Part shown: in pieces, positions 1 to 64,000 of the stretch
Layout of the letters: every line of letters begins with the position of its first letter
How positions within the stretch are numbered: position 1 is the first letter of the stretch
Assembly: GCF_023100725.1 (NCBI RefSeq)
Contig: NZ_CP095501.1
Span: 744,001 to 808,000 of the forward strand
DNA length: 64,000 bases
Direction of reading: 5' to 3'
DNA from: Arthrobacter antioxidans
GTDB taxonomy: Bacteria > Actinomycetota > Actinomycetes > Actinomycetales > Micrococcaceae
The notes under the pieces: model-generated
What the model was told of the DNA's origin: nothing
Database searches by the model: none
What the model saw: only the letters and a program-made list of their open reading frames with translations
Translations under genes and position numbers: made by a program

Positions 1-236
1 TCCCCACCGTGACCCTGATCTTCCTCACGCTCGGCGGGCTGGTGGGCGGTGCCGTGACCGTGGAGACCGTCTTCTCCTGGCCCGGCCTCGGCTACCTCAC
101 CTTCCAGGCGCTGTCGGCCCCCGACTACCCGCTGCTGCAGGGAACGTTCGTCGTCTTCTCCTCGATTGTGATCCTCATGAATTTCTTCGCAGACCTGATC
201 TACCGTGTGCTCGATCCCCGGCTGAGGTCGGCGTGA
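1..236 (+). CDS. ABC dipeptide/oligopeptide transporter permease, C-terminal part (DppB type)
   Basis: This is the last ~78 residues of an inner-membrane permease whose beginning lies left of the window. The reading frame is open from base 3. It shows the VETVFSWPGLGYL segment and a last hydrophobic helix before the ending DPRLRSA, which is typical of DppB/OppB-type subunits. Its stop overlaps the GTG of the next permease (GTGA), so the two are translationally coupled. The neighbours (DppC-like permease, fused ATPase, LD-carboxypeptidase, epimerase, MurQ, NagZ) suggest that the substrate is a murein peptide or muropeptide. That specificity is inferred from context only. Confidence 0.85.
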   Translation, partial: PTVTLIFLTLGGLVGGAVTVETVFSWPGLGYLTFQALSAPDYPLLQGTFVVFSSIVILMNFFADLIYRVLDPRLRSA

Positions 237-1144
237 GTGCGGTGGCCGGCCCCCGGCCCACACGGACCAGCGTCGCCGCCGCGAGGCGGCGCCAGGCCTT
301 CGCCGAGGGCTGGAAGGAGTTCCGGCGCAACCGGGCCGGCGTCGTGGGGCTCGTCATCCTGCTGTGCGTCATCGCCCTCGCCTTCGCGATCCCGCTCTTC
401 GCCCCACCGAGCGTGCTCGACGTGACGCAGGTGACGTCGGGACGGAACGAACCGCCGAGCCTCGCCAATCCGCTCGGCACGGATCCCGCCGGCCGGTCGG
501 TGCTCGCCCTGCTGATCTGGGGTTCGCGGATCTCCCTCGTGGTGGGCTTCGCCGCCACGCTCGTCTCGATGGTCATCGGCACCGTCATGGGCATGGCCGC
601 CGGACATTTCACCGGAGCCACCCAGGCCGTCCTGATGCGCATCATCGACTTCTTCCTGGTCGTCCCCGGACTCGTGCTCGCCATCGTGCTCTCGAGCGTG
701 ATCGGCCCGGGCGTCACCACGATCGTCATCGCGATCGGCGTCACCTCGTGGGCCGGGACGGCCCGGCTGGTCCGCTCCCAGACCCTGACCGTCGAGTCCC
801 GCCCCTACATCGAGCGGGCCTGGGCGCTCGGCGCCGGCGACGGCCACATCATCCGGCGCCACGTCCTGCCCGCCGTGATGCCCCTCGTCCTCGCCAACAC
901 CACGCTGACCGTCGGGTCGGCGATCATCGCCGAATCGACGCTGTCCTTCCTCGGCCTCGGCGACCCCGGCAGCATCTCCTGGGGCGCCATGCTGAAATCG
1001 GCGCTCGACACCGGCGCGGCCACGGGCGGGTACTGGTGGTACGTCATGCCGCCGGGCCTCGCGATCGTCGTCGTCGTCCTGTGCTTCACCCTCGTGGGCC
1101 GCGCCCTCGAATCCGTCATCAACCCCACGCTGCGAGGACGTTAA
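233..1144 (+). CDS. ABC dipeptide/oligopeptide transporter permease (DppC type)
   Basis: A 303-residue membrane subunit pairing with the upstream permease. A cytoplasmic N-terminus (~40 residues) leads into a first helix around VVGLVILLCVIALAF. The periplasmic loop carries NPLGTDPAGRSV, the usual DppC hallmark. The EAA-type loop RAWALGAGDGHIIRRHVLP, which docks on the ATPase, lies near residues 195-215. The GTG start overlaps the preceding stop, and the TAA overlaps the next ATG (TAATG), so this is one operon. Length and order match DppC/OppC proteins. The substrate is probably a cell-wall peptide, by neighbourhood. Confidence 0.9.
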   Translation: MSAVAGPRPTRTSVAAARRRQAFAEGWKEFRRNRAGVVGLVILLCVIALAFAIPLFAPPSVLDVTQVTSGRNEPPSLANPLGTDPAGRSVLALLIWGSRISLVVGFAATLVSMVIGTVMGMAAGHFTGATQAVLMRIIDFFLVVPGLVLAIVLSSVIGPGVTTIVIAIGVTSWAGTARLVRSQTLTVESRPYIERAWALGAGDGHIIRRHVLPAVMPLVLANTTLTVGSAIIAESTLSFLGLGDPGSISWGAMLKSALDTGAATGGYWWYVMPPGLAIVVVVLCFTLVGRALESVINPTLRGR

Positions 1145-2907
1145 TGGCACGGCTGGAATTCAAGGACCTCCGCATCACCTACACCACCCAGAACGACGGC
1201 GGGCGGGGCACCGTCACGGCGGTCGACGGCGTCGACCTCGTGGTGGAACCCGGCGCCACGGTGGGCATCGCCGGGGAGTCCGGCTGCGGGAAATCGACCC
1301 TCGCCGTCTCGGTGCTCCGGCTGCTGCCGGCGAACGCCACGATCGAGGGCAGCATCCTCCTCGGCGAGGAGGACATCTCCACCCTCAGCTGGGGCCGGCT
1401 TCGGTCGGTGCGCTGGACCGAGGCGGCCATCGTCTTCCAGGGCGCCATGCACTCGCTCAACCCCGTCCGCAAGGTCAGGGACCAGATCGCCGAGGCGCTG
1501 AGCATCCACGCGAAGGGAGCCGACGCGAAGTACCGGACCGAGTCCGCCCGGAACGCGCGGGTCGACGAACTGCTGGACCAGGTGGGGCTCGCCGCAGCCA
1601 AGGGGCAGTCCTACCCGCACGAACTGTCGGGCGGCCAGAAGCAGCGCATCATGATGGCGATGGCGCTGGCGTGCGAGCCGGACCTGCTCATCGCCGACGA
1701 GCCCACCACGGCCCTCGACGTGGTGGTCCAGGCCCAGGTCCTGGACCTGCTCACCTCCCTCGTCCGGGACCGAGGACTGTCGCTGATCATGATCAGCCAC
1801 GACCTCTCCGTGCTCGCGTCCACGTGCGAGCGGATCGTCGTGATGCAGCACGGGAGGATCGTCGAGGAGGGCCCGTCCCAGGAGGTCATGCACAACCCGC
1901 AGCACCCGCACACCGCGGCCCTCGCCTCGGCCTTCCCCACCATCGGCGACCCGGACTCGCGCCTGAGCCTGCCCACCTACACTGCACCCCACGCGCCGTC
2001 GTCGACCGGGGGAGCACCGGCCCCCGCGCCGGTGCCCGGAGCGGTCCTGGAGGCCCGCGGCGTGTCGGTGAGCTTCGCCGGCCGGGGCGACGGCGCCGCG
2101 AAGGCGGTCGACGGCGTCGACCTCACCTGCAACGCGGGCGAGATCGTGGCCCTCGTGGGCCAGTCGGGATCCGGCAAGACGACGCTCGCCCGGACGCTGC
2201 TCGGACTGCAGAAGCCCACCTCCGGCGAGGTCCTCTACCGCGGGAAGCCGCTCGAGCACCGCAGGAAGGCCCTCAAGGCGTACCGGCGGGCCGTGCAGTT
2301 CGTGCTGCAGGATCCCACCGCGGCCCTGAACCCCAAGCACTCCGTGTACGAGGCCGTGGCCGAAGGTCCCCGCCTGCACCGGCTGCCCGGCGACGAACGC
2401 GACATTGTCGCCGCGGCCCTGGCCAAGGCGGAGCTGAACCCGCCCGAGAAGTACTTCACGGCCATCCCGCAGGAGCTCTCCGGCGGCCAGCGCCAGCGGG
2501 TGGTCATCGCCGGCGCCCTGGCGCTGGACCCGGAGTTCCTCGTCGCCGACGAACCCGTCGCGAGCCTCGACGCGTCGGTCCGGGCGGGAGTGCTGGCCCT
2601 GCTGCTCCGGCTCCGGTGCGAACTCGGCCTGGGCGCGCTCGTCATCACCCACGACCTCGGGCTGGCCTGGAACATCGCCGACCGGGTGGTCGTCATGTAC
2701 CAGGGCAGGATCGTCGAGGAGGGCCCCGTGGAGGAGGTCCTGCTGAATCCGCAGCACGAGTACACGCGCAAGCTTTTGAGCGTCGTCCCCACGCGCGACG
2801 GTGGCGCCCTCCGCCGCGTGCCGGACGACGGCGATCCACTCCCGGTTCCCGGTCCGGCCTCGGGGCTGCTGCAGTCGGGAACGGCGACGACGGGATCGTC
2901 GTCGTGA
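1144..2907 (+). CDS. dual ABC-ATPase of peptide transporter (DppD-DppF fusion)
   Basis: A 587-residue cytoplasmic protein with two complete nucleotide-binding domains in one chain, which power the adjacent permeases. Domain 1 has Walker A GESGCGKST, signature LSGGQKQR and Walker B LLIADEPT. Domain 2 has GQSGSGKTT, LSGGQRQR and FLVADEPV. Each ends with the Opp/Dpp C-terminal motif (HNPQHPHT, LNPQHEYT). A Pro/Ala-rich linker near residues 280-305 joins the halves. The frame is open far upstream, but the ATG at 1144 overlaps the permease stop and begins the conserved domain. The solute-binding protein is not in the window and is probably upstream of it. Confidence 0.93.
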   Translation: MARLEFKDLRITYTTQNDGGRGTVTAVDGVDLVVEPGATVGIAGESGCGKSTLAVSVLRLLPANATIEGSILLGEEDISTLSWGRLRSVRWTEAAIVFQGAMHSLNPVRKVRDQIAEALSIHAKGADAKYRTESARNARVDELLDQVGLAAAKGQSYPHELSGGQKQRIMMAMALACEPDLLIADEPTTALDVVVQAQVLDLLTSLVRDRGLSLIMISHDLSVLASTCERIVVMQHGRIVEEGPSQEVMHNPQHPHTAALASAFPTIGDPDSRLSLPTYTAPHAPSSTGGAPAPAPVPGAVLEARGVSVSFAGRGDGAAKAVDGVDLTCNAGEIVALVGQSGSGKTTLARTLLGLQKPTSGEVLYRGKPLEHRRKALKAYRRAVQFVLQDPTAALNPKHSVYEAVAEGPRLHRLPGDERDIVAAALAKAELNPPEKYFTAIPQELSGGQRQRVVIAGALALDPEFLVADEPVASLDASVRAGVLALLLRLRCELGLGALVITHDLGLAWNIADRVVVMYQGRIVEEGPVEEVLLNPQHEYTRKLLSVVPTRDGGALRRVPDDGDPLPVPGPASGLLQSGTATTGSSS

Positions 2908-3821
2908 CGGCCCGTCCCGGGCCCGGCCTCCTGCAGCCGGGTGACCGGGTGGGACTGGTCTCACCCTCGGGCACCCCCACCGAGGAGAACGTGCAGCGTG
3001 CCGTGCGGCTGCTCACCGGCTGGGGCCTCGACCCCGTGCTCGGAGCCCATGTGCTGGATCGGCATCCCCGCGCCTCCTACCTCGCGGGAACCGACGCGGA
3101 CCGGGCCGGCGACATCCAGGACTTCTGGTGCGACGCATCGATCGCCGCGGTCTTCTGCATCCGCGGCGGCTACGGTGCGGTGCGGCTGCTGGACCTGCTC
3201 GACGTCGAGAGACTGCGTGCCGCCTCCCCGAAACCCCTCATCGGATCCTCCGACGTCACGGCGCTGCACGAGTACTGGGCGGAGCACCTCGGGCTGCCCA
3301 CCCTGTTCGCGCCGATGGTGGCCACGGACGCCCTGCTCGACGACGACGCCGCCCGCCGGCACCTCCACGAGGCTCTCTTCTCACCGCTCGCGGGCCGCGA
3401 ATACACCGGTGCGGCGGCGGAAGTGCTCGTTCCGGGACGGGCCACCGGCGTGCTGACCGGGGGAACCCTGAGCCTCCTCTCGATGACCCTCGGGGCACGC
3501 GGTCGTCCTCCCATCGACAACCGGGGCAAGATCGGGCTCCTCGAGGACGTCACCGAGGACATGTACCGCCTGGACGGTCTGCTGATGTCCCTGCTGCGCG
3601 CGGGCTGGTTCGAGGGGATGACCGGGCTGGCGCTCGGCTCATGGAGCAAGTGCGGGGAGCTTCACGAGGTGAAGGCCCTGGTCGAGGAGCTCCTGTGCCC
3701 CATGGGGATCCCGCTGGTCTGGGAACTCGGGTTCGGCCACGGCCCGGCAGCGCACAGCATCCCGCTCGGGGTCGAGGCCACGCTGATCGCCGAGGGGACG
3801 CCGCGGCTTGTCCTCGCCTGA
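2904..3821 (+). CDS. LD-carboxypeptidase, S66 family (LdcA-like)
   Basis: A 305-residue cytoplasmic serine peptidase that removes the terminal D-Ala from murein tetrapeptides during recycling. Family S66 features are visible: VGLVSPSG near the N-terminus, IRGGYGAVRLLD, the nucleophile elbow IGSSD (Ser116), GLLEDVTEDMYRLD (catalytic Glu) and GFGHGPAAHS (catalytic His). The GTG start overlaps the ATPase stop (GTGA), which places it in the transporter operon. The length is normal for the family. The location supports import of intact muropeptides or murein peptides followed by intracellular trimming. Confidence 0.9.
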   Translation: MTARPGPGLLQPGDRVGLVSPSGTPTEENVQRAVRLLTGWGLDPVLGAHVLDRHPRASYLAGTDADRAGDIQDFWCDASIAAVFCIRGGYGAVRLLDLLDVERLRAASPKPLIGSSDVTALHEYWAEHLGLPTLFAPMVATDALLDDDAARRHLHEALFSPLAGREYTGAAAEVLVPGRATGVLTGGTLSLLSMTLGARGRPPIDNRGKIGLLEDVTEDMYRLDGLLMSLLRAGWFEGMTGLALGSWSKCGELHEVKALVEELLCPMGIPLVWELGFGHGPAAHSIPLGVEATLIAEGTPRLVLA

Positions 3822-5043
3822 GCCGAGCGCTGACTTGGGCGCCGGACGGGGCGCTGCCCCGAGCGCCGGACCGGCACCTGATCCATCCCCGGAGCCTGGC
3901 TCCGATCCGGCCCCGCCGGGCCTCGAACGCTCCATCCGGGACCTGCTCGAGGACGCGGTGACGACCGGCGTCGCGCCGTCCGCCGTCGCCGCCGTCGACA
4001 TCGCAGGGCAATTGTTCGGCCCGATCGCCGCGGGAGCTGCGGTCGCGTTCGGCCCCGACAAATCGCCGCTCAGCGCAAACGAACGCGTGACGGCCCAGGC
4101 GGAGACGGTGTACGACCTCGCCTCCGTGACGAAGGTGGTCAGCGCCCTCACACTCCTGGCCCTGGTCGGCGAGGGTGTCCTCGACCTCGACCGGCCGATC
4201 GGCGCGCACCTGCCGTCCTTCCGCGTCGGAGAGCGCAGCAGCATCACCCTGCGTCACCTGCTGACCCACACCTCCGGCCTGCCCGGCACCTGGGACGGCT
4301 GGCGGACCGTGCCGGCACGCCCCGGACGCGACGCCCTGCTGGCGGACATCCTCTCTCTTCCCCTCGCGGCTACCCCGGGCACGGCCTTCGCCTACTCCTG
4401 CGTGGGCTTCACCGTCGCCATGGCGCTCGCCGAGGAGGCCACGGGTCAACCGTGGCCGGAACTCGTCACCGCGAAGGTGCTCGACCCGCTGGCGGCGCTG
4501 GATCCGCGGGCGGCATCGCTCACGTTCGGCCCCGACCGGTCCGCGTGCGCCGCGACCGAACTGCAGGTGGTCCCGGTGTGCGGATCGGTGCGCGGCATGG
4601 TGCGCGGCGAGGTCCACGACGAGACCGCCTGGGCGCTGGGCGGCGCGGTCGCAAATGCCGGCCTGTTCGGGACGGCGTCGGCGGTCCTGGCTCTCGGCAC
4701 GGTGCTGCGGGACCGCGCGGAGGCCCTGGTGCCCGAGGCGCTCGCCGTCGAGCTCTGGCAGGACCAGCTCCCGCGCATCCTCGGATCGCATCGCGGGCCG
4801 GGGTTCGGTCACGGACTCGGCCTGCGCATCGGGCAGCGGGAGTGGATGGGCGCGCACGGCCGCACCGCACGTGGCCATAACGGCTTCGCCGGGACCTCGC
4901 TGCTCATGGACCGCGACCGCGGCGTCGTCGTGGTGCTGCTGACCAACCGTGTCCATCCGTCCCGCGAGCACAACGCCATGGCAGGCTTCCGTTCAGCTCT
5001 TGCCGATGCGGTCTTTGCCGCGGCACCCGACGAAAGGGCGTGA
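3808..5043 (+). CDS. serine hydrolase, beta-lactamase class C / PBP4* fold
   Basis: A 411-residue protein of the beta-lactamase (class C, AmpC/EstB-like) family. The catalytic SVTK motif is at residues 106-109. A tyrosine motif of the form YSC (instead of YxN) lies near FAYSCVGF. The third motif is HNG in GHNGFAGTS instead of KTG. The first ~37 residues are Pro/Ala-rich and disordered-looking, with no signal peptide. The TTG start is chosen because it gives a short overlap with the upstream stop; an internal start is possible. The operon suggests a peptidase or amidase acting on imported cell-wall peptides rather than a resistance lactamase. Confidence 0.75.
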   Translation: MSSPEPSADLGAGRGAAPSAGPAPDPSPEPGSDPAPPGLERSIRDLLEDAVTTGVAPSAVAAVDIAGQLFGPIAAGAAVAFGPDKSPLSANERVTAQAETVYDLASVTKVVSALTLLALVGEGVLDLDRPIGAHLPSFRVGERSSITLRHLLTHTSGLPGTWDGWRTVPARPGRDALLADILSLPLAATPGTAFAYSCVGFTVAMALAEEATGQPWPELVTAKVLDPLAALDPRAASLTFGPDRSACAATELQVVPVCGSVRGMVRGEVHDETAWALGGAVANAGLFGTASAVLALGTVLRDRAEALVPEALAVELWQDQLPRILGSHRGPGFGHGLGLRIGQREWMGAHGRTARGHNGFAGTSLLMDRDRGVVVVLLTNRVHPSREHNAMAGFRSALADAVFAAAPDERA

Positions 5044-5045
5044 CC

Positions 5046-5909
5046 ATGGGTCTGGAGTCCGACTACAGCGACGGCGTCCCCCACATCTCCTACTGCCTGA
5101 CGACGCTCGACGGCACCGTGCTCGCCGAGGACGGCGCCGACACCGCGGTGTACGCGGCCAGCACGATCAAGCTCGCGGTGCTCGTCGCCGTCCTGCGTGC
5201 CGTCGACGCCGGACGGCTCACGCTCGATCAGGAGCTCGTCTCCACCCTCCGGTTCCGGTCCGCGGCTGCGTCCGGCGGGTTCTTCGAGTTCGAGCCCGGC
5301 GAGATCGACGACGGCATGCCGGCCGCCGGCCGGCCCGTATCGCTGCGGGACGTCCTCGAGCGGATGATCGCCGTCTCCTCGAACGAGGCCACCAACATGG
5401 CGGTCGAGCTCGTGGGGCTGTCGGCCGTAGCCGAGGCGCTGGCACTCTGCGGCGCGCCGTCGTCCTTCATGCAGCGGCTCTTCGGCGACCTCGACGGACT
5501 CCAGGAGGGACTCACCCAGCAGACGACGGCGCGCGACCTCTGCGCGATCCTGCGCAGCATCGTTACGGGTTCGGTCCTGGCGCCGGCGAGTACGGCGCTG
5601 GCGGTCTCCTTCCTCGAGGCGCAGCAGTACGGGATGATCGGGCCGGCGCTGCCGGGCGCTGCGACGTGGGGCTCGAAGTCCGGCTGGGTCACGGCCATCC
5701 GCCATGACGTGGCACTGGTGCGGCCCGTGGCGGCGCAGCCGTTCGTGCTTGCGGTCTGCACGCGTGCCTACGGGGAGGACGAGGCCACGGCGGTCATCGC
5801 GGCCGTCACGCGGCTCGCCTGGCAGATCGTGGAGGCGGGTGCTCTTCCGGCAGCTGAAGCGACCGACGGCGCGGAGCCCCTGCCGGCGGTCCCGCTGCTG
5901 GGCCGATGA
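5046..5909 (+). CDS. serine hydrolase, class A beta-lactamase-like
   Basis: A 287-residue class A beta-lactamase-fold protein. STIK (Ser39-Lys42) is the SxxK motif, SSNEATN stands at the SDN-like position and KSGW is the KTG equivalent. No secretion signal is present, unlike true class A lactamases, so a cytoplasmic or non-classical role is likely. The ATG at 5046 is preferred because GAAAGG lies about 8 bases upstream; an in-frame GTG at 5040 is too close to that site. It sits between another penicillin-binding-fold hydrolase and a HAD phosphatase, all in the murein-peptide operon. The substrate is unknown. Confidence 0.75.
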   Translation: MGLESDYSDGVPHISYCLTTLDGTVLAEDGADTAVYAASTIKLAVLVAVLRAVDAGRLTLDQELVSTLRFRSAAASGGFFEFEPGEIDDGMPAAGRPVSLRDVLERMIAVSSNEATNMAVELVGLSAVAEALALCGAPSSFMQRLFGDLDGLQEGLTQQTTARDLCAILRSIVTGSVLAPASTALAVSFLEAQQYGMIGPALPGAATWGSKSGWVTAIRHDVALVRPVAAQPFVLAVCTRAYGEDEATAVIAAVTRLAWQIVEAGALPAAEATDGAEPLPAVPLLGR

Positions 5910-6853
5910 CCGCTGCCGGCCGTGACACGACCGCCGGCGGTCCGCGCCGCGGAGCATTGGCCGTGAGCTTCGACCTCGACGGGACGCTCGTCATCAGTCC
6001 CTTCGCGGGGGTGCTCCGGTCCGTGGCAGCAGAGGTCGCGGCAGAGATCGCAGCAGGGACCACCGACGGAATCATGCCCGGGGCCCGCGACCATGCGGTG
6101 GTCCCTCCTGAACCGGCAGGGCGCGGGGAGAGAGACCGCCGACCTGTCACCTCCGCGGAGGTGGCAGCCGCCATCCTCGCGGAGCATGAGCGCCGACTCC
6201 TCACCGATCCCTACGCCGCGTACGACTGGGCGTCGATCGTGGCGACGACGGCCGACCGCTTCGGCAGCCGGTGGGCCGGGACGCTGGTGCCCCGGCTGGA
6301 GGATGCGCTCACCGATGCCGGCGTCCGCATCCTCCACGACAACACCCTGCCGGGTCTGGACGCACTCAGGGCCGCGGGGTGCCGCCTGGTCCTCCTGACC
6401 AACGGGCGCAGCGAGTTCCAGCTGCCGGTCCTGCGCGCGGCAGGCCTCCAGGACGCCTTCGATGCCGTCATCACCTCCGACGCCGTCGGCGCGGCGAAAC
6501 CGGATCCCGCGATGTTCGAGCGTGCGCTCGGTGAGCGGCGACGCCTGGTCCATGTGGGCGACCGGCTGGATCACGATATCGCCGGTGCCAACGGGGCAGG
6601 GGCTCTGAGTATCCTCTTGCGGCCTGATGCGCCGGGGGACGGGATGGTGGCGACCAGCAGCGCGGGTATCCGCCTGACGGACAACAGGGGAGGAGTCGGC
6701 CCCGACATCTCCGACTACCTGCTGGCGCGGTACCGCATCGAGGCGCATTCTCCGAGTGAAGCCCTGCCGCCCGCCTCGGTGCCCCACGGCGTCGCGCGGA
6801 GCCTCGATGCCGCCGTCGCACTCATCCTCGAGGTGCAGTCTGCAGCCCCGTGA
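5906..6853 (+). CDS. HAD-superfamily hydrolase
   Basis: A 315-residue phosphatase-like protein. HAD motif I is DLDGT (SFDLDGTLVIS), motif II is LLTNG, motif III Lys is in AAKPDPAMF and motif IV is HVGDRLDHDI. A cap region of ~110 residues follows motif I. The start overlaps the previous stop (ATGA). The last 32 bp overlap the convergent epimerase gene on the other strand, a tail-to-tail overlap. In this locus it might dephosphorylate a recycling intermediate such as an amino-sugar phosphate, but nothing in the sequence fixes the substrate. Confidence 0.85.
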   Translation: MTAAGRDTTAGGPRRGALAVSFDLDGTLVISPFAGVLRSVAAEVAAEIAAGTTDGIMPGARDHAVVPPEPAGRGERDRRPVTSAEVAAAILAEHERRLLTDPYAAYDWASIVATTADRFGSRWAGTLVPRLEDALTDAGVRILHDNTLPGLDALRAAGCRLVLLTNGRSEFQLPVLRAAGLQDAFDAVITSDAVGAAKPDPAMFERALGERRRLVHVGDRLDHDIAGANGAGALSILLRPDAPGDGMVATSSAGIRLTDNRGGVGPDISDYLLARYRIEAHSPSEALPPASVPHGVARSLDAAVALILEVQSAAP

Positions 6854-7931
6854 CGCCGAGACCGGGCCGGTCCGCGATGCCGATCGTGGAGCGGTCGTAG
6901 CGGACCCCGCCGTCCACCGCGGGGTCGCGGGGCCAGAGCCCGCCGTCGAGGTCCTGCGCAGGATCGATAGGCACATTGTCGGCCGGGCCATGCTGGGGGT
7001 AGGCCCCGAGCGCGGACGCGAAGGCCGCCGCGGCACCGATGCCCACGGTGCTCTCCATCATGCACCCCACGATGATCCGCAGACCGGCCTCGCGGGCAGC
7101 GGCGGCGAGGCCGAGGGCGGGGAGCAGCCCGCCGGTCTTCGCGAGTTTGATGTTCACCATCGGGGCGGCCTCGTGGCGGAGGAGTTGGTGGAGGTCGGCG
7201 AGGTTCCAGAGCGACTCGTCGGCCATCACCGGCGTCGAGACGTGCCGGGTGACGTGGGCGAGGGCCACCCAGTCGTGTGCCCGGACGGGCTGCTCCACGA
7301 ACTCGACGTCCAGGTGCCTGTCCTCCAGGTCCCGGATGAAGCGGACGGCGTCGTCCGCGGAGAAGGCCTGGTTGGCGTCGACCCGCAGGGTGACGTCGGG
7401 GCCGACGGCGGCACGGACGGCGGCGATCCCGGCCACCGGGTCCCCTGACCCGTCCACCTTGACCTTGAGGCACCCGAATCCTGCCGCGACGTGGTCCCGG
7501 GCGGCCGCTGACAGGGCGGCAGGGGAGCCGACCGAGAGCGTCATGTCGGTCGTCACGGAGAGGGAGGATCCGCCGAGGTAGCGGAGGAGGGACATCCCGG
7601 CCTGCTGCGCCGCCAGGTCATGGAGGGCGCAGTCCACGGCCATCCTCGCGGCGGTGTTTCCGGTGGAGGCGGCGACCCGGTGCAGGGCGTCCGTCGGGCT
7701 CCCGGAGCGGACGAGGTCCTGCAGGGGTCCGTCGACGGATGCGCAGACGCCGTCGCTGGTGGCCCGGGTGACCCGGCTGATCGGGGCCTCGCCCCAGCCG
7801 GACCGGCCGTCGTCGTCGCGCGCCTCGACGAGCACCGACTCCAGGACCGTGGCCCGGCGGACCGCCGTCACGAACGGGCGGACCAGCGGCAGGGTGACCC
7901 GGTGGGCCGTGAGCGTGACGCCCGGGGTCAT
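6822..7931 (-). CDS. dipeptide epimerase (L-Ala-D/L-Glu epimerase), enolase superfamily
   Basis: A 369-residue enolase-superfamily enzyme expected to convert L-Ala-D-Glu released from murein to L-Ala-L-Glu. Catalytic KVK is at residues 156-158. The Mg ligands are Asp185 (RVDANQ), Glu213 (FVEQP) and Asp238 (MADES), and the second catalytic Lys262 is in NIKLAKTGG. This is the spacing of YcjG/YkfB-type epimerases. The frame is open much further upstream, but the ATG at 7931 overlaps the murQ stop (ATGA) and begins the domain. It is co-directional with murQ and nagZ and converges on the transporter operon. Confidence 0.88.
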   Translation of the reverse strand: MTPGVTLTAHRVTLPLVRPFVTAVRRATVLESVLVEARDDDGRSGWGEAPISRVTRATSDGVCASVDGPLQDLVRSGSPTDALHRVAASTGNTAARMAVDCALHDLAAQQAGMSLLRYLGGSSLSVTTDMTLSVGSPAALSAAARDHVAAGFGCLKVKVDGSGDPVAGIAAVRAAVGPDVTLRVDANQAFSADDAVRFIRDLEDRHLDVEFVEQPVRAHDWVALAHVTRHVSTPVMADESLWNLADLHQLLRHEAAPMVNIKLAKTGGLLPALGLAAAAREAGLRIIVGCMMESTVGIGAAAAFASALGAYPQHGPADNVPIDPAQDLDGGLWPRDPAVDGGVRYDRSTIGIADRPGLGVTGLQTAPRG

Positions 7932-8959
7932 GACGGGAGGGCCGCGCCGGCGCCGTCGAGGGGTGCGTCGGGTCCTGCAGCTCCGGCGCCCGATGGTGCC
8001 GCCGTGAGTGCCGCCCGCAGGTTGCCGCGGTGGTGTGCGAGCCGGCCGTCGGCCTCCGGCTTCGTCGCGGACGTGAGCAGCATGAGGATCGCGGTCTTGA
8101 CCGAGCCCCCGCTGCCGGCGAGGGCGCGGACGGCCTCCTCCGCGCTGCATCCGGTCACGCGCATGACGGTCCGCTGAGACCTCGCCCGCAGCTTCTCGTT
8201 CGTGGCGACGAGATCGATCATGATGTTGCCGTAGGTCTTGCCGAGCCTGACCATGCTGAGGGTGCTCAGCATGTTGAGCACCAGCTTCTGCGCGGTCCCG
8301 GCCTTCAATCGGGTGGACCCCGCTACGAGTTCGGGCCCGGTCAGCACCTCGATGGCGATCTCCGCACCCGCGGCGAGCGGTGAGTCGGGGTTCGAGGTGA
8401 TGGCGATGGTCAGTGCTCCGGTTGCGCGGGCGGCGTCCACGGCCCCGCACGCGTAGGGGGTGCGTCCGGACGCCGAGATCCCGACGACGACGTCGAGGTG
8501 GCCTGCACCGTGGGCGGCGAGGTCCGCTGCGCCCTGGATGCCGTCGTCCTCGACGTTCTCGATGGCCGTGGTCACGGCGGCCGACCCGCCTGCGATGATG
8601 CCGACGACGAGCGAGGGGTCGGTGCCGAAGGTCGGTGGGCACTCGCTGGCGTCGAGGATGCCGAGCCGGCCCGCGGTCCCCGCTCCGACGTAGAGGAGGC
8701 GGCCGCCGCGGGCCAGGCGGTCGGCGATGCCGTCCACGGCTGCCGTGATCGCCGGTGCCGCGAGGGCGACGGCCTCGGCCACCCCGGCGTTCTCGGCGTT
8801 CATCGCCGCCACGAGATCGGCGGTGGAGCGCAGGTCGAGGTCCGCGTAGCCGGTCGAGACATGCTCCGTGGGAAGGCTGCCCAGCTGCAGCCTGAGGGAG
8901 CCGAGGTCCTCCGGCGGGGTGGTCGGCAGGGGACCGGCGTCACGGGAAGCTTGAAGCAC
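7928..8959 (-). CDS. murQ: N-acetylmuramic acid 6-phosphate etherase
   Basis: A 343-residue cytoplasmic lyase that cleaves the lactyl ether of MurNAc-6-P to give GlcNAc-6-P and lactate. The MurQ signature is clear: YVGAGTAGRLGILDASECPP (SIS-fold sugar-phosphate loop with a catalytic Glu), GISASGRTPY, GSTRLKAGTAQK and RLGKTYGNIMIDL. A C-terminal helical region of ~70 residues ends in an Ala/Gly/Pro-rich tail. The GTG start has GAAAGG 7 bases upstream. A regulated promoter and a short leader ORF lie upstream. The stop overlaps the epimerase start. Confidence 0.95.
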   Translation of the reverse strand: MLQASRDAGPLPTTPPEDLGSLRLQLGSLPTEHVSTGYADLDLRSTADLVAAMNAENAGVAEAVALAAPAITAAVDGIADRLARGGRLLYVGAGTAGRLGILDASECPPTFGTDPSLVVGIIAGGSAAVTTAIENVEDDGIQGAADLAAHGAGHLDVVVGISASGRTPYACGAVDAARATGALTIAITSNPDSPLAAGAEIAIEVLTGPELVAGSTRLKAGTAQKLVLNMLSTLSMVRLGKTYGNIMIDLVATNEKLRARSQRTVMRVTGCSAEEAVRALAGSGGSVKTAILMLLTSATKPEADGRLAHHRGNLRAALTAAPSGAGAAGPDAPLDGAGAALPS

Positions 8960-9000
8960 GGGTGTGCCTTTCGTTCGACCAATGGAAGGCCCCGAAGAGG

Positions 9001-9021
9001 TCAGGGCGGCAGAAGGCGCAC
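9001..9021 (-). CDS. candidate six-codon leader ORF upstream of murQ (MRLLPP)
   Basis: On the minus strand, GAGGAGG (9033-9027) stands five bases before a GTG at 9021. It opens a reading frame of six codons (Met-Arg-Leu-Leu-Pro-Pro) that stops with TGA at 9003-9001. It is out of frame with murQ, whose own start lies 41 bases further on. The Shine-Dalgarno site is stronger than that of murQ itself, and two adjacent proline codons precede the stop. It could be a translational leader that modulates murQ; this is inference from sequence only. Confidence 0.35.
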   Translation of the reverse strand: MRLLPP

Positions 9022-9036
9022 GTGATCCTCCTCGAT

Positions 9037-9080
9037 GTAAGCACCTTACGACACAATCATTTTGTATGTAAGTGACTTCC
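9037..9080. promoter_or_regulatory. tandem palindromic operator of the murQ promoter
   Basis: Two related palindromes with the form GTAAG-N3-CTTAC lie 31 bp apart centre to centre, about three helical turns. The first (9037-9049, spacer CAC) is perfect. The second (9068-9080, spacer TGA, CTTCC) has one mismatch. They cover the -10 and -35 hexamers of the predicted murQ promoter and the nagZ stop codon. A repressor of the MurR/RpiR or GntR kind could bind them; none is encoded in the visible part of the locus. Confidence 0.5.
9043..9071 (-). promoter_or_regulatory. predicted sigma70-type promoter of murQ-epimerase operon
   Basis: Reading leftward, TTACAT (9071-9066) and TAAGGT (9048-9043, fits the actinobacterial TAnnnT) are separated by exactly 17 bp. 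Transcription would start near 9037, just before the leader ORF ribosome-binding site. The promoter overlaps the end of nagZ, so murQ can be expressed separately from nagZ. Confidence 0.45.
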
Positions 9081-10608
9081 GTGAGGGGTTAAGGAGGAGC
9101 GCCGCGAGCGCTGCGGCAGCTGGCGCCGAGGCGCCGAAGGTGTGGATGACGCCGAAGGCCGGCGGGTCCACCGGCATCATCCCGGTGTTCACCACGACGA
9201 CTCCGCCGTCCGCCGCGGCAATGCGCCGGGCGAGGTCCCGTTGCCCCGGTCCGGTCAGGTCGTCACACAGCAGGACGACGACGTCGGCGGCTTCGGCTCG
9301 CAGGTCGCTGAGCGCGGCCAGGGCTTGCGATGTGTCGGCAGCCGTCCGCCGTTCCGTGCCGGTGCGGGCGGCGAGGGCGCGCGTGAAGACGTCGGCCAGG
9401 GGGCCGGTGGCGAGGCTACCCGCGTGCCGGGCATCGATGACGCCCATGCCGGTCGCGGCGCCGGTCCTCGATCCGTTTCCTGCCTCCCGGGTGGCCACGC
9501 CCTTAGCGCCGGTGAACCGGAAGGCGCGGCGCGCTGCATCCGTCCAGAGGGTCCGGTCCGGCGTCGACGGCAAGGTGACGTCCGACGGCGACCCGGCCCA
9601 TTCCGTGAAGGCCGAGCGGCGTTCGAGGGATTCCTCGAGGCGCGCAGGGGTGAGGGTGCCGTCGTCGAGCGCTGCCAGCAGGGCGGTCTGGACCTCGAGG
9701 AACACGTCCTCGTCGGAGCGTTGGGCCTGCCCGGGTCCACGCTGGGCCGGATTGCCTGTGCACAGCAGGTCGGCGCCGGCGAGGACCGCCTGGACGGCTC
9801 CGGCGCCCATGCCGATCGTGGACCTGATGGCCGCCATGTCGAGGGCGTCGGTCACGGCGAGCCCGTCGAAGCCGAAGCTGCGGAGCAGGGACCAGGCCGC
9901 CGGGTTCAGGGTGGCCGGCAGGGGGCCGAAGCCGGGGGCCACCAGGTGAGCGCTCATCACGGCGCGCACTCCGGCGTCCACCGCAGCCTGAAAGGGCGGC
10001 AGGTGGCGGGACTCGAGCTCGGCACGCGACAGATCGAGGACGGGGAGCGAGAGGTGCGAATCCTGCGAGGTGTCGCCGTGCCCAGGGAAGTGCTTCGCGC
10101 AGGCTCCCACACCCTGTTCCTGGATGCCCTCGACCATCGCGGCGACGTGGCGTGACACGAGGTCGGTGGAGGCTCCGAAGGACCGCACCCCGATGACGGG
10201 ATTGCGCGGATTGCTGTTCACATCGGCGACCGGCGCCAGCAGCAGGTCGATGCCGGCGGCCCGGGCCATTGCTCCGAGGGCGCGTCCGGCAGCCCGGGTG
10301 ACGTGCTCGTCGTCGATGCTGCCCAGCGCCGCTGCATCGGGCAGCGGCGACCCCGTGGTCGCGTGCAGGCGCGTGACGGTGCCACCCTCCTCATCGATGC
10401 CGATGATCGCCGACCCGTTCCGCTCCCGGAGCGCAGCCGACAGCCTGCCCGGCTGCTGTGGGTCGTCGGGGTCGAGGTTCGGGGCGAAGTAGACGGCGCC
10501 CGCCAGCCCGTCGCGCAGCTCTCGGTCGAGCCAGGCCGGGACCGTTCGTCCGGTGAATCCCGGCCAGATGACGCCGTTGACGAGGCGGAGCAGGGACGGG
10601 TCAGGCAT
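9046..10608 (-). CDS. nagZ: beta-N-acetylhexosaminidase, glycoside hydrolase family 3
   Basis: A 520-residue GH3 enzyme that removes GlcNAc from anhydro-muropeptides. The NagZ hallmark KHFPGHGDTSQDSHLSLP supplies the Asp/His acid-base pair (near residues 168-185), and VTDALDMAAI carries the nucleophile Asp. There is no signal peptide, which fits cytoplasmic recycling. About 170 residues follow the catalytic barrel (from FRFTGAKG onward), longer than the ~340-residue E. coli enzyme and closer to two-domain Gram-positive forms. The stop codon lies inside the operator of murQ. The ATG start has only a weak upstream GAGAT. Confidence 0.9.
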   Translation of the reverse strand: MPDPSLLRLVNGVIWPGFTGRTVPAWLDRELRDGLAGAVYFAPNLDPDDPQQPGRLSAALRERNGSAIIGIDEEGGTVTRLHATTGSPLPDAAALGSIDDEHVTRAAGRALGAMARAAGIDLLLAPVADVNSNPRNPVIGVRSFGASTDLVSRHVAAMVEGIQEQGVGACAKHFPGHGDTSQDSHLSLPVLDLSRAELESRHLPPFQAAVDAGVRAVMSAHLVAPGFGPLPATLNPAAWSLLRSFGFDGLAVTDALDMAAIRSTIGMGAGAVQAVLAGADLLCTGNPAQRGPGQAQRSDEDVFLEVQTALLAALDDGTLTPARLEESLERRSAFTEWAGSPSDVTLPSTPDRTLWTDAARRAFRFTGAKGVATREAGNGSRTGAATGMGVIDARHAGSLATGPLADVFTRALAARTGTERRTAADTSQALAALSDLRAEAADVVVLLCDDLTGPGQRDLARRIAAADGGVVVVNTGMMPVDPPAFGVIHTFGASAPAAAALAALLLNPSRKSLTYKMIVS

Positions 10609-10689
10609 GGGGCATCTCAGCGCGGGGAGCGGTCATGCCGCAAGCCTAGGGGCGGTGGGGCTCCCGCCGCGCGTCCTTCGGTCGGCCCG

Positions 10690-11268
10690 TCATGTTGCCG
10701 TGTGGGCGGCGGCAAGGAGCTTGTCGAAGCTGGTGATGCCGTACTCCGGTGGGGTGATGGTGATGACCACGCGCGTGGTGACGACGGCGTCCGGCGCCGT
10801 CGACACGATCCGCTGGTCCTTCTTGATGAATTGTGGCGGCTGGGGTGGCGTCTCGCGGAGGGCAGTGAGTTGGAGCCCCGACACTCCGTTGACCAGCAGG
10901 GGAATGCGTTGGCCGTGCGTTACGAGGTCCTCGACCTTGGCCAGGGGCAGTTGGTCCTGCGGGTTGCCGGTCAGTTCGAGGATCGTCGTGTTGATGGTCG
11001 CGGCAACTCCGCTCAGGAACTTCTGCTGCCTCGACCGTTCGCCGCTGATCGCTAAAGCCGTAAAGAGAACCGAGGTGACGACGGCGAACAGTGACAGCGC
11101 ATTGAAGCTCCGTAGGGGCGCGATGAAGATCATGAGGATCAGCCCCAGCACATAGCCGATCACGATGAAGCCGACGAACATGTTCGGCACCTGCTTGGCG
11201 GCCCTACCATCCCACTCCTTCGACGTGAAAGCGATGATGACCTCCTGGTTCACTTTCGCCGGTGCCAT
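10690..11268 (-). CDS. membrane protein of unknown function, two transmembrane helices
   Basis: A 192-residue protein. Residues ~27-47 (NMFVGFIVIGYVLGLILMIF) and ~58-74 (LSLFAVVTSVLFTALAI) form a hairpin of two helices. A soluble C-terminal domain of ~115 residues follows, ending in an Ile/Val-rich beta-like stretch. I do not recognise the family. It overlaps the preceding gene on the same strand (its stop lies inside AATTGAGGATG), so the pair is probably cotranscribed. An in-frame TTG two codons earlier is an alternative start. It marks the left edge of an accessory region next to nagZ. Confidence 0.6.
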   Translation of the reverse strand: MAPAKVNQEVIIAFTSKEWDGRAAKQVPNMFVGFIVIGYVLGLILMIFIAPLRSFNALSLFAVVTSVLFTALAISGERSRQQKFLSGVAATINTTILELTGNPQDQLPLAKVEDLVTHGQRIPLLVNGVSGLQLTALRETPPQPPQFIKKDQRIVSTAPDAVVTTRVVITITPPEYGITSFDKLLAAAHTAT

Positions 11269-11270
11269 CC

Positions 11271-11651
11271 TCAATTCGCCTTCACTTCTAGCAGGGCCTC
11301 GGCCAGGAGGATCGCCTCACGTGCACTATTAGGGTCTTCCCTTACTCCGGGATCGATATCAGCCGCGACGGATCGTTCGAGGCTTCCGGAGATATCGGTC
11401 ATCACCTTGCGGAGGTTCTCCCGCTCGCGGGACAGCATCCGGGACGTCTCCAGCTTGAGCCTGCTGCGCGCGAGATCGGTGAGCGACTTCTCGATCTCAT
11501 CGCTGCGCCGGCGGACGACGGCGACTCGCTTACTGCGCCACTCGGTCCTCGTGCGGAACATCGACTCCATGGTCGCAGCGACGCCTGCCGAGCGGCGAGC
11601 TTGGCGGAGGCGGTGTCCAGGCGCTCGATGAACTCCGCATAGTTGTCCATG
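11271..11651 (-). pseudogene. frameshifted small coiled-coil protein gene
   Basis: The gene appears to begin at 11651 with ATG preceded by AAGGA (spacing five), reading MDNYAEFIERLDTASAKLAA. After about 24 codons that frame loses protein character. The sensible sequence continues in a neighbouring frame as VAATMESMFRTRTEWRSK and a long charged helix to the stop at 11271. One indel near 11580-11590 would restore a protein of ~125 residues, mostly alpha-helical and rich in Arg/Glu. It is coupled to the two-helix membrane protein downstream. The alternative is that only the 99-residue part starting at 11570 is made. Confidence 0.45.
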
Positions 11652-11762
11652 CAGGTCCTTATGCCGGTGGATCGGGCCGATTGGATCAGTATCAGTGGCG
11701 GCTCGGACATTTCACGATCGGTGCGCGACTAACAAGAAATTATCGGTGGCGTGTGGTGTGGG

Positions 11763-12149
11763 TCATTGGCGCTGGGGAGTGGGTTCGTCGGAGGATTTGT
11801 CTGTGGATGGGTTAGAGAATTCGTTGGCGGGGACGGGGTTGACGGAATTGAGCCATACCCAGCCCTCCCGGTGGATCTGGATGAGGGATTCGAGGAACCG
11901 GATCTTCACGGCGGTCCTGGTGTAGGAGATGGCGTGGGCCTGGATGCGGAAGGCTTTGGAGGGGTAGCGGATCCACGCGTACACCCGGCGGGGTTCCGGG
12001 AAATCGGTGGCAGGAGTGTTGTCGAGGTCGAGGTCGAGGTCGAGGTGGGCCGCGGTGAGCATGATGAGTTCCTCGCGCATCACGAACTCCTCGATCCGCT
12101 CATCCATCGCCCGGGCGTAAAAACTTTGGAATCTTCGGCTCTGACCCAT
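11763..12149 (-). CDS. hypothetical protein with an intact paralogue of the decayed gene at 16.6 kb
   Basis: A 128-residue protein of unknown family. A helical N-terminus (MDERIEEFVMREELIMLTAA) is followed by a DLDLDLD repeat caused by a tandem GAGGTC motif in the DNA. The core TDFPEPRRVYAW then KAFRIQAHAISYTRTAVKIRF looks like a mixed alpha/beta fold. The tail is polar and probably disordered. A second, broken copy of the core lies at 16564-16799 on the same strand. ATG is used at 12149; a GTG one codon earlier is possible. Neighbours are accessory genes, so it is probably carried by a mobile or plastic region. Confidence 0.55.
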   Translation of the reverse strand: MGQSRRFQSFYARAMDERIEEFVMREELIMLTAAHLDLDLDLDNTPATDFPEPRRVYAWIRYPSKAFRIQAHAISYTRTAVKIRFLESLIQIHREGWVWLNSVNPVPANEFSNPSTDKSSDEPTPQRQ

Positions 12150-12288
12150 CACCTGTTACTCACTCCACCGCCTACGGTATGTACCGGTCCGATACGAACC
12201 GCTCACACCCCGGCCGGACCCAATAGAGGCATCGGTCGTGAACTGATCAGGGAGCCGGTGGGAGTGCCCGGCGTTGGCTGGCGTGCTG

Positions 12289-12729
12289 TCAGAAGCCGTC
12301 GACGGTGGTAACGCGGCGCAACCGCCAGTCCGTCGACCGGGGGTCCGCGCTCATCTCGAATTCCAGGACCGGGGACGCCGGCCCGGTCTGGGCCTGGAAC
12401 CGCCAGAACCGGGTGCCAGCATTGCCACGAGCTTCGTGCAGGGGAGTAGGGGTAGAGGCGGGTCCTGGTTGGTTGCTCGGGCTGGACCAGGAGGCGGGGG
12501 CGCCGATGACCTGCCAGAGGCCGCCCCGCCAGCGCAGCGCCAACGGGAGCCCGGAGGGCAGGAACTGGACGGCCGCGGTCTCATTGAGCACCTGCCACGC
12601 ACCCTGCCCATCCGGCCCATCCTTCGTTCCACCATTGGACCCACTGCCCGTCGTGCCGCCCGCCCTGGCGCCCTGTGCGGGGGTATGTGGGTGCGTGGTG
12701 TTCCGTCGGTGGGTGGTCGTGGTTGCCAT
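12289..12729 (-). CDS. small protein resembling the DUF6504 family
   Basis: A 146-residue protein. The first ~45 residues are Thr/Gly-rich and low complexity. The core has LRWRGGLWQVIGAPASW, then TRFWRFQAQTG, an acidic beta strand and a closing WRLRRV. This order (WRG...W, RFWR, W-L-RV) resembles DUF6504 proteins, which in actinobacteria are often found near translesion polymerase genes. The resemblance was judged by eye. The ATG at 12729 follows AGGAG by ten bases; a longer in-frame form to 12789 would lack a site. Its right neighbour is divergent. The function is unknown. Confidence 0.5.
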   Translation of the reverse strand: MATTTTHRRNTTHPHTPAQGARAGGTTGSGSNGGTKDGPDGQGAWQVLNETAAVQFLPSGLPLALRWRGGLWQVIGAPASWSSPSNQPGPASTPTPLHEARGNAGTRFWRFQAQTGPASPVLEFEMSADPRSTDWRLRRVTTVDGF

Positions 12730-12961
12730 GGGTGTGTTTCTCCTGATCCGTCCTGCCGTCCCTCGGACAGGTTCCTCAAAATAGAACACAGCTTCGAATA
12801 TTTAGGAAGCTGAACCCGACAGCCGGGCACGGTTGCTGACACAAGGGGTGTGGGGCATCGACGTGTGGGCGGGTGGAGCCCGTGAGGGTGGAGCTCAAAG
12901 CCGTCCACACGTGGGTGCGCCGCACCCCCGCCCCGCGTGTCCTCTGGTTACCCTCGACACC

Positions 12962-13363
12962 ATGAACCGCACGAACAGCACGAGCCAGACAGACCAGAGG
13001 GATCAAACAGGCCAGACGGACCAGCTGGACCGGATAGACGAATCGGGATCCGGCGGCCGGGAGGATCCGATGGATGAGCTGGCCGCGTTCATCCTCGCGC
13101 GCGTCGCCGACGATCTGCAGGTACTCGCCGGGGCCGGGGTGATGCCGGCCCAGGTGGGGGAGCGGCTGCTGGCCGAGTGTGAGGTCAAACGCCGCCTGAT
13201 CGGACACGTCCAGAGCGTCGATTGGGGGTATGAGCCGGCCGGGGATGAGGACTGCAGAGGCAAGATCCTCGAGCTGCTTGCCCTACCCTGGGCCCACACC
13301 CCGCCTACCACCCGGACTGTGCGACCTGACGCCGATGCAGACCCCCACCCAGGCCCCTGCTGA
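12962..13363 (+). CDS. DUF6221-family protein with a frameshifted C-terminus
   Basis: A 133-residue reading frame. After a Gln/Thr-rich N-terminus, residues ~36-107 match DUF6221: DELAAFILARVADDLQV, a helix ending ECEVKRRLIGH, and LELLALPWAH. Family members normally end LALPYA-H-P-Y and stop soon after. Here the frame slips at CACACCCCGCC. Removing one CA would give HPAYHPDCAT and a stop at 13327-13329. The current frame instead runs on for ~15 unrelated residues into the next gene. DUF6221 proteins are of unknown function and are common on actinobacterial accessory DNA. Confidence 0.6.
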   Translation: MNRTNSTSQTDQRDQTGQTDQLDRIDESGSGGREDPMDELAAFILARVADDLQVLAGAGVMPAQVGERLLAECEVKRRLIGHVQSVDWGYEPAGDEDCRGKILELLALPWAHTPPTTRTVRPDADADPHPGPC

Positions 13364-14102
13364 CCCGATGGAGACGCCGTCGGAACGTCGAGACGACCTG
13401 ACGAAAGCTCCCGCGGGCGTGGATGAGCCGACCCTGTCCGAGGAGGAGGGCCTGTGGGAGGCGTGTGAAAGCCGGCAGGAGTGGCTGCTCATGTACTCCC
13501 GCGGCGTGCCCGTGTCGGTGATCGCCGCCTGGTGCCGGGTCGCCGGAAAACGCGTGGCCCGGGCCGTCGACCGGCAAATCGAACGCGACCCGGCATGGTT
13601 CGACCGGTGCTGGCTGATCCATGATCAACCCGCGTGGCCGGCGAACAGGAAGCACCGCCGCCGGACCCGGGAGCAGGCGTGGTGGGAGCACTATGCCCGC
13701 CTGACAGCCCATGTGCGCGAGCACGGGAGGATCCCGGCGCAGAACGACAGCCAGGACAGTCGCGTGCTGTACCGGTGGGTGGAGAACCAGCGCAGGAACC
13801 ACGACGCCGGCACCCTCACCCCTGACCGAACTCAAGCCCTCAATGCGCTGGGGGACTGGATCGGCACCCGCAGGGGTAACGCCGACGCGCTGTGGGAGCG
13901 GCGCCTCGAAGAAGTCCGGCAATTCTGGGCCGATAGCGGCCGTTTCCCGATCTACGACCGCGACCGGCACCCCGACGAAACAGTCCTCGCCGTATGGTTG
14001 GGTCGGCAACGGACCTGGAGACGCAAGGGCCGGCTACGACCCGATCGACTTCAGCAACTCGACCAGGTCCTGCCCGGCTGGCAGGGGACCGGCAGTCGTT
14101 GA
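13335..14102 (+). CDS. protein with two helicase-associated (HA) domains
   Basis: A 255-residue protein. The N-terminal part (residues ~40-95) includes a helix-turn-helix-like segment (PVSVIAAWCRVAGKRVARAV). Two tandem helicase-associated domains follow. The first runs from WWEHYARLTAHV to NALGDWIGTRRG, and the second from LWERRLEEVRQFW to LDQVLPGW. Each has the G-x-x-P...L--W---QR pattern of this family, thought to bind nucleic acid. The ATG at 13335 follows the natural DUF6221 stop closely; the frame is open further left. The two genes look like an operon. Proteins like this recur on actinobacterial genomic islands; the role is not known. Confidence 0.65.
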   Translation: MQTPTQAPADPMETPSERRDDLTKAPAGVDEPTLSEEEGLWEACESRQEWLLMYSRGVPVSVIAAWCRVAGKRVARAVDRQIERDPAWFDRCWLIHDQPAWPANRKHRRRTREQAWWEHYARLTAHVREHGRIPAQNDSQDSRVLYRWVENQRRNHDAGTLTPDRTQALNALGDWIGTRRGNADALWERRLEEVRQFWADSGRFPIYDRDRHPDETVLAVWLGRQRTWRRKGRLRPDRLQQLDQVLPGWQGTGSR

Positions 14103-14202
14103 CCAGCTTCGTCAATGAATCGCCCGGTGCTTCGGGCGGTCACTCGGCTCGTTTAGCTAGTACGTCGGGGGCAACGTAAACCATTTTTTCCCGTGATCCG
14201 GC

Positions 14203-16323
14203 TCAGGGTTCTGTGTCGTCTGGAGTTGAAGTCATTCTGCTTTGGAACTGTGTGCGGACGTCTCGTAATCGACGTCCGTCCGCGACGGCCCAAAAGTACC
14301 AGCCGTTGGTTGTTTTCTTGCGCAGGTGATGGCCGGCCGGTGACGGGGCGGTGAAACGTCTGCCATCAAGTTCGATCGATCCGTCCGACGTGACCAGCGC
14401 TTCGACGCCCTTGAAGTCGCGGTGCGTGGCGATGAGTTTGTCTCCCGGGTTGATGAGACCAGCAGCTATCAGGTGCTTGAGCTGGACCCAATCTTCCGCT
14501 TTCGTCTGGGGGTCAACAACCTGTCCTTTGTGTCCCTCGGGTACAGGCCACACCCTGAGAAGTGTTTCGACCAGGACGTCTGTCCGGTGGTCAATGAGCG
14601 ATTCACCCCACGCCATTCCTTCGGTGTCAGCGACCACACGCCCCGTCAGACTGATCGTGTTGTGCTTGAGCATCGCGTCGCGTTTAGCTGACCACGGGCC
14701 GTTCGAGACCTTCGAGTTGAGCGGAGCCGTCAGGAGTGTCAGGTTACCGAGGCGGTGCACATGAGCTTGGCGATCCTGCTGTTCTTCGAGGGTGTCGGCG
14801 GGCCAATTATCCTGCCATTTTTGCGGAAGAATGTGCTCAATCGGGAGCCCGGATCGCACGACCTGTGCCTGTCTGGTTTCGGCTCGATAGTTGTTCTCGA
14901 TGGCTTCCAGGAACATGCGCAGGCGAGGCCGAGGGTAGCGGCGGTAAACGGGTTCATCCTTTAGCGCCATGCTGATCTCATCGTCTCCGGGCCAGTAAGT
15001 GCTCGTGACGTTGAGGCGGGCAAGCTGCCCTGTGACGCGCTCGACTAGATCGCCGGCGTTGACGTTTGCGTTGACGAGGATGATCTCGGCGACGATACGG
15101 CCGAGATCGGAGCCCGTGAGGCGAAGCAGTTGCCGACGGATGACCCAGCTTTCTGTGACACCAATAACGGCGTCGAGAACGCGCTGTGGAAGGTCCCTGC
15201 CGGGTTCGTACAGCCAGATCGTGAGCGGCTTGAGAAGCTCTATGCCGGCGGCGTTCATGCGGTGGAACGCCATCTCGACGGCGCCGAGGTTCCCGTCAGA
15301 CCTGAGTGAGGTTTCAGTCCATGTTTCATACAGCGCCGCTTGCTGCTTCATCACGGCGAGTAGGTCGACCATTTTGTGTCCGGCAGTGAGCTCGACGTAC
15401 GACTTGAATCTTGTGAACGTCGACTGCGGGCTGATTTCTTCACCGGTGCGCGAGATCAACCACTGGTTGAAGAACAGTGAGCTTCGGCTTACGAAGTAGC
15501 GGCCGACGCTCACTTCCTTCGTCCAGAACTTGGCTTCAAACGGCCAGTCCTCGCGGTAGGCCTTCTTGGTATCTCCGCCCTCGGCTTCTAGCCGCTGGAA
15601 CACGAAGTTGCGGATCAGATCCGCGGCCGTCAGTGGAGTCCCGCGGGCGTTGAGCGTTTCGAAGATTTCTTGGGAGTTCTCTGAAGCCTTGAGCTCGATG
15701 GTCACGAGCTGCAGGTCATCGAGCAGGACGCCGGCGAGTTCTTTGGCCCTCGTCGCGAAGCTGTCCGTATCGGGGTTCCCAAGCCATTGAGTGACAGCTG
15801 TCGTGAAGTACTGATGTGCATGAACGATCCGGGATTCATGGTGCCTGAGATCAGAGTGGTCAATCGGGGGCTCAGCAGTCATTACTTCCAGAAACGCGTC
15901 GTGATCGTTGTTGAGATGCCGAACCTTGAGCGGGCTCTCATCGTCCTCGACGAAGCTCTCCGCGTTGTGTGTGAGGCCTTCGAGCTGACTGGCGTACCGT
16001 GAAAGCCCAGCCTGCGCGAAGATGGCGCACGTAGCGTCGGCGAGCAGTTGCAGCGTGGTTAGGCGCTGCTGGCCGTCGATGACATTCCACGTGGTGAGGC
16101 GTGTGCTCTCGGCTTCATGCGCCTGGAGCACGACGGCTCCCAGGAAGTGCTTTGGAGAGAGGTGTGGGTTGCTGATGCGCAGCTCTGCGACCCGCCGGAT
16201 ATCTTTCCATAGCGGCTCCCACTGCTCGTCTTCCTTCCACACGTAGGGTCGCTGGAAAAGTGGAATGACGAAGTGCTGGGGAAGGTTGAACAGCTGCAGC
16301 GGCGTCCGCTTGAAAGTCTCCAC
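14203..16323 (-). CDS. GmrSD-type DUF262/DUF1524 restriction protein with C-terminal RAMA-like domain
   Basis: A 706-residue defence protein. The N-terminal DUF262 (GmrS-like, ParB fold) has PLFQRPYVW and the nucleotide-sensing VIDGQQRLTTLQ. A long helical middle follows. The DUF1524 HNH-like nuclease (GmrD) shows IEHILPQKW and HRLGNLTLLTAPLNSKV. Residues ~620-695 form a RAMA-like domain (LIAAGLINPGDKL, DGSIELDGRRFTAPS, NGWYFWAVADG). Fused GmrSD enzymes cut phage DNA carrying modified cytosines. GTG at 16323 is preferred because AGGA lies seven bases upstream; TTG at 16341 is an alternative without a site. It is a single gene on its strand, flanked by decayed DNA. Confidence 0.85.
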   Translation of the reverse strand: METFKRTPLQLFNLPQHFVIPLFQRPYVWKEDEQWEPLWKDIRRVAELRISNPHLSPKHFLGAVVLQAHEAESTRLTTWNVIDGQQRLTTLQLLADATCAIFAQAGLSRYASQLEGLTHNAESFVEDDESPLKVRHLNNDHDAFLEVMTAEPPIDHSDLRHHESRIVHAHQYFTTAVTQWLGNPDTDSFATRAKELAGVLLDDLQLVTIELKASENSQEIFETLNARGTPLTAADLIRNFVFQRLEAEGGDTKKAYREDWPFEAKFWTKEVSVGRYFVSRSSLFFNQWLISRTGEEISPQSTFTRFKSYVELTAGHKMVDLLAVMKQQAALYETWTETSLRSDGNLGAVEMAFHRMNAAGIELLKPLTIWLYEPGRDLPQRVLDAVIGVTESWVIRRQLLRLTGSDLGRIVAEIILVNANVNAGDLVERVTGQLARLNVTSTYWPGDDEISMALKDEPVYRRYPRPRLRMFLEAIENNYRAETRQAQVVRSGLPIEHILPQKWQDNWPADTLEEQQDRQAHVHRLGNLTLLTAPLNSKVSNGPWSAKRDAMLKHNTISLTGRVVADTEGMAWGESLIDHRTDVLVETLLRVWPVPEGHKGQVVDPQTKAEDWVQLKHLIAAGLINPGDKLIATHRDFKGVEALVTSDGSIELDGRRFTAPSPAGHHLRKKTTNGWYFWAVADGRRLRDVRTQFQSRMTSTPDDTEP

Positions 16324-16563
16324 CAGATAATCCTGCCGCAAGGGTTCGACCTATGGTCTGCCCCTTCGCTCAGAGCGACCGTGTCGGTTGGGCAATCCGA
16401 CAATCCCGCGATCGAGCCTTGAGGCACTGAGCACCACGCCGAGCACCATTCGGGCGCCCATCACCTCAGAGACCTTCCTGCCATCCAGATTGGAAGCCGA
16501 GACGAGCGGCGTATCGAGCGCGCGAAGAGCGAGGACTACGTCGCCTAAGCCAAAGCCCCGCAC

Positions 16564-16799
16564 TCAGCCATGCCCAGCCCCCCGCGGAATCTTGATGACG
16601 GGCTCGAAGAACCGGATCTTCACCGCCGTGCGTGTGTACGCGATCGTGTGGGCCTGTACGCGGAACGCTTTTCAGGGTTAGCGGACCCACGCGTACACCC
16701 GGCGTGGTTCGGGGAAGTCGGTTGGCCGGCAGTTCTCGACCTCGAGCTCGGCCGCGGTGAGCATGATCAGCTCCTCCCGCATGACGAAACCCGGTGGCG
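16564..16799 (-). pseudogene. decayed paralogue of the 11.8-kb hypothetical gene
   Basis: The same-strand copy reads VMREELIMLTAAELE, TDFPEPRRVYAWVR, then TAA, Pro, TGA, then KAFRVQAHTIAYTRTAVKIRF in one continuous frame. The intact gene has Tyr-Pro-Ser at the site of the two stops, so both are nonsense changes and no frameshift is needed. The DNA around the -EPVIKIP- end diverges from the other copy. The segment between the two copies (12.2-16.5 kb) carries the DUF6504-like, DUF6221, HA-domain and GmrSD genes. Confidence 0.75.
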
Positions 16800-16868
16800 G
16801 CTGACCCAGGAGCGAGCCGATCCAGTCAGAGCGTACTTCCGCACCAGGTGCGCGTTCGATCGCGTCGA

Positions 16869-17249
16869 TCAGCCGGTGAGTGATTGCCGCTGAGACACCC
16901 ACATCCGCGCGACGGGATCCAGGAACTCGGAGTAGCAGGCCCGCATTTCTTTGTCGTCCGGTTGGTCGTCGCCGGTGGAGGAGGCAGTGAATCCGAGCTG
17001 GTTGCCGTCATTCTCCTCGATGGGGCCGACGCCCCATCCCTTGTCCTGCACGCAGGAGCGTGTCCGGGCCACGGCGTCGCGGTACTCGGACTCCGTCACA
17101 ACAAGGTCCTCAAGGGCGTCCTGCTGGTAGGCGCTGGCACTATCCCGCAGCTCGCGCTTCTCCGCCTCAATAAAGGATGGCGGCACTAAGCACCCCGCCA
17201 AAACCAGTGATGCCGCTGCTAATGTGCCGATCTTCAAAACGCTCCCCAT
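16869..17249 (-). CDS. small lipoprotein of unknown function
   Basis: A 126-residue exported protein. The N-terminus MGSVLKIGTLAAASLVLAGC is a classical lipoprotein signal with lipobox LAGC, so it should be anchored on the outer face of the membrane. The mature part is acidic and helical (IEAEKRELRDSASAYQQDA). It has two further cysteines that may form a disulfide (RSCVQDKG and RACYSEF). The ATG at 17249 starts the signal; AGGA lies about eight bases upstream. I do not recognise the family. Its 3' end touches the decayed gene at 16.6 kb. The upstream DNA runs into a poly-C tract. Confidence 0.65.
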   Translation of the reverse strand: MGSVLKIGTLAAASLVLAGCLVPPSFIEAEKRELRDSASAYQQDALEDLVVTESEYRDAVARTRSCVQDKGWGVGPIEENDGNQLGFTASSTGDDQPDDKEMRACYSEFLDPVARMWVSQRQSLTG

Positions 17250-17454
17250 CCGCTCATCCTGCCGCAGCCCTGCCCCGCCGTCCATGGCTCCTGCGGGTGG
17301 CAGGCGGCCGGGTAGCCAGCGGTTTAGTGCTGCCCTGGTTTCCGCTGGCGCTCCAACCAGGGCAGTGGTCCTGCGCTTCGCTCCGGCCTGATGAGGCCCG
17401 GGCGCTCCTTCGTCGCACCCGACCCTGGCGTTTTTTGCTGCTGTCCTTGCGGAT

Positions 17455-17511
<57 letters not shown>

Positions 17512-17749
17512 CTCCGCAGCGTCAATCGGCTACGCCGACGCAAGCCGGCCACAAAACCTCTCCGGCGCTCCTACGTCGCTTATTTCCTTCGAGGTTTCTG
17601 TCCGTCTCCGCCCTTCGGGTTGAACACTGCTCCGTCGGGGACGAGCGAGCGAGCTCGCCAGCAGGCAAAAAGCAACGGGGGAAGAGCCGACCACCACCTG
17701 CCACCACCACAGGCTCCCACCCCACCTCGTGACCCAAGGAGCAATAACT

Positions 17750-17989
17750 ATGACCACCCCGACGACCGTCCTCGAGCACCTCGACCCGACCCAGCTCACC
17801 ATCGACGCCAATGTCCGCGCTGACGTCCGACTTGATCCTGAGTTCCTGGCCTCCATCAAGCAGCACGGCGTCCTGCAGCCCGTCGTCGCTCACCGCACCG
17901 AGGCCGGCGTGTATGTCCTGTACGGGCAGCGCCGGACGCTAGCCGCTACGTGGCGAAGCGGTTGGCTGCTTCTCAGACCGGCAGAATGA
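17750..17989 (+). pseudogene. truncated ParB-like N-terminal domain
   Basis: A 79-residue frame with a good ribosome-binding site (AAGGAG, eight bases before ATG). It reads as the start of a ParB/Spo0J-type nuclease or partition protein: LDPTQLTIDANVR, DPEFLASIKQHGVLQPVV and YGQRRTLAAT. Family members continue with the rest of the ParB core, an HTH and a C-terminal domain. Here the match ends at residue ~70 and the frame closes after an unrelated tail. A neighbouring frame reads YVAKRLAASQTGRM, which could be later parB sequence joined by deletion. It is probably a remnant of an integrative element or plasmid. Confidence 0.65.
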
Positions 17990-18073
17990 GATTCAGCCCA
18001 TCACTGCAAACCTGAGTTTGAGCAGCAAATCTGCCCTCAGCATCGGCTGTTCGGGATGAGTCGATAATGGCCG

Positions 18074-18679
18074 TCAACGGAAGAAGAGCCGCAGCAAGGT
18101 TGAGCGGCTTGCAGAGGTCTGTTCTGGCGGCTCCAGGATCGTGCGCGAGGACACCCGCGCTGCTTGCTGGTAGTAGGTGCGGGCAACCTCCAGGTCTTCC
18201 GAATGAGCCCTCAGCGCCAACGCGGCCGCGATACCGATGGCGACGCCCATGACGCCGAGATAGCTCCAGAGTTCGGACAGCCCAACATCCCGCGCCGCCA
18301 CGATGTCACCCCAAGTGCGCACGAGCGCGGGAAGCAAAAGACCCAGTACGGCGGCCATCAAAACGATCAGGGCCTCGGCTGAGTAGCGGAAGGAGCGGGC
18401 ACGAGCGCCAGACAGGCGCGCGTAGGCAAGGCACCGAACCTTGCTCATTCGATCCCCCTCCAACGGCATCGGGGTGGGCCATCGCCGGGTCTTGAGCGGC
18501 CACACCGGGCGTAACGCGAGCAATTCCTCATCTGTGGCTGTGATCTGCGGGCCGCTCACCGCTTCCCACCAGGCCCTGAAAGCCGAGGGGATACCTCGCA
18601 CCGTATAAACGAATCCAACGAGTCCGAGGAGCCCGGCGATAGTGAACAGGACGATGACGGCGATCTGTAGGCCGCTCAC
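18074..18679 (-). CDS. membrane protein of unknown function
   Basis: A 201-residue protein with predicted helices at ~5-27 (IAVIVLFTIAGLLGLVGFVY), ~100-122 (LIVLMAAVLGLLLPALV) and ~138-158 (YLGVMGVAIGIAAALAL). The loop between helices 1 and 2 is Trp/Pro-rich and cytoplasmic or external by prediction only. The GTG start overlaps the stop of the preceding 101-residue membrane protein, so the two form an operon. I do not recognise the family. The C-terminus is Arg-rich. Confidence 0.6.
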   Translation of the reverse strand: MSGLQIAVIVLFTIAGLLGLVGFVYTVRGIPSAFRAWWEAVSGPQITATDEELLALRPVWPLKTRRWPTPMPLEGDRMSKVRCLAYARLSGARARSFRYSAEALIVLMAAVLGLLLPALVRTWGDIVAARDVGLSELWSYLGVMGVAIGIAAALALRAHSEDLEVARTYYQQAARVSSRTILEPPEQTSASRSTLLRLFFR

Positions 18680-18981
18680 TGTTCATCGTCCTCAGGGAGA
18701 TGGGGTGGAGGCAGCAGATTCACTGCGGTGGTCTTCTGCATCCCATACACCATGAGGGCGAAGATTAAGCTACTCGCTGCCACGATGAAGGCGATGGCGA
18801 AAACGATCCCGGTGGCGTCGACCATCGCAGGATCACCCGAGATCACGATCACGAGTGGGAGACTGCCCGCGACCGTCAACCCCGCGAAAAAGAGTGCCAT
18901 GAAACAGCGCGCGAGCAATGCGAGGAATAGCCGCGCCCGCGAGGGCAGCGCGACGCCCACCTCTTCATCCTTCGCTCGCAT
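18676..18981 (-). CDS. small membrane protein of unknown function
   Basis: A 101-residue protein with two predicted helices, ~17-48 (LFLALLARCFMALFFAGLTVAGSLPLVIVI) and ~60-83 (IVFAIAFIVAASSLIFALMVY), and an acidic Pro-rich tail. The ATG has a strong purine-rich site (AGGAGAGG, seven bases upstream). It is coupled to the 201-residue membrane protein that follows. Function is unknown. A broken ISL3 transposase fragment lies directly upstream, so the pair may be stranded cargo. Confidence 0.6.
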   Translation of the reverse strand: MRAKDEEVGVALPSRARLFLALLARCFMALFFAGLTVAGSLPLVIVISGDPAMVDATGIVFAIAFIVAASSLIFALMVYGMQKTTAVNLLPPPHLPEDDEQ

Positions 18982-18991
18982 CTATTAGCCT

Positions 18992-19150
18992 CTCCTCTCG
19001 CGGATCGGGGTGAGATCAATAACGACAGTTACGTACTTGTCACCGCGCCGGGTTTGACGCCACACGTGCTCATCCACCCCGATCGCACTCACCCCTCAAA
19101 TCTGCCAGGGTAATCAATCAGCCGGCACCGACGCTCAAACGACCACACCC
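18992..19150 (-). mobile_element. ISL3-family transposase fragment
   Basis: On the minus strand the translation IGVDEHVWRQTRRGDKYVTV followed by VIDLTPIRE matches the conserved start of the ISL3 DDE transposase core. The upstream part (SFERRCRLIDYPGRFEG) is in another frame, one base off. Only ~50 codons remain, with no intact ends recognised. It is dead, but it shows that an insertion sequence once lay here. Confidence 0.6.
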
Positions 19151-19187
19151 TAGTTCGTGAAGAGCCCGTTTGCACACCACTACCACG

Positions 19188-19736
19188 TCACTGTTTATAT
19201 ATGGGATGCACGCCCTCAACCCAGCCCGGTACCAGCCGGGCGTCCTGTCCAGGAACTTTGTCCGGACTGTTTTCTACGAACCAGTGCCAAGCATGATCGA
19301 GCGGAACCCATAGTGCGCGACCGACTACGTTTTGGGAATACCACTGCAGGCGTCGCTCGTACCGGGGATCTTTCGTTGAAGCCTTTGCCCAGCCCCAGTT
19401 GGTTAAGTTGGCGAAATCCGCGAAGTCGTCCGAATACTTTTTGAAGGGATTTGGTCCACCGACTTGCGCAGCCTGATGGGTCTTCTCCCCTCGAATGAAG
19501 ATCAGGCCACCGACCGTCTTCGCATCATTTCTCTCGAGCCAGGCGTCGTGGTTCTTGCCGATCGGCGTTGCTAGCCGGTAGACCTCGAACAAGTCGTACA
19601 CGGCGTCCAACGCCCAGTGTGCAGCTACCGATACAGCATCGATGTCTTCTGAGTGCCGCAGTTCCCGGACCAGATCAGTGGCCCATTGCAACGACCTGAG
19701 TCGAACTCGATAGGTACTACCAAGAATTTCATCCAT
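19188..19736 (-). CDS. hypothetical protein downstream of type III restriction genes
   Basis: A 182-residue soluble protein of unknown family with many aromatic residues (LTNWGWAKAS, RRLQWYSQN, HAWHWFVEN). It has no signal or membrane segment. It is the last gene of the leftward mod-res run, 77 bases after res, and could be cotranscribed with it. The N-terminal half is helical (VRLRSLQWATDLVRELRHSEDI). Codon use and GC are lower than in the flanking chromosomal genes. It might be an accessory to the restriction system or an independent gene of the island. Confidence 0.6.
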   Translation of the reverse strand: MDEILGSTYRVRLRSLQWATDLVRELRHSEDIDAVSVAAHWALDAVYDLFEVYRLATPIGKNHDAWLERNDAKTVGGLIFIRGEKTHQAAQVGGPNPFKKYSDDFADFANLTNWGWAKASTKDPRYERRLQWYSQNVVGRALWVPLDHAWHWFVENSPDKVPGQDARLVPGWVEGVHPIYKQ

Positions 19737-19813
19737 AGACCGACGCTACTCAGGCAAGTGGCGTTGTGCGCTGGTGAACGAGCTTGTTCGTCATTTCGTA
19801 TCTCTAGTTCGGT

Positions 19814-22372
19814 TTAGATCCCGTATTCCTTAGTCATGACTGGGTTTGTCGCTGCCCGAAGGTCCTCCCATGATTCTGCTCTGGCTACATCAGATTCGTA
19901 GGCAATGATGTACCCCCATTTCTGACCTGCAAAATCGGGATGTCCAAGTAGGAGTCGAATGGTTTCTTCCGCGGCGGCTCGCTTGGTTTGGACGGTGTGG
20001 TCATCCTTGCCGGATTCGGACTTGCCTTCGATGATCCAGTGGTATCCCTTTTTATCCTTCGCGACGAAGTCGGGGTTGTAGTCGTTACTTGTGGTGTATG
20101 CGATGGTTGCCTTATGGCGTGAATAAAGCCGCATCCACCAGTCAGTTTCGCCTGATCGGTTCAGGAGAGCAGCGATGCGGTACTCGGCGCTGAATGAGTC
20201 GAAGGCTGCGGCTTCGAACAAGCCCTTGTCCCAGGGACCGTAGTGTTCAAAGCGCTTAAATCCCTCGCCTTTCGTGTCCGTGGAGAGCAGGTCCAAGATG
20301 TTTTTGCCCAGCGGCAACTGGTACTCGGTCTCGATAGGTATGGTTCGGGCACGAACCGTCGTCGTCGTGCCTAGGCGTTGGGAGTGTTCGGCAGCAGCGC
20401 GTTGAACGACTTCTCGCAGGTAGTAAGCCGCTGACGCTAGAGCCTTATTTGACCAACGATCGATCCGAGCGCTGCTGACCATCAGGGGAGCGATGCGGTT
20501 CTTTATCTGAGCCAGATTCACCTTAGACGGCTCGATCACCTTCATAGCGACGAGAGTCTGTACGAGAGAGGCTACGACTTCGTTTGTTGGGACAAAAAGC
20601 CCGGAGACTTTGACGTCCTCTTGGGCCAAGGTCGAGAGCACCTTGCCTTTAATGATGATGGCCTCCCGCAAGAGCACTCCGCCTTGGTCGGTGACCTTAC
20701 GAGCTGCTTCTTCCACGGTCGTGTCAGAAATCGCTGACAAGCTAAAGGGTGCGGTCTCGCGTGACAGTGTCGTGCTGGGAAAGCTAAATGTAGTGCCCTC
20801 GAATGACTGATTGATCTTGACCTTCACCGGCAGGGGCGTTGGTTCTGGTGTAAGCTGCGCATCATCGTCCAGAATGATGACCCCCACGGAACCATCGGCG
20901 ACGCTGATGATTTCGGTACCGCCCTGCGAAGTATGAGGGACTGCAGTCTGCGCGGCGGGCTGCGTTTCGCTTGTGCCATCGGTATTGGGGTCGGCCCGCA
21001 AAGGGTCAGGTCCCGGTTCGGTGGTAGCACTTTTCGTGCCTGGCGTGGACCCAGAGGGAGTGTTCTTGAGCAATGACTCCATGCCAAATGACTTGAGCAC
21101 GTCTTCGGCTTTGAGTAGGTTGCGGAAGGACTCATGGGCCACGATGTCTAGCTGGTCGATGTGACCGTCACCAGTCCACCTTCCATAGGGGAGCCGCAAT
21201 CCGCGACCAAGAGTCTGTTGAGTTAGAACTTCGGAAGCCATGGCCCGCAGAGTGACCATGACAGCCACGTTCTTGACGTCCCATCCCTCCTTTAGCTTGT
21301 TCACAGAGACCACAGCTCGCACCGGGGAGTGCGGCTGGTCCATCGTCCCTAGCCGGTCGAGGGTCTGCTCATCGTTGTGTTCGTTGTCGACTTGCAGTAC
21401 CGCCTGAGTGCTGCCGAAGTACTCCGCCCCTCTAAGTAAATCTGCGATTTGCGTGGCGTGTGCAACGTCTGCGCACTGGACGAATAAGGCAGCGCTGACC
21501 TCCGGCTCCTCAGGGTTGGCGCTCTGGTATGCCTTGTAGTGATCATCCTTGACCCGTAGCAGGGTCAAAGCATCACGGAGCTGCTGTTCCTCCGAGTGCT
21601 CGCCGTAGCCTCCCTTGCGAAATGCAATTACGGGTCGCTTCACATAGCGCTCAGTAATTGCCTCTTTAAGGGAGTACTGAAAGAGCACGTGATCGTCTTC
21701 GGAGGCAGAACCAGTTAACCCGAGGATGGCTGCGGGATCCAAATCCTTTATGCCAGCTTGGAATGCCTTGGCTGTGTCTCCATAGAGGTGGTGCTCATCG
21801 GCGATGATAACTAGATCATCGAGGCTATTTAGGTAGTCACGAGGATTCCCAGATGACTCCCGAAAGGTTCGAAAGGCGCGCCTGACCGCATCCTTGCCAG
21901 TGCCGGTGGTCTCCCCGTCAGTGGTCTTCGGCGGTGTGAGCTGATGAACATTCAGGATGAACAACTGTACTGAGTCCTCGCCTCCACCGAAAAGGCGATC
22001 CCTGCCAGAACGCTCCGTCCAAGTGTCGTAATCCGCCGGCGTCACCACTGAGGGAGGCACAAGCGATCCTTCGATGTACTTCGAATGGCCAGGGCTGAAG
22101 TTTGCGACAGTCTTTGACTGCACGATCGCCGACGGCGTCACGATCAACACGTCACGGACGCCCTGGGTGCGTAAGTACTCCACTATGGCGGCCATAGCGT
22201 ACGTCTTGCCGACGCCGGTAGCCAGATCTAGAACCATCGGCACGGCCGGATCGTGGCCGTTAGCTAACGCCCGGATGGCGGCCTCGAAAGCCAGCTGGAC
22301 AGGCTTACGCAGATCGAAGCGTGCGCTGATCGCCTCTACAAGCGCCGGATCGTGAATCAATCCAGAAATCAT
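19814..22372 (-). CDS. res: type III restriction enzyme, Res subunit
   Basis: An 852-residue ATP-dependent helicase-nuclease that, with Mod, cuts unmodified DNA at type III sites. Helicase motif I is ATGVGKT (residues 51-57), followed by the DEAD-like box IIADEHH, TGSAS, GWDVKNV and the motif VI form LGRGLRLPYG. The C-terminal ~120 residues hold a PD-ExK-like nuclease (YNPDFV, then WIIEGKSE). A polar, Thr/Pro-rich linker lies near residues 440-500. The start overlaps the mod stop (ATGA). The protein looks intact, so the system may be active. Confidence 0.9.
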   Translation of the reverse strand: MISGLIHDPALVEAISARFDLRKPVQLAFEAAIRALANGHDPAVPMVLDLATGVGKTYAMAAIVEYLRTQGVRDVLIVTPSAIVQSKTVANFSPGHSKYIEGSLVPPSVVTPADYDTWTERSGRDRLFGGGEDSVQLFILNVHQLTPPKTTDGETTGTGKDAVRRAFRTFRESSGNPRDYLNSLDDLVIIADEHHLYGDTAKAFQAGIKDLDPAAILGLTGSASEDDHVLFQYSLKEAITERYVKRPVIAFRKGGYGEHSEEQQLRDALTLLRVKDDHYKAYQSANPEEPEVSAALFVQCADVAHATQIADLLRGAEYFGSTQAVLQVDNEHNDEQTLDRLGTMDQPHSPVRAVVSVNKLKEGWDVKNVAVMVTLRAMASEVLTQQTLGRGLRLPYGRWTGDGHIDQLDIVAHESFRNLLKAEDVLKSFGMESLLKNTPSGSTPGTKSATTEPGPDPLRADPNTDGTSETQPAAQTAVPHTSQGGTEIISVADGSVGVIILDDDAQLTPEPTPLPVKVKINQSFEGTTFSFPSTTLSRETAPFSLSAISDTTVEEAARKVTDQGGVLLREAIIIKGKVLSTLAQEDVKVSGLFVPTNEVVASLVQTLVAMKVIEPSKVNLAQIKNRIAPLMVSSARIDRWSNKALASAAYYLREVVQRAAAEHSQRLGTTTTVRARTIPIETEYQLPLGKNILDLLSTDTKGEGFKRFEHYGPWDKGLFEAAAFDSFSAEYRIAALLNRSGETDWWMRLYSRHKATIAYTTSNDYNPDFVAKDKKGYHWIIEGKSESGKDDHTVQTKRAAAEETIRLLLGHPDFAGQKWGYIIAYESDVARAESWEDLRAATNPVMTKEYGI

Positions 22373-24372
22373 CGGGCGTTCTCCTTCTCGGCGACGAACA
22401 GATCCTGCGGAACGTGAAGCACGCGAGATCCCCGAGCGGACTCCCTCAATGCTTGGGCTGCACCGTCGAGGATCACCGTTGAAGCAATCGTTAATCCTTC
22501 ACCTTCTTCAAGGTGCGAGGCGATCTCTGTAACGAATTCAGGTGTGAGGGGGGTGCGGGTCACGAACAGGCGCATCCGGCCTTGAACTCCGTGGAACACT
22601 CGATGTTCCGGGGTTAGTTTGAAGCGCAGATTTGCGGCAACGGAGGCCGTCAGTGCCTCGAGGTTTTCAGCCGCCTCGGTCAGCGTCACGACGCCCAGCT
22701 CTTCGTCATAGTCGAAACACGGGGGAGCGAGACGGGCGACGTCGAATCCTCCACCACCTCGCCAATTGACAGCGTTCTTAGTTTTCGTGGTCTTGGTTCG
22801 TGCCTTCAGGTCTTTGACCACCGAGGACTTTTTCAGCTCCTCATCACTCTTGATCACCCTGTTGAGCAGGGAAGTGAATCGCTGCGCCTCATCGGCAGTC
22901 ATGCCATCCGGGAGTTCCACGTCGATGGCCGCGATTCGTTCCCCTGGAACCCTAGTGACCCCGCCCGGTTCATCACCGTTAATGACCCTTTGTAGCCGTG
23001 GTCGCGTGAAGTTCTCGACGGTGTCCTCTATCAATTCGCAGGTAACCCATCGCCGCCCCATCTTCTGCGCCACAGCCGCCGTCGTTCCTGACCCCGCGAA
23101 AACGTCGAGGACAATATCTCCGGGATTTGTTGCGATATGGATGACGCGCTCCAGAAGGCGCTCCGGCTTTGGTGTTGCGAATGGAATAGCTCCTGGAAAC
23201 AGTGCTTTGAGTTCAGCCTTCGCTTCTCTGTTATGCCCAACAGCACTATTACTCCACCAAGTGGATGGTGTAAGGCCCTGAGTAGACGCATACGCCTTGC
23301 GTCCTAACCCGCCCGTACCTCCAGATCGAAGGAGAACCGCTGGCCAATTGCCTTCTTCATACCTTTGGCGGGCGGTCACTTCGGCCTCCTCAAGTGGAAC
23401 GGCGAGCATGATCGCCGGCACCCCCTCACGCACGTCTACCGTCTGAGTTCCGCATAACTTTGCGCGGGTGACATCGTCCTGAATGTCTCGGAGTTCGTAA
23501 GGGGCGTACTCGGACATGATCGATAGAAGGGCAGCTTGTTCAGTCCACCAGCACCGGTTCCGCGCGGGATAGACAAGTTTTCCGGTGATCGGGTGCTGGA
23601 TTGCGTAGACCATCCCTTGATGCTTTTCGGCCCCTGGAGCGGTTGGGTCCGCGTCGAACCACGGTATGGGGTCTCCGTCTGAAGACGAGAAGCGGGCGTT
23701 GGACGCAGCAGTGCGCGGCAAACGATTCGGGGTCCAGCGACTGCTCTTCCTGTAAACGAGGATCGTGTCATGGTCAGAAGAGAGGCCAGCCGCATCATTC
23801 CTGGTCGAATCCGCTTTCTGCCATTGCACTTCCGCAACGAAGTTCCCTGATCCGAACAGTTCATCCAACAGCAACCGCATCCGGTGGTTCTCAGTATCGT
23901 CTAGGTGGACCCAGATCGTTCCGTCATTGCTGAGGAGTTTGCGCAGATGCTTAAGTCGGTCCCGCATCATCCCGAGCCACACTGAGTGTTCGAGGTTGTC
24001 CTCGTAGTTGCCGAAGGTCATCTCGCCAGTGTTGAAGGGCGGGTCGATATAGATGCACTTCACCTGGCCGACGTACCTGTCCTTCAGCTCCGGCACACGG
24101 GTGAGCGCTTCCAGAGCGTCTCCGGACTCGCCAACTATCAACAGGTTCTGCGTCTGCGGTTCAAGGTCGGCTCGATCACTGTAGAACTGGTCATCAGCCT
24201 TGTCCGCCTGCCGGCCCTCAACGTACTCAGTCAGGATCAGTGGGCGGGTCTGGCAGTACCGCGGATCGTTTGGACTCACCCAGGCGTACCCATACTTGCC
24301 GTGCTCTGCTGGGATAAGAGCTAGGTCCTTGTTGTACCAAGTGAGTTCAAGTCGCTGCTTGGTGCGATTCAT
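22369..24372 (-). CDS. mod: type III DNA adenine methyltransferase, Mod subunit
   Basis: A 667-residue N6-adenine methyltransferase that both protects host DNA and gives type III specificity. The beta-class order is seen: catalytic DPPF (residues 110-113, in YIDPPFNTG) first, then a target-recognition region, then the SAM motif VLDVFAGSGTTA. The DNA recognition segment lies between them (roughly residues 190-390). No homopolymer or short tandem repeat that would suggest phase variation is visible in the gene. It is directly upstream of res with an ATGA overlap. Confidence 0.92.
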   Translation of the reverse strand: MNRTKQRLELTWYNKDLALIPAEHGKYGYAWVSPNDPRYCQTRPLILTEYVEGRQADKADDQFYSDRADLEPQTQNLLIVGESGDALEALTRVPELKDRYVGQVKCIYIDPPFNTGEMTFGNYEDNLEHSVWLGMMRDRLKHLRKLLSNDGTIWVHLDDTENHRMRLLLDELFGSGNFVAEVQWQKADSTRNDAAGLSSDHDTILVYRKSSRWTPNRLPRTAASNARFSSSDGDPIPWFDADPTAPGAEKHQGMVYAIQHPITGKLVYPARNRCWWTEQAALLSIMSEYAPYELRDIQDDVTRAKLCGTQTVDVREGVPAIMLAVPLEEAEVTARQRYEEGNWPAVLLRSGGTGGLGRKAYASTQGLTPSTWWSNSAVGHNREAKAELKALFPGAIPFATPKPERLLERVIHIATNPGDIVLDVFAGSGTTAAVAQKMGRRWVTCELIEDTVENFTRPRLQRVINGDEPGGVTRVPGERIAAIDVELPDGMTADEAQRFTSLLNRVIKSDEELKKSSVVKDLKARTKTTKTKNAVNWRGGGGFDVARLAPPCFDYDEELGVVTLTEAAENLEALTASVAANLRFKLTPEHRVFHGVQGRMRLFVTRTPLTPEFVTEIASHLEEGEGLTIASTVILDGAAQALRESARGSRVLHVPQDLFVAEKENAR

Positions 24373-24606
24373 TTTGCCACCTATTTAGAAGTTCTCTGTG
24401 ATCGTATTAGCAACCGCGCAGCCAACTGCAATCGGCTCGAATGATGAGCGGATGCAGCTTAAAACATCCAACAGAGGATCGTCGCGCTCACCGTCTCTGC
24501 TCGGTAACGCAGTGCACCCGCCACTGCCGCATAAAGAAGCTCGCCGTCTAGGAAAAGTTACAGCGGGCGCCGTAGAGGTCCCGCTCAAGCATCTCTAACC
24601 CGGAGA

Positions 24607-25269
24607 CTACTTCGAAGGACTCTCGTGAAGCCATATCACTCGGTCCAAGTCCCGGGGTTCAACAGCGAGCTTCGTGGCCGCGGCTTGAAGGAGCTGCCGT
24701 GTTCGTGGGGCGGTAAGTATGTTGTCATCGCCAAGAACTCGGGTGAGGTAGCGCTGCACCATCACGTCTGGCTTTGTCTCGGTGGTGACTCCTGCGTTCA
24801 TGATCAGGTATGACCAGGCAAGCGTGCCGAAGCCCTTGACTGAAAGCCATGCTGTCTCTGCGGAGGTACTTCCGTCGGTCGCGGCGGTTCGCAGGTGTTC
24901 TGTGCTCGTCACTGCGGTGTCCAGAGCTGCGAGCCGGGAGAGGCCCTCGTAAATGCCCTCAGGGCGCAAACGGTTCGTACCGGGAAGTTTACTTTCGTTG
25001 CGCAGGACGTCTCGGGCGAAGTCTGCGGGGCCACCTGCGCTATCCATGGCTTCTATTAGGTCTGGACCACTGTCGGTGTCTGCCGTTGGGCGAAGCGCAC
25101 GGTACCGGACAAGGACATTCGTCGCTGCGGCCGAACTCGCGCGCAGGGAGTAGGCGGAGTTCAGGGCACAAAGAGCAAGGGAGTCGCGGAACTCTACTGG
25201 GGCCCTCCAGTCGGAAGGATCGCCGAGATCCTCAGTGATGGCTGTCACGAGGAGATCTAAGTCAGTCAT
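24607..25269 (-). CDS. HhH-GPD-like protein (endonuclease III superfamily relative), copy 1
   Basis: A 220-residue helical protein. The segment VKGFGTLAWSYLIMNAGV followed by TKPDVMVQRYLTRVLG has the shape of the helix-hairpin-helix plus Gly/Pro-Asp loop of base-excision glycosylases. It retains the Asp that normally activates the substrate but lacks the EndoIII catalytic Lys. A clear but distant paralogue is at 32054-32701. The ATG at 25269 has no ribosome-binding site; TATCAT lies six bases upstream, which suggests a leaderless transcript. It precedes mod-res on the same strand with a 234-bp gap. Its role in defence is inferred from position. Confidence 0.55.
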   Translation of the reverse strand: MTDLDLLVTAITEDLGDPSDWRAPVEFRDSLALCALNSAYSLRASSAAATNVLVRYRALRPTADTDSGPDLIEAMDSAGGPADFARDVLRNESKLPGTNRLRPEGIYEGLSRLAALDTAVTSTEHLRTAATDGSTSAETAWLSVKGFGTLAWSYLIMNAGVTTETKPDVMVQRYLTRVLGDDNILTAPRTRQLLQAAATKLAVEPRDLDRVIWLHESPSK

Positions 25270-25755
25270 GATCGGATGATATCTGGGACTCGATGCCACG
25301 GCGGACCATCGCGCAAAAAGGACCCGTTGAGCACCGCGTGGTTGTGCAGCAGGCATGCGCGCTCAAGGGTGGTGCACAAGTCGCGTGTGAAGTGTCGTCG
25401 ACGGCGTGCAGTGAGTGCAACGGATTTTGCTACCCCGTCCAGACGCATCCGGGCAGGTCTCCAACCGTTTATCAGCGGTCCAGTCAAAGGATCCTCAGCT
25501 TGGACATGCTAGTCAGGGTGGTGGGTTGGGAGGGGAGGAGCATAGGCATGGTGCCGTGGTCACTGGTGCCTTGGCACGCACCGTCCTCTACGGGATTGTT
25601 CCTGCGTGGATTTGATGCCTCGCTTGAACGCCGGTGCCCAGGAAACGCCCGCCGACCTGACCAGGGCTGGCGCACACCATTGCGGCAGGTACCGGAGGTG
25701 TCGTCGCCCTAATCGTGGTGTACCGCCTACAACGCGATCTGGAGCAAAACTTTGC
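25270..25755. other. intergenic stretch without a recognised gene
   Basis: The 486 bp between the HhH-like gene and the zinc-ribbon gene hold only short open frames with no familiar motif. A 15-base sequence (CCAGTCAAAGGATCC, near 25483) recurs exactly near 27859. The composition is mixed and suggests decayed DNA. Confidence 0.5.
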
Positions 25756-26976
25756 TCAAGCTATATTTTCGTTGCGCCACTGTTCAAACGCCGGATGGGT
25801 AACTTCCATCAATTGACGATCCTTGGCGCAAAACCCGTATTTACTTTTACCGTCATTCAGAACGCACCTAATTGAGAGATCGCATTCAGGACAAGAAACA
25901 AGCGGTTGCGAACCTGACCTACCAACTATTACGCCCTTGGTGTGCGTGAACTGTCCACCATCTATCACTTGTAACGATTGCGGTGTAACGAAGTTCGCAG
26001 TAAGGCATTTCGTGCAGACCATCAACTTTGGGTTATCTTCTGTCGACCTTCGGACGGTCATGTCAGTGCCACACGAGCTACAGTTGAAGGATGAAAATAC
26101 GGTTGGGCCCTTGTCGTCGAGTTGGCTTTTCTTTTCTTTGCTGTTCAGCGCGCTAGGGTATTTTTCTGCTGCATTCAGCGCAGTAGGGGAATCCGGTTGG
26201 GCCGGAGGAGTATGCTGAATATGATTTGTCTGCCCCGATGGATTGGCATGGCTTGGTACGGTTCGGGCGAAGGCGGTTCCAGTGCCAGACCTGTGGACAT
26301 TGAAAGGGCTTTTGCAGGAGCGACACTCAACCCGAGCAGTAGCGCCACTCTCGGTTCCCAATGCCGCGACATTTCGGACCTCGCAGTGGGGGCATTCGAC
26401 TTCAACCGGGATCTTCGATTGTGAAGTTGATTTTGCCCCTCTCGCACGAGCGAGGATGCGTGCGACATCTTCACGGATGTCGGAGTTTTGGGTTCCGGGC
26501 TCTCGATCAAGTTTAACCGCCAGCTTGTCCAATTCACTTAGCGTGAAAGTCATGTCTTCGCTATCAAGCGGGTGGCCCGTGAGGCGCCCGATCTCGTCAA
26601 TCTGACCGTAAATCATCGTTGTGGCCTGCTGGATGAGAGCAAGGCTAGTCGGCACTTCCTCCTCGCCAGCCTGGCAGCGTTCGACTGAACGACTCACGCG
26701 GGTTGCAGCATGACTCAAGATCCGACTGACCGCGTCCACTTGCTCACTAAGCTGGCGCACCGCCTCCCGGTGTGAGAAAGCTATGGCGGCCACCCAGGAC
26801 AGCAAAACACCGCCAAGCGCGGTGAGCAGGTTTCCGCCCGCAACCTTCAACACATCGACGCCGCCGTCTTGAGTGGCCGCCGATGCGGACAGGCACACGC
26901 CTAAGATGACCATCACGAGGCCACAAACGATCTCGACACTTCGGCCCCTGACCACATGCTTAACCCTGTCGTCCAC
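25756..26976 (-). CDS. membrane-anchored zinc-ribbon protein of unknown function
   Basis: A 406-residue protein. Two N-terminal helices (~13-33 and ~46-67) anchor it. Residues ~70-170 are helical with coiled-coil character (VRQLSEQVDAVSRILSHAA). The rest contains three Cys-pair clusters typical of zinc ribbons: CPHC...CRSC, CSSC...CTKC and CPEC...C, separated by a Ser/Pro-rich linker. GTG is used with AAGGAG four bases upstream. I do not recognise a named family. Membrane anchor, coiled coil and repeated nucleic-acid-type zinc ribbons, inside a defence island, make a sensor or abortive-infection role possible but unproven. Confidence 0.65.
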   Translation of the reverse strand: MDDRVKHVVRGRSVEIVCGLVMVILGVCLSASAATQDGGVDVLKVAGGNLLTALGGVLLSWVAAIAFSHREAVRQLSEQVDAVSRILSHAATRVSRSVERCQAGEEEVPTSLALIQQATTMIYGQIDEIGRLTGHPLDSEDMTFTLSELDKLAVKLDREPGTQNSDIREDVARILARARGAKSTSQSKIPVEVECPHCEVRNVAALGTESGATARVECRSCKSPFNVHRSGTGTAFARTVPSHANPSGQTNHIQHTPPAQPDSPTALNAAEKYPSALNSKEKKSQLDDKGPTVFSSFNCSSCGTDMTVRRSTEDNPKLMVCTKCLTANFVTPQSLQVIDGGQFTHTKGVIVGRSGSQPLVSCPECDLSIRCVLNDGKSKYGFCAKDRQLMEVTHPAFEQWRNENIA

Positions 26977-27098
26977 TTAACTCCTTCGTTCGACCGTAAT
27001 CACCCATCTTGCACCTTCTGCGACGAGGACGTACAGTGATCCTTAGCAGGGTGCTGGTTTTCACTTTGAAGTGTGCCCAAACTCTGCTCTAACAATTT

Positions 27099-27124
27099 GC
27101 CCCGGTCTATTGATCGGGGCTTTT
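27099..27124 (+). terminator. rho-independent terminator without an upstream gene
   Basis: GCCCCGGTC, loop TATT, GATCGGGGC forms a nine-pair stem with one G-U pair, followed by TTTT. It points rightward. The only nearby gene (start 26976) runs the other way, so the ~120 bp between them might encode a small RNA, or the terminator belonged to a lost gene. Confidence 0.6.
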
Positions 27125-27164
27125 GTTATGAATGCACTGGGGATTTTTAAGAATCGGTTAATTG

Positions 27165-27420
27165 GCCTATGAGGATCTGACGGTTTGGGCGGTGAAGAAG
27201 GAACCCGCGGAACTGCGCGAAGCCCGCAAACGCCTCAAGCTCCTCTAACAGGAAGCCGAAGGAATGCGCCGGACTCCCGCGTACCTGACCCGGGAATGAA
27301 CCCAGGTTGATGATCTGTTGGGCCGCGAACTGGCCCTTGAGCGTGTTCCTGCGAGTGGCGATGCCCCTGGTCGACGTTGCTCGACACCTCAGCATGATTC
27401 GGACCAATCTTCGCCGCGCA
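27165..27420 (+). mobile_element. degenerate IS3-family remnant (OrfA end / OrfB start)
   Basis: The rightward translation AVKKEPAELREARKRLKLL, stop, QEAEGMRRTPAYLTRE matches the leucine-zipper end of IS3 OrfA proteins (usually ELR-R---LE-EN--LRRA-AYL), with a nonsense codon and no start. The following bases (GRELALERVPASG) are reminiscent of the OrfB beginning but are more decayed. No terminal inverted repeats were found. Confidence 0.5.
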
Positions 27421-28257
27421 CTGACCATGACAGAGTCAGGATGAGAGCAACTGCGGTATCACAACGACAGGCCGAGAAGCAGGTGTCAACTGAGTGCGGC
27501 TATCAGGAGTACGGCCGCCGGACTGCTCGGAAGGGTTCCCGGCATCCGTGTCTGACGCCAAGTCGATAGTGAAGCCCACCGTGTTCACGGTCGGATGGTC
27601 TCAGAGAGCCAGAACAGCTACCTCATGTGAAGACTGCCTAACTTCTTCCCGGTCTCCGACGTTGTAAGCATTGCGTTCGTCAATGCTGTGTCGATCGATA
27701 GAGACTTGTAGCCAACACTCGACTCGTTCGGGTGCTTCTGGAAGGCAGTAGCCTGCTGTGGGTCGAAATGCTACCCATCCTTTTGTGCCTCAAGGAGGCT
27801 ATCGTTCGTCCCCCTTCACAATCGACACCATGCCTTGCCGCCTGCCCACCTCAACCATCCAGTCAAAGGATCCGCTGATCGGACGGAGGGTAGGGCGCTG
27901 TAGTAGGTCGGCGGAGCCAGCATCGGCGGGGGAGTCGGCGACAACGTTGTGTCTCAGCAATGTGTCTCACCTCGGATGTTCCCAACAAAGCAGAAAAATG
28001 CCTTTGATGAGTACAAGGAGCGGGGGTGCGGGAAGCATCGGTTACGCCTGATTTCGAGTTCTGCCACCGGACAGCTAGTCAGGAAGACGGACCTACGGTC
28101 AGGGCCTGTTGTTTTCGCAGCGTGCAAGAGAGTCGGTACCGCGCATGCTGCTGTTGGCCAAGCACAGTAGCGAACGCTGCTGATTCTCTGCTCTTGTATT
28201 TCTGATCAGTCTGCGGCGCCGACGGACTACGTCGGCTCGTGGACGTAGTCTGAAACG
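27421..28257. other. intergenic stretch without a recognised gene
   Basis: The 837 bp before the helicase gene show no convincing coding frame. They contain the second copy of the 15-base sequence CCAGTCAAAGGATCC (near 27859). The stretch is probably decayed mobile DNA plus the promoter region of the helicase gene. Confidence 0.5.
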
Positions 28258-31200
28258 ATGCATCAAATCAATGGGGGAGGGGCGCGGGAAGTGCTGCCCG
28301 AAGGGCTGTACGAGTCACTTGTTACTCGTTCGCTCACGGAGCGACTGGCTACTGCGTCTGAGCTGGACGCCAGGGTTGAACCGTTGGGAGAGAGCGACGC
28401 TGTTGCCGCCATGTCACGGCACCTCGGCGGGGTGATAGGTGACGCGTTGCTTAGGGCGGAGCCGGAGAAGCGGATTCAGCTTGCGAACAAGCTCCTAACG
28501 GCTGTGTCAGCTAATGATGCGATCGATAACGGGCTCCTGCAGCTCGTTTCCGTACACCGACCCGGTGCGTTCAAGCGGCGCGACCTGCGGCGCCCATCGA
28601 CAGCCTTGTCAGATTCTGCGCTGCTTACAAATGGCAGAGACGAACCGAACCTGGCCGCAGAGCTGCGCGCGGAGATGGAGTCCGCGAACACCGTTGACCT
28701 TCTCTGTGCCTTCGTTCGGTGGACTGGGCTCAGGCTTCTCCACCCGGTGCTGGAGAGACTGGCCGAGCGGGGCGTGAAGCTGCGGGTCATCACGACCACC
28801 TATATGGGGGCTACTGAGCGCCGCGCTATCGACGAGCTGGTCAATCGATACGGCGCTGATGTCAAGATCAGTTACGAGTCGCAGGCGACGCGACTGCATG
28901 CGAAGGCTTGGCTCTTCCGCCGCAACACCGGATTCGACACTGCCTACGTGGGCAGCTCCAATCTCAGCCAAGCGGCGTTGGTCGATGGACTGGAATGGAA
29001 CGTCCGGCTCAGCTCCGTCGCCACACCGGATCTCCTCAAGAAGTTCGAAGTCACCTTCGACAGTTACTGGGCGCAACGCGCCTTCCAGTCGTACGACCCT
29101 GAGCGGGATGGCGACAAACTTGACGCTGCACTTGAACGCAACGGTGGAAGACGAACAGGTACGCCAGCTCCGACAACCGGGCTTGAAGTCGAGCCGTATT
29201 TGCACCAGGTCGAGATGCTTGAAGACCTCGAGTCAGAACGCCTCAAGGGCCACACGCAGAACCTGATGGTCGCCGCCACCGGTACGGGGAAGACCGTCAT
29301 CGCCGCGCTCGATTATCAGCGGCTCTGTACTGCGGCTGGACGGCGCCTCAAGCTGCTCTTCGTCGCTCACCGGCAAGAGATTCTGAAGCAAGCGCTTAGT
29401 ACCTATCGAACGGTCCTGCAGGACGGCGCGTTCGGCGAGCTCTATGTGGGAGACAACAAGCCAACCCGCTGGAACCATGTCTTCGCATCAGTGCAGTCAT
29501 TAGCCTCACTCAAGGTCGAGACATTACAGCCGGATGCATTCGATGTCGTGGTCATTGACGAATTTCACCATGCCATGGCGCCAAGCTATCGCCGGCTCAT
29601 CGACCACCTACGCCCCCAGCAGTTGCTTGGGCTGACGGCCACTCCTGAACGTGGGGACGGGGTGAATGTGGCGCAGCAGTTCTTTGACGGACGGACTGCG
29701 AGCGAACTACGCCTCTGGGATGCCTTGGACGCTGACCTCCTCGTGCCGTTCCACTACTTCGGGGTGTCAGACGACGTCGACCTGAGCAGGCTGGAGTGGA
29801 GGCGCGGGAACTACGACCTCGCGCAACTTGACCGCCTCTACACCGGAAACGATGCGCGGGCGGCCAAGGTGATCCGCGAAGTGCGGGACAAAGTCACCAG
29901 TACCGACGACATGCGTGCGCTCGGCTTCTGCGTTTCAGTGCAGCATGCGCATTACATGGCAGAGGTGTTCAACCGCGCCGGCCTTCGATCGCTCGCCATC
30001 GACGGCAGCACCGACGGCGCTGAGCGCGCGCTCGCCCTCGCTCAGCTAAGCGACGCGACGCTCAACTGTCTCTTCACGGTCGACCTCTTCAATGAAGGTC
30101 TCGACCTACCGCAGATAGACACAGTTCTGTTGCTCCGTCCCACGCAGAGCTCAACTGTTTTTCTGCAGCAACTCGGCCGCGGCCTCCGGAGGGCCGAGGG
30201 GAAGTCCGTGCTGACGGTGTTGGACTTCATCGGTCAGCAGCGACGGGAGTTCCGCTTCGACCTCCGATACCGCGCCCTTACCGGGTACGGGCGCAAGCAG
30301 TTGGAAAAAGCGGTTGAAGACGAGTTCCCGTATCTTCCATCGGGCTCTCAGATTATCCTCGACCGAGTTGCCCAAAAAGTGGTGCTCGACAACATCAAAT
30401 CCCAGCTGCGCTTTAACCGCGCACAACTCGTGCGGGACATCGCCTCCTACGGCGAGACCGACCTAAGTTCCTACCTGCAGAAATCCGGGAGTGACCTCAA
30501 GCAGCTTTACCGAAGCACCAAGGACTCATGGACCGGCTACCTCCGCCTGGCTGGATTGATCGGCTCTTTGGCGGAAGCTGGAACGGGCGAGCAGATCCTG
30601 GCTCTGTCCGGCCCGGAGGAGCAGAAGCTTCTCGGCCGTATGGTGCGCTTCCTCCACGTCGATGATCCCGAGCGCGGAGAAGCTTATGCGCGGCTCGTCG
30701 AGCCGACGTGTCCGCCGTCCGCCGAGCTGGGTCCACGAGACCAAACCTTCGCCCGCATGCTGTTCTTCACCCTGTGGAACGACGGCGGTGGGTTCGCGAC
30801 GTACGACGCAGGGCTGCAGCATCTGCGGCAATTCCCGTTCGTTTGCAGTGAGATCCGGCAACTCGTGTCCCTTGGTATTGCGGCATCACGCCACGCGGGC
30901 AAGAGCCTCGGCATGGGGTTGCAGCATGTTCCTCTTCTATCGCACGCGACTTATCGTCGGGAGGAGATCCTTGCAGCGCTCGGTTATGGCTCGCTCGAGT
31001 CAGGGAAGAGCGTGCAACATCGTGAAGGTGTTGCTTGGTGTGCCGAATCTTCGACGGACGCGTTCTTTGTCACTCTCAACAAGGACGACAAGAATCACTC
31101 AGCATCGACCATGTACAAGGACTACGCAATCAGTCCTGAGCTGTTTCACTGGGAATCACAAAACGCGACATCGACTTCTAGCCCGGTAGGACGACGGTAT

Positions 31201-31407
31201 CTGGACCGCAAGGGCCATGGCTCGCACGTGCTGATCTTCACGCGGCCGGTTGCCGAGGACGAAACGGGTCTCGCTGTTCCGTACACGTGTTTAGGCGCGG
31301 TCGACTACGTGCAGCACGAGGGGGAGAGGCCCATCGCGATTACTTGGAAGCTCCACCGCGCAATGCCTGCGGACGTGTTCGCAGAGGCGGCCGCGGTAGC
31401 GCAGTAG
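28258..31407 (+). CDS. PLD-nuclease / SF2 helicase / DUF3427 fusion protein
   Basis: A 1049-residue protein with three parts. Residues ~120-290 form a phospholipase-D-type nuclease domain with LHAKAW and GSSNLS (one HKD half). Residues ~310-720 are a superfamily 2 helicase: ATGTGKT, VIDEFHH, GLTATPER, FNEGLDLP and LGRGLRRAEG. The C-terminal ~280 residues match DUF3427 (FVTLNKDDKNHSASTMYKDY, GHGSHVLIFTRP). Such fusions are found in restriction-like loci. Single PLD motifs normally act as dimers. The gene looks intact, and a small membrane protein and an HhH-GPD-like gene follow on the same strand. An antiphage role is inferred. Confidence 0.85.
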   Translation: MHQINGGGAREVLPEGLYESLVTRSLTERLATASELDARVEPLGESDAVAAMSRHLGGVIGDALLRAEPEKRIQLANKLLTAVSANDAIDNGLLQLVSVHRPGAFKRRDLRRPSTALSDSALLTNGRDEPNLAAELRAEMESANTVDLLCAFVRWTGLRLLHPVLERLAERGVKLRVITTTYMGATERRAIDELVNRYGADVKISYESQATRLHAKAWLFRRNTGFDTAYVGSSNLSQAALVDGLEWNVRLSSVATPDLLKKFEVTFDSYWAQRAFQSYDPERDGDKLDAALERNGGRRTGTPAPTTGLEVEPYLHQVEMLEDLESERLKGHTQNLMVAATGTGKTVIAALDYQRLCTAAGRRLKLLFVAHRQEILKQALSTYRTVLQDGAFGELYVGDNKPTRWNHVFASVQSLASLKVETLQPDAFDVVVIDEFHHAMAPSYRRLIDHLRPQQLLGLTATPERGDGVNVAQQFFDGRTASELRLWDALDADLLVPFHYFGVSDDVDLSRLEWRRGNYDLAQLDRLYTGNDARAAKVIREVRDKVTSTDDMRALGFCVSVQHAHYMAEVFNRAGLRSLAIDGSTDGAERALALAQLSDATLNCLFTVDLFNEGLDLPQIDTVLLLRPTQSSTVFLQQLGRGLRRAEGKSVLTVLDFIGQQRREFRFDLRYRALTGYGRKQLEKAVEDEFPYLPSGSQIILDRVAQKVVLDNIKSQLRFNRAQLVRDIASYGETDLSSYLQKSGSDLKQLYRSTKDSWTGYLRLAGLIGSLAEAGTGEQILALSGPEEQKLLGRMVRFLHVDDPERGEAYARLVEPTCPPSAELGPRDQTFARMLFFTLWNDGGGFATYDAGLQHLRQFPFVCSEIRQLVSLGIAASRHAGKSLGMGLQHVPLLSHATYRREEILAALGYGSLESGKSVQHREGVAWCAESSTDAFFVTLNKDDKNHSASTMYKDYAISPELFHWESQNATSTSSPVGRRYLDRKGHGSHVLIFTRPVAEDETGLAVPYTCLGAVDYVQHEGERPIAITWKLHRAMPADVFAEAAAVAQ

Positions 31408-31707
31408 CTTTCGCTAGGCAGTGGCCAAGTCCATCGCGGACACTTACTCAGTCGGCATTCCGAAGCAATTGCATGGACTTTAACTGAAAGAGCCACTCGA
31501 TCGGCATGCTTCGGAGACTGTTGGGCCAACGATGCAGAACATGCGGAGCAGCCTGCCTCGTGGTGTCGAACAATTTGCTCCATCGCTCTGATATTCTTGG
31601 CTTTCATGCGTCGCGGATAGTTCCGCACGTCAGTTGAATTACCGTCGCAATGTGGCCGCTGTTTTTGGGCCGACCGGAGCGCATTAGTTTTTATCGATAG
31701 GGATCAC

Positions 31708-32049
31708 ATGGTTTCCAAGCAGTCCGCCGGTCCGCTCACTTGGGGCTTAATCCTCATGTTCGCCGGGCAAGCAATCGGTGCGTTAGCTTTTGAACGTCTA
31801 CTGTCCTCGCTCGGAAGCTATTCGGCAGCGAATGACTCGTTTGCGGCGATGATGTTGCTTGCCGGCCTCAGCAGCCTCATTGGCTCGGTTCTGCTGCTGA
31901 CCGGTATATTTCGCCTTGCATCGAAAGTTGATTCGATGGAGAAAGTGCTAGTGCCTCGGCCTGAGGAGTACACCTCCAGCCCCCAGCCGCGATCACACCC
32001 GGTAGATCTGCTTACAAAGGAAAACTCACCGAGCAAGACTGAGATGTGA
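31708..32049 (+). CDS. small membrane protein next to HhH-GPD-like gene
   Basis: A 113-residue protein. Predicted helices lie at ~11-31 (WGLILMFAGQAIGALAF) and ~45-68 (FAAMMLLAGLSSLIGSVLLLTGIF). A cytoplasmic-looking polar tail of ~40 residues follows. AGGGA six bases before ATG is the ribosome-binding site. It lies 300 bp after the helicase gene and only 4 bp before the HhH-GPD-like gene, so it is most likely cotranscribed with the latter. Family unknown. Small membrane partners are common in abortive systems, but nothing here proves that. Confidence 0.55.
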   Translation: MVSKQSAGPLTWGLILMFAGQAIGALAFERLLSSLGSYSAANDSFAAMMLLAGLSSLIGSVLLLTGIFRLASKVDSMEKVLVPRPEEYTSSPQPRSHPVDLLTKENSPSKTEM

Positions 32050-32053
32050 CTAA

Positions 32054-32701
32054 GTGAGGGACGTTGACCACCTACTAGCTCTCATCGAGACCGAGCTTCC
32101 CCGAGACAAGTGGGCGGCCTGGCCTGGCGGACGGGCGGGTGCGATCGAGTCGGCTCTTATCGACGCTGTGCTGTCGATCCAGGCCACCTACGGGTCCGAA
32201 CACAACGGCGTGCGCGGGGCGGGAAAGAGGTACGTCGCCTCGCTGGAGCCAGATTCAGACGCCAATGACCTTCAGCGGCTCGCGGACTTTGACTCCGAAA
32301 TGCTTCAGGAGTTGCTCAACGACCAGATGATCAGCGGTCGCACCAAGGCATCAGCCATCCAGGAAGCAGCACGAAATCTGGCGGATGTCGGGGTTGTGGC
32401 AGCAGAGGACCTCGAAGGAACGAACCCCGATCATAAGAAGGCCTACATGAAGGTCCATGGTCTCGGTGCAGTGACGTGGGAGTACTTTTGCATGCTTCTC
32501 GGCATGCCTGGCGTCAAAGCAGACACCTGGATTGTTGCTGCGGTCAGCAGAGCCCTTGGACGGCAGGTAGCCCCTCAAGAAGCGCGGCACATCGTCATCG
32601 AGGCCGCAAGAGCTTTGGAAACGAACCCAACGGAGCTTGATCACGCGCTTTGGGCGCACGAGCGGTCCCGGACAGTTGAGGACGCACTCGACGTCAATTG
32701 A
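32054..32701 (+). CDS. HhH-GPD-like protein (endonuclease III superfamily relative), copy 2
   Basis: A 215-residue helical protein, a distant paralogue of the one at 24607-25269. The core VHGLGAVTWEYFCMLLGMPG followed by VKADTWIVAAVSRALG is a good HhH-GPD match, close to the VDTHV loop of endonuclease III with its Asp. The hairpin Lys is absent. The N-terminal ALIDAVLSIQATYGS corresponds to the family's first helix and is better preserved than in copy 1. The GTG start is four bases after the preceding stop. The end abuts the promoter of the chromosomal GAF-kinase gene, marking the right edge of the island. A DNA glycosylase-like activity is possible. Confidence 0.6.
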   Translation: MRDVDHLLALIETELPRDKWAAWPGGRAGAIESALIDAVLSIQATYGSEHNGVRGAGKRYVASLEPDSDANDLQRLADFDSEMLQELLNDQMISGRTKASAIQEAARNLADVGVVAAEDLEGTNPDHKKAYMKVHGLGAVTWEYFCMLLGMPGVKADTWIVAAVSRALGRQVAPQEARHIVIEAARALETNPTELDHALWAHERSRTVEDALDVN

Positions 32702-32725
32702 TGCTAGTGCTCGGCCCGCTATCCT
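32698..32725 (+). promoter_or_regulatory. predicted promoter of the GAF/kinase/LuxR gene
   Basis: TTGATG (32698-32703), 16 bp, TATCCT (32720-32725). The -35 box overlaps the last codons of the HhH-GPD-like gene, so the island ends exactly at a chromosomal promoter. The start codon is ~40 bases downstream. Confidence 0.4.
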
Positions 32726-32766
32726 GAAACCCCGAGCGCAGCGCCGCGTCCGGTCGCAGGAGACAG

Positions 32767-34608
32767 GTGCCGTACATGCAGCAGCTTCCCACGCCCAGCA
32801 TCACCCAGAACCAGCACATCCACACCCCGCCGTCGCAGCTCGACCGCATCACCGAACTCGCCGGCGACCTCGCCGGACAGTTTGAACTGGTCCCGCTCCT
32901 CGAACGTGTCCTCGGGCACGCCGCCGCCCTTCTCGGGTGTGAGAGCGGCTCCATCTCGATCGTCCATGAGGCCGAGGGCTATTACCGCAAGGAAGTGGAT
33001 CAGGGCGTCGGCTGCCGCGAGGGCCAGACCTTCCCGCTGACGGAAGGCCTCACGGGGCAGATCGTGAAGACGCGCGGCACCGTGATCCTCGACCGGTACG
33101 CGGCCGTGCCGATGGGCCACATCGACCCGGCCGATCCGCGGTGGGGGAGCGCCGTCATCGGCGTCCCCATCACCTGGGCCGGAACCATCATCGGTACGTT
33201 CGCCATCTTCAGTGACGGCCCCGGCCGCGTCTTCAGCCCGGCGGACGCCTCCCTCGTGGAACTTTTCGCCAACCACGCCGCCATCGCCATCATGAACTCG
33301 CGGCTCCACCACGCAGCCGCCGCGAAGGAACGGGAAGCCGCCGTCGCCGGTGAACGCGAACGCGCGGTGCAGGAGGTCCACGAGACCATCGGGCGGTCCC
33401 TCGGCTCGCTGCTGCTCCACCTCGACCGCGCCGACAAGGCGACGCCCGGCGGCTCGTCGTCGATCCAGCACATCGACGCCGCCCGCGTGCTCGCCCATGA
33501 GGCGCTCTTCGAGACGCGCCGCACGGTGCTGGGCTTCGGTCCCTCCAGCCTGGCCGGCCGCACGCTCGAGGAAGCAGTCCGCCAGGAAGTCGACCGGATC
33601 AACGCGGGCTATTCGATCGACGTGACGTTCCTCGTCACCGGCGAGCCCCACGACCTGGCGTCGGCGGTGGCGCACCAGCTCTTCATGATCGTCCAGGAGG
33701 CTATCGCCAATGTGGTGGTGCATGCCGACGCGAGGACGTGCCGGGTGGGCATCTTCTACGACACCACCGGGATCGCGGCGGTCATCGAGGACAACGGCCG
33801 CGGGTTCGAGGACCCTGAGACGACGCGCCTAAAGGGCAGCCGGCTCGGCCTGCACGGGATGGCCGCCCGCGCCCACTTCCTGCGCGGCGAGCTCCACGTG
33901 GACTCGACGCCGGGCTGGGGCACGAGCGTCCGCGCCGAAGTGCCTTACTCCTCTAATGGCGACGCGTCCCGGGAACGGTGGAAGGTCCTCGTCGCCTGCA
34001 CCCAGCCCCTGCTGCGGGCCGGGCTCGTCCGGCTCCTCGAGACCTCCGAACCGTCCGTGCAGGTGCTGGGGGAGGTGGGGACGCTCGAGGACCTCACGGA
34101 ATCGGTGTCCCTCCTGCAGCCGGACATGCTCGTCCTCGACGAGCACCTGCTCGCCGAGTACGCCCACGCCCGGGCGCAGGAGAGTGACACCGTGGAGCGG
34201 CCGGTGGTCGCCGTCGTCGACCGTCCCACTGACGAGCAACTGGCGGCCGCGGCGTCTTCGGGCGTGCGGGGATTCCTCTCCCTCTCCTCCGCACCGGTGG
34301 AGGTGGCGCGCGTCGTCGTCGCAGCTGCCCGCGGCGACGCCCTGCTGGACGGGGCCATGTTCACTCGACTCACGGAGACCCGTGCGACGGACGCCGGCGA
34401 GACGATCCAGCTGACCGCCCGCGAACTCGAGGTCCGGGACCTCTTGGCCGAAGGCCTGGCGGACAAGCAGATCGCCACGCGGCTCGCCATCTCGGTCAAG
34501 ACCGTCGAGAAGCACGTGAGCGCGATGCTCCGGAAGACCGGGACCCGCAACCGCACCATGCTGGTGGGGCTGCAGCGCCAGGGTCAGGCGATCGCGAACC
34601 CCAGGTAG
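32767..34608 (+). CDS. GAF-histidine kinase-response regulator (LuxR) fusion
   Basis: A 613-residue one-chain signalling protein. Residues ~20-185 form a GAF sensor (GCESGSISIVHEAEG). A coiled coil and a HisKA_3-like segment (VQEVHETIGRSL) follow, then an HATPase (QEAIANVVVHADA, EDNGRGF, GLHGMAARA). Residues ~410-530 are a receiver-like domain, and the C-terminus is a LuxR HTH (LTARELEVRDLLAEGLADKQ). The receiver keeps the phospho-acceptor-like Asp (LVLDEHLL) but lacks the paired acidic residues and the Lys, so it may not use phosphate. AGGAG lies four bases before GTG 32767; ATG 32776 is an alternative. A broken copy of its 3' end lies at 40.5 kb. Confidence 0.85.
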   Translation: MPYMQQLPTPSITQNQHIHTPPSQLDRITELAGDLAGQFELVPLLERVLGHAAALLGCESGSISIVHEAEGYYRKEVDQGVGCREGQTFPLTEGLTGQIVKTRGTVILDRYAAVPMGHIDPADPRWGSAVIGVPITWAGTIIGTFAIFSDGPGRVFSPADASLVELFANHAAIAIMNSRLHHAAAAKEREAAVAGERERAVQEVHETIGRSLGSLLLHLDRADKATPGGSSSIQHIDAARVLAHEALFETRRTVLGFGPSSLAGRTLEEAVRQEVDRINAGYSIDVTFLVTGEPHDLASAVAHQLFMIVQEAIANVVVHADARTCRVGIFYDTTGIAAVIEDNGRGFEDPETTRLKGSRLGLHGMAARAHFLRGELHVDSTPGWGTSVRAEVPYSSNGDASRERWKVLVACTQPLLRAGLVRLLETSEPSVQVLGEVGTLEDLTESVSLLQPDMLVLDEHLLAEYAHARAQESDTVERPVVAVVDRPTDEQLAAAASSGVRGFLSLSSAPVEVARVVVAAARGDALLDGAMFTRLTETRATDAGETIQLTARELEVRDLLAEGLADKQIATRLAISVKTVEKHVSAMLRKTGTRNRTMLVGLQRQGQAIANPR

Positions 34609-34655
34609 GCGCGGCGCCGCCCGCACACCTGCCAGGGGTTGGGCTTAGAGGATAG

Positions 34656-35447
34656 TTACGACGACCCAGCGGCGGTGGCATCGAGGATGAACCGGGCTGT
34701 CTCCTGCGGCTGGTCCCAGTGCGGGAAGTGCCCGCAATCCTCGAAGACGTGCAGGGTGGCGTCAGGATAGAGGGACATGGCGACGGCGGCCTCGCTGAGC
34801 GGGGTGACCCTGTCCGCCCGGCCCCAGCCGAACGCCAGCGTGCCCTTGAGCGTCCCGCGGGGGGCGCCTGCCTGGCGCGGGCCGTGTGCGAGCGACTTAC
34901 GCGCCTCGTCGAGACTGGGCGAGGTGGCGAATCCGCGGAGCTCCGTCAGGACGAGGTCCGGGTCGAGCTTCCAGGGGGCCGCGGAGAACTGGGCAAGCAA
35001 TGCCGTCCGGCCCGCAGCCTGCTGGACGAGTGACGGCAGGACGGACTGGATGCGCCGCACCAGCGCAATGGACGCGGTGATGCTGCCGTTGAAGATGCGC
35101 ACCTGAGTGTCGCTCCAGAATCCTCCGGGATCGAGGGCGACGACGTTGCCGGTGTGACCCTTTCGCGCCAGTTCGACCACGATCCGCGCGCCCATCGAGC
35201 TCCCGACGAGATCGGCATCGCGCAGGTTCTCCTGCTCGAGGAAGTGCTGGACGGCGTCCGTGAGGGTCGTGATGGTTACCTCGCCCGCGAGCGGCTTGCT
35301 GCTGCCGAACCCTGGGAGGTCGATGGCGATGACCTCGCGGTGCTCCCGCAGCAGGGGGAGGATGGGGTCCCAGGTGCGGACGCTCGAGCCGAGCCCATGC
35401 ACGAGCACGAGTGGCTTTCCGGCGCCGGTTCGTTCGGTGTTCAACAT
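34656..35447 (-). CDS. alpha/beta hydrolase
   Basis: A 263-residue alpha/beta-fold hydrolase. The oxyanion region is LVHGLGSSVRTWD, the nucleophile elbow is GSSMG (Ser84) and the catalytic His lies in DCGHFPHWDQP near the C-terminus. A helical cap lies between residues ~130 and 190. There is no signal peptide. GAAAGG stands seven bases before the ATG. The gene converges on the kinase fusion with a 47-bp gap. Substrate unknown. GC and codon use are those of the chromosome, so it is probably native rather than cargo. Confidence 0.8.
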   Translation of the reverse strand: MLNTERTGAGKPLVLVHGLGSSVRTWDPILPLLREHREVIAIDLPGFGSSKPLAGEVTITTLTDAVQHFLEQENLRDADLVGSSMGARIVVELARKGHTGNVVALDPGGFWSDTQVRIFNGSITASIALVRRIQSVLPSLVQQAAGRTALLAQFSAAPWKLDPDLVLTELRGFATSPSLDEARKSLAHGPRQAGAPRGTLKGTLAFGWGRADRVTPLSEAAVAMSLYPDATLHVFEDCGHFPHWDQPQETARFILDATAAGSS

Positions 35448-35544
35448 GTGGAGACCTTTCGTAGCCAGCGCGAGAACCCAGTCTATGCGGGCACGAACCG
35501 CAGCAGCCGGTCCCCTCGGTAGCGAGGGACGCTGTCGTCCGTTT

Positions 35545-35634
35545 TGGAGGCGACTCCCGCAGGGCGAGGGGAATCTTCTGTGAGAATGGGCGCATGAGCC
35601 AGACAGAGAGCCGCCACCACCAGGACTCCATCAC
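35545..35634 (+). repeat. partial copy of the SRPBCC gene 5' end and its leader
   Basis: This ~90-bp segment matches 38805-38897, which holds the leader hairpin and first codons of the SRPBCC gene. It includes a start at 35594 reading MSQTESRHHQDSITM (the intact gene has MSQTEIRHYQESITI). The match ends abruptly at 35635 and an integrase relic follows. The stem of the leader hairpin is damaged in this copy. Confidence 0.8.
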
Positions 35635-35679
35635 GATGTCGTGCCCTACTTGAAACGGCGTGGGCCTAGGTAGCATGCC

Positions 35680-36174
35680 TTGGTGAGCTTGCATTTGTAC
35701 TCCGGCCTACGCCTCAGCGAGGCCCTGAACGCGAGCACCACCGGCTACGGCCACAACACCGGGCACCGGACGCTCACCGTCCAGCGCAAGGGTGGAGCGC
35801 AGCAGAAGGTAGTCGTACCCCCTCCCGCCGTGGAAGCGCTGAACGCTTACCTCCAGTCAACGGGGCAGGAGTTAGCAACAGCGGCAGGCGAGGGCCCGTC
35901 GATTTTCACGACGGCCACGGGGAAGCGGTGGGGTGCGTCTGAGCAGTTTCGTACCGCGCAGCGGTTGACTCGGGTGGCAGGTATCCCAGGCCAGATCAGC
36001 CCGCACAGCCTGCCTCACGCTTACGCGACCCTCGCTCTGAGCGCTGGAGCGACGCTTCACGACCTCCAGGACTCGATGGGTCACGCTGACCCCCGCAGCA
36101 CACGCCGGTACGACCGGGCACAAAACAGTTTTATGAAGTCGACAGGCTACGAGGCGGCAAGGGCACTGGCCTGA
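35680..36174 (+). pseudogene. tyrosine recombinase (integrase) C-terminal relic
   Basis: 164 codons of a phage-type integrase catalytic domain survive. YSGLRLSEAL carries the first catalytic Arg, PHSLPHAYATLALSAGA is the box II region and RSTRRYDRA holds the nucleophile Tyr. The N-terminal DNA-binding half is missing. The box II consensus H-x-L-R-H is H-S-L-P-H here, so the second catalytic Arg is lost. TTG at 35680 merely opens the frame. The protein should be inactive. It sits directly after the truncated SRPBCC copy and marks the left end of the AbiH-bearing segment. Confidence 0.75.
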
Positions 36175-36225
36175 GGCCAACCTGTAAGACCGATACGCGC
36201 TGTTTGCGTAAGACATGTCCCAACC

Positions 36226-36495
36226 ATGGGCGAGTGGGAGCCTGAATTCGCGGACATTAGAGACCTAAGAAAAGAGCACATCGGTCAACGCGCCACAGTG
36301 ACCCTCCCGGAGGCGGAATCGATACACAGCTTTGCAGGGGTTCTTCATCCCCTTACGCATTCCGAGGCTCCTGAGAACTGTTCCGAGCCTGTAACGAGTA
36401 ACGGAATATTCAAGGTGAATGATCAAATGACTTCCGTAGGAGCGATGACCGAGTCTTCGGCCGGGCACGCCTCGATCACCTTTTTAGGTGACTAG
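36226..36495 (+). CDS. hypothetical protein
   Basis: An 89-residue acidic protein with no signal, membrane helix or recognised motif. The middle (GQRATVTLPEAESIHSFAGVL) and the end (GHASITFLGD) suggest beta strands, possibly a small barrel. ATG 36226 has no clear ribosome-binding site. It lies between the integrase relic and another small acidic gene, inside AT-richer DNA than the chromosome around it. The coding signal is moderate and it could be a chance frame. Confidence 0.4.
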   Translation: MGEWEPEFADIRDLRKEHIGQRATVTLPEAESIHSFAGVLHPLTHSEAPENCSEPVTSNGIFKVNDQMTSVGAMTESSAGHASITFLGD

Positions 36496-36644
36496 CTCGC
36501 TAAGCGACTACTAGCCTAGGAGAGGCGCACCGAACGCGCGGGCCAGTGAACCGGCCTGACTAGGCATGTTCCTAGAACGCTGGTGAATCACCATCTATGT
36601 TGGAACGGTACGTTCTTCCATCTCGACTCGAAGCGGAGCACAAC

Positions 36645-36812
36645 ATGACAGAAGCAAACATGCACGACCACGAAGAGCTTGAATCCGAGGATGTGGTAGT
36701 AGAGCCAGACCTGTCGCACCTCAGCCCTCCCGATCAAGCAGACGAACTCATGAGCAAGCCTGTGGCAGACGAGACGTATGAGGAATATACCGAGCGTCAC
36801 AAAAACGACTAG
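36645..36812 (+). CDS. small acidic protein
   Basis: A 55-residue, very acidic polypeptide (HDHEELESEDVVVEPDLSHL) with no predicted fold. GGAG six bases before the ATG at 36645 supports this start; an ATG at 36597 would add 16 residues but lacks a site. A strong hairpin follows 12 bases after the stop. The convergent neighbour is the AbiH-like gene. It could be an antitoxin-like or DNA-mimic protein, but nothing beyond charge supports that. Confidence 0.5.
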   Translation: MTEANMHDHEELESEDVVVEPDLSHLSPPDQADELMSKPVADETYEEYTERHKND

Positions 36813-36823
36813 CGACATGAAGC

Positions 36824-36862
36824 GAGGCCCCTAGAAGCGTATTTGACGCTTCTAGGGGCCTC
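36824..36862. terminator. strong hairpin between convergent genes
   Basis: GAGGCCCCTAGAAGCGT, a five-base loop, and its exact complement form a perfect 17-bp stem. It lies between the small acidic gene and the end of the AbiH-like gene. There is no long T tract, so it would work as a bidirectional hairpin terminator or as protection of both RNA ends. Confidence 0.7.
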
Positions 36863-36871
36863 CAGCTGCCC

Positions 36872-38044
36872 TCAGGGGTTGAAGCTGGCGGTCCGCGAGG
36901 TGTTGAGCCAGGTCCGGGCAGTTCCGGCGCCGTGCAGGACAACATGGATGCGTTGCTTCAGTCGGTCACGCTCGGATGGATCAGCAAACTCAAGAAACTT
37001 GTCGCGCACTGCTTCCGCGCCCAACGTGTTATCCCCTCCAGTGAACCAGTAGAGAATTAGTTCTGGAGTGTACTTCGCTTTTCCGTCGGCACGAGTGCGC
37101 TCTGATCCGAGGGCCTGAGCAATATGTCTCCACCACCATTGATCAGATTTGCCAAGCGAGCACCCAAACACGATGAAGAGTTCGGTGTCGTCAAATAAGT
37201 GACGGTATCGTATGTTGTTCTGCGCCCAGAACGGTTTCGCAAGCCTGAGCGCCGGATCCTGATTGCCGCGAACGTTTTCGGGGGTATCAACGCCAAACAG
37301 GAGAGAACGTGGGATGCTCTGGTGGCCGTGAGGGTGAACGACTTCAGACGTGACGTAGGAAGAAAAAATATCTCCCCAATCACGGGCGGCGCCACCAGGG
37401 TCTATTTTAAAGGTGAAGTTCCGATCTACGGTCTTACGCGGAAGAGGGTCGAACTGTTGCTGGTCTAGGTAAACAAAATCATCGAGCAATGATGTGTAGT
37501 TGAAATTGACGAATAAGAAGTTGAAAACGTCAAAATTGTCGATTCGCGTTGGGAATTCGAGCGAAGAATATTCTTCGGGGTCGATATCACGGAGGAACTC
37601 CTGGAGCGATGACACGGCAGATTTCGTGTTCATGGAAGTCAGACCCAGCTGCGTAAGTAGTGAACTCGGCACGGCCAGTTCTAGAAACTGCGAGAATTGT
37701 TCTTGCATGTTTCTCAGTGACTCGCGCAGGTCATAAGCGCTTACCTGTTCCGCGCGAAGGAGTTCTTCGATTGCTCCTTCAATATCGCTCCAGTTATCTC
37801 TCCCTTGGTGTTGGAGCTTCTCCATTTCTTGCAGGATCAGGTTCTTCCCATCGAACGAACGAAGCTTTAGAAAGTAGTAGAAGCTTGCGTACCGGGTATC
37901 AATCGGCATTTGGTAGTCGTTCGCTACTTGGATGTCGAATCCGTTACCGACAAATGCCATTATGTTGTGTTGTGAGTTGGGTTCGTTGAATCCGGCTGTC
38001 GTGTAGTCGCGATGTCCCAATATTAACTCTCTTTCTGTCGCCAC
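36872..38044 (-). CDS. AbiH-family abortive infection protein
   Basis: A ~390-residue protein of the AbiH type. The family's start motif FVGNGFDIQ (residues ~31-39) is followed by a helical region with WSDIEGAIEELL. FLFVNFNYTSLLDD, VVHPHGH, SLLFGVD and FIVFGCSLGKSDQWWW come next, the usual AbiH order. AbiH proteins stop phage growth by killing or arresting the infected cell; the mechanism is unknown. The GTG at 38044 lacks a site. TTG at 38020 (after AGAGAG) and ATG at 37960, directly before the conserved start, are alternatives. The DNA is clearly AT-richer than the flanking chromosome, a sign of transfer. Confidence 0.75.
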   Translation of the reverse strand: MATERELILGHRDYTTAGFNEPNSQHNIMAFVGNGFDIQVANDYQMPIDTRYASFYYFLKLRSFDGKNLILQEMEKLQHQGRDNWSDIEGAIEELLRAEQVSAYDLRESLRNMQEQFSQFLELAVPSSLLTQLGLTSMNTKSAVSSLQEFLRDIDPEEYSSLEFPTRIDNFDVFNFLFVNFNYTSLLDDFVYLDQQQFDPLPRKTVDRNFTFKIDPGGAARDWGDIFSSYVTSEVVHPHGHQSIPRSLLFGVDTPENVRGNQDPALRLAKPFWAQNNIRYRHLFDDTELFIVFGCSLGKSDQWWWRHIAQALGSERTRADGKAKYTPELILYWFTGGDNTLGAEAVRDKFLEFADPSERDRLKQRIHVVLHGAGTARTWLNTSRTASFNP

Positions 38045-38129
38045 GGCGCCGCCGGGTCACCATAGGTGTCGAGGCCGATTTTGCGCCAGGTGCAACCAGC
38101 ATTTATTACAAGTTGCACATGTTTGTCCG

Positions 38130-38276
38130 TCAAATCTGGAGCTCGAGAGTGGCCATGCCTACTCCCTCGGAGTGGCGCACCGCCGTGATTCCGATGATAA
38201 TGCGTTTGAGCTCATCGAGTATCTTCTTGATTGAGCTTAAGTGGTCGACGGTGCTGCTCGCACCGAAAGCTGCCAT
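38130..38276 (-). CDS. possible 48-residue helical peptide
   Basis: A short frame (ATG 38276 to TGA 38130) reads as an amphipathic helix, DHLSSIKKILDELKRIIIG, then a short strand-like end. It lies upstream of and co-directional with the AbiH-like gene. TATAGT lies nine bases before the ATG, which would give an almost leaderless transcript; no ribosome-binding site is seen. It could be a small partner or antitoxin of the AbiH-like protein, a fragment of a larger gene, or chance. Confidence 0.3.
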   Translation of the reverse strand: MAAFGASSTVDHLSSIKKILDELKRIIIGITAVRHSEGVGMATLELQI

Positions 38277-38804
38277 TTAGAGCACACTATATGTCTGGCT
38301 CAACAACAGTGGAAGGTCTGCGTCTGTCCGCTGAGGATGGGGGACGGTTCGGCATAGTTCGATCCTAATGCAAGCGGGGTGAAAATCCTTCTGACGCTAG
38401 GGATCGCTGCCCTCGTACCAGCTGCCGCAGGGCAGCGCCGTCCTTACAGTTAAGACCCCTACATCTGCTTATCTGCGATCTAGGACATTGGTCTCGGCGA
38501 TTCTGGTAGGTAGGGCTTTCGGGGGAAGTTCGACTATGACCAAATAGGCCTCGAACCCGCTCATGACTTATTAGTGGATGTGAAACGCCCATCTAGTCGG
38601 TCATTTGTAGACGACGCCCTAAGGTCTAAGGTATTTGACACAGTTGCAGTAGTTCGGCATTGGGCGCCTCCCCTGCCGAGGATGTCGGGCCTCTGTGTGT
38701 GCCGGGCCATCCCCGTGGTCCATGGCCTTGACAAGTGGTTGCGGGGACGATGACTGTTCTGCTGACTGGGAGGCGACTCGTTGTTTCGCGTGCAGGCACA
38801 TCGC
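38277..38804. other. intergenic stretch without a recognised gene
   Basis: The ~530 bp between the small helical frame and the SRPBCC leader hold no convincing gene or motif. It is probably the right-hand remnant of the segment that carried integrase and AbiH. Confidence 0.5.
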
Positions 38805-38806
38805 TG

Positions 38807-38837
38807 GAGGGACTCCCGCAGGGCGAGGGAGTCCCTC
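38807..38837 (+). repeat. leader hairpin before the SRPBCC gene
   Basis: GAGGGACTCCC, nine-base loop, GGGAGTCCCTC: perfect 11-bp arms, 15 bases before the SRPBCC start codon. The truncated copy at 35.55 kb keeps the loop but not the pairing. It could be a terminator for upstream reading or a regulatory leader. Confidence 0.6.
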
Positions 38838-38852
38838 TGTGAGAATGGGCGC

Positions 38853-39338
38853 ATGAGTCAGACAGAGATCCGCCACTACCAGGAGTCCATCACCATCCAG
38901 GCGTCGGTCGACTTCGTCTACGAGCTCGTCTCCGACATCACCCGCACCGGCGAGTGGAGTCCGGTCTGCACGCGGTGCTGGTGGGACGACGACGCCGCTG
39001 CAGGCCAGGTGGGTTCCTGGTTCACCGGGCACAACGAGCTCCCGCACCGGACCTGGGAAACCCGGTCGCAGGTCGTGGCTGCCGAGCGTGGCCGCGAGTT
39101 CGCCTGGGTGGTCGGCGGCGACAGGGTCCGCTGGGGCTACACGCTGACGCCGGCCGGCACCGGAAGCACTCTGACCGAATCCTGGGATTTCCTGCCGGGC
39201 GGCATCGCCATGTTCGAGGAGAAGTTCGGCGATGATGCGCCCACGCAGATCGCCGACCGCACCCAGCTGGCGCTCGACGGCATCCCGACAACGCTCGCCG
39301 CCATCAAACGGATCGCCGAGCGCGTCCCGTGGGGGTGA
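38853..39338 (+). CDS. SRPBCC (START/polyketide-cyclase-like) protein
   Basis: A 161-residue protein of the SRPBCC helix-grip fold. It has the ITIQASVDFVYELVSDITRTGEWSP start (cavity-forming strand and two helices), VGSWFTGHNE, a beta-rich middle and the long C-terminal helix (TTLAAIKRIAERV). Such proteins bind hydrophobic ligands or act as cyclases or stress proteins. The ATG at 38853 is used although the frame is open further left. Only a weak purine stretch precedes it. Chromosomal codon use indicates a native gene; its 5' end is duplicated at 35.55 kb. Confidence 0.8.
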   Translation: MSQTEIRHYQESITIQASVDFVYELVSDITRTGEWSPVCTRCWWDDDAAAGQVGSWFTGHNELPHRTWETRSQVVAAERGREFAWVVGGDRVRWGYTLTPAGTGSTLTESWDFLPGGIAMFEEKFGDDAPTQIADRTQLALDGIPTTLAAIKRIAERVPWG

Positions 39339-39370
39339 CCGTCCGTCCATAAGACCGTGACGCGGTGCCG

Positions 39371-39448
39371 CGGTCAGGCGAGCGCGAACTCCAGGTAGGC
39401 GGCAGCGCCGGCGGAGGCGACTTCCTGGTCTTGCTCAATGGTTCCCGT
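39371..39448 (+). repeat. partial copy of the GlcG-like gene 3' end
   Basis: About 78 bp match 40984-41060 (GCGAACTCCAGGTAGGCGGC and onward), which is the overlap between the LuxR pseudogene end and the GlcG-like gene 3' end. A shorter piece of the same sequence ends the intact kinase gene at ~34.6 kb. A lipoprotein gene lies between this copy and the main one. Confidence 0.75.
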
Positions 39449-39565
39449 GAAATGCAGCTGGTCGGGCAGTGGCGACACTAGGCAGAGAGATCGCCGAAGA
39501 CACACAGGCTCGGTACTGGCTATCCGGCGCCGGCATACTGCACGTTCTGTTCACCCAGTTGGTGG

Positions 39566-40252
39566 TTACTGGGCGGGGCCGAAGTGGGTGAGGGTGCCTT
39601 TGGTCTCGTTGCGGCTGGCGAAGTGACCGCCGCGTATGGCGGTGCTGGGGACCTGGATTGCGAAGAGTCCGCTTGAGGTGACACCTACCTGGAGGATGAT
39701 CTCGGGCTGGCTGATCCAAGCCTCGGTGAGCACGACAGCCGAGTTATCGTCGTTCCAGATCTCGTAGATCTTCCCGTCGCTGCCGATGAAGACTGGCATG
39801 ACAGAGCTCGGGGAGGTGGGCTGACCGGCACGGGAGCTTTTGAGGTTCGTGTTCACCTCCGAGTTCATTCGGCCCAGAACGTATTGCCAGCCCTCTTTCA
39901 CCGGGTTGTACGGGTTTTCTGCCAGAACATACCCGGTCGCGTCTGTGTTTGTTTCGGTGATCGTGACATCCCAGACACTGTCGGGGGAGGAGATCGCGAA
40001 CACGCCGAAATCGTAGGGATGCGGCCGTGTGCCATCAGGGGCAGGAGCTACTGGGGGATCCACTTTGGGAGCTGTGGCGGTTGATGTGGCGGCCTCTGTT
40101 GCCGTCGCCCTTCCTGATGCCGGGGTGATGGAACTTGCCGACGCAGAGGATTGCGGGGGAGATGGTCGTGATGTGGCAGGTCCTTCGAAGGCGCACCCGG
40201 CTAAGACGGTTGCTGTAAGGACAGCACCTAAAACGATTTGCGCGTGTTTCAT
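39566..40252 (-). CDS. lipoprotein, possibly DUF4352-like
   Basis: A 228-residue exported lipoprotein. The signal IVLGAVLTATVLAGC has the lipobox LAGC. A Ser/Thr/Pro/Ala-rich spacer of ~50 residues follows. The beta-rich domain (VWDVTITETNTDATGYVLAE, then WQYVLGRMNSEV) resembles DUF4352-type immunoglobulin-like folds with a late GLFAIQVPS strand. GGGGGA lies four bases before ATG 40252. It lies between two partial copies of the GlcG-like gene end, so it is probably inserted cargo. The role at the cell surface is unknown. Confidence 0.7.
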   Translation of the reverse strand: MKHAQIVLGAVLTATVLAGCAFEGPATSRPSPPQSSASASSITPASGRATATEAATSTATAPKVDPPVAPAPDGTRPHPYDFGVFAISSPDSVWDVTITETNTDATGYVLAENPYNPVKEGWQYVLGRMNSEVNTNLKSSRAGQPTSPSSVMPVFIGSDGKIYEIWNDDNSAVVLTEAWISQPEIILQVGVTSSGLFAIQVPSTAIRGGHFASRNETKGTLTHFGPAQ

Positions 40253-40483
40253 TGATCCCCCATATATGCCCGCTCTGACCGACTCAAGTGTAGTGAAAGC
40301 ATCAGTCACTGGACGCATACCGCGACATGCGGAGTGTTGCCGCCTGCCAGGTGCAGGCGGCAACACTCCGGCGAGCGGACTCCAACTGCATTCACCTGGC
40401 AATCAAGGCTGGATGGAAACGGCGACGACGGCATTGGCTGTGAGCCCTGATTAGGTTGGTGAGAGATCCCGGCCGAGTTTGGG

Positions 40484-41011
40484 GTGCTCGAGGACCTCAC
40501 GGAGACGGTGTCCCTGTTGCAGCCGGACATGATCGTTCTCGACGAGCATCTGCTGTCCCGATATGCCGAAGCTCGCGTGGCGGACGCGGACACCGTCGAG
40601 CGGCCGGTGGTCGCCGTCGTCGACCATTTCGCGGACGAACTGCTGTCGGTCGCCGCGTCATCGGGCGTGCGGGGCTTCTTCTCGTTGTCCTCGACGCCCG
40701 CGGAGGTGGCGCGCGTCGTCGTCGCCGCCGCCCGTGGCGACGCACTGCTGGACGGGGCGATGTTCACGCGGCTCACGGAAAATCGCGCGGCGGACACAGG
40801 CGAGGCGATATCACTGACGGCCCGCGAACTCGAGGTGCGGGACCTCCTTGCCGAGGGCCTGGCGGACAAGCAGATCGCCACGCAGCTCGCCATCTCGGTG
40901 TAGACGGTCGAGAAGCACGTGAGCGCCATGCTGCGGAAGACCGGGGCACGGAACCGCACCATGCTGGTGGGCCTGCAGCACCAGGGTCAGGCGATCGCGA
41001 ACTCCAGGTAG
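40484..41011 (+). pseudogene. duplicated 3' end of the GAF-kinase/LuxR gene
   Basis: This ~528-bp segment matches the last ~520 bp of the fusion gene ending at 34608, at roughly 85% identity by eye. It encodes the end of the receiver-like domain and the LuxR HTH (LTARELEVRDLLAEGLADKQ). An in-frame TAG at 40901-40903 replaces the Lys codon of the HTH (SVKTVEKH), and the reading then continues to the natural stop at 41009. There is no start or upstream part. It may be what is left of the original chromosomal copy next to the GlcG-like gene, with which it overlaps tail to tail by 25 bp. Confidence 0.85.
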
Positions 41012-41424
41012 GCGGCGGCGCCGGCGGAGGCGACCTCCTGGTCCTGCTCGACGGTGCCGGTAGAGACGCCGATCGCGCCGATGATGCTGCCGTCGCGCAC
41101 CAGCGGGATGCCACCGGGGAACACCACGAGGCGCCCGCCGTGGGCGTCGTTCAGTCCGTAGATGGGGCCGTGCGGCCGGGTGACTTCCTGCAGGTCGCCG
41201 GTCTCGCACTGGAACGCGATGGCCGTGTAGGCCTTGTTGATCGCGATGGTGATGCTGCCGATGTTCGCGCCGTCCATGCGCACGTGCGCCTTCAGGTTCC
41301 CGCCGGCGTCGACCACGGCGATGTCCATGGGCTGGCCGATCTCCGTTGCCTTCGCTGCCGCGGCGTCGATGACGATGCGGGCTTCTTCCGACGTGATGGT
41401 CTCGAGTACTGATCCGGGTGTCAT
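40987..41424 (-). CDS. GlcG/HbpS-family protein
   Basis: A 145-residue protein of the GlcG/HbpS family (sometimes called haem-degrading domain). VIDAAAAKATEIGQPMDIAV, VDAGGNLKAHVRMDGA, NKAYTA and GGRLVVFPGGIPL are the usual blocks. AAGGA five bases before ATG 41424 supports the start. In many genomes such proteins accompany dihydroxyacetone kinase or glycolate genes, and here it is divergent from an aldolase-dhaL-dhaK operon. The precise role is not known: a small-molecule sensor or helper of the pathway is likely. The intergenic region contains a tandem repeat that could regulate both directions. Confidence 0.85.
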   Translation of the reverse strand: MTPGSVLETITSEEARIVIDAAAAKATEIGQPMDIAVVDAGGNLKAHVRMDGANIGSITIAINKAYTAIAFQCETGDLQEVTRPHGPIYGLNDAHGGRLVVFPGGIPLVRDGSIIGAIGVSTGTVEQDQEVASAGAAAYLEFAIA

Positions 41425-41499
41425 GGGTGTCCTTCGTCGTTGAAGTGGGAGGCCATGCGGCCGCGGCCCACTCAACCACCCGTGTCGGCTGCTGGCGAG

Positions 41500-41528
41500 G
41501 TGGTGATTTCCCGGGGTGGTGATTTCCC
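41500..41528. promoter_or_regulatory. tandem 13-base repeat in the divergent control region
   Basis: GTGGTGATTTCCC occurs twice (41500-41512 and 41516-41528), 16 bp apart. It lies between the GlcG-like gene and the aldolase operon, ~85 bases before the aldolase start. It could be a regulator site; a slip duplication is the alternative. Confidence 0.35.
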
Positions 41529-41612
41529 CCAGGGCAGGGGCGGGAGAACCCCCATACCCAACGCGGGAGCGCCCACCTACCGTGAGGGACAGCCTGACCA
41601 GGAGGAATCATT

Positions 41613-42476
41613 GTGGCCGTTGTACCCCTGAAGGACATCGTGGACCCGGCATTCAAGGCACGCTACGGAGTGCCTGCCATCAACATCTTCAACGACCTCA
41701 CCATGGAGGGCGTGCTCGCCGGCGCGGTGGAGGCCAACTCCCCGGTGATCCTGCAGACCTCGGTGAAGACCGTGCGCAGCATCGGCTCCCGCGTGCTCTT
41801 CGACATGTGGCGGTCCATGACGCGCGGCATCGAGGTGCCCGTCACCCTGCACCTGGACCACTGCCCGGACCGGGAGGTCATCACGGACTGCCTGCGGGTC
41901 GGCTGGAACTCGGTGCTCTTCGACGCCTCCGAGCTCCCGGTGGAGGAGAACCAGCGCCAGACCATCGAGGTGGTCGCCGAGGCCCGCCGCCACGGGGCGC
42001 AGGTGGAGGGCGAGATCGAGGCGATCACCGGCGTCGAGGACGACCACGGGTCCGACGACGTGTCTCGCCAGCAGACCCTCGAGGTGGCCCTCGCGTTCAT
42101 CGACGCCACCGGGATCGACGTCTTCGCCCCGTCCATCGGCAACGCCCACGGCAGCTACAAGGCCGCCCCGGTGCTCGACGCCAACCGTGTCACCCAGCTC
42201 GTCGAGGCCCGCAGCGTCCCCATCGCCCTGCACGGCGGCAGCGGCCTGAGCGCCGAGCAGTTCGCGGACCTCATCGCCCGCGGCTGCGCGAAGGTCAACA
42301 TCTCCACGGCGCTCAAGGAGACGTACATGCAGTCCAGCCTGGCGTTCCTCAAGCAGGCCGAGCAGAAGAACAAGTGGGATCCGCCGTCGCTGTTCAAGCA
42401 CACGCGGGCCGACGTCGTCGCCCTCACTACGGATCTCTGCACGCAGTTCGGCAGCGCCGGCAAGGGCGGCCGCTGA
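41613..42476 (+). CDS. class II fructose-bisphosphate-type aldolase
   Basis: A 287-residue zinc-dependent aldolase of the FbaA/GatY/KbaY group. VPAINIFNDLTMEGVL is the N-terminal signature. Zinc ligands are in HLDHCPD, GNAHGSYK and LHGGSGL. The GTG start is preceded by a perfect AGGAGG, seven bases away. It is first in an operon with a HAD phosphatase, DhaL and DhaK. It should cleave or form a ketose 1-phosphate or bisphosphate, with dihydroxyacetone phosphate as one product; which sugar is not decided by the sequence. Confidence 0.88.
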   Translation: MAVVPLKDIVDPAFKARYGVPAINIFNDLTMEGVLAGAVEANSPVILQTSVKTVRSIGSRVLFDMWRSMTRGIEVPVTLHLDHCPDREVITDCLRVGWNSVLFDASELPVEENQRQTIEVVAEARRHGAQVEGEIEAITGVEDDHGSDDVSRQQTLEVALAFIDATGIDVFAPSIGNAHGSYKAAPVLDANRVTQLVEARSVPIALHGGSGLSAEQFADLIARGCAKVNISTALKETYMQSSLAFLKQAEQKNKWDPPSLFKHTRADVVALTTDLCTQFGSAGKGGR

Positions 42477-42478
42477 GC

Positions 42479-43294
42479 ATGCCCGCCCTCATCTTCGACT
42501 GCGACGGCGTGCTCGCCGACACCGAGCAGTACGGCCACCTGCCTGCCTTCAACCGGACCTTCGCCGAGTTCGGCGTGCCCGTGCAGTGGAGCGTCGACGA
42601 GTACGCCGAGCGGGTGAAGATCGGCGGCGGCAAGGAGCGCATGCGCAGCATCCTCACCCCCGCGCTGATCGCCGAGCTCAGCCTCGACGACGACACCTCC
42701 ACGGACGCCACGATCCTCGCCTGGCACAAGCGGAAGACCGAGATCTACAAGGGCCTCGTCGAGAGCGGCGTCATGCCCGTCCGGCCGGGCATCGCCCGCA
42801 TCGTGAAGGAGGCATACGACGCCGGGTGGACGCTCGCCGTCGCCTCCACCTCCGCGGAACCCGCCGTCCGCGCCGTCCTGACCCACGCCGTCGGGAAGGA
42901 TCTCGCCGCGCACTTCGCGGTGTTTGCCGGCGACGTCGTCCCCGCCAAGAAGCCCGCACCCGACATCTACCTGCTGGCGCTGAGGGAGCTCGGGGTCTCG
43001 GCGCACGACGCGATCGTCGTCGAGGACAGCGGCAACGGGCTGCGCGCCGCCGTCGCCGCCGGCCTCACCACCGTGGTGACGGTCAGCGGCTTCACCCGCG
43101 AGGAGGACTTCACGGGCGCCGCGCTCGTCGTCAGCTCGCTCGGGGACCCAGACGGCGAGCCGGTCGAGGTGCTCGAGGACCCGCACGGCGTCGGCGTCCA
43201 CGGTGCCGTCACCCTCGCCACCCTGCAGGCCCTGCTTACCGCCTCGTCGACTGCGACTTCCCCTGCACCGTCCACCGGAACGGAGACACCATGA
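42479..43294 (+). CDS. HAD-superfamily phosphatase/mutase (CbbY-like)
   Basis: A 271-residue HAD hydrolase, subfamily IA. Motif I is FDCDGVLADTE, motif II is VASTSAEPAV, motif III is in PAKKPAPDIY and motif IV is VVEDSGNGLRAAVAAG. The start lies two bases after the aldolase stop region and the end overlaps dhaL (ATGA). CbbY-like enzymes dephosphorylate sugar phosphates such as xylulose bisphosphate. A role in the aldolase-kinase pathway is likely. The last ~60 residues are an extra, acidic, low-complexity tail. Confidence 0.85.
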   Translation: MPALIFDCDGVLADTEQYGHLPAFNRTFAEFGVPVQWSVDEYAERVKIGGGKERMRSILTPALIAELSLDDDTSTDATILAWHKRKTEIYKGLVESGVMPVRPGIARIVKEAYDAGWTLAVASTSAEPAVRAVLTHAVGKDLAAHFAVFAGDVVPAKKPAPDIYLLALRELGVSAHDAIVVEDSGNGLRAAVAAGLTTVVTVSGFTREEDFTGAALVVSSLGDPDGEPVEVLEDPHGVGVHGAVTLATLQALLTASSTATSPAPSTGTETP

Positions 43295-43923
43295 GCACCA
43301 CCAAGATCGACGACGTCGAGTACGTCGTCCGCTCCCTGGCGCAGACCACCGTCGAGAAGGAGAAGGAATTCGGCGACCTTGACGCCGTGGTGGGCGACGG
43401 CGACCTCGGCTACTCCCTGGCCCGCGGCTTCGAGAAGGTCCTGGCCGACTGGGATTCGCTCAAGCGCGACGACGCCGCCACGTTCCTGCAGCAGATCGCG
43501 CTCGCCATCTCCAGCAGGATCGGTGGGACCTCGGGGCCGCTGTGGGGGACGGCGTTCCTCAGGGCGTCCGCCGCCGCGAAGACCACCGACACGATCGACG
43601 GGGCCGCCGTCGTCGCCATGCTCCGCGGCGCCACGGACGGCATCAAGAAGCGCGGCAACTCGGACCTCGGCGACAAGACCCTGCTCGACGCCCTCATCCC
43701 CGCCACCGACGAACTCGAACGCCAGCTCGCCGCGGGCGCCTCGCCGGAGGAGTGCCGCGCGGCGTTCGCCGCGAAGATCCGCGAGTGCGCGGATGCGACG
43801 TCGACCATGGAGGCCAAGCGTGGCCGCGCCAGCTACAGCGGCACCCGCAGCATCGGCTCGCCCGACGCCGGCGCGGTGGCCGTCGCCGTCATCGTCGAAC
43901 GAATCGTGGCCGACTGGCCCTGA
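43291..43923 (+). CDS. dhaL: dihydroxyacetone kinase ADP-binding subunit DhaL
   Basis: A 210-residue helical barrel subunit that holds the nucleotide and passes phosphate to the DhaK-bound substrate. The metal-binding aspartates are in LDAVVGDGDLG (Asp31, Asp36, Asp38), and GGTSGPLWG and GKR-like EAKRGRASYSG are also typical. GGAG precedes the ATG, which overlaps the HAD stop. No DhaM-type phosphotransferase partner is visible in the operon, so the subunit may use ATP directly, as in the erythrulose-kinase-like systems, or depend on a DhaM elsewhere. Confidence 0.93.
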   Translation: MSTTKIDDVEYVVRSLAQTTVEKEKEFGDLDAVVGDGDLGYSLARGFEKVLADWDSLKRDDAATFLQQIALAISSRIGGTSGPLWGTAFLRASAAAKTTDTIDGAAVVAMLRGATDGIKKRGNSDLGDKTLLDALIPATDELERQLAAGASPEECRAAFAAKIRECADATSTMEAKRGRASYSGTRSIGSPDAGAVAVAVIVERIVADWP

Positions 43924-43966
43924 CTGTCCCTCACCCGTCCAACCCTCACAACGATGTGGAGCCCCC

Positions 43967-44962
43967 ATGAAGAAGTTCGTCAATGATCCGCAGCAGTTCG
44001 TCCCCGAGATGCTCGAGGGCCTGGCGCTCGCCAACCCGGACACCCTGAAGTACGTGCCCGAGTACAACCTCATCATGCGCGCCGACGGCCCGGACGAGAG
44101 CAAGGTGTCGATCGTGCAGGGCTCCGGCTCCGGGCACGAGCCAGCGCACGTGATGATCGTGGGCAAGGGCATGCTCGACGCCGCATGCCCGGGCGACGTG
44201 TTCGCGGCCCCGCCGTTCGACTACGTGTACGAGACCACCAAGCTCATGGCGTCTCCCAAGGGCGTGCTGCTGCTGGTGAACAACTACACGGGCGACAAGA
44301 TGGTCTTCGAGATGGCGGAGGAGATGTCCTCGGCGGACGGCATCGAGGTGAAGACGCTGTTCATCAACGACGACGTCTCCGTGGAGGACTCCACCTACAC
44401 GATCGGCCGCCGCGGGGTGGCGGGCAACTTCTTCGTCATCAAGGCCGTGGCTGCCGCGTCCGAGCGGGGCGCGGACCTCAACGAGGTCATCCGGATCGGC
44501 GAGAAGGTGAACTCGGTGACCCGCACCATGGGCGTCGCGCTCACCGCGTGCACGCCGCCGGCCAAGGGCAGCCCGCTGTTCGAGCTCGGCGACGACGAGA
44601 TCGAGATCGGCGTGGGCATCCACGGCGAGCCCGGCCGCCGTCGGGGGAAGATGATGCCGGCCAACGAGATCGTCGAGGAAATGCTCGGCCCCATCGTGAA
44701 GGACCTGCCCTTCAAGGAGGGAGACCGCGTGGCGCTGATGATCAACGGCCTCGGCGGCACCCCGATCAGCGAGCTGTACCTGCTGTACGGGCAGGCGCAC
44801 AAGCGCCTCGCCGAGCAGGGCATCAGCGTGGGCCGCAGCTATGTGGGGGAGTACTGCACGTCCCTGGACATGGCGGGAGCGTCCATCACGCTGGTCCGGC
44901 TCGACGACGAGATCGAGGGGCTGCTCATGGACCCGGCGGAGATCCCCATCCGCGTGTTCTAG
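43967..44962 (+). CDS. dhaK: dihydroxyacetone kinase substrate-binding subunit DhaK
   Basis: A 331-residue subunit that binds dihydroxyacetone or a related ketose covalently through a His. GSGSGHEPAHVMIVGKGMLD is the phosphate and substrate region, and IGVGIHGEPGRRR contains the hemiaminal-forming His219. Length is typical. GGAG lies ~7 bases before the ATG. It is last in the operon and is followed by a strong terminator. The order aldolase-HAD-dhaL-dhaK suggests a ketose or tetrulose route rather than glycerol fermentation. A deleted copy of its 3' end lies at 46.45 kb. Confidence 0.93.
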   Translation: MKKFVNDPQQFVPEMLEGLALANPDTLKYVPEYNLIMRADGPDESKVSIVQGSGSGHEPAHVMIVGKGMLDAACPGDVFAAPPFDYVYETTKLMASPKGVLLLVNNYTGDKMVFEMAEEMSSADGIEVKTLFINDDVSVEDSTYTIGRRGVAGNFFVIKAVAAASERGADLNEVIRIGEKVNSVTRTMGVALTACTPPAKGSPLFELGDDEIEIGVGIHGEPGRRRGKMMPANEIVEEMLGPIVKDLPFKEGDRVALMINGLGGTPISELYLLYGQAHKRLAEQGISVGRSYVGEYCTSLDMAGASITLVRLDDEIEGLLMDPAEIPIRVF

Positions 44963-44992
44963 TTCCACGGCGTTCTTGATTCGCGGCGTACG

Positions 44993-45030
44993 ACGGCGGG
45001 CCGCTCACCTTTCGGTGGGCGGCCCGCCGT
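44993..45030 (+). terminator. terminator of the aldolase-dhaLK operon
   Basis: ACGGCGGGCCGC pairs exactly with GCGGCCCGCCGT, and inside it CACC pairs with GGTG around TTTC: 16 pairs, 31 bases after the dhaK stop. The T tract is weak (TTCTGT). A near-copy is at ~46.55 kb. Confidence 0.8.
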
Positions 45031-45255
45031 TCTGTGGCAGCTGAAACAGCATTCCGCACCATCCGGGAGAAAGTGGCTACCCACATACCTCCGCGCCGAG
45101 GAAAGCGACGGAGTCAACGCATGGGCAGCGCATTCCGCTACAACCCGACACATGAACCCGACTGCGTGCCAGTAAACCTGAAAATGTCCGATCCGCGGAT
45201 ATGCTTCAAAAATGCCGTGTGAGAACTGACCGGCACGCACTCAATTAGGGGAATC

Positions 45256-45915
45256 ATGAAGAAAACACTTGTGCCATTTGCCCTGTCCGCACTGTTGCTC
45301 GCAGGGTGCTCCACCGGCACTAACTCGCCCGCGGCACCCACGGTCGAGCCCGCGGCGCCATCAACATCGGAATCTGCTGAAGTGTCAACTACTGAAGCAG
45401 CAGAGGTCGCGGCAGCGGAGCCCACTGCAGAAGCTACGTCCGCCGCCCCCGAAGCCGCTAAATCCACGCGCGGAAACCTCATCAAGCAGATTGGAGAAGG
45501 CGCCGGACTCACCGACGAGGGAGAGCAGGTTGTCACCTTTGTCGTTAACTCGATCACCGTTGACGTGCCGTGCACCGGGAACTACCCCTCGCCGGTCGAG
45601 AACGGGCACATCCTCGTTCTCGACGTCTCCGTTGTCACCGAGCCGGCCCTTGCAGAATCGATAAATCCAACCTTCTACATGAGCCCGTACGATTTCACAG
45701 AAATTGCGCCCAATGGGACAACTTCGAACGCTGATCTCGGCACCATGGCGACGTATAGCTGCCTGCCGGACGCGGAAGTTTTGCCCCAGACTATCGGTCC
45801 GGGTGAGAACGTAACCGGCAAGGTCGTTCTCGATGTCGCCAACCCGAACGGAACTCTTGTCTTCAAGTACGCAGGCGCTCCTGCTGGGTGGGAATGGACT
45901 TACCCCAGCCCCTGA
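45256..45915 (+). CDS. lipoprotein, possibly DUF4352-like
   Basis: A 219-residue lipoprotein: signal VPFALSALLLAGC with lipobox LAGC, then an Ala/Glu/Thr/Pro-rich spacer of ~50 residues, then a beta-rich domain (VVTFVVNSITVDVPCTGNYP, GHILVLDVSVV, GKVVLDVANPNG) with two Cys. The domain looks like the DUF4352-type immunoglobulin fold, as in the lipoprotein at 39.6 kb, though the two are not close. An A/G-rich leader precedes the ATG. It lies between dhaK and a partial copy of the dhaK end. Confidence 0.75.
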   Translation: MKKTLVPFALSALLLAGCSTGTNSPAAPTVEPAAPSTSESAEVSTTEAAEVAAAEPTAEATSAAPEAAKSTRGNLIKQIGEGAGLTDEGEQVVTFVVNSITVDVPCTGNYPSPVENGHILVLDVSVVTEPALAESINPTFYMSPYDFTEIAPNGTTSNADLGTMATYSCLPDAEVLPQTIGPGENVTGKVVLDVANPNGTLVFKYAGAPAGWEWTYPSP

Positions 45916-46093
45916 GCCCCTCAGTGGACATGCAGGGAAGCTTGCCAGCTATGGTGCGGCTTAGCGCTGCCAGGCGACCCGAGCAAAGGGTCCGGCGCTA
46001 CCTCACCCTAGAACGGCGGCAGCACCGCGTCCTTACGCCTCTCGCAATCGATGTAGTCCCATGCAACTACGCATCAAGAAGTTAAGAGATTAG

Positions 46094-46420
46094 ATGAAGA
46101 AGCTTCTCCGAGTTGCTTTTGTTGTACTCGCATTGACTGCCTGTGGAGCCGAGCAATTGTCCACGAATGAGACTTGCTCGGAGGCGAATGCCATCGTGAC
46201 CAGCGCTGGCAGCGAGGGTGACGAAGACACACGCGAAGCCGGCCGGCAATTGGAGGACCTTGCCGAGAAAGCGTCCGACCCCCTGAAGGAGCACCTAGCG
46301 CTCCTGGCGGACGTCGCCTCGGCTAACAGCGAAGGACGCGATGAGATCATGAACGACCCGGAGCGGTCCGCTGAAGTCGAAGACGCGTATACGACAGTCT
46401 CAGAGGTATGCAATTTTTAG
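46094..46420 (+). CDS. small lipoprotein of unknown function
   Basis: A 108-residue lipoprotein. MKKLLRVAFVVLALTAC is the signal with lipobox LTAC. The mature part is an acidic helical protein (REAGRQLEDLAEKASDPLKE), with Cys at NETCSEAN and at the end (VCNF) that could pair. The ribosome-binding site is weak (AAGAGA). It follows the larger lipoprotein by ~180 bp and both lie in the segment bordered by dhaK-end copies. Family unknown. Confidence 0.65.
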   Translation: MKKLLRVAFVVLALTACGAEQLSTNETCSEANAIVTSAGSEGDEDTREAGRQLEDLAEKASDPLKEHLALLADVASANSEGRDEIMNDPERSAEVEDAYTTVSEVCNF

Positions 46421-46448
46421 GCTGAACCGAATCTGCCTACCCTCTGCT

Positions 46449-46598
46449 GAGCAGGACATCAGCGTGGGCCGCAGGTATGTCGGGGAGTACTGCACGTCCC
46501 CCCATCCACGTGTTCTAGCTCCACGGCGTTCTTGATCCACGGCGTACGACGGGGGGCCGCTCACCTCTCGGTGGGCGGCCCGCCGTTCTGTGGCGGGC
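46449..46598 (+). repeat. internally deleted copy of the dhaK 3' end and terminator
   Basis: GCATCAGCGTGGGCCGCAG-like sequence through TACTGCACGTCCC matches 44815-44866. It then jumps to the dhaK stop region and terminator (44943-45035), skipping ~77 bp. It encodes nothing usable but repeats the hairpin. Together with the intact dhaK end it brackets the two lipoprotein genes. Confidence 0.85.
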
Positions 46599-46606
46599 GC
46601 CCTATG

Positions 46607-46630
46607 GCATATCGATGATTATCGATATGC
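46607..46630. promoter_or_regulatory. ArsR/SmtB-type operator upstream of arsDA
   Basis: GCATATCGAT-GATT-ATCGATATGC is a perfect 10-bp inverted repeat with a four-base spacer, 42 bases before arsD. ATA-rich 12-2-12-like palindromes of this form are typical for ArsR-family repressors released by arsenite. No arsR gene lies in the window. Confidence 0.65.
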
Positions 46631-46672
46631 TGGGGGTGAGTCCCAGCCGCTATGCATGCCAAGGAGCACCAC

Positions 46673-47077
46673 ATGCCCACGATCCGCATCTACGAATCAG
46701 CTCTCTGCTGTGACACCGGCGTCTGCGGCCCCGACGTGGACCAGTCCCTCGTGGACGTGACCGCCGACGTGCGTCACCTCCAGGGACTCGGCGCCGATAT
46801 CGCGCGCCACAACCTGGCCAGCGAACCGATCGCCTTCACGGAGGACGAGACGGTCCGCGGGTTCATGCACCTGGTCGGATCGAAGGGCCTCCCGCTCACG
46901 ACCGTCGACGGCGTGACCGTCGCGACCGGCACCTACCCGAGCCGTGACCAGCTGGTCCGTCTTGCCGGACTGGGCGGAGGCTCCGTCGAAGCCGCCGTCG
47001 AACCGGAGGCCCGCCCTGACCTCGGCCTGACCGATGCGTCCGCCGGCTGCTGCGGCGGCTCCTCGAGCTGCAGCTAG
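46673..47077 (+). CDS. arsD: arsenic metallochaperone ArsD
   Basis: A 134-residue protein that hands arsenite or antimonite to the ArsA pump ATPase. The N-terminal ALCCDTGVCG places Cys12, Cys13 and Cys18 exactly as in E. coli ArsD, the metalloid site. The C-terminal CCGGSSSCS may be a second thiol site. AAGGAG lies six bases before ATG 46673. arsA follows after nine bases. The palindrome upstream indicates arsenite-inducible expression through an ArsR repressor encoded elsewhere. Confidence 0.95.
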   Translation: MPTIRIYESALCCDTGVCGPDVDQSLVDVTADVRHLQGLGADIARHNLASEPIAFTEDETVRGFMHLVGSKGLPLTTVDGVTVATGTYPSRDQLVRLAGLGGGSVEAAVEPEARPDLGLTDASAGCCGGSSSCS

Positions 47078-47086
47078 GCCGCGGGC

Positions 47087-48850
47087 ATGCAGTTCCTCGA
47101 GGACGCACCCCGATTCCTGTTCTTCACCGGCAAGGGCGGCGTCGGCAAGACCTCCGTGGCCTGCACCACCGCACTCACCCTGGCGAAAGCCGGTCGGAAG
47201 GTCCTGCTGGTCAGCACCGACCCCGCCTCCAACGTGGGGCAGGTCTTCGGCGTGACCATCGGGAACACCGTCACCGACATCGCGGAGGTCCCGGGTCTCT
47301 CCGCGCTGGAGATCGACCCCGAGCAGGCGGCCGAGGCCTACCGGGAGCGGATCATCGCGCCGGTCCGTGGCCTTCTCCCGGAGACCGAGCTGGCCGGGAT
47401 CGCGGAGAGCCTGTCCGGGTCCTGCACCACGGAGATCGCCTCCTTCGACGAGTTCACGAACCTGCTCGCCGACGACGGGTCCTACGGCGAGTACGACCAC
47501 ATTGTGTTCGACACCGCCCCGACGGGCCATACCATCCGGCTCCTGCAGCTGCCCGGGTCCTGGACCGACTTCCTCGAGGCCGGCAAGGGAGACCCCTCCT
47601 GCCTGGGTCCGCTGTCCGGACTGGAGAAGCACAAGCAGGTGTACGCCACGGCGGTCCAGGCGCTCACGGACCCGGCGAGGACGCGCCTCGTGCTGGTCGC
47701 CCGTGCGCAGACCTCGTCCCTGGTCGAGATCGAGCGGACGTATCTCGAGCTGAACCAGATCGGGATCGGCGGCGGATACGTCGTCATCAACGGGGTCCTG
47801 CCCGACGCCGCGGGGGACGAGGACCTGGCGCAGGCCCTGCGCGCCCGTGAGACTGCCGCCATTGCGGCCATCCCCGGCGCGGTCGCGGGGCTGCCGCGCG
47901 ACGTCCTCGATCTGAAGCCGGCGAACATGGTCGGCATCCCTGCGCTGGAATCCCTGTTCGCGGCGTCGTCCGGTGGGATTATCCCGGGCGACGCCGCCTC
48001 GGTCCCGGACGTCGAGGACGCCCCGCTGGCCGCCCTGGTCAACGAGGTGGAACTCGACGGCCACGGCCTCATCATGTGCATGGGCAAGGGAGGGGTCGGC
48101 AAGACCACCGTCGCAGCGGCCATCGCCGTCGCCCTGGCCAAGCGCGGGCACGCGGTGCACCTCACCACCACCGATCCCGCGGCGCACCTCACCGAGACGC
48201 TCCACGGGTCCATCCCGGGCCTGACGGTGTCGCGCATCGATCCGGAAGCTGCCATCGAGGAATACCGAAGCCACGTGATGGAGACCAAGGGCAGGAATCT
48301 GGACGACGACGGGCGTGCGGCGCTCGCCGAGGACCTCCTCTCGCCCTGCACCGACGAGGTGGCGGTGTTCCGGCAGTTCTCCAAAGTGGTGCAGGAATCA
48401 CGCCGGCACTTCGTCGTGATCGACACGGCACCGACCGGCCACACGCTGCTGCTCCTGGATGCCACCGGCTCCTACCACCGGGAGATCGCCCGCCAGGTCG
48501 GGGACACCATGGGGTTCGTGACCCCGCTGATGCGGTTGCAGGATCCCACCCAGACGAAGGTGGTTCTTGTGACGCTGGCCGAGACGACGCCGGTGCTGGA
48601 GGCCCAGGAACTGCAGGGCGACCTGGAACGGGCCGGGATCCATCCGTGGGCGTGGGTGGTCAACAACTCGATCGCCGCCGCACACCCGCAGACGCCGTTC
48701 CTGCGGGCCCGCGCGGCGAGCGAGATCGACCAGATCGCGACGGTACACACGCTGACGGACCGTGTCGCCCTGATCCCGCTGCTGTCCGACGAGCCCACGG
48801 GTGAGGAGAAGCTGGCGACGCTGACCGCACTCAGCTCCCTGCCTGCCTGA
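47087..48850 (+). CDS. arsA: arsenite-pump ATPase ArsA
   Basis: A 587-residue two-domain ATPase that energises arsenite efflux through ArsB or Acr3. Deviant Walker A loops GKGGVGKT occur at residues 15-22 and ~333-340. The DTAP signal motifs (FDTAPTGHT, IDTAPTGHT) follow each. The three metalloid-binding cysteines are conserved: Cys113 (SGSCTTE), Cys172 (DPSCLGP) and Cys421 (LSPCTDE). Immediately downstream there is no pump gene but a membrane protein of another kind, so the partner pump must be encoded outside the window. Confidence 0.95.
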   Translation: MQFLEDAPRFLFFTGKGGVGKTSVACTTALTLAKAGRKVLLVSTDPASNVGQVFGVTIGNTVTDIAEVPGLSALEIDPEQAAEAYRERIIAPVRGLLPETELAGIAESLSGSCTTEIASFDEFTNLLADDGSYGEYDHIVFDTAPTGHTIRLLQLPGSWTDFLEAGKGDPSCLGPLSGLEKHKQVYATAVQALTDPARTRLVLVARAQTSSLVEIERTYLELNQIGIGGGYVVINGVLPDAAGDEDLAQALRARETAAIAAIPGAVAGLPRDVLDLKPANMVGIPALESLFAASSGGIIPGDAASVPDVEDAPLAALVNEVELDGHGLIMCMGKGGVGKTTVAAAIAVALAKRGHAVHLTTTDPAAHLTETLHGSIPGLTVSRIDPEAAIEEYRSHVMETKGRNLDDDGRAALAEDLLSPCTDEVAVFRQFSKVVQESRRHFVVIDTAPTGHTLLLLDATGSYHREIARQVGDTMGFVTPLMRLQDPTQTKVVLVTLAETTPVLEAQELQGDLERAGIHPWAWVVNNSIAAAHPQTPFLRARAASEIDQIATVHTLTDRVALIPLLSDEPTGEEKLATLTALSSLPA

Positions 48851-48981
48851 CGAGGGCCCGCGCCGCTGCCCATGATGGTGTCGCTGCCCGCCCCGATCGG
48901 CGGGGACCTATAGCCTGACGGCGGGGTCTCCGAGCGTGAGGGCCGAAGCAGGCATCGATTTCATCTCTATGGGGGCATTCC

Positions 48982-49572
48982 TTGGATCTACTGGGCGGCG
49001 TGAGCCTTGACGTACTTCGCATCTCTCCGTGGATCGCATCCGCCGTCGTCGCACTGGGGGTCGGTTTCCTGCTTCGACGCAGTTTCCACTGGATCGCGGT
49101 GGGTGCCGTCCTGCTGTTCGCCGCGCTGAACGCGGCTGCCGGGATGTACGTCCTGAACCACTTCAGTGATGCGCGGTGGTCCCCGGAGGGGATGGCGTCG
49201 CTGAGCGCCCCATCGCTCGCCGGGACGCCTCTGGTGGGGGAGTACCTTGAACCCCTGGATACCGCGCTGGAAGGGGTCGTTGGCGGGGTGAACGACTTCC
49301 GTGCGTTCCAGCAGGCCCTCCCGATCACGCTCGACTTCCTCGCTGTGTCCGGGTGGGCCCTGCTGGTGTCGGTCCCGCTGGTCATCGTCGCCGCGTGGAT
49401 CAGCTTCGCCAACGCTCGACGCCGGAAGGCCGACGTCACGACGTATCGGGCGTCTGTCGATGCGCTCAGGGACGAGCTGGAGCAGGTCAAGCGGCAGATT
49501 GCAGCCGGGTGTGCGACCCATCCGGCACGTTCCGGGGACGAAGGGGACTACCGCCTGACGGGCACGCACTGA
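48982..49572 (+). CDS. membrane protein of unknown function
   Basis: A 196-residue protein with three predicted helices (~12-30 WIASAVVALGVGFLL, ~35-54 WIAVGAVLLFAALNAAAG, ~120-142 WALLVSVPLVIVAAWI). A ~60-residue extracellular or periplasm-side loop lies between helices 2 and 3. The C-terminal coiled-coil-like tail is TTYRASVDALRDELEQVKRQ. TTG start with GGGGG nearby. The family is not recognised; it is not a known arsenite pump by topology (three helices instead of ten or twelve). Confidence 0.65.
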   Translation: MDLLGGVSLDVLRISPWIASAVVALGVGFLLRRSFHWIAVGAVLLFAALNAAAGMYVLNHFSDARWSPEGMASLSAPSLAGTPLVGEYLEPLDTALEGVVGGVNDFRAFQQALPITLDFLAVSGWALLVSVPLVIVAAWISFANARRRKADVTTYRASVDALRDELEQVKRQIAAGCATHPARSGDEGDYRLTGTH

Positions 49573-49636
49573 TTTCGGCAGTAGTCCCTTTCATTTTCTG
49601 CCCGCAGCAGTGCCCTGGTGTCGGAGAACAGCAGCT

Positions 49637-49933
49637 CTATTCACCGTCTCCGGCTGCACCGCCGACATCGAATGATCCCGAGAGATCGATCTCGGGTGTG
49701 GGTTCCGACGTGCCCGTAGAGGTCTGGCCCGAGTCGCCGGCCCGCAGAACGGCAGGATCGTTGTAGAGCGACCCTTCACCGTCGTCGGCCGCGAAGACTG
49801 TCGCCACGGTGCCCGGCGTGAGCGCTGCGGCTGCGCTCGCACCGGGAATCCATGAGGCTGCGGCGTCCGCGGAGGAGCCGGCCACCCACTCGATGCGGAT
49901 GGGTATGCTCCTGCCGCCGTCGTTGGCTGTCAT
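49637..49933 (-). CDS. 98-residue protein, left copy of an inverted gene pair
   Basis: An acidic Gly/Ala/Thr-rich protein without signal or membrane helix. The segments GGRSIPIRIEWVAGSS, FAADDGEGSLYNDPAVLRAG and the GD-SGQT turn are nearly identical to the protein encoded at 52343-52639 on the other strand (about 75-80% by eye). GAGGACGAG precedes the ATG. Function unknown; it may be a small beta-structured protein. The high similarity of both coding and upstream sequence indicates a recent duplication in inverted orientation. Confidence 0.6.
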   Translation of the reverse strand: MTANDGGRSIPIRIEWVAGSSADAAASWIPGASAAAALTPGTVATVFAADDGEGSLYNDPAVLRAGDSGQTSTGTSEPTPEIDLSGSFDVGGAAGDGE

Positions 49934-50000
49934 CTCGTCCTCGTCCTGGCCGATGCTTGTACTCCGATGATCCTCTGCTGGGTGTAGCAGTCAACAGAGG
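49637..50000. repeat. left arm of a ~365-bp inverted repeat
   Basis: The arm covers the left 98-residue gene plus ~67 bp upstream. It matches the reverse complement of 52273-52639, including the upstream motif TTGACTGCTACACCC and GGATCATCGGAGT. The arms enclose 2.27 kb (50001-52272) with the hydrolase-fusion and hemerythrin genes. Confidence 0.85.
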
Positions 50001-50035
50001 GCCGGCCGGGATCACCCGGAAGCTTCCGTCCCCTC

Positions 50036-51370
50036 TCACGGCGCGGGTCCTCCCTGCCGGGACGGCAGGAGATATCGGCTGAACCACTCGGCAGCCAGGG
50101 TGGCCGCCGCGGCCAGTGTTCCGGGTTCCTCGAAGAGGTGGGTGGCCCCGGGGACGGTCTCCAGCCGGGTGGGAGCCCGCATCAGCGCCATGGCCTGCTG
50201 GTTCAGGGCCAGCACCTGGGCGTCGTCTCCGCCCACGATCAGAAGGGTGGGGGCCCGCACCTCCGCGAGCCGGGGGCCGGCGAGGTCCGGGCGGCCTCCG
50301 CGGGACACGACGGCGGCAACGGTGGCGTGCGGCTCTGCGGCGGCCCAGAGCGCGGCACCCGCCCCCGTGCTTCCCCCGAAGTACCCGATCCTGCCTGACC
50401 ATCCGTCCTGCAGGGTTTCAAGCCATCCGGTAGCGGCCCCGAGCCGCTCGGCCAGGAGGGTGATATCGAACACGTGGGTGTGGTCGATCTCCTCGCCCGG
50501 GGTCAGCAGATCGAGCAGCAGCGTCCCCAGGCCGGCGTCGTGAAGGACCGAGGCCACGAAGCGGTTGCGGGGGCTGTGCCTACTGCTGCCACTGCCATGG
50601 GCAACGATGACGATCCCTTCGCACCCTGCGGGCCGGTACAGGCTGCCGCGCAGCCGAACCCCTCCCGCGGCGATCTCCACGTCCTCGTCGGCGCCCTCCG
50701 CGGGGACGGCGTCCTCCTGGGAACGATGCCGTGAGCGGGTGGCGGCGTCGAGCAGCCTCACGACGTCGTCATCCTCGGTGGGCGAGAAGTCGTGGTAGTA
50801 GTAGCCCACCGCCTGGAAGTCCTGCGGTGAGACCAGGCATACGAGCTCGTCCGCTTCCGTGGACGAGGCCACGGTCCGGGCCGGCGCGACGGGGACGGCG
50901 AGGATCACCCGTGCGGCGCCGAGCTGCCTGGCCACCTGGCACGCCACCCGTGCCGTGGAGCCGGTGGCAATGCCGTCGTCCACCACGACGACGGTGCGCC
51001 CGTGGACATCTTCCCGGTTCCTTCCCTGCCGGTACCGGGTCAGGCGCCTCTCCAGGAGCCGGCGCTCCTTCCTCTCGACCGTTCCCAGGTCCTCCTCCGT
51101 GACGTGGGTCAGTGAGAGGACGCGCGCATCGAGGACTCGGGCGCCGCCCTCCCCGATGGCGCCCATGGCGACTTCCGGCTGGAACGGGACACCCAGTTTC
51201 CGCACCACGATCACGTCCAGCGGCGCGTCAAGGGCTTTCGCCACCTCGACGGCCACCGGAACGCCACCCCGGGGCAGACCCAGCACCACCACGTCCTGAC
51301 CCCGCAACCCTGCGAGCCGCTGCCCCAACCGGCGGCCGGCGTCGGTCCTGTCCAGAAACTCGAACATCAT
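50036..51370 (-). CDS. phosphoribosyltransferase-alpha/beta hydrolase fusion
   Basis: A 444-residue two-domain protein. Residues ~1-215 are a type I phosphoribosyltransferase fold with VVVVDDGIATGST as the PRPP loop. Residues ~235-435 are an alpha/beta hydrolase of the dienelactone type: IVIVAHGSGSSR, nucleophile elbow GGSTGAG, LIVGGDDAQVL and catalytic His in GATHLFEEPG. Such fusions are known in actinobacteria, without an assigned reaction. The ATG pair at 51370 follows GGGGA; the frame is open further left. It is 35 bp behind the hemerythrin gene on the same strand, probably one operon. Confidence 0.82.
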   Translation of the reverse strand: MMFEFLDRTDAGRRLGQRLAGLRGQDVVVLGLPRGGVPVAVEVAKALDAPLDVIVVRKLGVPFQPEVAMGAIGEGGARVLDARVLSLTHVTEEDLGTVERKERRLLERRLTRYRQGRNREDVHGRTVVVVDDGIATGSTARVACQVARQLGAARVILAVPVAPARTVASSTEADELVCLVSPQDFQAVGYYYHDFSPTEDDDVVRLLDAATRSRHRSQEDAVPAEGADEDVEIAAGGVRLRGSLYRPAGCEGIVIVAHGSGSSRHSPRNRFVASVLHDAGLGTLLLDLLTPGEEIDHTHVFDITLLAERLGAATGWLETLQDGWSGRIGYFGGSTGAGAALWAAAEPHATVAAVVSRGGRPDLAGPRLAEVRAPTLLIVGGDDAQVLALNQQAMALMRAPTRLETVPGATHLFEEPGTLAAAATLAAEWFSRYLLPSRQGGPAP

Positions 51371-51405
51371 CCCGGTTCCCCGTGCGGCAATCCCCCTCCA
51401 GCGGA

Positions 51406-52131
51406 TCAGAGCGTGTCGGGGATGACGCGTCCCGGGAAGAGGGTTGCGTACTGCTTCCGGTACAGGCGGCGGCCGATGAGACGGTAGACGAGACGGACAG
51501 GGAGGGGGATCTCCTTGAAGAGTTCCTCCCTGTCGCCGGGCGGATTCGTTGCGAGGACCATCCCGAGATAGCCGACCAGGAACTTCTTGTCGAACGTGTC
51601 GATGCCGTGCTGCGCGACCTCGTCGATCTCCTTCTCGGTCAGCGCCCTGTCCACGACGGGCATCACCTCCGTGACCTCCCGGCGCAGGTGCACCTGGAGG
51701 ACCGTCGACAGGTCCTCGTAGCGGTCGGCGAGGTCCTTTCCCGTGGCTGCGTCGGCCGTCTCCATCCAGTGCAGGCGGACCGGCTCGATGCTGTCGAGTC
51801 GGAGCGTGACCTGCCGATGCTGCTCCAGCATCTGCTCCACATGCAGCGCGCACACGGGTGCCCTCTCGGCCAGGCGCGGATACATGAGGAGATCCTCGCC
51901 CTCGTGATGGACGTGGAGCACGTTGTCGAAGTTGCCCAGCACTTCCCTCACGTAGAGGGCGCGGGCGGTGTCGCCCGGCTCGACGGACCGCACCAGTCCG
52001 GGCGCCTCCCCGTAGGCCCACAGGAAGAAGCGGTGGATGCGCCGCATGCCGGCGGACCCGGTGCAGAGGATGGGCCCTGCGGGCACGGGTGGCGCGCTTT
52101 CGCCGGGTTTCATGGTGAAGAAGTCGGTCAT
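51406..52131 (-). CDS. hemerythrin-like HHE-domain protein
   Basis: A 241-residue four-helix-bundle protein with diiron-type histidines: HRFF near residue 33, HVHHEGEDLLMYP, VEQMLEQHRQ and HLRREVTEVMP. Hemerythrins bind O2, NO or iron and often act in stress responses. The C-terminal ~60 residues (LPVRLVYRLIGRRLYRKQY) are basic and look like an appended helix. ATG 52131 has only a weak site. It heads a leftward pair with the phosphoribosyltransferase-hydrolase fusion, both inside the inverted repeat. Confidence 0.8.
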   Translation of the reverse strand: MTDFFTMKPGESAPPVPAGPILCTGSAGMRRIHRFFLWAYGEAPGLVRSVEPGDTARALYVREVLGNFDNVLHVHHEGEDLLMYPRLAERAPVCALHVEQMLEQHRQVTLRLDSIEPVRLHWMETADAATGKDLADRYEDLSTVLQVHLRREVTEVMPVVDRALTEKEIDEVAQHGIDTFDKKFLVGYLGMVLATNPPGDREELFKEIPLPVRLVYRLIGRRLYRKQYATLFPGRVIPDTL

Positions 52132-52272
52132 GGGATCGCCCCCGATGGAATTGGTCGAGACCAGGACCCGTCTCCGGCACGGAAATCATAGGTAGTGCAG
52201 TCGCTCCGCACAACGGCCGGAGGGCCCACCGACACCGAAGGTCCTGGCGAATCACAATGATGGTGGTCATCC

Positions 52273-52639
52273 CTCCCTTGACTGCTACACCCCGCGGAGG
52301 ATCATCGGAGTTCAAGCATCGGCCGAAAGGACGGAGGACGACATGGCAGCCAATGATGGCGGCAGGAGCGTACCAATCCGAATCGAGTTGGTGGCCGGCT
52401 CCTCCGCGGAGGACCCCGCCTCACGGATTCCTGCTGTGATGGCAGCCGCAACACTGACGCCAGGCGCCGTGGCTACAAGCTTTGCGGCCGACGACGGCGA
52501 ACGGTCGGTCTACAACGACCCTGCCGTTCTGCGTGCCGGCGACTCAGGGCAGACCTATACAGGGACGTCCGGACCGACACCGGAGATCACTTTCTCGGGA
52601 CCCGTGGATGCCGGCGGTGCAGCCGGGGACGGTGAATAG
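52273..52639. repeat. right arm of a ~365-bp inverted repeat
   Basis: The reverse complement of this arm matches 49637-50000. It contains the right 98-residue gene and its leader. The arms point away from each other in gene direction (divergent gene pair), so recombination between them would invert the 2.27-kb middle. Confidence 0.85.
52343..52639 (+). CDS. 98-residue protein, right copy of an inverted gene pair
   Basis: It has the same length and layout as the left copy: GGRSVPIRIELVAGSS, FAADDGERSVYNDPAVLRAG, GDSGQTYTG. GGAGG five bases before ATG is a good site. Differences from the left copy are mostly conservative, and the reading frame is intact in both, so both may be under selection. 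It ends 34 bases before the convergent solute-binding-like gene. No function can be assigned. Confidence 0.6.
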   Translation: MAANDGGRSVPIRIELVAGSSAEDPASRIPAVMAAATLTPGAVATSFAADDGERSVYNDPAVLRAGDSGQTYTGTSGPTPEITFSGPVDAGGAAGDGE

Positions 52640-52672
52640 AGCGTTGCCTGAGGTCGCCTGAAAGCCGTCGAA

Positions 52673-53386
52673 TCAGGCGCTGATGTCCTGCAGCCCGGTC
52701 GCCCGGTAGGCGTCCCGTGCCGGGCCGCCCGTCAGGTGGTCGACGAGGCGTTGCGCTGCGGGCTTGCCCTGTGCGCCTGGGCCCAGGGCAATGGAGAAGT
52801 CGGTGTGCTGCTGGCACTCCTCCGGGAGCGGAACCACGGTCTCGATGCCATCGACGAACAGCAGTTCGCTGACCTGCTGGACGGCGAGATCCGCGCGACC
52901 GTCCATCAGGGCGGTGCCCGTGAAGCCGGATTCGAGGGCAGTCGCACGCGCGAGCACCTGCTCCGCGATGCCGAGTCGGATGAGCAGCTCCTGGAAGAAG
53001 ATCCCGCTCTGTCCGGCACGGGAGAACGCCACGGACCGAGCGCCGAGCAGCGTGCCCACGAGGTCGCTCTCGGTGGCGATCGACGGAGCCTCGGCGCCCG
53101 GGGCCACGCCGAGCCCGAGCCCGGATCGCACGAGGGGCACCGCCCGTCCGCCGGCGAGGACGCCCGAGGCCTCGAGGTCCTGCAGTGCATCCCGGGTCCC
53201 GATCAGCACATCCGGTGTGGCGCCGGCGCTCAGCTTCTCGAGGAGGAGGGTGGTCGGAAGATAGTCGGTCCGGATCGACAGACCGGACGCCCGCCGGAAG
53301 GCCGGAAGGACGACACCGTCCAGGGCCTTGCGGACGACGAGGGAACTCAGCAGGTCGAGATCCTGGCGCTTCGGGGGAGTCGGCAC
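52673..53386 (-). CDS. substrate-binding-domain protein (ModA-like) without signal peptide
   Basis: A 237-residue type 2 periplasmic-binding-protein fold: LDLLSSLVVRKALDGVVLPA, PDVLIGTRDALQDL, VPLVRSGLGLGV and GQSGIFFQELLIRLGI (hinge and ligand loop). These resemble ModA-like or orphan solute-binding proteins. There is no signal peptide or lipobox, so it is predicted to stay in the cytoplasm, perhaps as a sensor. GTG 53386 is preferred with GGAAGGA six bases upstream. It is divergent from lhgO, across a long palindrome, and may respond to the acid that the locus degrades. Confidence 0.65.
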   Translation of the reverse strand: MPTPPKRQDLDLLSSLVVRKALDGVVLPAFRRASGLSIRTDYLPTTLLLEKLSAGATPDVLIGTRDALQDLEASGVLAGGRAVPLVRSGLGLGVAPGAEAPSIATESDLVGTLLGARSVAFSRAGQSGIFFQELLIRLGIAEQVLARATALESGFTGTALMDGRADLAVQQVSELLFVDGIETVVPLPEECQQHTDFSIALGPGAQGKPAAQRLVDHLTGGPARDAYRATGLQDISA

Positions 53387-53452
53387 GGCACGTCCTTCCG
53401 TCGGGTCCTGCGCAGCGGGCTTCCTGACGCGCACAGCCTCGCCGTCGGACCA

Positions 53453-53486
53453 AACTCTATATTGTTACTGCACAACATATAGAGTT
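53453..53486. promoter_or_regulatory. 34-bp palindrome in the divergent lhgO control region
   Basis: AACTCTATAT and ATATAGAGTT are perfect 10-bp arms around a 14-base spacer that itself has TTGT/ACAA symmetry. It lies 53 bases before lhgO and 67 bases before the divergent solute-binding-like gene. It is the best candidate operator for the locus regulator (FCD GntR at 55.8 kb). Confidence 0.6.
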
Positions 53487-53538
53487 GCGGAAGGTTCGCG
53501 GTGATCGACGACAACGACGTCAGACGAGGAACACGAGA

Positions 53539-54729
53539 ATGAAGAACTCCGTAGTAGTTGTAGGTGCTGGAATAGTCGGGCTGGCCACGGCCTATGAACT
53601 GGGGCTGCGCGGTCACCGGGTGACCGTCCTCGACAAGGAACCCCGGCTGGCGGACCACCAGACCGGGAACAACTCGGGCGTCATCCACTCCGGGCTGTAC
53701 TACGCGCCGGGGAGCCTGAAGGCGACCCTCGGCACTGCAGGCGCGCAGTCGATGCGACAGTTCGCGGAGGACCACGGAGTGGCAGTGGATATCTGCGGGA
53801 AGCTGGTGGTCGCCACCCGGCAGAACCAGGTTCCCGCGCTCGAGGAGCTCCACCGCCGTGGCCTCGCGAACGGGGTGCCCTGCCGGATGATCTCCCCCGA
53901 CGAGGCCCGCGAGTACGAACCGCATGTCGCCTGCGTGGCAGCACTCCGGGTCGATTCGACGGGAATCGTCGATTACCGGGGGATCTGCGACGTGCTGGGA
54001 CGGCTGATCACCGAGGCCGGGGGCGAGATCCGCCTGGGTACCGAGGTCGTGGGGATCTCCGCCGACGACCGGTCCGTGACCGTCTCGACCTCCACCGGCG
54101 AGATCACCGCCGATGAGCTCATCAACTGCGCCGGCCTGCACAGCGACCGCATCGCGCGGCTGGCCGGACTCACCCCCGACGTGCGGATCATCCCGTTCCG
54201 GGGCGAGTACTTCGAACTCACTCCGGACCAGTCCCATCTGGTCCGCGGCCTGATCTATCCGGTACCGGACCCGAGCCTGCCCTTCCTCGGCGTCCACCTG
54301 ACGAAGATGATCGGCGGCGGAGTGCATGCGGGGCCCAATGCTGTCTTCGCCCTGGCGCGTGAGGGGTACACCTGGCTCACGATCAATCCGCGGGACGTCC
54401 TCGAGAGTGCTGCCTGGCCCGGGCTGTGGAAGCTGGGCGGGCGGTACTGGAGGGTGGGGCTGTCCGAGGTTGCACGGTCCCTGTCCCGGAAGAGGTTCCT
54501 GGCCAGCCTCCGGGAGCTCGTCCCGGACCTCGGCGACGACAGCCTCGTGCCGACCCACGCGGGGGTCCGGGCGCAGGCGATGCGCAGGAACGGTGACCTC
54601 GTCGACGACTTCTACTTCGACAGGGCGCCTCGCCAGATCCATGTGCTGAACGCGCCGTCGCCCGCCGCGACCGCCGCGCTGGAGATCGGCCGTCGCATCG
54701 CCGATGAGCTGGAGGGGCGGAACCGGTGA
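53539..54729 (+). CDS. lhgO: L-2-hydroxyglutarate oxidase
   Basis: A 396-residue FAD enzyme of the DAO family, LhgO/L2HGDH branch, which oxidises L-2-hydroxyglutarate to 2-oxoglutarate. FAD dinucleotide motif VVVVGAGIVGLATAYEL (residues ~4-20), NNSGVIHSGLYYAPGSLKA, the middle INCAGLHSDRIA, and the C-terminal THAGVRAQAM are the hallmarks. ATG 53539 has GAGGA eight bases upstream. The stop overlaps the next gene (GTGA). A related substrate (a branched or shorter 2-hydroxyacid) cannot be excluded. Confidence 0.85.
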   Translation: MKNSVVVVGAGIVGLATAYELGLRGHRVTVLDKEPRLADHQTGNNSGVIHSGLYYAPGSLKATLGTAGAQSMRQFAEDHGVAVDICGKLVVATRQNQVPALEELHRRGLANGVPCRMISPDEAREYEPHVACVAALRVDSTGIVDYRGICDVLGRLITEAGGEIRLGTEVVGISADDRSVTVSTSTGEITADELINCAGLHSDRIARLAGLTPDVRIIPFRGEYFELTPDQSHLVRGLIYPVPDPSLPFLGVHLTKMIGGGVHAGPNAVFALAREGYTWLTINPRDVLESAAWPGLWKLGGRYWRVGLSEVARSLSRKRFLASLRELVPDLGDDSLVPTHAGVRAQAMRRNGDLVDDFYFDRAPRQIHVLNAPSPAATAALEIGRRIADELEGRNR

Positions 54730-55802
54730 GCCAGGAGGATCCGCGCCGCTTCGACGCCGCACAGGTGCACGAGCAGATCGTCGCGATTCTCTGCGCCTGG
54801 GGGATGCCGGGGGACCCGGCGGCCGCCACGGCGACAGTGATGGTGGAGACCGACCTCTCCGGCATCGACTCCCACGGCGTCTCGATGCTCATGCTGTACG
54901 AGCAGCTCCGGTCCGAGAACCGCCTGAGGCTCGACGCCGTCCCCGCCGTGGTGCGCGACGCTCCGGCCTTCGCCGTCGTCGACGGCGGTGCCGGGCTGGG
55001 ACATCCGGCGGGTCTCCACGCGCTGGAGCTGGCCATTCGAAAAGCCGCGGTGTGCGGGATCGGGGCGGTGGCCGTCGGCAATTCCCACCATCTGGGAGCT
55101 CTCGGCTACTACGTCCGGAGCGCTGCACAGCGCGGCCTGGTCGCCCTCATGACGACGACGACGCGGACACCCGTCGTGGCGGCCCTGGGAGGCACGACGC
55201 CGATCCTCGGGACGAACCCCGTCGCCTTCGCCGCACCCCGCGCGGGCGGAGGGGAGCTCGTGGTCGACATGTCGACGAGCGTCGTGGCGATGAACAAGGT
55301 GAAGGCCTACGCGCTCGGCGGACGGGACCTGCCCCCGGGCTGGGTCAATGATCGGTCCGGCAATCCCGTGACCGATGCTGCCCTCGCGCACTCCCTGCTG
55401 GCCACGGGGGCGGGAACGCTCAGCCCGCTCGGTGGCTCCAGCTCCGAGACCGGGGGACACAAGGGCTTCGGGCTCAGCCTGATGGTCAATGTGCTCAGCG
55501 CGGCCTTCTCAGGGGCCGCGCTTCCGTTCGACGACGCCGACAGCGACAATCTCGGGCACTTCGTCCTGGTGATCGATCCGACGAGCGTGGCGGAGGGTGG
55601 GGAGACCGCGCGCTATGTCGACGACCTCCTCCGCCTCATGATGCGGGACGAGCCCGAGGTCATCCTTCCCGGCAGTCCCGAAGCAGCAGCACGCGCCAAC
55701 CGCGGCGAGAACGGCATCCCGATCCCGGAGAGCCTTCTCGAGCATCTTCGCGGGATCTGCGGCAGGGCCGGAACCGGGATGATCCTCACGCCGCTCGGTT
55801 GA
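54726..55802 (+). CDS. Ldh-family NAD(P)-dependent 2-hydroxyacid dehydrogenase
   Basis: A 358-residue member of the malate/L-lactate dehydrogenase family (PF02615 type), unrelated to classical LDH. TDLSGIDSHGVSML is the signature with catalytic His, then GNSHHLGALGYY, GTNPVAFAAPR, VVDMSTSVVAMNKV and GGHKGFGLSL. It should oxidise a 2-hydroxyacid or reduce a 2-ketoacid (or a ureidoglycolate/diketogulonate-like substrate) in the cytoplasm. GTG start overlaps lhgO. It ends 23 bases before the convergent GntR gene. Confidence 0.88.
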   Translation: MSQEDPRRFDAAQVHEQIVAILCAWGMPGDPAAATATVMVETDLSGIDSHGVSMLMLYEQLRSENRLRLDAVPAVVRDAPAFAVVDGGAGLGHPAGLHALELAIRKAAVCGIGAVAVGNSHHLGALGYYVRSAAQRGLVALMTTTTRTPVVAALGGTTPILGTNPVAFAAPRAGGGELVVDMSTSVVAMNKVKAYALGGRDLPPGWVNDRSGNPVTDAALAHSLLATGAGTLSPLGGSSSETGGHKGFGLSLMVNVLSAAFSGAALPFDDADSDNLGHFVLVIDPTSVAEGGETARYVDDLLRLMMRDEPEVILPGSPEAAARANRGENGIPIPESLLEHLRGICGRAGTGMILTPLG

Positions 55803-55824
55803 GGAGCCGGCCCGGCTCTCGTCC

Positions 55825-56517
55825 TCAATCCTCCGAGGCGACCACCCGGCGGTCCTGCAGGGCGCGGACCTTGGCGTTCTCGATATGCACCCGGATGGCG
55901 GAGGATGCACCCTCCGCATCGCGCCTGGTGAAGGCGTCAAGGATCGCACGGTGCTCGGCCGCGGTGGTGGTGGGCGCCGTCGAGTTGGTCCTTGCATACA
56001 ACCGGAAGCGCTGCGCCTGGCCACCGAAGGATCTCCAGGCGTCCTCGAGGAACGAATTGTCGGCCTGGTGGGCGATGGCCGCGTGGAACTGCTCATCCGC
56101 CCGGAGGAAGCTCGTGACCGGAGGGCTGTCGGGGACCTGGGCGCCGGTCTCGAGGTTGCCGATGGTCCCTGCCAGGCGCTCGAGAAATTCGGGGGTCACC
56201 CGCAGGGCTGCCTCATAGGCGAGGGCCGGCTCGAGGACCAGGCGGGCGTCCATGACCTTCCGCAGATCGTCCATGCTGAACAGCGGTGCCACCCGGTACC
56301 CCTTGTGGGCTTCCCGAAGCACCAGCCCTGTGTGTTCGAGCCTGGCGAGTGCTTCCCGCACGGGCGTCTGGCTGACCTCGAACTCCCGCGCGAGATACAC
56401 GAGGTTGAGTACCTCGTCCGGTTTCCGTCGGCCGTCGAGAAGCTGCCCGAGCAGTGCGCTGTGGACCTGGTCGGCGAGGGGCTGCCGGGTGGCCTGACGC
56501 GGTGGTGTCCGGCTCAC
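55825..56517 (-). CDS. GntR-family regulator, FCD subfamily
   Basis: A 230-residue transcription factor. The N-terminal winged helix (LAREFEVSQTPVREALARLE) is typical GntR. The C-terminal all-helical FCD domain has the metal-ligand pattern with DEQFHAAIA, AEHRAIL and VHIENA. FCD regulators usually sense 2-hydroxy- or 2-keto-dicarboxylates. The GTG start overlaps the FAH-type gene stop. Two palindromes in the locus (53453-53486 and around 57283-57292) could be its sites, though they are not alike. Confidence 0.88.
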   Translation of the reverse strand: MSRTPPRQATRQPLADQVHSALLGQLLDGRRKPDEVLNLVYLAREFEVSQTPVREALARLEHTGLVLREAHKGYRVAPLFSMDDLRKVMDARLVLEPALAYEAALRVTPEFLERLAGTIGNLETGAQVPDSPPVTSFLRADEQFHAAIAHQADNSFLEDAWRSFGGQAQRFRLYARTNSTAPTTTAAEHRAILDAFTRRDAEGASSAIRVHIENAKVRALQDRRVVASED

Positions 56518-57224
56518 TCGACGGTGAAGGAGAGCTCGGCCACGCCGTCGATGCCGGCCGTCACCGTGCTTCCGCGGGTCAGCGCCCCCACGCCCGCCGG
56601 GGTGCCGGTGAAGATGAGATCGCCGGGACGCAGGGTGACGGACCGGGAGAGGTGCGCGATGATCTCGGGCACGGTCCAGATCTGGTCGCCGAGATCTCCC
56701 TCCTGCCGGAGCGCCCCGTCCACGCTGAGCCAGATCCGGCCCTGCGCGGGATGCTCCACCTCGCTGACCGGTCGAAGCGGTGAACACGGGCCGGAGAAAT
56801 CGAAGCCCTTCGCGAGATCCCACGGACGCCGGAGGTTCTTCGCCTCGGCCTGCAGATCGCGTCGCGTCAGATCCACTCCGACGCCGTAGCCCCACACGAG
56901 ATCGAGGGCGTCTGCCGGGTCGAGGTCGGCGCCGCCCTGCCCCAGTGCGACGACGAGTTCGACCTCGTGGTGGAGGTCCGCCGTCTGCGGCGGGTAGGGG
57001 ACTGCCGGCAGGGCATCGCCCGACGCCGCCGCGGGCTGCGGCGTGAAGACCGCGTCGGCGGGCTTCAGGAAGAAGAACGGGGGTTCCCGGACGGGATCGG
57101 CGCCCATCTCGCGCGCATGGTCGCCGTAGTTGCGGCCTACGCAGAACACGCGCCGCACGGGAAAGAGCGCCCCACCACTGATCGGGAGGCTCGGGAGCGT
57201 TGGAACCGGGACGACGTACGTCAT
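56514..57224 (-). CDS. fumarylacetoacetate hydrolase (FAH)-family enzyme
   Basis: A 236-residue FAH-fold enzyme. VFCVGRNYGDHAREMG opens the conserved region. Metal ligands lie in DLHHEVELVVALG and GYGVGVDLTRRDLQ. FTGTPAGVG is the late signature. Members hydrolyse C-C bonds of diketo acids, decarboxylate oxaloacetate or hydrate dienoates. AAGGAG just before ATG 57224 supports this start over an in-frame upstream ATG. It is divergent from the FAD/Fe-S enzyme and precedes the GntR gene. With the dehydratase nearby, a 2,4-diketo-3-deoxy-acid substrate is one possibility. Confidence 0.85.
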   Translation of the reverse strand: MTYVVPVPTLPSLPISGGALFPVRRVFCVGRNYGDHAREMGADPVREPPFFFLKPADAVFTPQPAAASGDALPAVPYPPQTADLHHEVELVVALGQGGADLDPADALDLVWGYGVGVDLTRRDLQAEAKNLRRPWDLAKGFDFSGPCSPLRPVSEVEHPAQGRIWLSVDGALRQEGDLGDQIWTVPEIIAHLSRSVTLRPGDLIFTGTPAGVGALTRGSTVTAGIDGVAELSFTVE

Positions 57225-57277
57225 GGAGCTCCTTACAGGGTTGGTGGCCGGGTCGGTCGACGAGAGGGGCATCACAA

Positions 57278-60151
57278 GTGATTAACATGTTACTTATGGC
57301 AATGATGCTTTCGGCACCCCGGTCCCTCGTCTCCGAGCTCCAGGCCCGAGGCGTGCAGGATGCGCGGGATGATGCGACCTCGCGGGCCGTCTACTCGAGC
57401 GACGCGTCGCTGTACCGGGTGCGGCCGGCCGCCGTCGTCTTCCCTCGGCACCTGGACGAGGTGCTCACCACCCTCGAGGTGTGCCGGGAACGCGGAGTCC
57501 CGTTCACGTCCCGCGGTGCCGGAACCTCCCTGGCAGGCAACGCGATCGGTCGCGGCGTCGTCGTCGACTTCAGCCGGCACCTGAACCGGGTCCTCGAGTT
57601 CGATGCCGAAGCGCGCACCGCCGTCGTCGAGCCCGGGGCGGTCCATGCGACGCTGCAGAAGGTGGCGCTGGCCCAGGGCCTGCGGTTCGGCCCCGATCCC
57701 TCCACGCACACGCGCTGCACCGTGGGCGGGATGATCGGCAACAACGCGTGCGGTTCACGCGCCCTCGCCTACGGGCGCACCGCGGACAACGTGACGCACC
57801 TCGATGTCGTCACCGGATCCGGCACGCGGCTCCGCCTGGGTCCGGACGGCACCCCGTCGTCGCCGGAGACCGATGCGCTGCGCTCCCTGGTCGGGGCGGA
57901 GCTGGGCACGATCCGCACCGAACTGGGCCGGTTCGGGCGCCAGGTATCCGGCTATTCGTTGGAGCACCTGCTGCCGGAGCGCGGCTTCGACCTGCGAAGG
58001 GCACTCGTCGGCAGCGAGGGGACCCTCGCCGTCGTCCTGGAGGCGGGCGTGCGCCTCGTGGCCGACGCGCCGCACAAGACCATGGTGGTGCTGGGTTTCC
58101 CCGACATCGGGGCCGCTGGCGACGCCGTTCCCGCGGTGCTGCCGTTCGCGCCCACCGCCTGCGAAGGACTCGACTCCCGGATCGTCCAGGTGGTGCGGAC
58201 CCGCAAGGGCCCGCAGGCCGTCCCCGAGCTGCCGGGGGGTGCGGCCTGGCTGTTTGTCGAGGTGTCCGGCGATGACCCGCTCGAGGTGGCCCACCGCGCC
58301 GGGCTCGTCGCCGGCATCGATGCTGCCCGGCACTCGAGGATCATCACCGATACACGGCAGGCCGCCGCCCTGTGGCGCATCCGCGAGGACGGGGGAGGGC
58401 TCGCCGGGCGGTCGCCGGCAGGCGCCCCCGCGCATGCCGGCTGGGAGGACTCCGCGGTGCCGCCCGAGAGCCTCGGGGACTATCTCCGCGAGTTCGACGA
58501 GCTCCTCCTCGCGCATTCCCTCACCGGGTTCCCCTTCGGGCACTTCGGGGACGGCTGCGTCCACATCCGGCTCGATTTCCCGTTGCAGCGCGACGACGGC
58601 GCAGCGGCGTTCCGCGCGTTCCTGACCGACGCGGCGGTACTGGTCGCCCGCTACGGAGGCTCCCTCTCGGGCGAGCACGGGGACGGGCGGGCCCGCAGCG
58701 AACTCCTTCCGTACATGTATTCCCCCGCGGCCATCGGCCTGTTCGGGAAGGTGAAGGGGATCCTCGACCCGGCCAACCTCCTGAATCCCGGCATCCTCGT
58801 GGACCCCGAACCACTGGATGCGAACGTGCGCGTGGCCGAGGCCGGACCGCTGCGGACCGGTCTCGGGTTCGGCTACCAGCACGATGCGGGCGACTTCAGC
58901 CAGGCGGTGCACCGCTGCACGGGCGTGGGCCTGTGCCGTGCGGCGCATGCGGACAACAGCGCCGTGATGTGCCCGTCCTACCTGGCGACCCGCGAGGAGA
59001 AGGACTCGACCCGCGGCCGCGCCAGGGCGCTTCAGGAGATGATCAACGGGGGTGCACCACGGGGAAGCAAGCCCGACTGGCGCGCGGCCGAGGTGCATGA
59101 AGCACTCGATTTGTGCCTGTCCTGCAAGGGCTGCTCCTCGGACTGCCCCACGGGAACCGACATGGCTGCGTACAAGGCCGAGGTGCTCCACCAGAGCTAC
59201 AAGGGCCGGCTGCGTCCGGCATCGCATTACTCACTCGGCTGGCTGCCGCGCTGGGCCGGCCTCGCGGCGCGGGCACCGCGGGCCCTGAACTTCCTGATGC
59301 AGCTGCCAGGGATCCGCCAGGCCGGTCTGCGGATGGCCGGTGTGGACCAGCGCCGGACCATTCCGGCGTTCGCACCCCAGACCTTCCACGCCTGGTTCCG
59401 GGGCCGTCAGCCGTCCGAGGCGCCCGCCGCCCGGCCCGTCCTGCTGTGGGCTGATTCGTTCACCGACAACTTCTCCCCTGACGTAGGACAGGCCGCGGTA
59501 CGTGTCCTCGAAGCAGCGGGCTATGAGGTGCGTCTTCCCGAGAAGCCGCTGTGCTGCGGGCTGACCTGGATCTCCACGGGACAGCTCGACTCCGCGCGGA
59601 AGACCCTGCACTCGACCGTGGAGGTGCTGAAGCAGTCCGTCACCGAGGGCATCCCAATCGTCGGCCTCGAACCGTCCTGTACGGGCGTGTTGAGATCGGA
59701 CGCCGTGGAACTGCTGGGGACCGAGGCGGCGCGTGCCGTGGCGCGGTCCACCCACACCCTCGCCGAATTCCTCGGCACCGTGCCCGGCTACGAGCCGCCC
59801 CGTCTGGACGGAACCGTGGTGGTGGCGCAGCCACACTGCCACCACCACGCCGTCATGGGCTGGAGCCCCGACGCGGCCCTGCTGGAGCAGGCCGGTGCGA
59901 CCGTCCGGAAGCTGGGCGGATGCTGCGGGCTCGCCGGCAACTTCGGCGTGGAACGGGGGCACTACGAGATCTCCGTCCAGATCGCCGAGCAGCAGCTCCT
60001 GCCGGCCATCCGATCGACCACGGAGGACGCCGTGGTGCTCGCGGACGGATACTCGTGCCGGACCCAGATCGAGGATCTGAGCGACCGCCGCGGCATCCAC
60101 CTGGCGCAGCTGCTCGACCCGGCGGCGCATCGGCCCGGTGAGGTGCCCTAG
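57278..60151 (+). CDS. FAD-linked and Fe-S 2-hydroxyacid dehydrogenase (D-2-hydroxyglutarate dehydrogenase / GlcD-GlcF-like fusion)
   Basis: A ~957-residue two-part enzyme. The N-terminal half is a GlcD-type flavoprotein: PFTSRGAGTSLAGNAIGRG, TVGGMIGNNACGSRAL, ALVGSEGTLAVVLEAG, GHFGDGCVHIRLD and GEHGDGRARSELL. The C-terminal half has 4Fe-4S ligands (CTGVGLC, CLSCKGCSSDCPTG) and two CCG motifs (LCCGLTW, GGCCGLAGNFG). This is the YdiJ-like layout that oxidises D-2-hydroxyglutarate, D-lactate or glycolate and feeds electrons to quinones. GTG 57278 has AGAGGGG eight bases upstream; ATG 57287 or 57296 are alternatives. Confidence 0.88.
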   Translation: MINMLLMAMMLSAPRSLVSELQARGVQDARDDATSRAVYSSDASLYRVRPAAVVFPRHLDEVLTTLEVCRERGVPFTSRGAGTSLAGNAIGRGVVVDFSRHLNRVLEFDAEARTAVVEPGAVHATLQKVALAQGLRFGPDPSTHTRCTVGGMIGNNACGSRALAYGRTADNVTHLDVVTGSGTRLRLGPDGTPSSPETDALRSLVGAELGTIRTELGRFGRQVSGYSLEHLLPERGFDLRRALVGSEGTLAVVLEAGVRLVADAPHKTMVVLGFPDIGAAGDAVPAVLPFAPTACEGLDSRIVQVVRTRKGPQAVPELPGGAAWLFVEVSGDDPLEVAHRAGLVAGIDAARHSRIITDTRQAAALWRIREDGGGLAGRSPAGAPAHAGWEDSAVPPESLGDYLREFDELLLAHSLTGFPFGHFGDGCVHIRLDFPLQRDDGAAAFRAFLTDAAVLVARYGGSLSGEHGDGRARSELLPYMYSPAAIGLFGKVKGILDPANLLNPGILVDPEPLDANVRVAEAGPLRTGLGFGYQHDAGDFSQAVHRCTGVGLCRAAHADNSAVMCPSYLATREEKDSTRGRARALQEMINGGAPRGSKPDWRAAEVHEALDLCLSCKGCSSDCPTGTDMAAYKAEVLHQSYKGRLRPASHYSLGWLPRWAGLAARAPRALNFLMQLPGIRQAGLRMAGVDQRRTIPAFAPQTFHAWFRGRQPSEAPAARPVLLWADSFTDNFSPDVGQAAVRVLEAAGYEVRLPEKPLCCGLTWISTGQLDSARKTLHSTVEVLKQSVTEGIPIVGLEPSCTGVLRSDAVELLGTEAARAVARSTHTLAEFLGTVPGYEPPRLDGTVVVAQPHCHHHAVMGWSPDAALLEQAGATVRKLGGCCGLAGNFGVERGHYEISVQIAEQQLLPAIRSTTEDAVVLADGYSCRTQIEDLSDRRGIHLAQLLDPAAHRPGEVP
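57283..57292. promoter_or_regulatory. palindrome at the start of the FAD/Fe-S gene
   Basis: TAACATGTTA is a perfect 10-bp palindrome, with partial symmetry extending to AAGTGAT and ACTT outside it. It overlaps the possible start codons of the rightward gene and lies 59 bases before the divergent FAH-type gene. It resembles short FCD-GntR sites. Confidence 0.4.
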
Positions 60152-60161
60152 GCGGGCCTGC

Positions 60162-61928
60162 TCAGCCCGGCTCCTGGACGAGGCTCCGCGGAGCGTCCCG
60201 CTCCGGGAGTTCCGTGCTCTGCAGGAACCGGAAGTCGCACCCTTCGTCGGCCTGGGTCACCTCCGACACGTACAGCTTCCGGTACCCGCGCGCGGCGGCC
60301 GGGGGAGAGGGTAGGCCCAGCTCGTCCTCGCGCCGCATCAGCTCCTCGGAGGAGACGTCAAGGTGGATCGCGCGGCGGCTGACGCTCAGGGTGATGGTGT
60401 CGCCGGTCTGCACGAGCCGCAGCGGCCCGCCGACCGCGGACTCGGGAGTGACATGGAGGACGACGGCGCCGGCAGCGGTTCCCGACATCCGGCCGTCCGA
60501 GATGCGCACCATGTCCTTCACCCCCTGCGCGGCGAGCTTCCGGGGAATGGGGAGGTACCCGGCCTCGGGCATGCCGGGTGCTCCGACCGGGCCGATGTTC
60601 CGCAGGACGAGGATGTCCTCGGCGGAGACGTCGAGGGCGTCGTCGTCGATCCGTGCCGCGAGGTCTGCTGCGTCCTCGAAGACCACGGCACGGCCCGTGT
60701 GCTCCAGCAGATGGGCTGACACGGCTGCCTGCTTGATGATGGCGCCCCCCGGCGCGAGGTTGCCGCGCAGGACGGCGAGACTGCCTTCCGGATACACGGG
60801 GTCGGTGAGTGGCCGCACGATGTCGGAGGGGAAGCCCGGCCCCGCGGCGTCCAGTTCCTCGCCCAGGGTGCGTCCGGTGACCGTCGGCGCGTCACGGTGG
60901 ATGAGGTCCCCGAGTTCGCGCAGGACAGCGGGCACGCCGCCGGCCCGATGGAAGTCCTCCATGTAGTAGGTGCCCGTCGGTTTCAGGTCGACCAGGACGG
61001 GTGTCTCGGCGCTCATCCGGTCCAGGTCCTCAAGGCCGAGACGGATCCCGAGGCGGCCGGCGACGGCGGTCAGGTGGATGATCGCGTTGGTCGACCCGCC
61101 GATGGCCAGCAGGACCCGGAGCCCGTTCTCGAAGGCCTGCTGCGTCAGCACGGTGCCCATGTCCGTGCCGCGCGCGGCGAGTGCCACCGCCTGGGTCCCG
61201 GTCCGTTCGGCGATCCGCACGCGGTCGGCCGTCACGGCAGGCGGGCTCGCGCTGCCGGGCAGGGCGATGCCCATGGCCTCCGTGAGGCAGGCCATGGTGC
61301 TGGCGGTGCCCATGACGGAGCACGTGCCGACGCTTCCCACGAGCCGCGAGTTGACGTCGTCGATCTCCTGCCGGTCGATCTCGCCGCTGCGGAACTTCCC
61401 CCAGAACGCCCGGCAGTCCGTGCACGCACCGACCCGCTGCCCGCGGTGCCCGCCGGTCAGCATGGACCCCGTGACCAGCGTGATCGCCGGGACGCCCGCG
61501 GACGCCGCGCCCATCAGCTGGGCGGGGACCGTCTTGTCGCAGCCGCCGATGAGCACCACGGCGTCCATGGGCTGCGCGCGGATCATCTCCTCGGTGTCCA
61601 TCGACATGAGGTTGCGCAGGAACATGCTGGTGGGCTGGGAGAAGCTCTCGTGCAGCGAGATGGTCGGGAAATCGATGGGTAGACCGCCGGCCATCAGCAC
61701 GCCCCGCTTGACGGCGTCGAGCAGTGCGGGCATGTTGCCGTGGCACGGATTGAAGCCGCTGCCCGTGTTGACGATGCCGATGACCGGCTTGTCCAGCGCG
61801 TCGTCCGAGTACCCGGCCCCCTTGATGAAGGCCTTGCGGAGAAAGAGGGAGAACCCCTCGTCGCCGTAACTGGTGAGACCCCGCCGGATTCCGGAGGCCC
61901 GGCCGGCGGGAGCAGCAGATTCCCTCAT
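60162..61928 (-). CDS. IlvD/Edd-family dehydratase (aldonate dehydratase type)
   Basis: A 588-residue Fe-S dehydratase. The cluster cysteines are Cys62 (GFNPCHGN), Cys130 (IGGCDKTVPA) and Cys203 (VGTCSVMG), spaced as in L-arabinonate/xylonate dehydratases, with ACTDCRAF between. Mg-binding and C-terminal motifs RISDGRMSGTAAGAV are intact. The length is closer to sugar-acid dehydratases than to IlvD (~615) or Edd. It would convert an aldonate to a 2-keto-3-deoxy acid. It is four bases behind the acyl-CoA dehydrogenase gene on the same strand. It converges on the FAD/Fe-S gene. Confidence 0.85.
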   Translation of the reverse strand: MRESAAPAGRASGIRRGLTSYGDEGFSLFLRKAFIKGAGYSDDALDKPVIGIVNTGSGFNPCHGNMPALLDAVKRGVLMAGGLPIDFPTISLHESFSQPTSMFLRNLMSMDTEEMIRAQPMDAVVLIGGCDKTVPAQLMGAASAGVPAITLVTGSMLTGGHRGQRVGACTDCRAFWGKFRSGEIDRQEIDDVNSRLVGSVGTCSVMGTASTMACLTEAMGIALPGSASPPAVTADRVRIAERTGTQAVALAARGTDMGTVLTQQAFENGLRVLLAIGGSTNAIIHLTAVAGRLGIRLGLEDLDRMSAETPVLVDLKPTGTYYMEDFHRAGGVPAVLRELGDLIHRDAPTVTGRTLGEELDAAGPGFPSDIVRPLTDPVYPEGSLAVLRGNLAPGGAIIKQAAVSAHLLEHTGRAVVFEDAADLAARIDDDALDVSAEDILVLRNIGPVGAPGMPEAGYLPIPRKLAAQGVKDMVRISDGRMSGTAAGAVVLHVTPESAVGGPLRLVQTGDTITLSVSRRAIHLDVSSEELMRREDELGLPSPPAAARGYRKLYVSEVTQADEGCDFRFLQSTELPERDAPRSLVQEPG

Positions 61929-61932
61929 GCGG

Positions 61933-63093
61933 CTACCGGAACGCGGGGATGCCGGTGATGTGACTGCCGAGGATCAGCGTGTGCACCTCGTCGGTCCCCT
62001 CATAGGTGCGCACGCTCTCCAGGTTGTTCGCGTGGCGCAGCGGGGAGTAGTCGAGCGTCACACCGTTCCCCCCGAGCATCGCGCGTGCTTCCCGGCAGAT
62101 CTCGATGGCCTCGCGGCAGTTGTTGAGCTTTCCCACGGAGATCTGGTGGGGTTGCAGGGTGCCGGCATCCTTGAGGCGTCCCGTCTGCAGGGCCAACAGC
62201 ATCCCCTTGTTGATCTCCAGGGCCATGTTGACGAGCTTGAGCTGGGTGAGCTGGTAGCCGGCCAGCGGTCGGCCGAACTGCAGGCGCTCCAGCGAGTAGT
62301 CGAGCGCGGCGTAGTAGCTGTCGCGTGCGGCTCCCATGGCGCCCCAGATGATGCCGTAGCGGGCCTCGTTGAGGCACTCGAAGGGGCCGCGAAGTCCTTT
62401 CGCCTTCGGGAGCAGCGCGGTGCCGGGCAGCCGGATATCGGTGAGTTCGACGTCGCACTGGATCGACGCCCGCATGGAGAGCTTCTGGACGATCGGGGTG
62501 GCCTTGAACCCCGGGCTGTCGGTGGGTACCACGAAGCCGCGGACGCCGTCGTCGGTCATCGCCCAGATGATGGCCACCTGCGCCACCGAGGCGAGGCCGA
62601 TCCAGCGCTTGCTGCCGTTGAGGATCCAGTCGTCGCCGTCCCGCTTGGCGAACGTGAGCATGCTGCCGGGATCGGAGCCTCCAGTGGGTTCGGTGAGGCC
62701 GAAGCAGCCGATCGCCGATCCGGCGGCCATCCTCGGCAGCCATTCGTTCTTCTGCTCCTCCGAACCGTGCTTCGCGATGGCGCTCATCGCCAGGGACCCC
62801 TGGACGCTGACGAACGTGCGCAGGCCGGAGTCGCCGGCCTCGAGTTCCATGGCCGCGAGCCCGTATTCGACGGAGCTCCGGCCCGGGCAGCCGTAGCCCT
62901 TGATGTGCATGCCGAGGAGCCCGAGTTCCGCCATGCGCGGCACGATCTCCAGGGGGAACTCCGCGCGGTCGTACCAGTCGGCGATGTTCGGCTTGATGGC
63001 GGTGTCCACGAAGCCGCGGACGCGGTCACGCAGGGCACGCTCGTCCTCGGTGAGGAGTGCGTCGATGTCGAGAAGGTCTGAACGGTCGGTCAT
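61933..63093 (-). CDS. acyl-CoA dehydrogenase, glutaryl-CoA dehydrogenase type
   Basis: A 386-residue flavoprotein. GYGCPGRSSVEYGL, DSGLRTFVSVQGSLAM, GCFGLTEPTGGSDPGSM and RTYEGTDEVHTLILG (with catalytic Glu) are the glutaryl-CoA dehydrogenase pattern. It would oxidise and decarboxylate glutaryl-CoA to crotonyl-CoA. ATG 63093 with GGAAAG seven bases upstream is chosen; the frame is open beyond it. The CoA-transferase gene upstream on the same strand ends five bases before, so activation and oxidation are coupled in one operon. Confidence 0.85.
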   Translation of the reverse strand: MTDRSDLLDIDALLTEDERALRDRVRGFVDTAIKPNIADWYDRAEFPLEIVPRMAELGLLGMHIKGYGCPGRSSVEYGLAAMELEAGDSGLRTFVSVQGSLAMSAIAKHGSEEQKNEWLPRMAAGSAIGCFGLTEPTGGSDPGSMLTFAKRDGDDWILNGSKRWIGLASVAQVAIIWAMTDDGVRGFVVPTDSPGFKATPIVQKLSMRASIQCDVELTDIRLPGTALLPKAKGLRGPFECLNEARYGIIWGAMGAARDSYYAALDYSLERLQFGRPLAGYQLTQLKLVNMALEINKGMLLALQTGRLKDAGTLQPHQISVGKLNNCREAIEICREARAMLGGNGVTLDYSPLRHANNLESVRTYEGTDEVHTLILGSHITGIPAFR

Positions 63094-63097
63094 GGGT

Positions 63098-64000
63098 CTA
63101 CTTTCCGGTAGCGGCGGGCTGGAGGTTGGAGGTGAACGTTGCTCCGTCGTGTTCCCCGAGGAGCGGGGGCACCCGCGTGTAGCTCGCGGGCGTCTCGGAG
63201 AGGCGGATCGGGTTGGCCACCTGTTGACTGGTGCGTCCGGTGGTGGGGTCGGTGATCTCGACGACCGGGGTGAGCCCCAGGTCCTCGGCGAGGGAGAGCG
63301 CCTCGGCAATGGAATTGACCTTGCCGGCGGGCACGCCCGCCGAACTGAGGAGGCGGGCCCATTCGACGGCGCTCCTGGTGCCGAGTTGTTCCTCGAGCAG
63401 GACCTTCAGGGCGTCCCGGTGCGCCACACGCTGCGAGTTGCCCCGGAAGCGGGGGTCGACGGCGAGGTCCGGGACGCCGAGGACGCGGACCAGCGACTCG
63501 AACTGCTTGTCCGTTCCGACGGCGATCGCCACGGGGCCGTCGGCCGTGAGCAGGGTTTCGTAGGGGGCGATGCTGGGGTGGGCATTTCCCATCCGCTGGG
63601 GCGCCTGGCCGGTCGCCAGGGTGCTCGATGCCTGATTGACCAGCCCGGAGAGCAGGGACGACAGCAGGTTGACCTCCACGCGCTGGCCCTTTCCGGTGGC
63701 GTCCCTGGAGCGCAGTGCGGCGAGGATCCCCACCACGGCGTTCTGGCCGGTGACCACATCCACCAGGGCCACTCCCACCTTGCTCGGCTCGGAGTCCTGC
63801 GAACCGGTGACGCTCATCAGCCCTCCCACCGCCTGGACGAGGAGGTCGTAGCCGGGCAGGTGCGCTCCGCCGGTGCTGCCGAAGCCGGTGATGGAGCAGT
63901 ACACCAGGTCCGGCCGGCGTTCGACGAGGGATTCGTAGTCCAGCCCGAAACGCTGCATGACTCCGGGGCGGAAGTTCTCGATGACGATGTCGGCTTCCAG
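63098..64000 (-). CDS. class III CoA-transferase (CaiB/BaiF family), 5' end outside the window
   Basis: The last 300 residues of a formyl-CoA-transferase-type enzyme. The frame is open to the window edge, with VIENFRPGVMQRFGLDYESL, PDLVYCSITGFGSTGG, GYDLLVQAVGGLMSVTG and GVALVDVVTGQNAVVGI, all typical. About 80-100 N-terminal residues including the catalytic Asp region are beyond base 64000. Next to a glutaryl-CoA dehydrogenase it probably makes glutaryl-CoA from glutarate and a donor CoA ester, like SUGCT. Other dicarboxylates are possible. Confidence 0.88.
   Translation of the reverse strand: MEADIVIENFRPGVMQRFGLDYESLVERRPDLVYCSITGFGSTGGAHLPGYDLLVQAVGGLMSVTGSQDSEPSKVGVALVDVVTGQNAVVGILAALRSRDATGKGQRVEVNLLSSLLSGLVNQASSTLATGQAPQRMGNAHPSIAPYETLLTADGPVAIAVGTDKQFESLVRVLGVPDLAVDPRFRGNSQRVAHRDALKVLLEEQLGTRSAVEWARLLSSAGVPAGKVNSIAEALSLAEDLGLTPVVEITDPTTGRTSQQVANPIRLSETPASYTRVPPLLGEHDGATFTSNLQPAATGK

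Follow-up and report, generated by a model that had tools for sequence, protein, structure and literature searches.

The question raised by this locus is how genes have come to lie between direct copies of pieces of their neighbors. We analyzed a window of 64,000 nt from the soil bacterium Arthrobacter antioxidans (GCF_023100725.1, NZ_CP095501.1, positions 744,001-808,000 of the forward strand), and repeat search together with self-BLAST located four direct-repeat pairs made of gene pieces within 12.5 kb of it. These are the end of a kinase gene (34072-34619 and 40475-41023; 549 bp, 84% identity, E = 5e-169), the start of an SRPBCC gene (35545-35637 and 38805-38896; 93 bp, 88%, E = 1e-25), the end of a GlcG-like gene (39372-39448 and 40985-41061; 77 bp, 90%, E = 2e-22), and the end of dhaK in two blocks (44806-44864 and 44944-45038 matching 46441-46500 and 46500-46594; 92 and 94%, E = 6e-16 and 6e-35). 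A first-pass annotation had described four cases in 12 kb, with coordinates that deviate from ours by no more than about eight bases. The four pairs stand, but they probably represent about three insertion events: the kinase scar abuts the second GlcG copy directly, and the kinase and GlcG scars thus delimit a single insert. The same annotation had named chance multiples of a widespread interspersed repeat as an alternative. When the own genome was searched with the repeat regions, the matches were the locus itself plus hits of 26 to 41 bp, and we rejected an interspersed repeat on this ground. ARAGORN found no tRNA genes in the window.

The resident gene order starts with a complete GAF/histidine kinase/LuxR fusion gene (32767-34608, plus strand; Pfam GAF_2, HisKA_3, HATPase_c, and GerE), which is 92-94% identical to its counterparts in the related loci L004 and L005. 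Its end is the left, resident repeat copy (34072-34619, plus strand), continues into a 38-bp GlcG tail, and groups with L004/L005 in our tree (support 100/99). An alpha/beta hydrolase gene collinear with L005 follows (34656-35447, minus strand; Pfam Abhydrolase_6). The truncated SRPBCC gene start on the plus strand forms the left repeat of insert 1, and synteny with L005 ends at its last position, 35637. Insert 1 (35638-38804) is absent at the corresponding place in L005. It carries an N-terminally truncated tyrosine recombinase (35680-36174, plus strand; Pfam Phage_integrase) and an AbiH-family gene (36872-38044, minus strand; Pfam AbiH); small ORFs are also present. The start of the complete SRPBCC gene (38805-39338, plus strand; Pfam Polyketide_cyc2) is the right repeat, and L005 synteny picks up again there, at L005 position 6476.

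Insert 2 begins behind a GlcG end fragment on the minus strand, its left repeat, with L005 synteny stopping at 39449. The cargo region (39449-40474) has no DNA match among the 37 other genus genomes searched and holds a lipoprotein-like gene (39566-40252, minus strand), for whose product relatives were found in other Micrococcaceae. The lipoprotein gene had been described as sitting between two copies of the GlcG end, and it does. Next comes the kinase scar (plus strand), a 549-bp kinase end of foreign type that contains an in-frame stop and is joined to the complete GlcG/HbpS-like gene (40985-41475, minus strand; Pfam HbpS-like; frame checked from the ATG at 41424; 95% to L005). The end of this gene is the right repeat, and it is closer to L005 than the fragment is, which by itself does not tell which copy of this short repeat is foreign. 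No donor carrying the lipoprotein gene and the kinase end together was identified, the neighborhoods of the distant Micrococcaceae lipoprotein relatives being left out of this comparison. Where synteny with L005 restarts, the overlap is 62 bp for insert 1 and 77 bp for insert 2, and both inserts lie between direct repeats of sequence that is single in the uninterrupted L005. Such overlaps are as expected if cargo had been added between direct repeats.

Insert 3 adjoins a complete dhaK gene (43967-44962, plus strand; defined by its ORF and by relatives, named by sequence reading), whose end and terminator form the left repeat (44806-45038, plus strand). The cargo region (45043-46440, plus strand), which is absent at the corresponding place in L005, contains two lipoprotein-like genes (45256-45915 and 46094-46420, both plus strand). 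Their described position, between the dhaK end and a deleted copy of it with terminator, was borne out: in the alignment the scar (46441-46594, plus strand) consists of the dhaK end and terminator without about 79 bp. The first of the two genes recurs in genome G027 (locus L012), where it is 81% identical and lies about 6 kb downstream of dhaK, and in G016 (79% identity). More cargo lies behind the scar, namely arsD and arsA (46655-48850, plus strand; arsD from Pfam ArsD, arsA by sequence reading). Their single long match in the genus is in G004 (79%); the next covers 227 bp in G018 (76%), and the rest are short. Beyond them, L005 synteny restarts at 48933.

We compared the scars with complete genes to judge whether they are local copies or of foreign origin. 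The window kinase scar is 92.9% identical to G023 versus 84% to the resident copy and falls in a clade of eight rows (support 99/98) that represents a different species group from that of the resident kinase; grouping it with the resident copy is rejected by the AU test (p = 4.5e-5). Among ten scar pairs subjected to tree tests, three reject a local copy, the others being the L010 dhaK scar (p = 0.0036) and the second L006 kinase scar (p = 2e-11). Six pairs, all in relatives, do not reject it (p = 0.08 to 0.32). The remaining pair is the window dhaK scar, which the best tree unites with its own gene at weak support (89/17) and which could still have been copied within its own lineage. In 8 of 13 pairs, the differences separating the scar from the complete gene are in excess at third codon positions (p < 0.05), as if the copies had diverged while both were genes; no significant excess was seen for L004 dhaK, L004 GlcG, L015 dhaK a, window SRPBCC, and window dhaK. 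Judged from these sequences, at least one broken copy is derived from another Arthrobacter lineage, so that the scars resemble remnants of recombinational DNA addition and not products of a dedicated insertion enzyme.

Similar scars occur at the locus in relatives, around different cargo of which several genes are defense-like. Repeat-flanked or repeat-adjoining inserts other than those with lipoprotein genes carry AbiH, GmrSD-type restriction genes, a phosphofructokinase (named by sequence reading), and others, and the same core genes bracket different cargo in different strains. Such pairs were found in 8 of the 20 relatives sharing the gene arrangement of the window, whereas the background yielded them in 4 of 60 stretches (Fisher p = 0.0011). 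The window itself was left out because it had been chosen for its repeats. L015 tandem pieces with gaps of <400 bp likewise stayed outside the counts. The 20-relative count also leaves out 11 loci (L007, L013, L014, L021-L025, and L027-L029), one of which (L014) has a pair, and cutting the background at 20-kb borders missed one pair at 1.1 Mb. With nothing dropped and this pair added, the counts are 9/31 loci versus 5/60 (p = 0.013). Stricter counts without the L009 whole-gene duplicate, a G005 pair located beyond the cluster, and the background's near-identical 1.5-kb pair and repeat array give 6/20 versus 3/60 (p = 0.006), or 7/31 versus 3/60 for all loci (p = 0.016). Across genomes, the repeats at the locus range from 60 bp to 1.9 kb. 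The seven dhaK scars, from six genomes, differ in extent, although the two in L015 end at about the same right edge. Scars had been described as gene ends. This holds for GlcG, dhaK, and kinase in the window, but the SRPBCC repeat derives from the beginning of its gene, and some dhaK pieces of relatives are internal to the gene.

On balance we lean toward additive homologous recombination with related Arthrobacter DNA, probably through a single crossover of recircularized pieces, as the best explanation of the scars. The locus would be a hotspot where homologous recombination brings in DNA of other Arthrobacter lineages as an addition and not in exchange for resident sequence. A foreign chromosomal piece bearing part of a neighboring gene together with cargo would enter the cell, and its ends would probably be joined to form a circle. 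A single crossover at the shared gene piece would then insert the whole circle and leave the cargo between two direct copies, one completing the resident gene and the other remaining as a scar, often with the foreign allele. For insert 2, one circle made of a foreign kinase end, a GlcG end, and the lipoprotein gene, crossing over at GlcG, could have produced both scars. Point mutations and small deletions, such as the 79 bp in dhaK, may later erode the scars. The repeats, the uninterrupted relative, the foreign kinase scar, and the recurrence in relatives are what the data show; from them we infer the circularization, the single crossover, and the route of entry. For efficient RecA pairing, stretches of homology measuring 77-93 bp with roughly 90% identity are short. 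The genome encodes ComEC, as do 10 of 14 control genomes, which makes this weak support, and Ku, found in 1 of the 14. A literature search listing yielded no description of natural transformation in Arthrobacter.

Part of the first-pass proposal, a common mechanism, survives in that a process placing cargo next to neighboring-gene pieces recurs, at this locus in relatives too. A dedicated mechanism targeting gene ends is not supported, given the variable and partly internal dhaK extents, the partial recombinase, and the lack of tRNA genes. A site-specific element, that is, a tyrosine recombinase entering gene ends and restoring them from its own copy, could point to the recombinase piece lying 43 bp inside insert 1. 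This piece aligns with XerC positions 138-280 of 295 only, no recombinase was recognized in inserts 2 and 3, and reading of the ORFs listed for the inserts of relatives, only part of which were also scanned with profiles, revealed none except transposase-like genes in L015. No attachment core that stays the same at both borders from host to host was seen among the seven dhaK scars. With repeats of such different lengths and borders, and an incomplete integrase, we rejected a site-specific integrase and find such an element barely credible. The idea that the resident end is regenerated or copied fails where the data suffice, as the window kinase, L010 dhaK, and second L006 kinase scars are foreign. 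The same three cases speak against a local origin in which resident gene ends were first duplicated in tandem and then received cargo or lost their middle part, which we regard as quite unlikely even though the best tree places the window dhaK scar with its own gene and the kinase and GlcG tandem pieces of L015 are 100% identical. A plasmid or phage source was likewise rejected: a phage search covering the stretch of inserts 1 and 2 gave no match, five plasmid records match 2-7% of that stretch (the annotated ones within SRPBCC or integrase genes), and insert 3, compared with plasmids, has no match there.

Two further accounts also involve foreign DNA. In homology-facilitated illegitimate recombination, a linear foreign molecule pairs at one end while its other end is joined without homology; where the junction falls behind the crossover, the resident gene end remains as a scar. 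This would fit L004, with its GlcG fragment - phosphofructokinase - GlcG arrangement, and L006, where the added segment runs on into GlcG. It has been proposed, on the same argument that copies from one genome do not cluster, for Vibrio secretion-system immunity-gene arrays, which as reported also gain new modules beside retained old pieces (Kirchberger et al., PMC5361080); there whole immunity genes are kept, whereas here the pieces come from metabolic and regulatory genes. According to PMC3240628 illegitimate recombination generally leaves a deletion, and our cases are duplications, but our scan sought repeats and was blind to deletions. We consider this account rather unlikely. Highly improbable, in our view, is an origin of the scars in other strains, with ready-made arrival through double crossovers in flanking genes. 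Hotspots with recombining core-gene flanks and variable cargo, often without recognizable mobile elements, are described as general, with the route of gene intake an open question for the many hotspots lacking such elements (PMC5635113); the double exchange of that model by itself leaves no repeats. None of the mapped relatives carries these inserts flanked by the same genes, the L012 copy of the first insert-3 gene sits about 6 kb further down, and ready-made arrival moves the question of origin elsewhere without explaining it.

For additive recombination by a single crossover, the closest likeness is the Campbell-type integration of recircularized DNA described in PMC3240628, which likewise leaves the insert flanked by directly repeated gene segments. 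In that E. coli conjugation system, 56 of 60 Lac- recombinants yielded a PCR product for a partial lacZ duplication, and the duplications, 109-950 bp long in 14 sequenced recombinants against 60 bp to 1.9 kb here, were attributed to a single crossing-over of a partly degraded, recircularized molecule. It employs a laboratory plasmid, whereas our case concerns chromosomal DNA of other species, judged from older, diverged products. Pneumococcal merodiploids arising by natural transformation similarly retain a duplicated segment after DNA uptake, but their duplications are reported as about 100 to 900 kb and form via repeats between sister chromosomes (PMC3784515). The scars record for each addition which neighboring gene was used, the length of the homology, and, where long enough, the donor lineage. 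If this holds over more strains, additive recombination between species would become readable event by event and testable in the laboratory. It is conceivable, if doubtful, that the hotspot primes itself, each scar providing extra homology to neighboring genes and hence more pairing sites for the next incoming DNA; the locus would then expand, with no mobile element involved, into a place where defense genes accumulate.

The two larger lipoprotein-like proteins (encoded at 39566-40252 and 45256-45915) share no significant similarity; a lipoprotein as the common cargo theme was rejected, and the association with lipoproteins looks incidental. Separately, the whole dhaK gene also matches a distant relative (65%) at 156824-157580 of the own genome.

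The genome carrying the window consists of a single contig of 3.78 Mb (window at 744001-808000), and its closest named relatives belong to Arthrobacter. The gene set around the finding encodes a GAF/kinase/LuxR fusion, an alpha/beta hydrolase, SRPBCC and GlcG/HbpS-like proteins, an aldolase, a HAD hydrolase, dhaL and dhaK, the last four names being assigned by sequence reading. The four pairs of direct repeats described in the first-pass annotation are present, and they lie far above chance (E-values 6e-16 to 5e-169). We used the uninterrupted locus L005 from Arthrobacter sp. SX1312 as the reference for synteny. Window 32712-35637 matches L005 3636-6537, 38835-39449 matches 6476-7090, 40986-45042 matches 7014-11075, and the region from 48933 onward matches L005 from 11113 onward. 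Successive matched stretches share 62 and 77 bp of L005, which correspond to the duplicated pieces of inserts 1 (a partial tyrosine recombinase and an AbiH-family gene) and 2 (a lipoprotein-like gene). The kinase scar, a partial second copy of the kinase gene, lies within insert 2 and continues into GlcG; the kinase and GlcG scars thus represent one insert. Window 45043-48932 comprises insert 3 (two lipoprotein-like genes and a dhaK scar) plus arsD and arsA behind it.

The cargo of insert 2 found no DNA-level match in any of 37 other genus genomes and is private to this genome in that comparison. Insert 1 has 64-78% matches in five of the 37, mostly to the integrase piece, and insert 3 has two long matches (81% and 79%) plus short ones, in seven of the 37 genomes in total. 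AbiH, an assignment that rests on Pfam, and the DUF4231 protein were not among the defence genes listed in a PADLOC scan.

It had been proposed that a common mechanism inserts cargo at gene ends and regenerates or copies the resident end; the idea of a common mechanism is partly supported, in the form of additive recombination with DNA of relatives and not of copying of resident ends. Across an alignment of 548 columns, the left kinase end shares 94% identity with L004 and 92% with L005. For the right copy the values are 84% and 83% with these two, but 91-93% with G023, L006, L008, L010, L011, G008 and G011. The two ends fall in separate supported groups in a maximum-likelihood tree of 19 rows, and an AU test rejects a single clade for them (p 4.5e-5). 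Nine further scar pairs were given tree tests. Local copying was rejected for dhaK in L010 (p 0.0036) and for the additional, second kinase of L006 (p 2e-11); it was not rejected for dhaK in L012 (p 0.085), L005 (p 0.079) and L004 (p 0.10), for the L010 hydrolase (p 0.275) and for the L015 dhaK pieces (p 0.32 and 0.21). The window dhaK scar joins its own dhaK, weakly (support 89/17). Differences between scar and complete copy show a third-codon-position excess in 8 of 13 pairs (p < 0.05), as expected if both copies diverged while working genes. The SRPBCC and GlcG repeats of the window, judged too short for a tree, were compared through percent identity: of their four pieces, three resemble another species more closely than they resemble their partner, the right SRPBCC piece (89.0% to L011 vs 89.1% to its partner) not clearly so. 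L015 contains recent, 100% identical tandem duplications of kinase and kinase-GlcG pieces (1160-3219), indicating that local duplication occurs at this locus too.

Further cases were found by mapping the window's genes onto relatives, among them the second kinase of L006 and the L005 and L010 dhaK pieces described below. L004 has a GlcG piece ahead of a phosphofructokinase gene, plus a downstream dhaK piece; L012 has a dhaK end with terminator behind a GmrSD-type gene; and L015 has two dhaK pieces amid transposase-like genes and an EcsC gene (phosphofructokinase and transposase named from sequence reading). In L010, a hydrolase end precedes genes for a DUF4231 protein and GTP cyclohydrolase. 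This cargo, together with the hydrolase and SRPBCC genes, is enclosed by a 60-bp repeat spanning the kinase/GlcG junction. In G023, no repeat was found around a protein-kinase-bearing cargo between kinase tail and hydrolase. By one criterion, at least one repeat pair occurs at the locus in 8/20 relatives vs 4/60 background stretches, each 20 kb long (Fisher p 0.0011). Alternative counts gave p 0.006 to 0.016, and because the wider ones are weaker, we shifted the odds slightly from the main explanation toward local duplication. The contig of L006 bears the title Vibrio cholerae strain 35D; it has an Arthrobacter-like dha locus and clusters with Arthrobacter, and the record is probably mislabelled or contaminated.

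Seven dhaK scars in six genomes differ in extent, which argues against a fixed attachment site; the two scars of L015 stop at roughly one position on the right. A double exchange of the ordinary kind within flanking genes, the hotspot model of PMC5635113, would leave no repeats, and homology-facilitated illegitimate recombination is reported to leave a deletion behind in general. The same kind of product as the window's repeats is described in PMC3240628, where 56 of 60 Lac- recombinants from E. coli conjugation were PCR-positive for partial lacZ duplications (109-950 bp in 14 sequenced), attributed to a recircularised molecule and a single crossing-over. Small variable segments in other species are repeat-flanked in 10-18% of cases, according to PMC2884548, with repeats mostly < 30 bp; ours are longer. 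The genome encodes ComEC (also matched in 10/14 controls) and Ku, making DNA uptake and end joining possible; both could possibly act at this locus. Literature searches listed nothing on this locus or on scars of this kind in Arthrobacter; such a description may still exist.

Other repeats were also noted. A 237-bp direct repeat (77%; 11851-12086 and 16566-16788) lies on both sides of a restriction gene of GmrSD type that has a RAMA domain (14203-16341, minus strand) and is possibly another case of the pattern. The first part of a TadA-like ATPase gene, named by sequence reading, is present twice at 93-96% identity (2511678-2512060 and 2518322-2518635 of the same genome; L188), separated by about 6 kb of other genes, and represents a comparable scar at another locus. 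An inverted repeat of 372 bp (84%; 49634-50001 and 52271-52642) found a single counterpart in L005, at the position of the second copy, and the first thus looks like the extra, inverted one. In G005, a 1.8-kb direct repeat (93%) surrounds a tandem array of ~126 bp period (L144, 9-7221).

Kinase and GlcG are adjacent, without hydrolase and SRPBCC between them, in L017, L018, L026 and G006. L007, L013, L014, L016, L019, L021, L022, L024, L025 and L027 carry a diverged kinase of this type downstream of dhaK, and the kinase thus seems to have switched side of the locus. This change of side might be related to the dhaK pieces found on the upstream side of the kinase in L005 (an internal piece adjoining a GmrSD-type gene) and L010 (a start piece adjoining an ATPase, a pentapeptide protein and a type I restriction gene).
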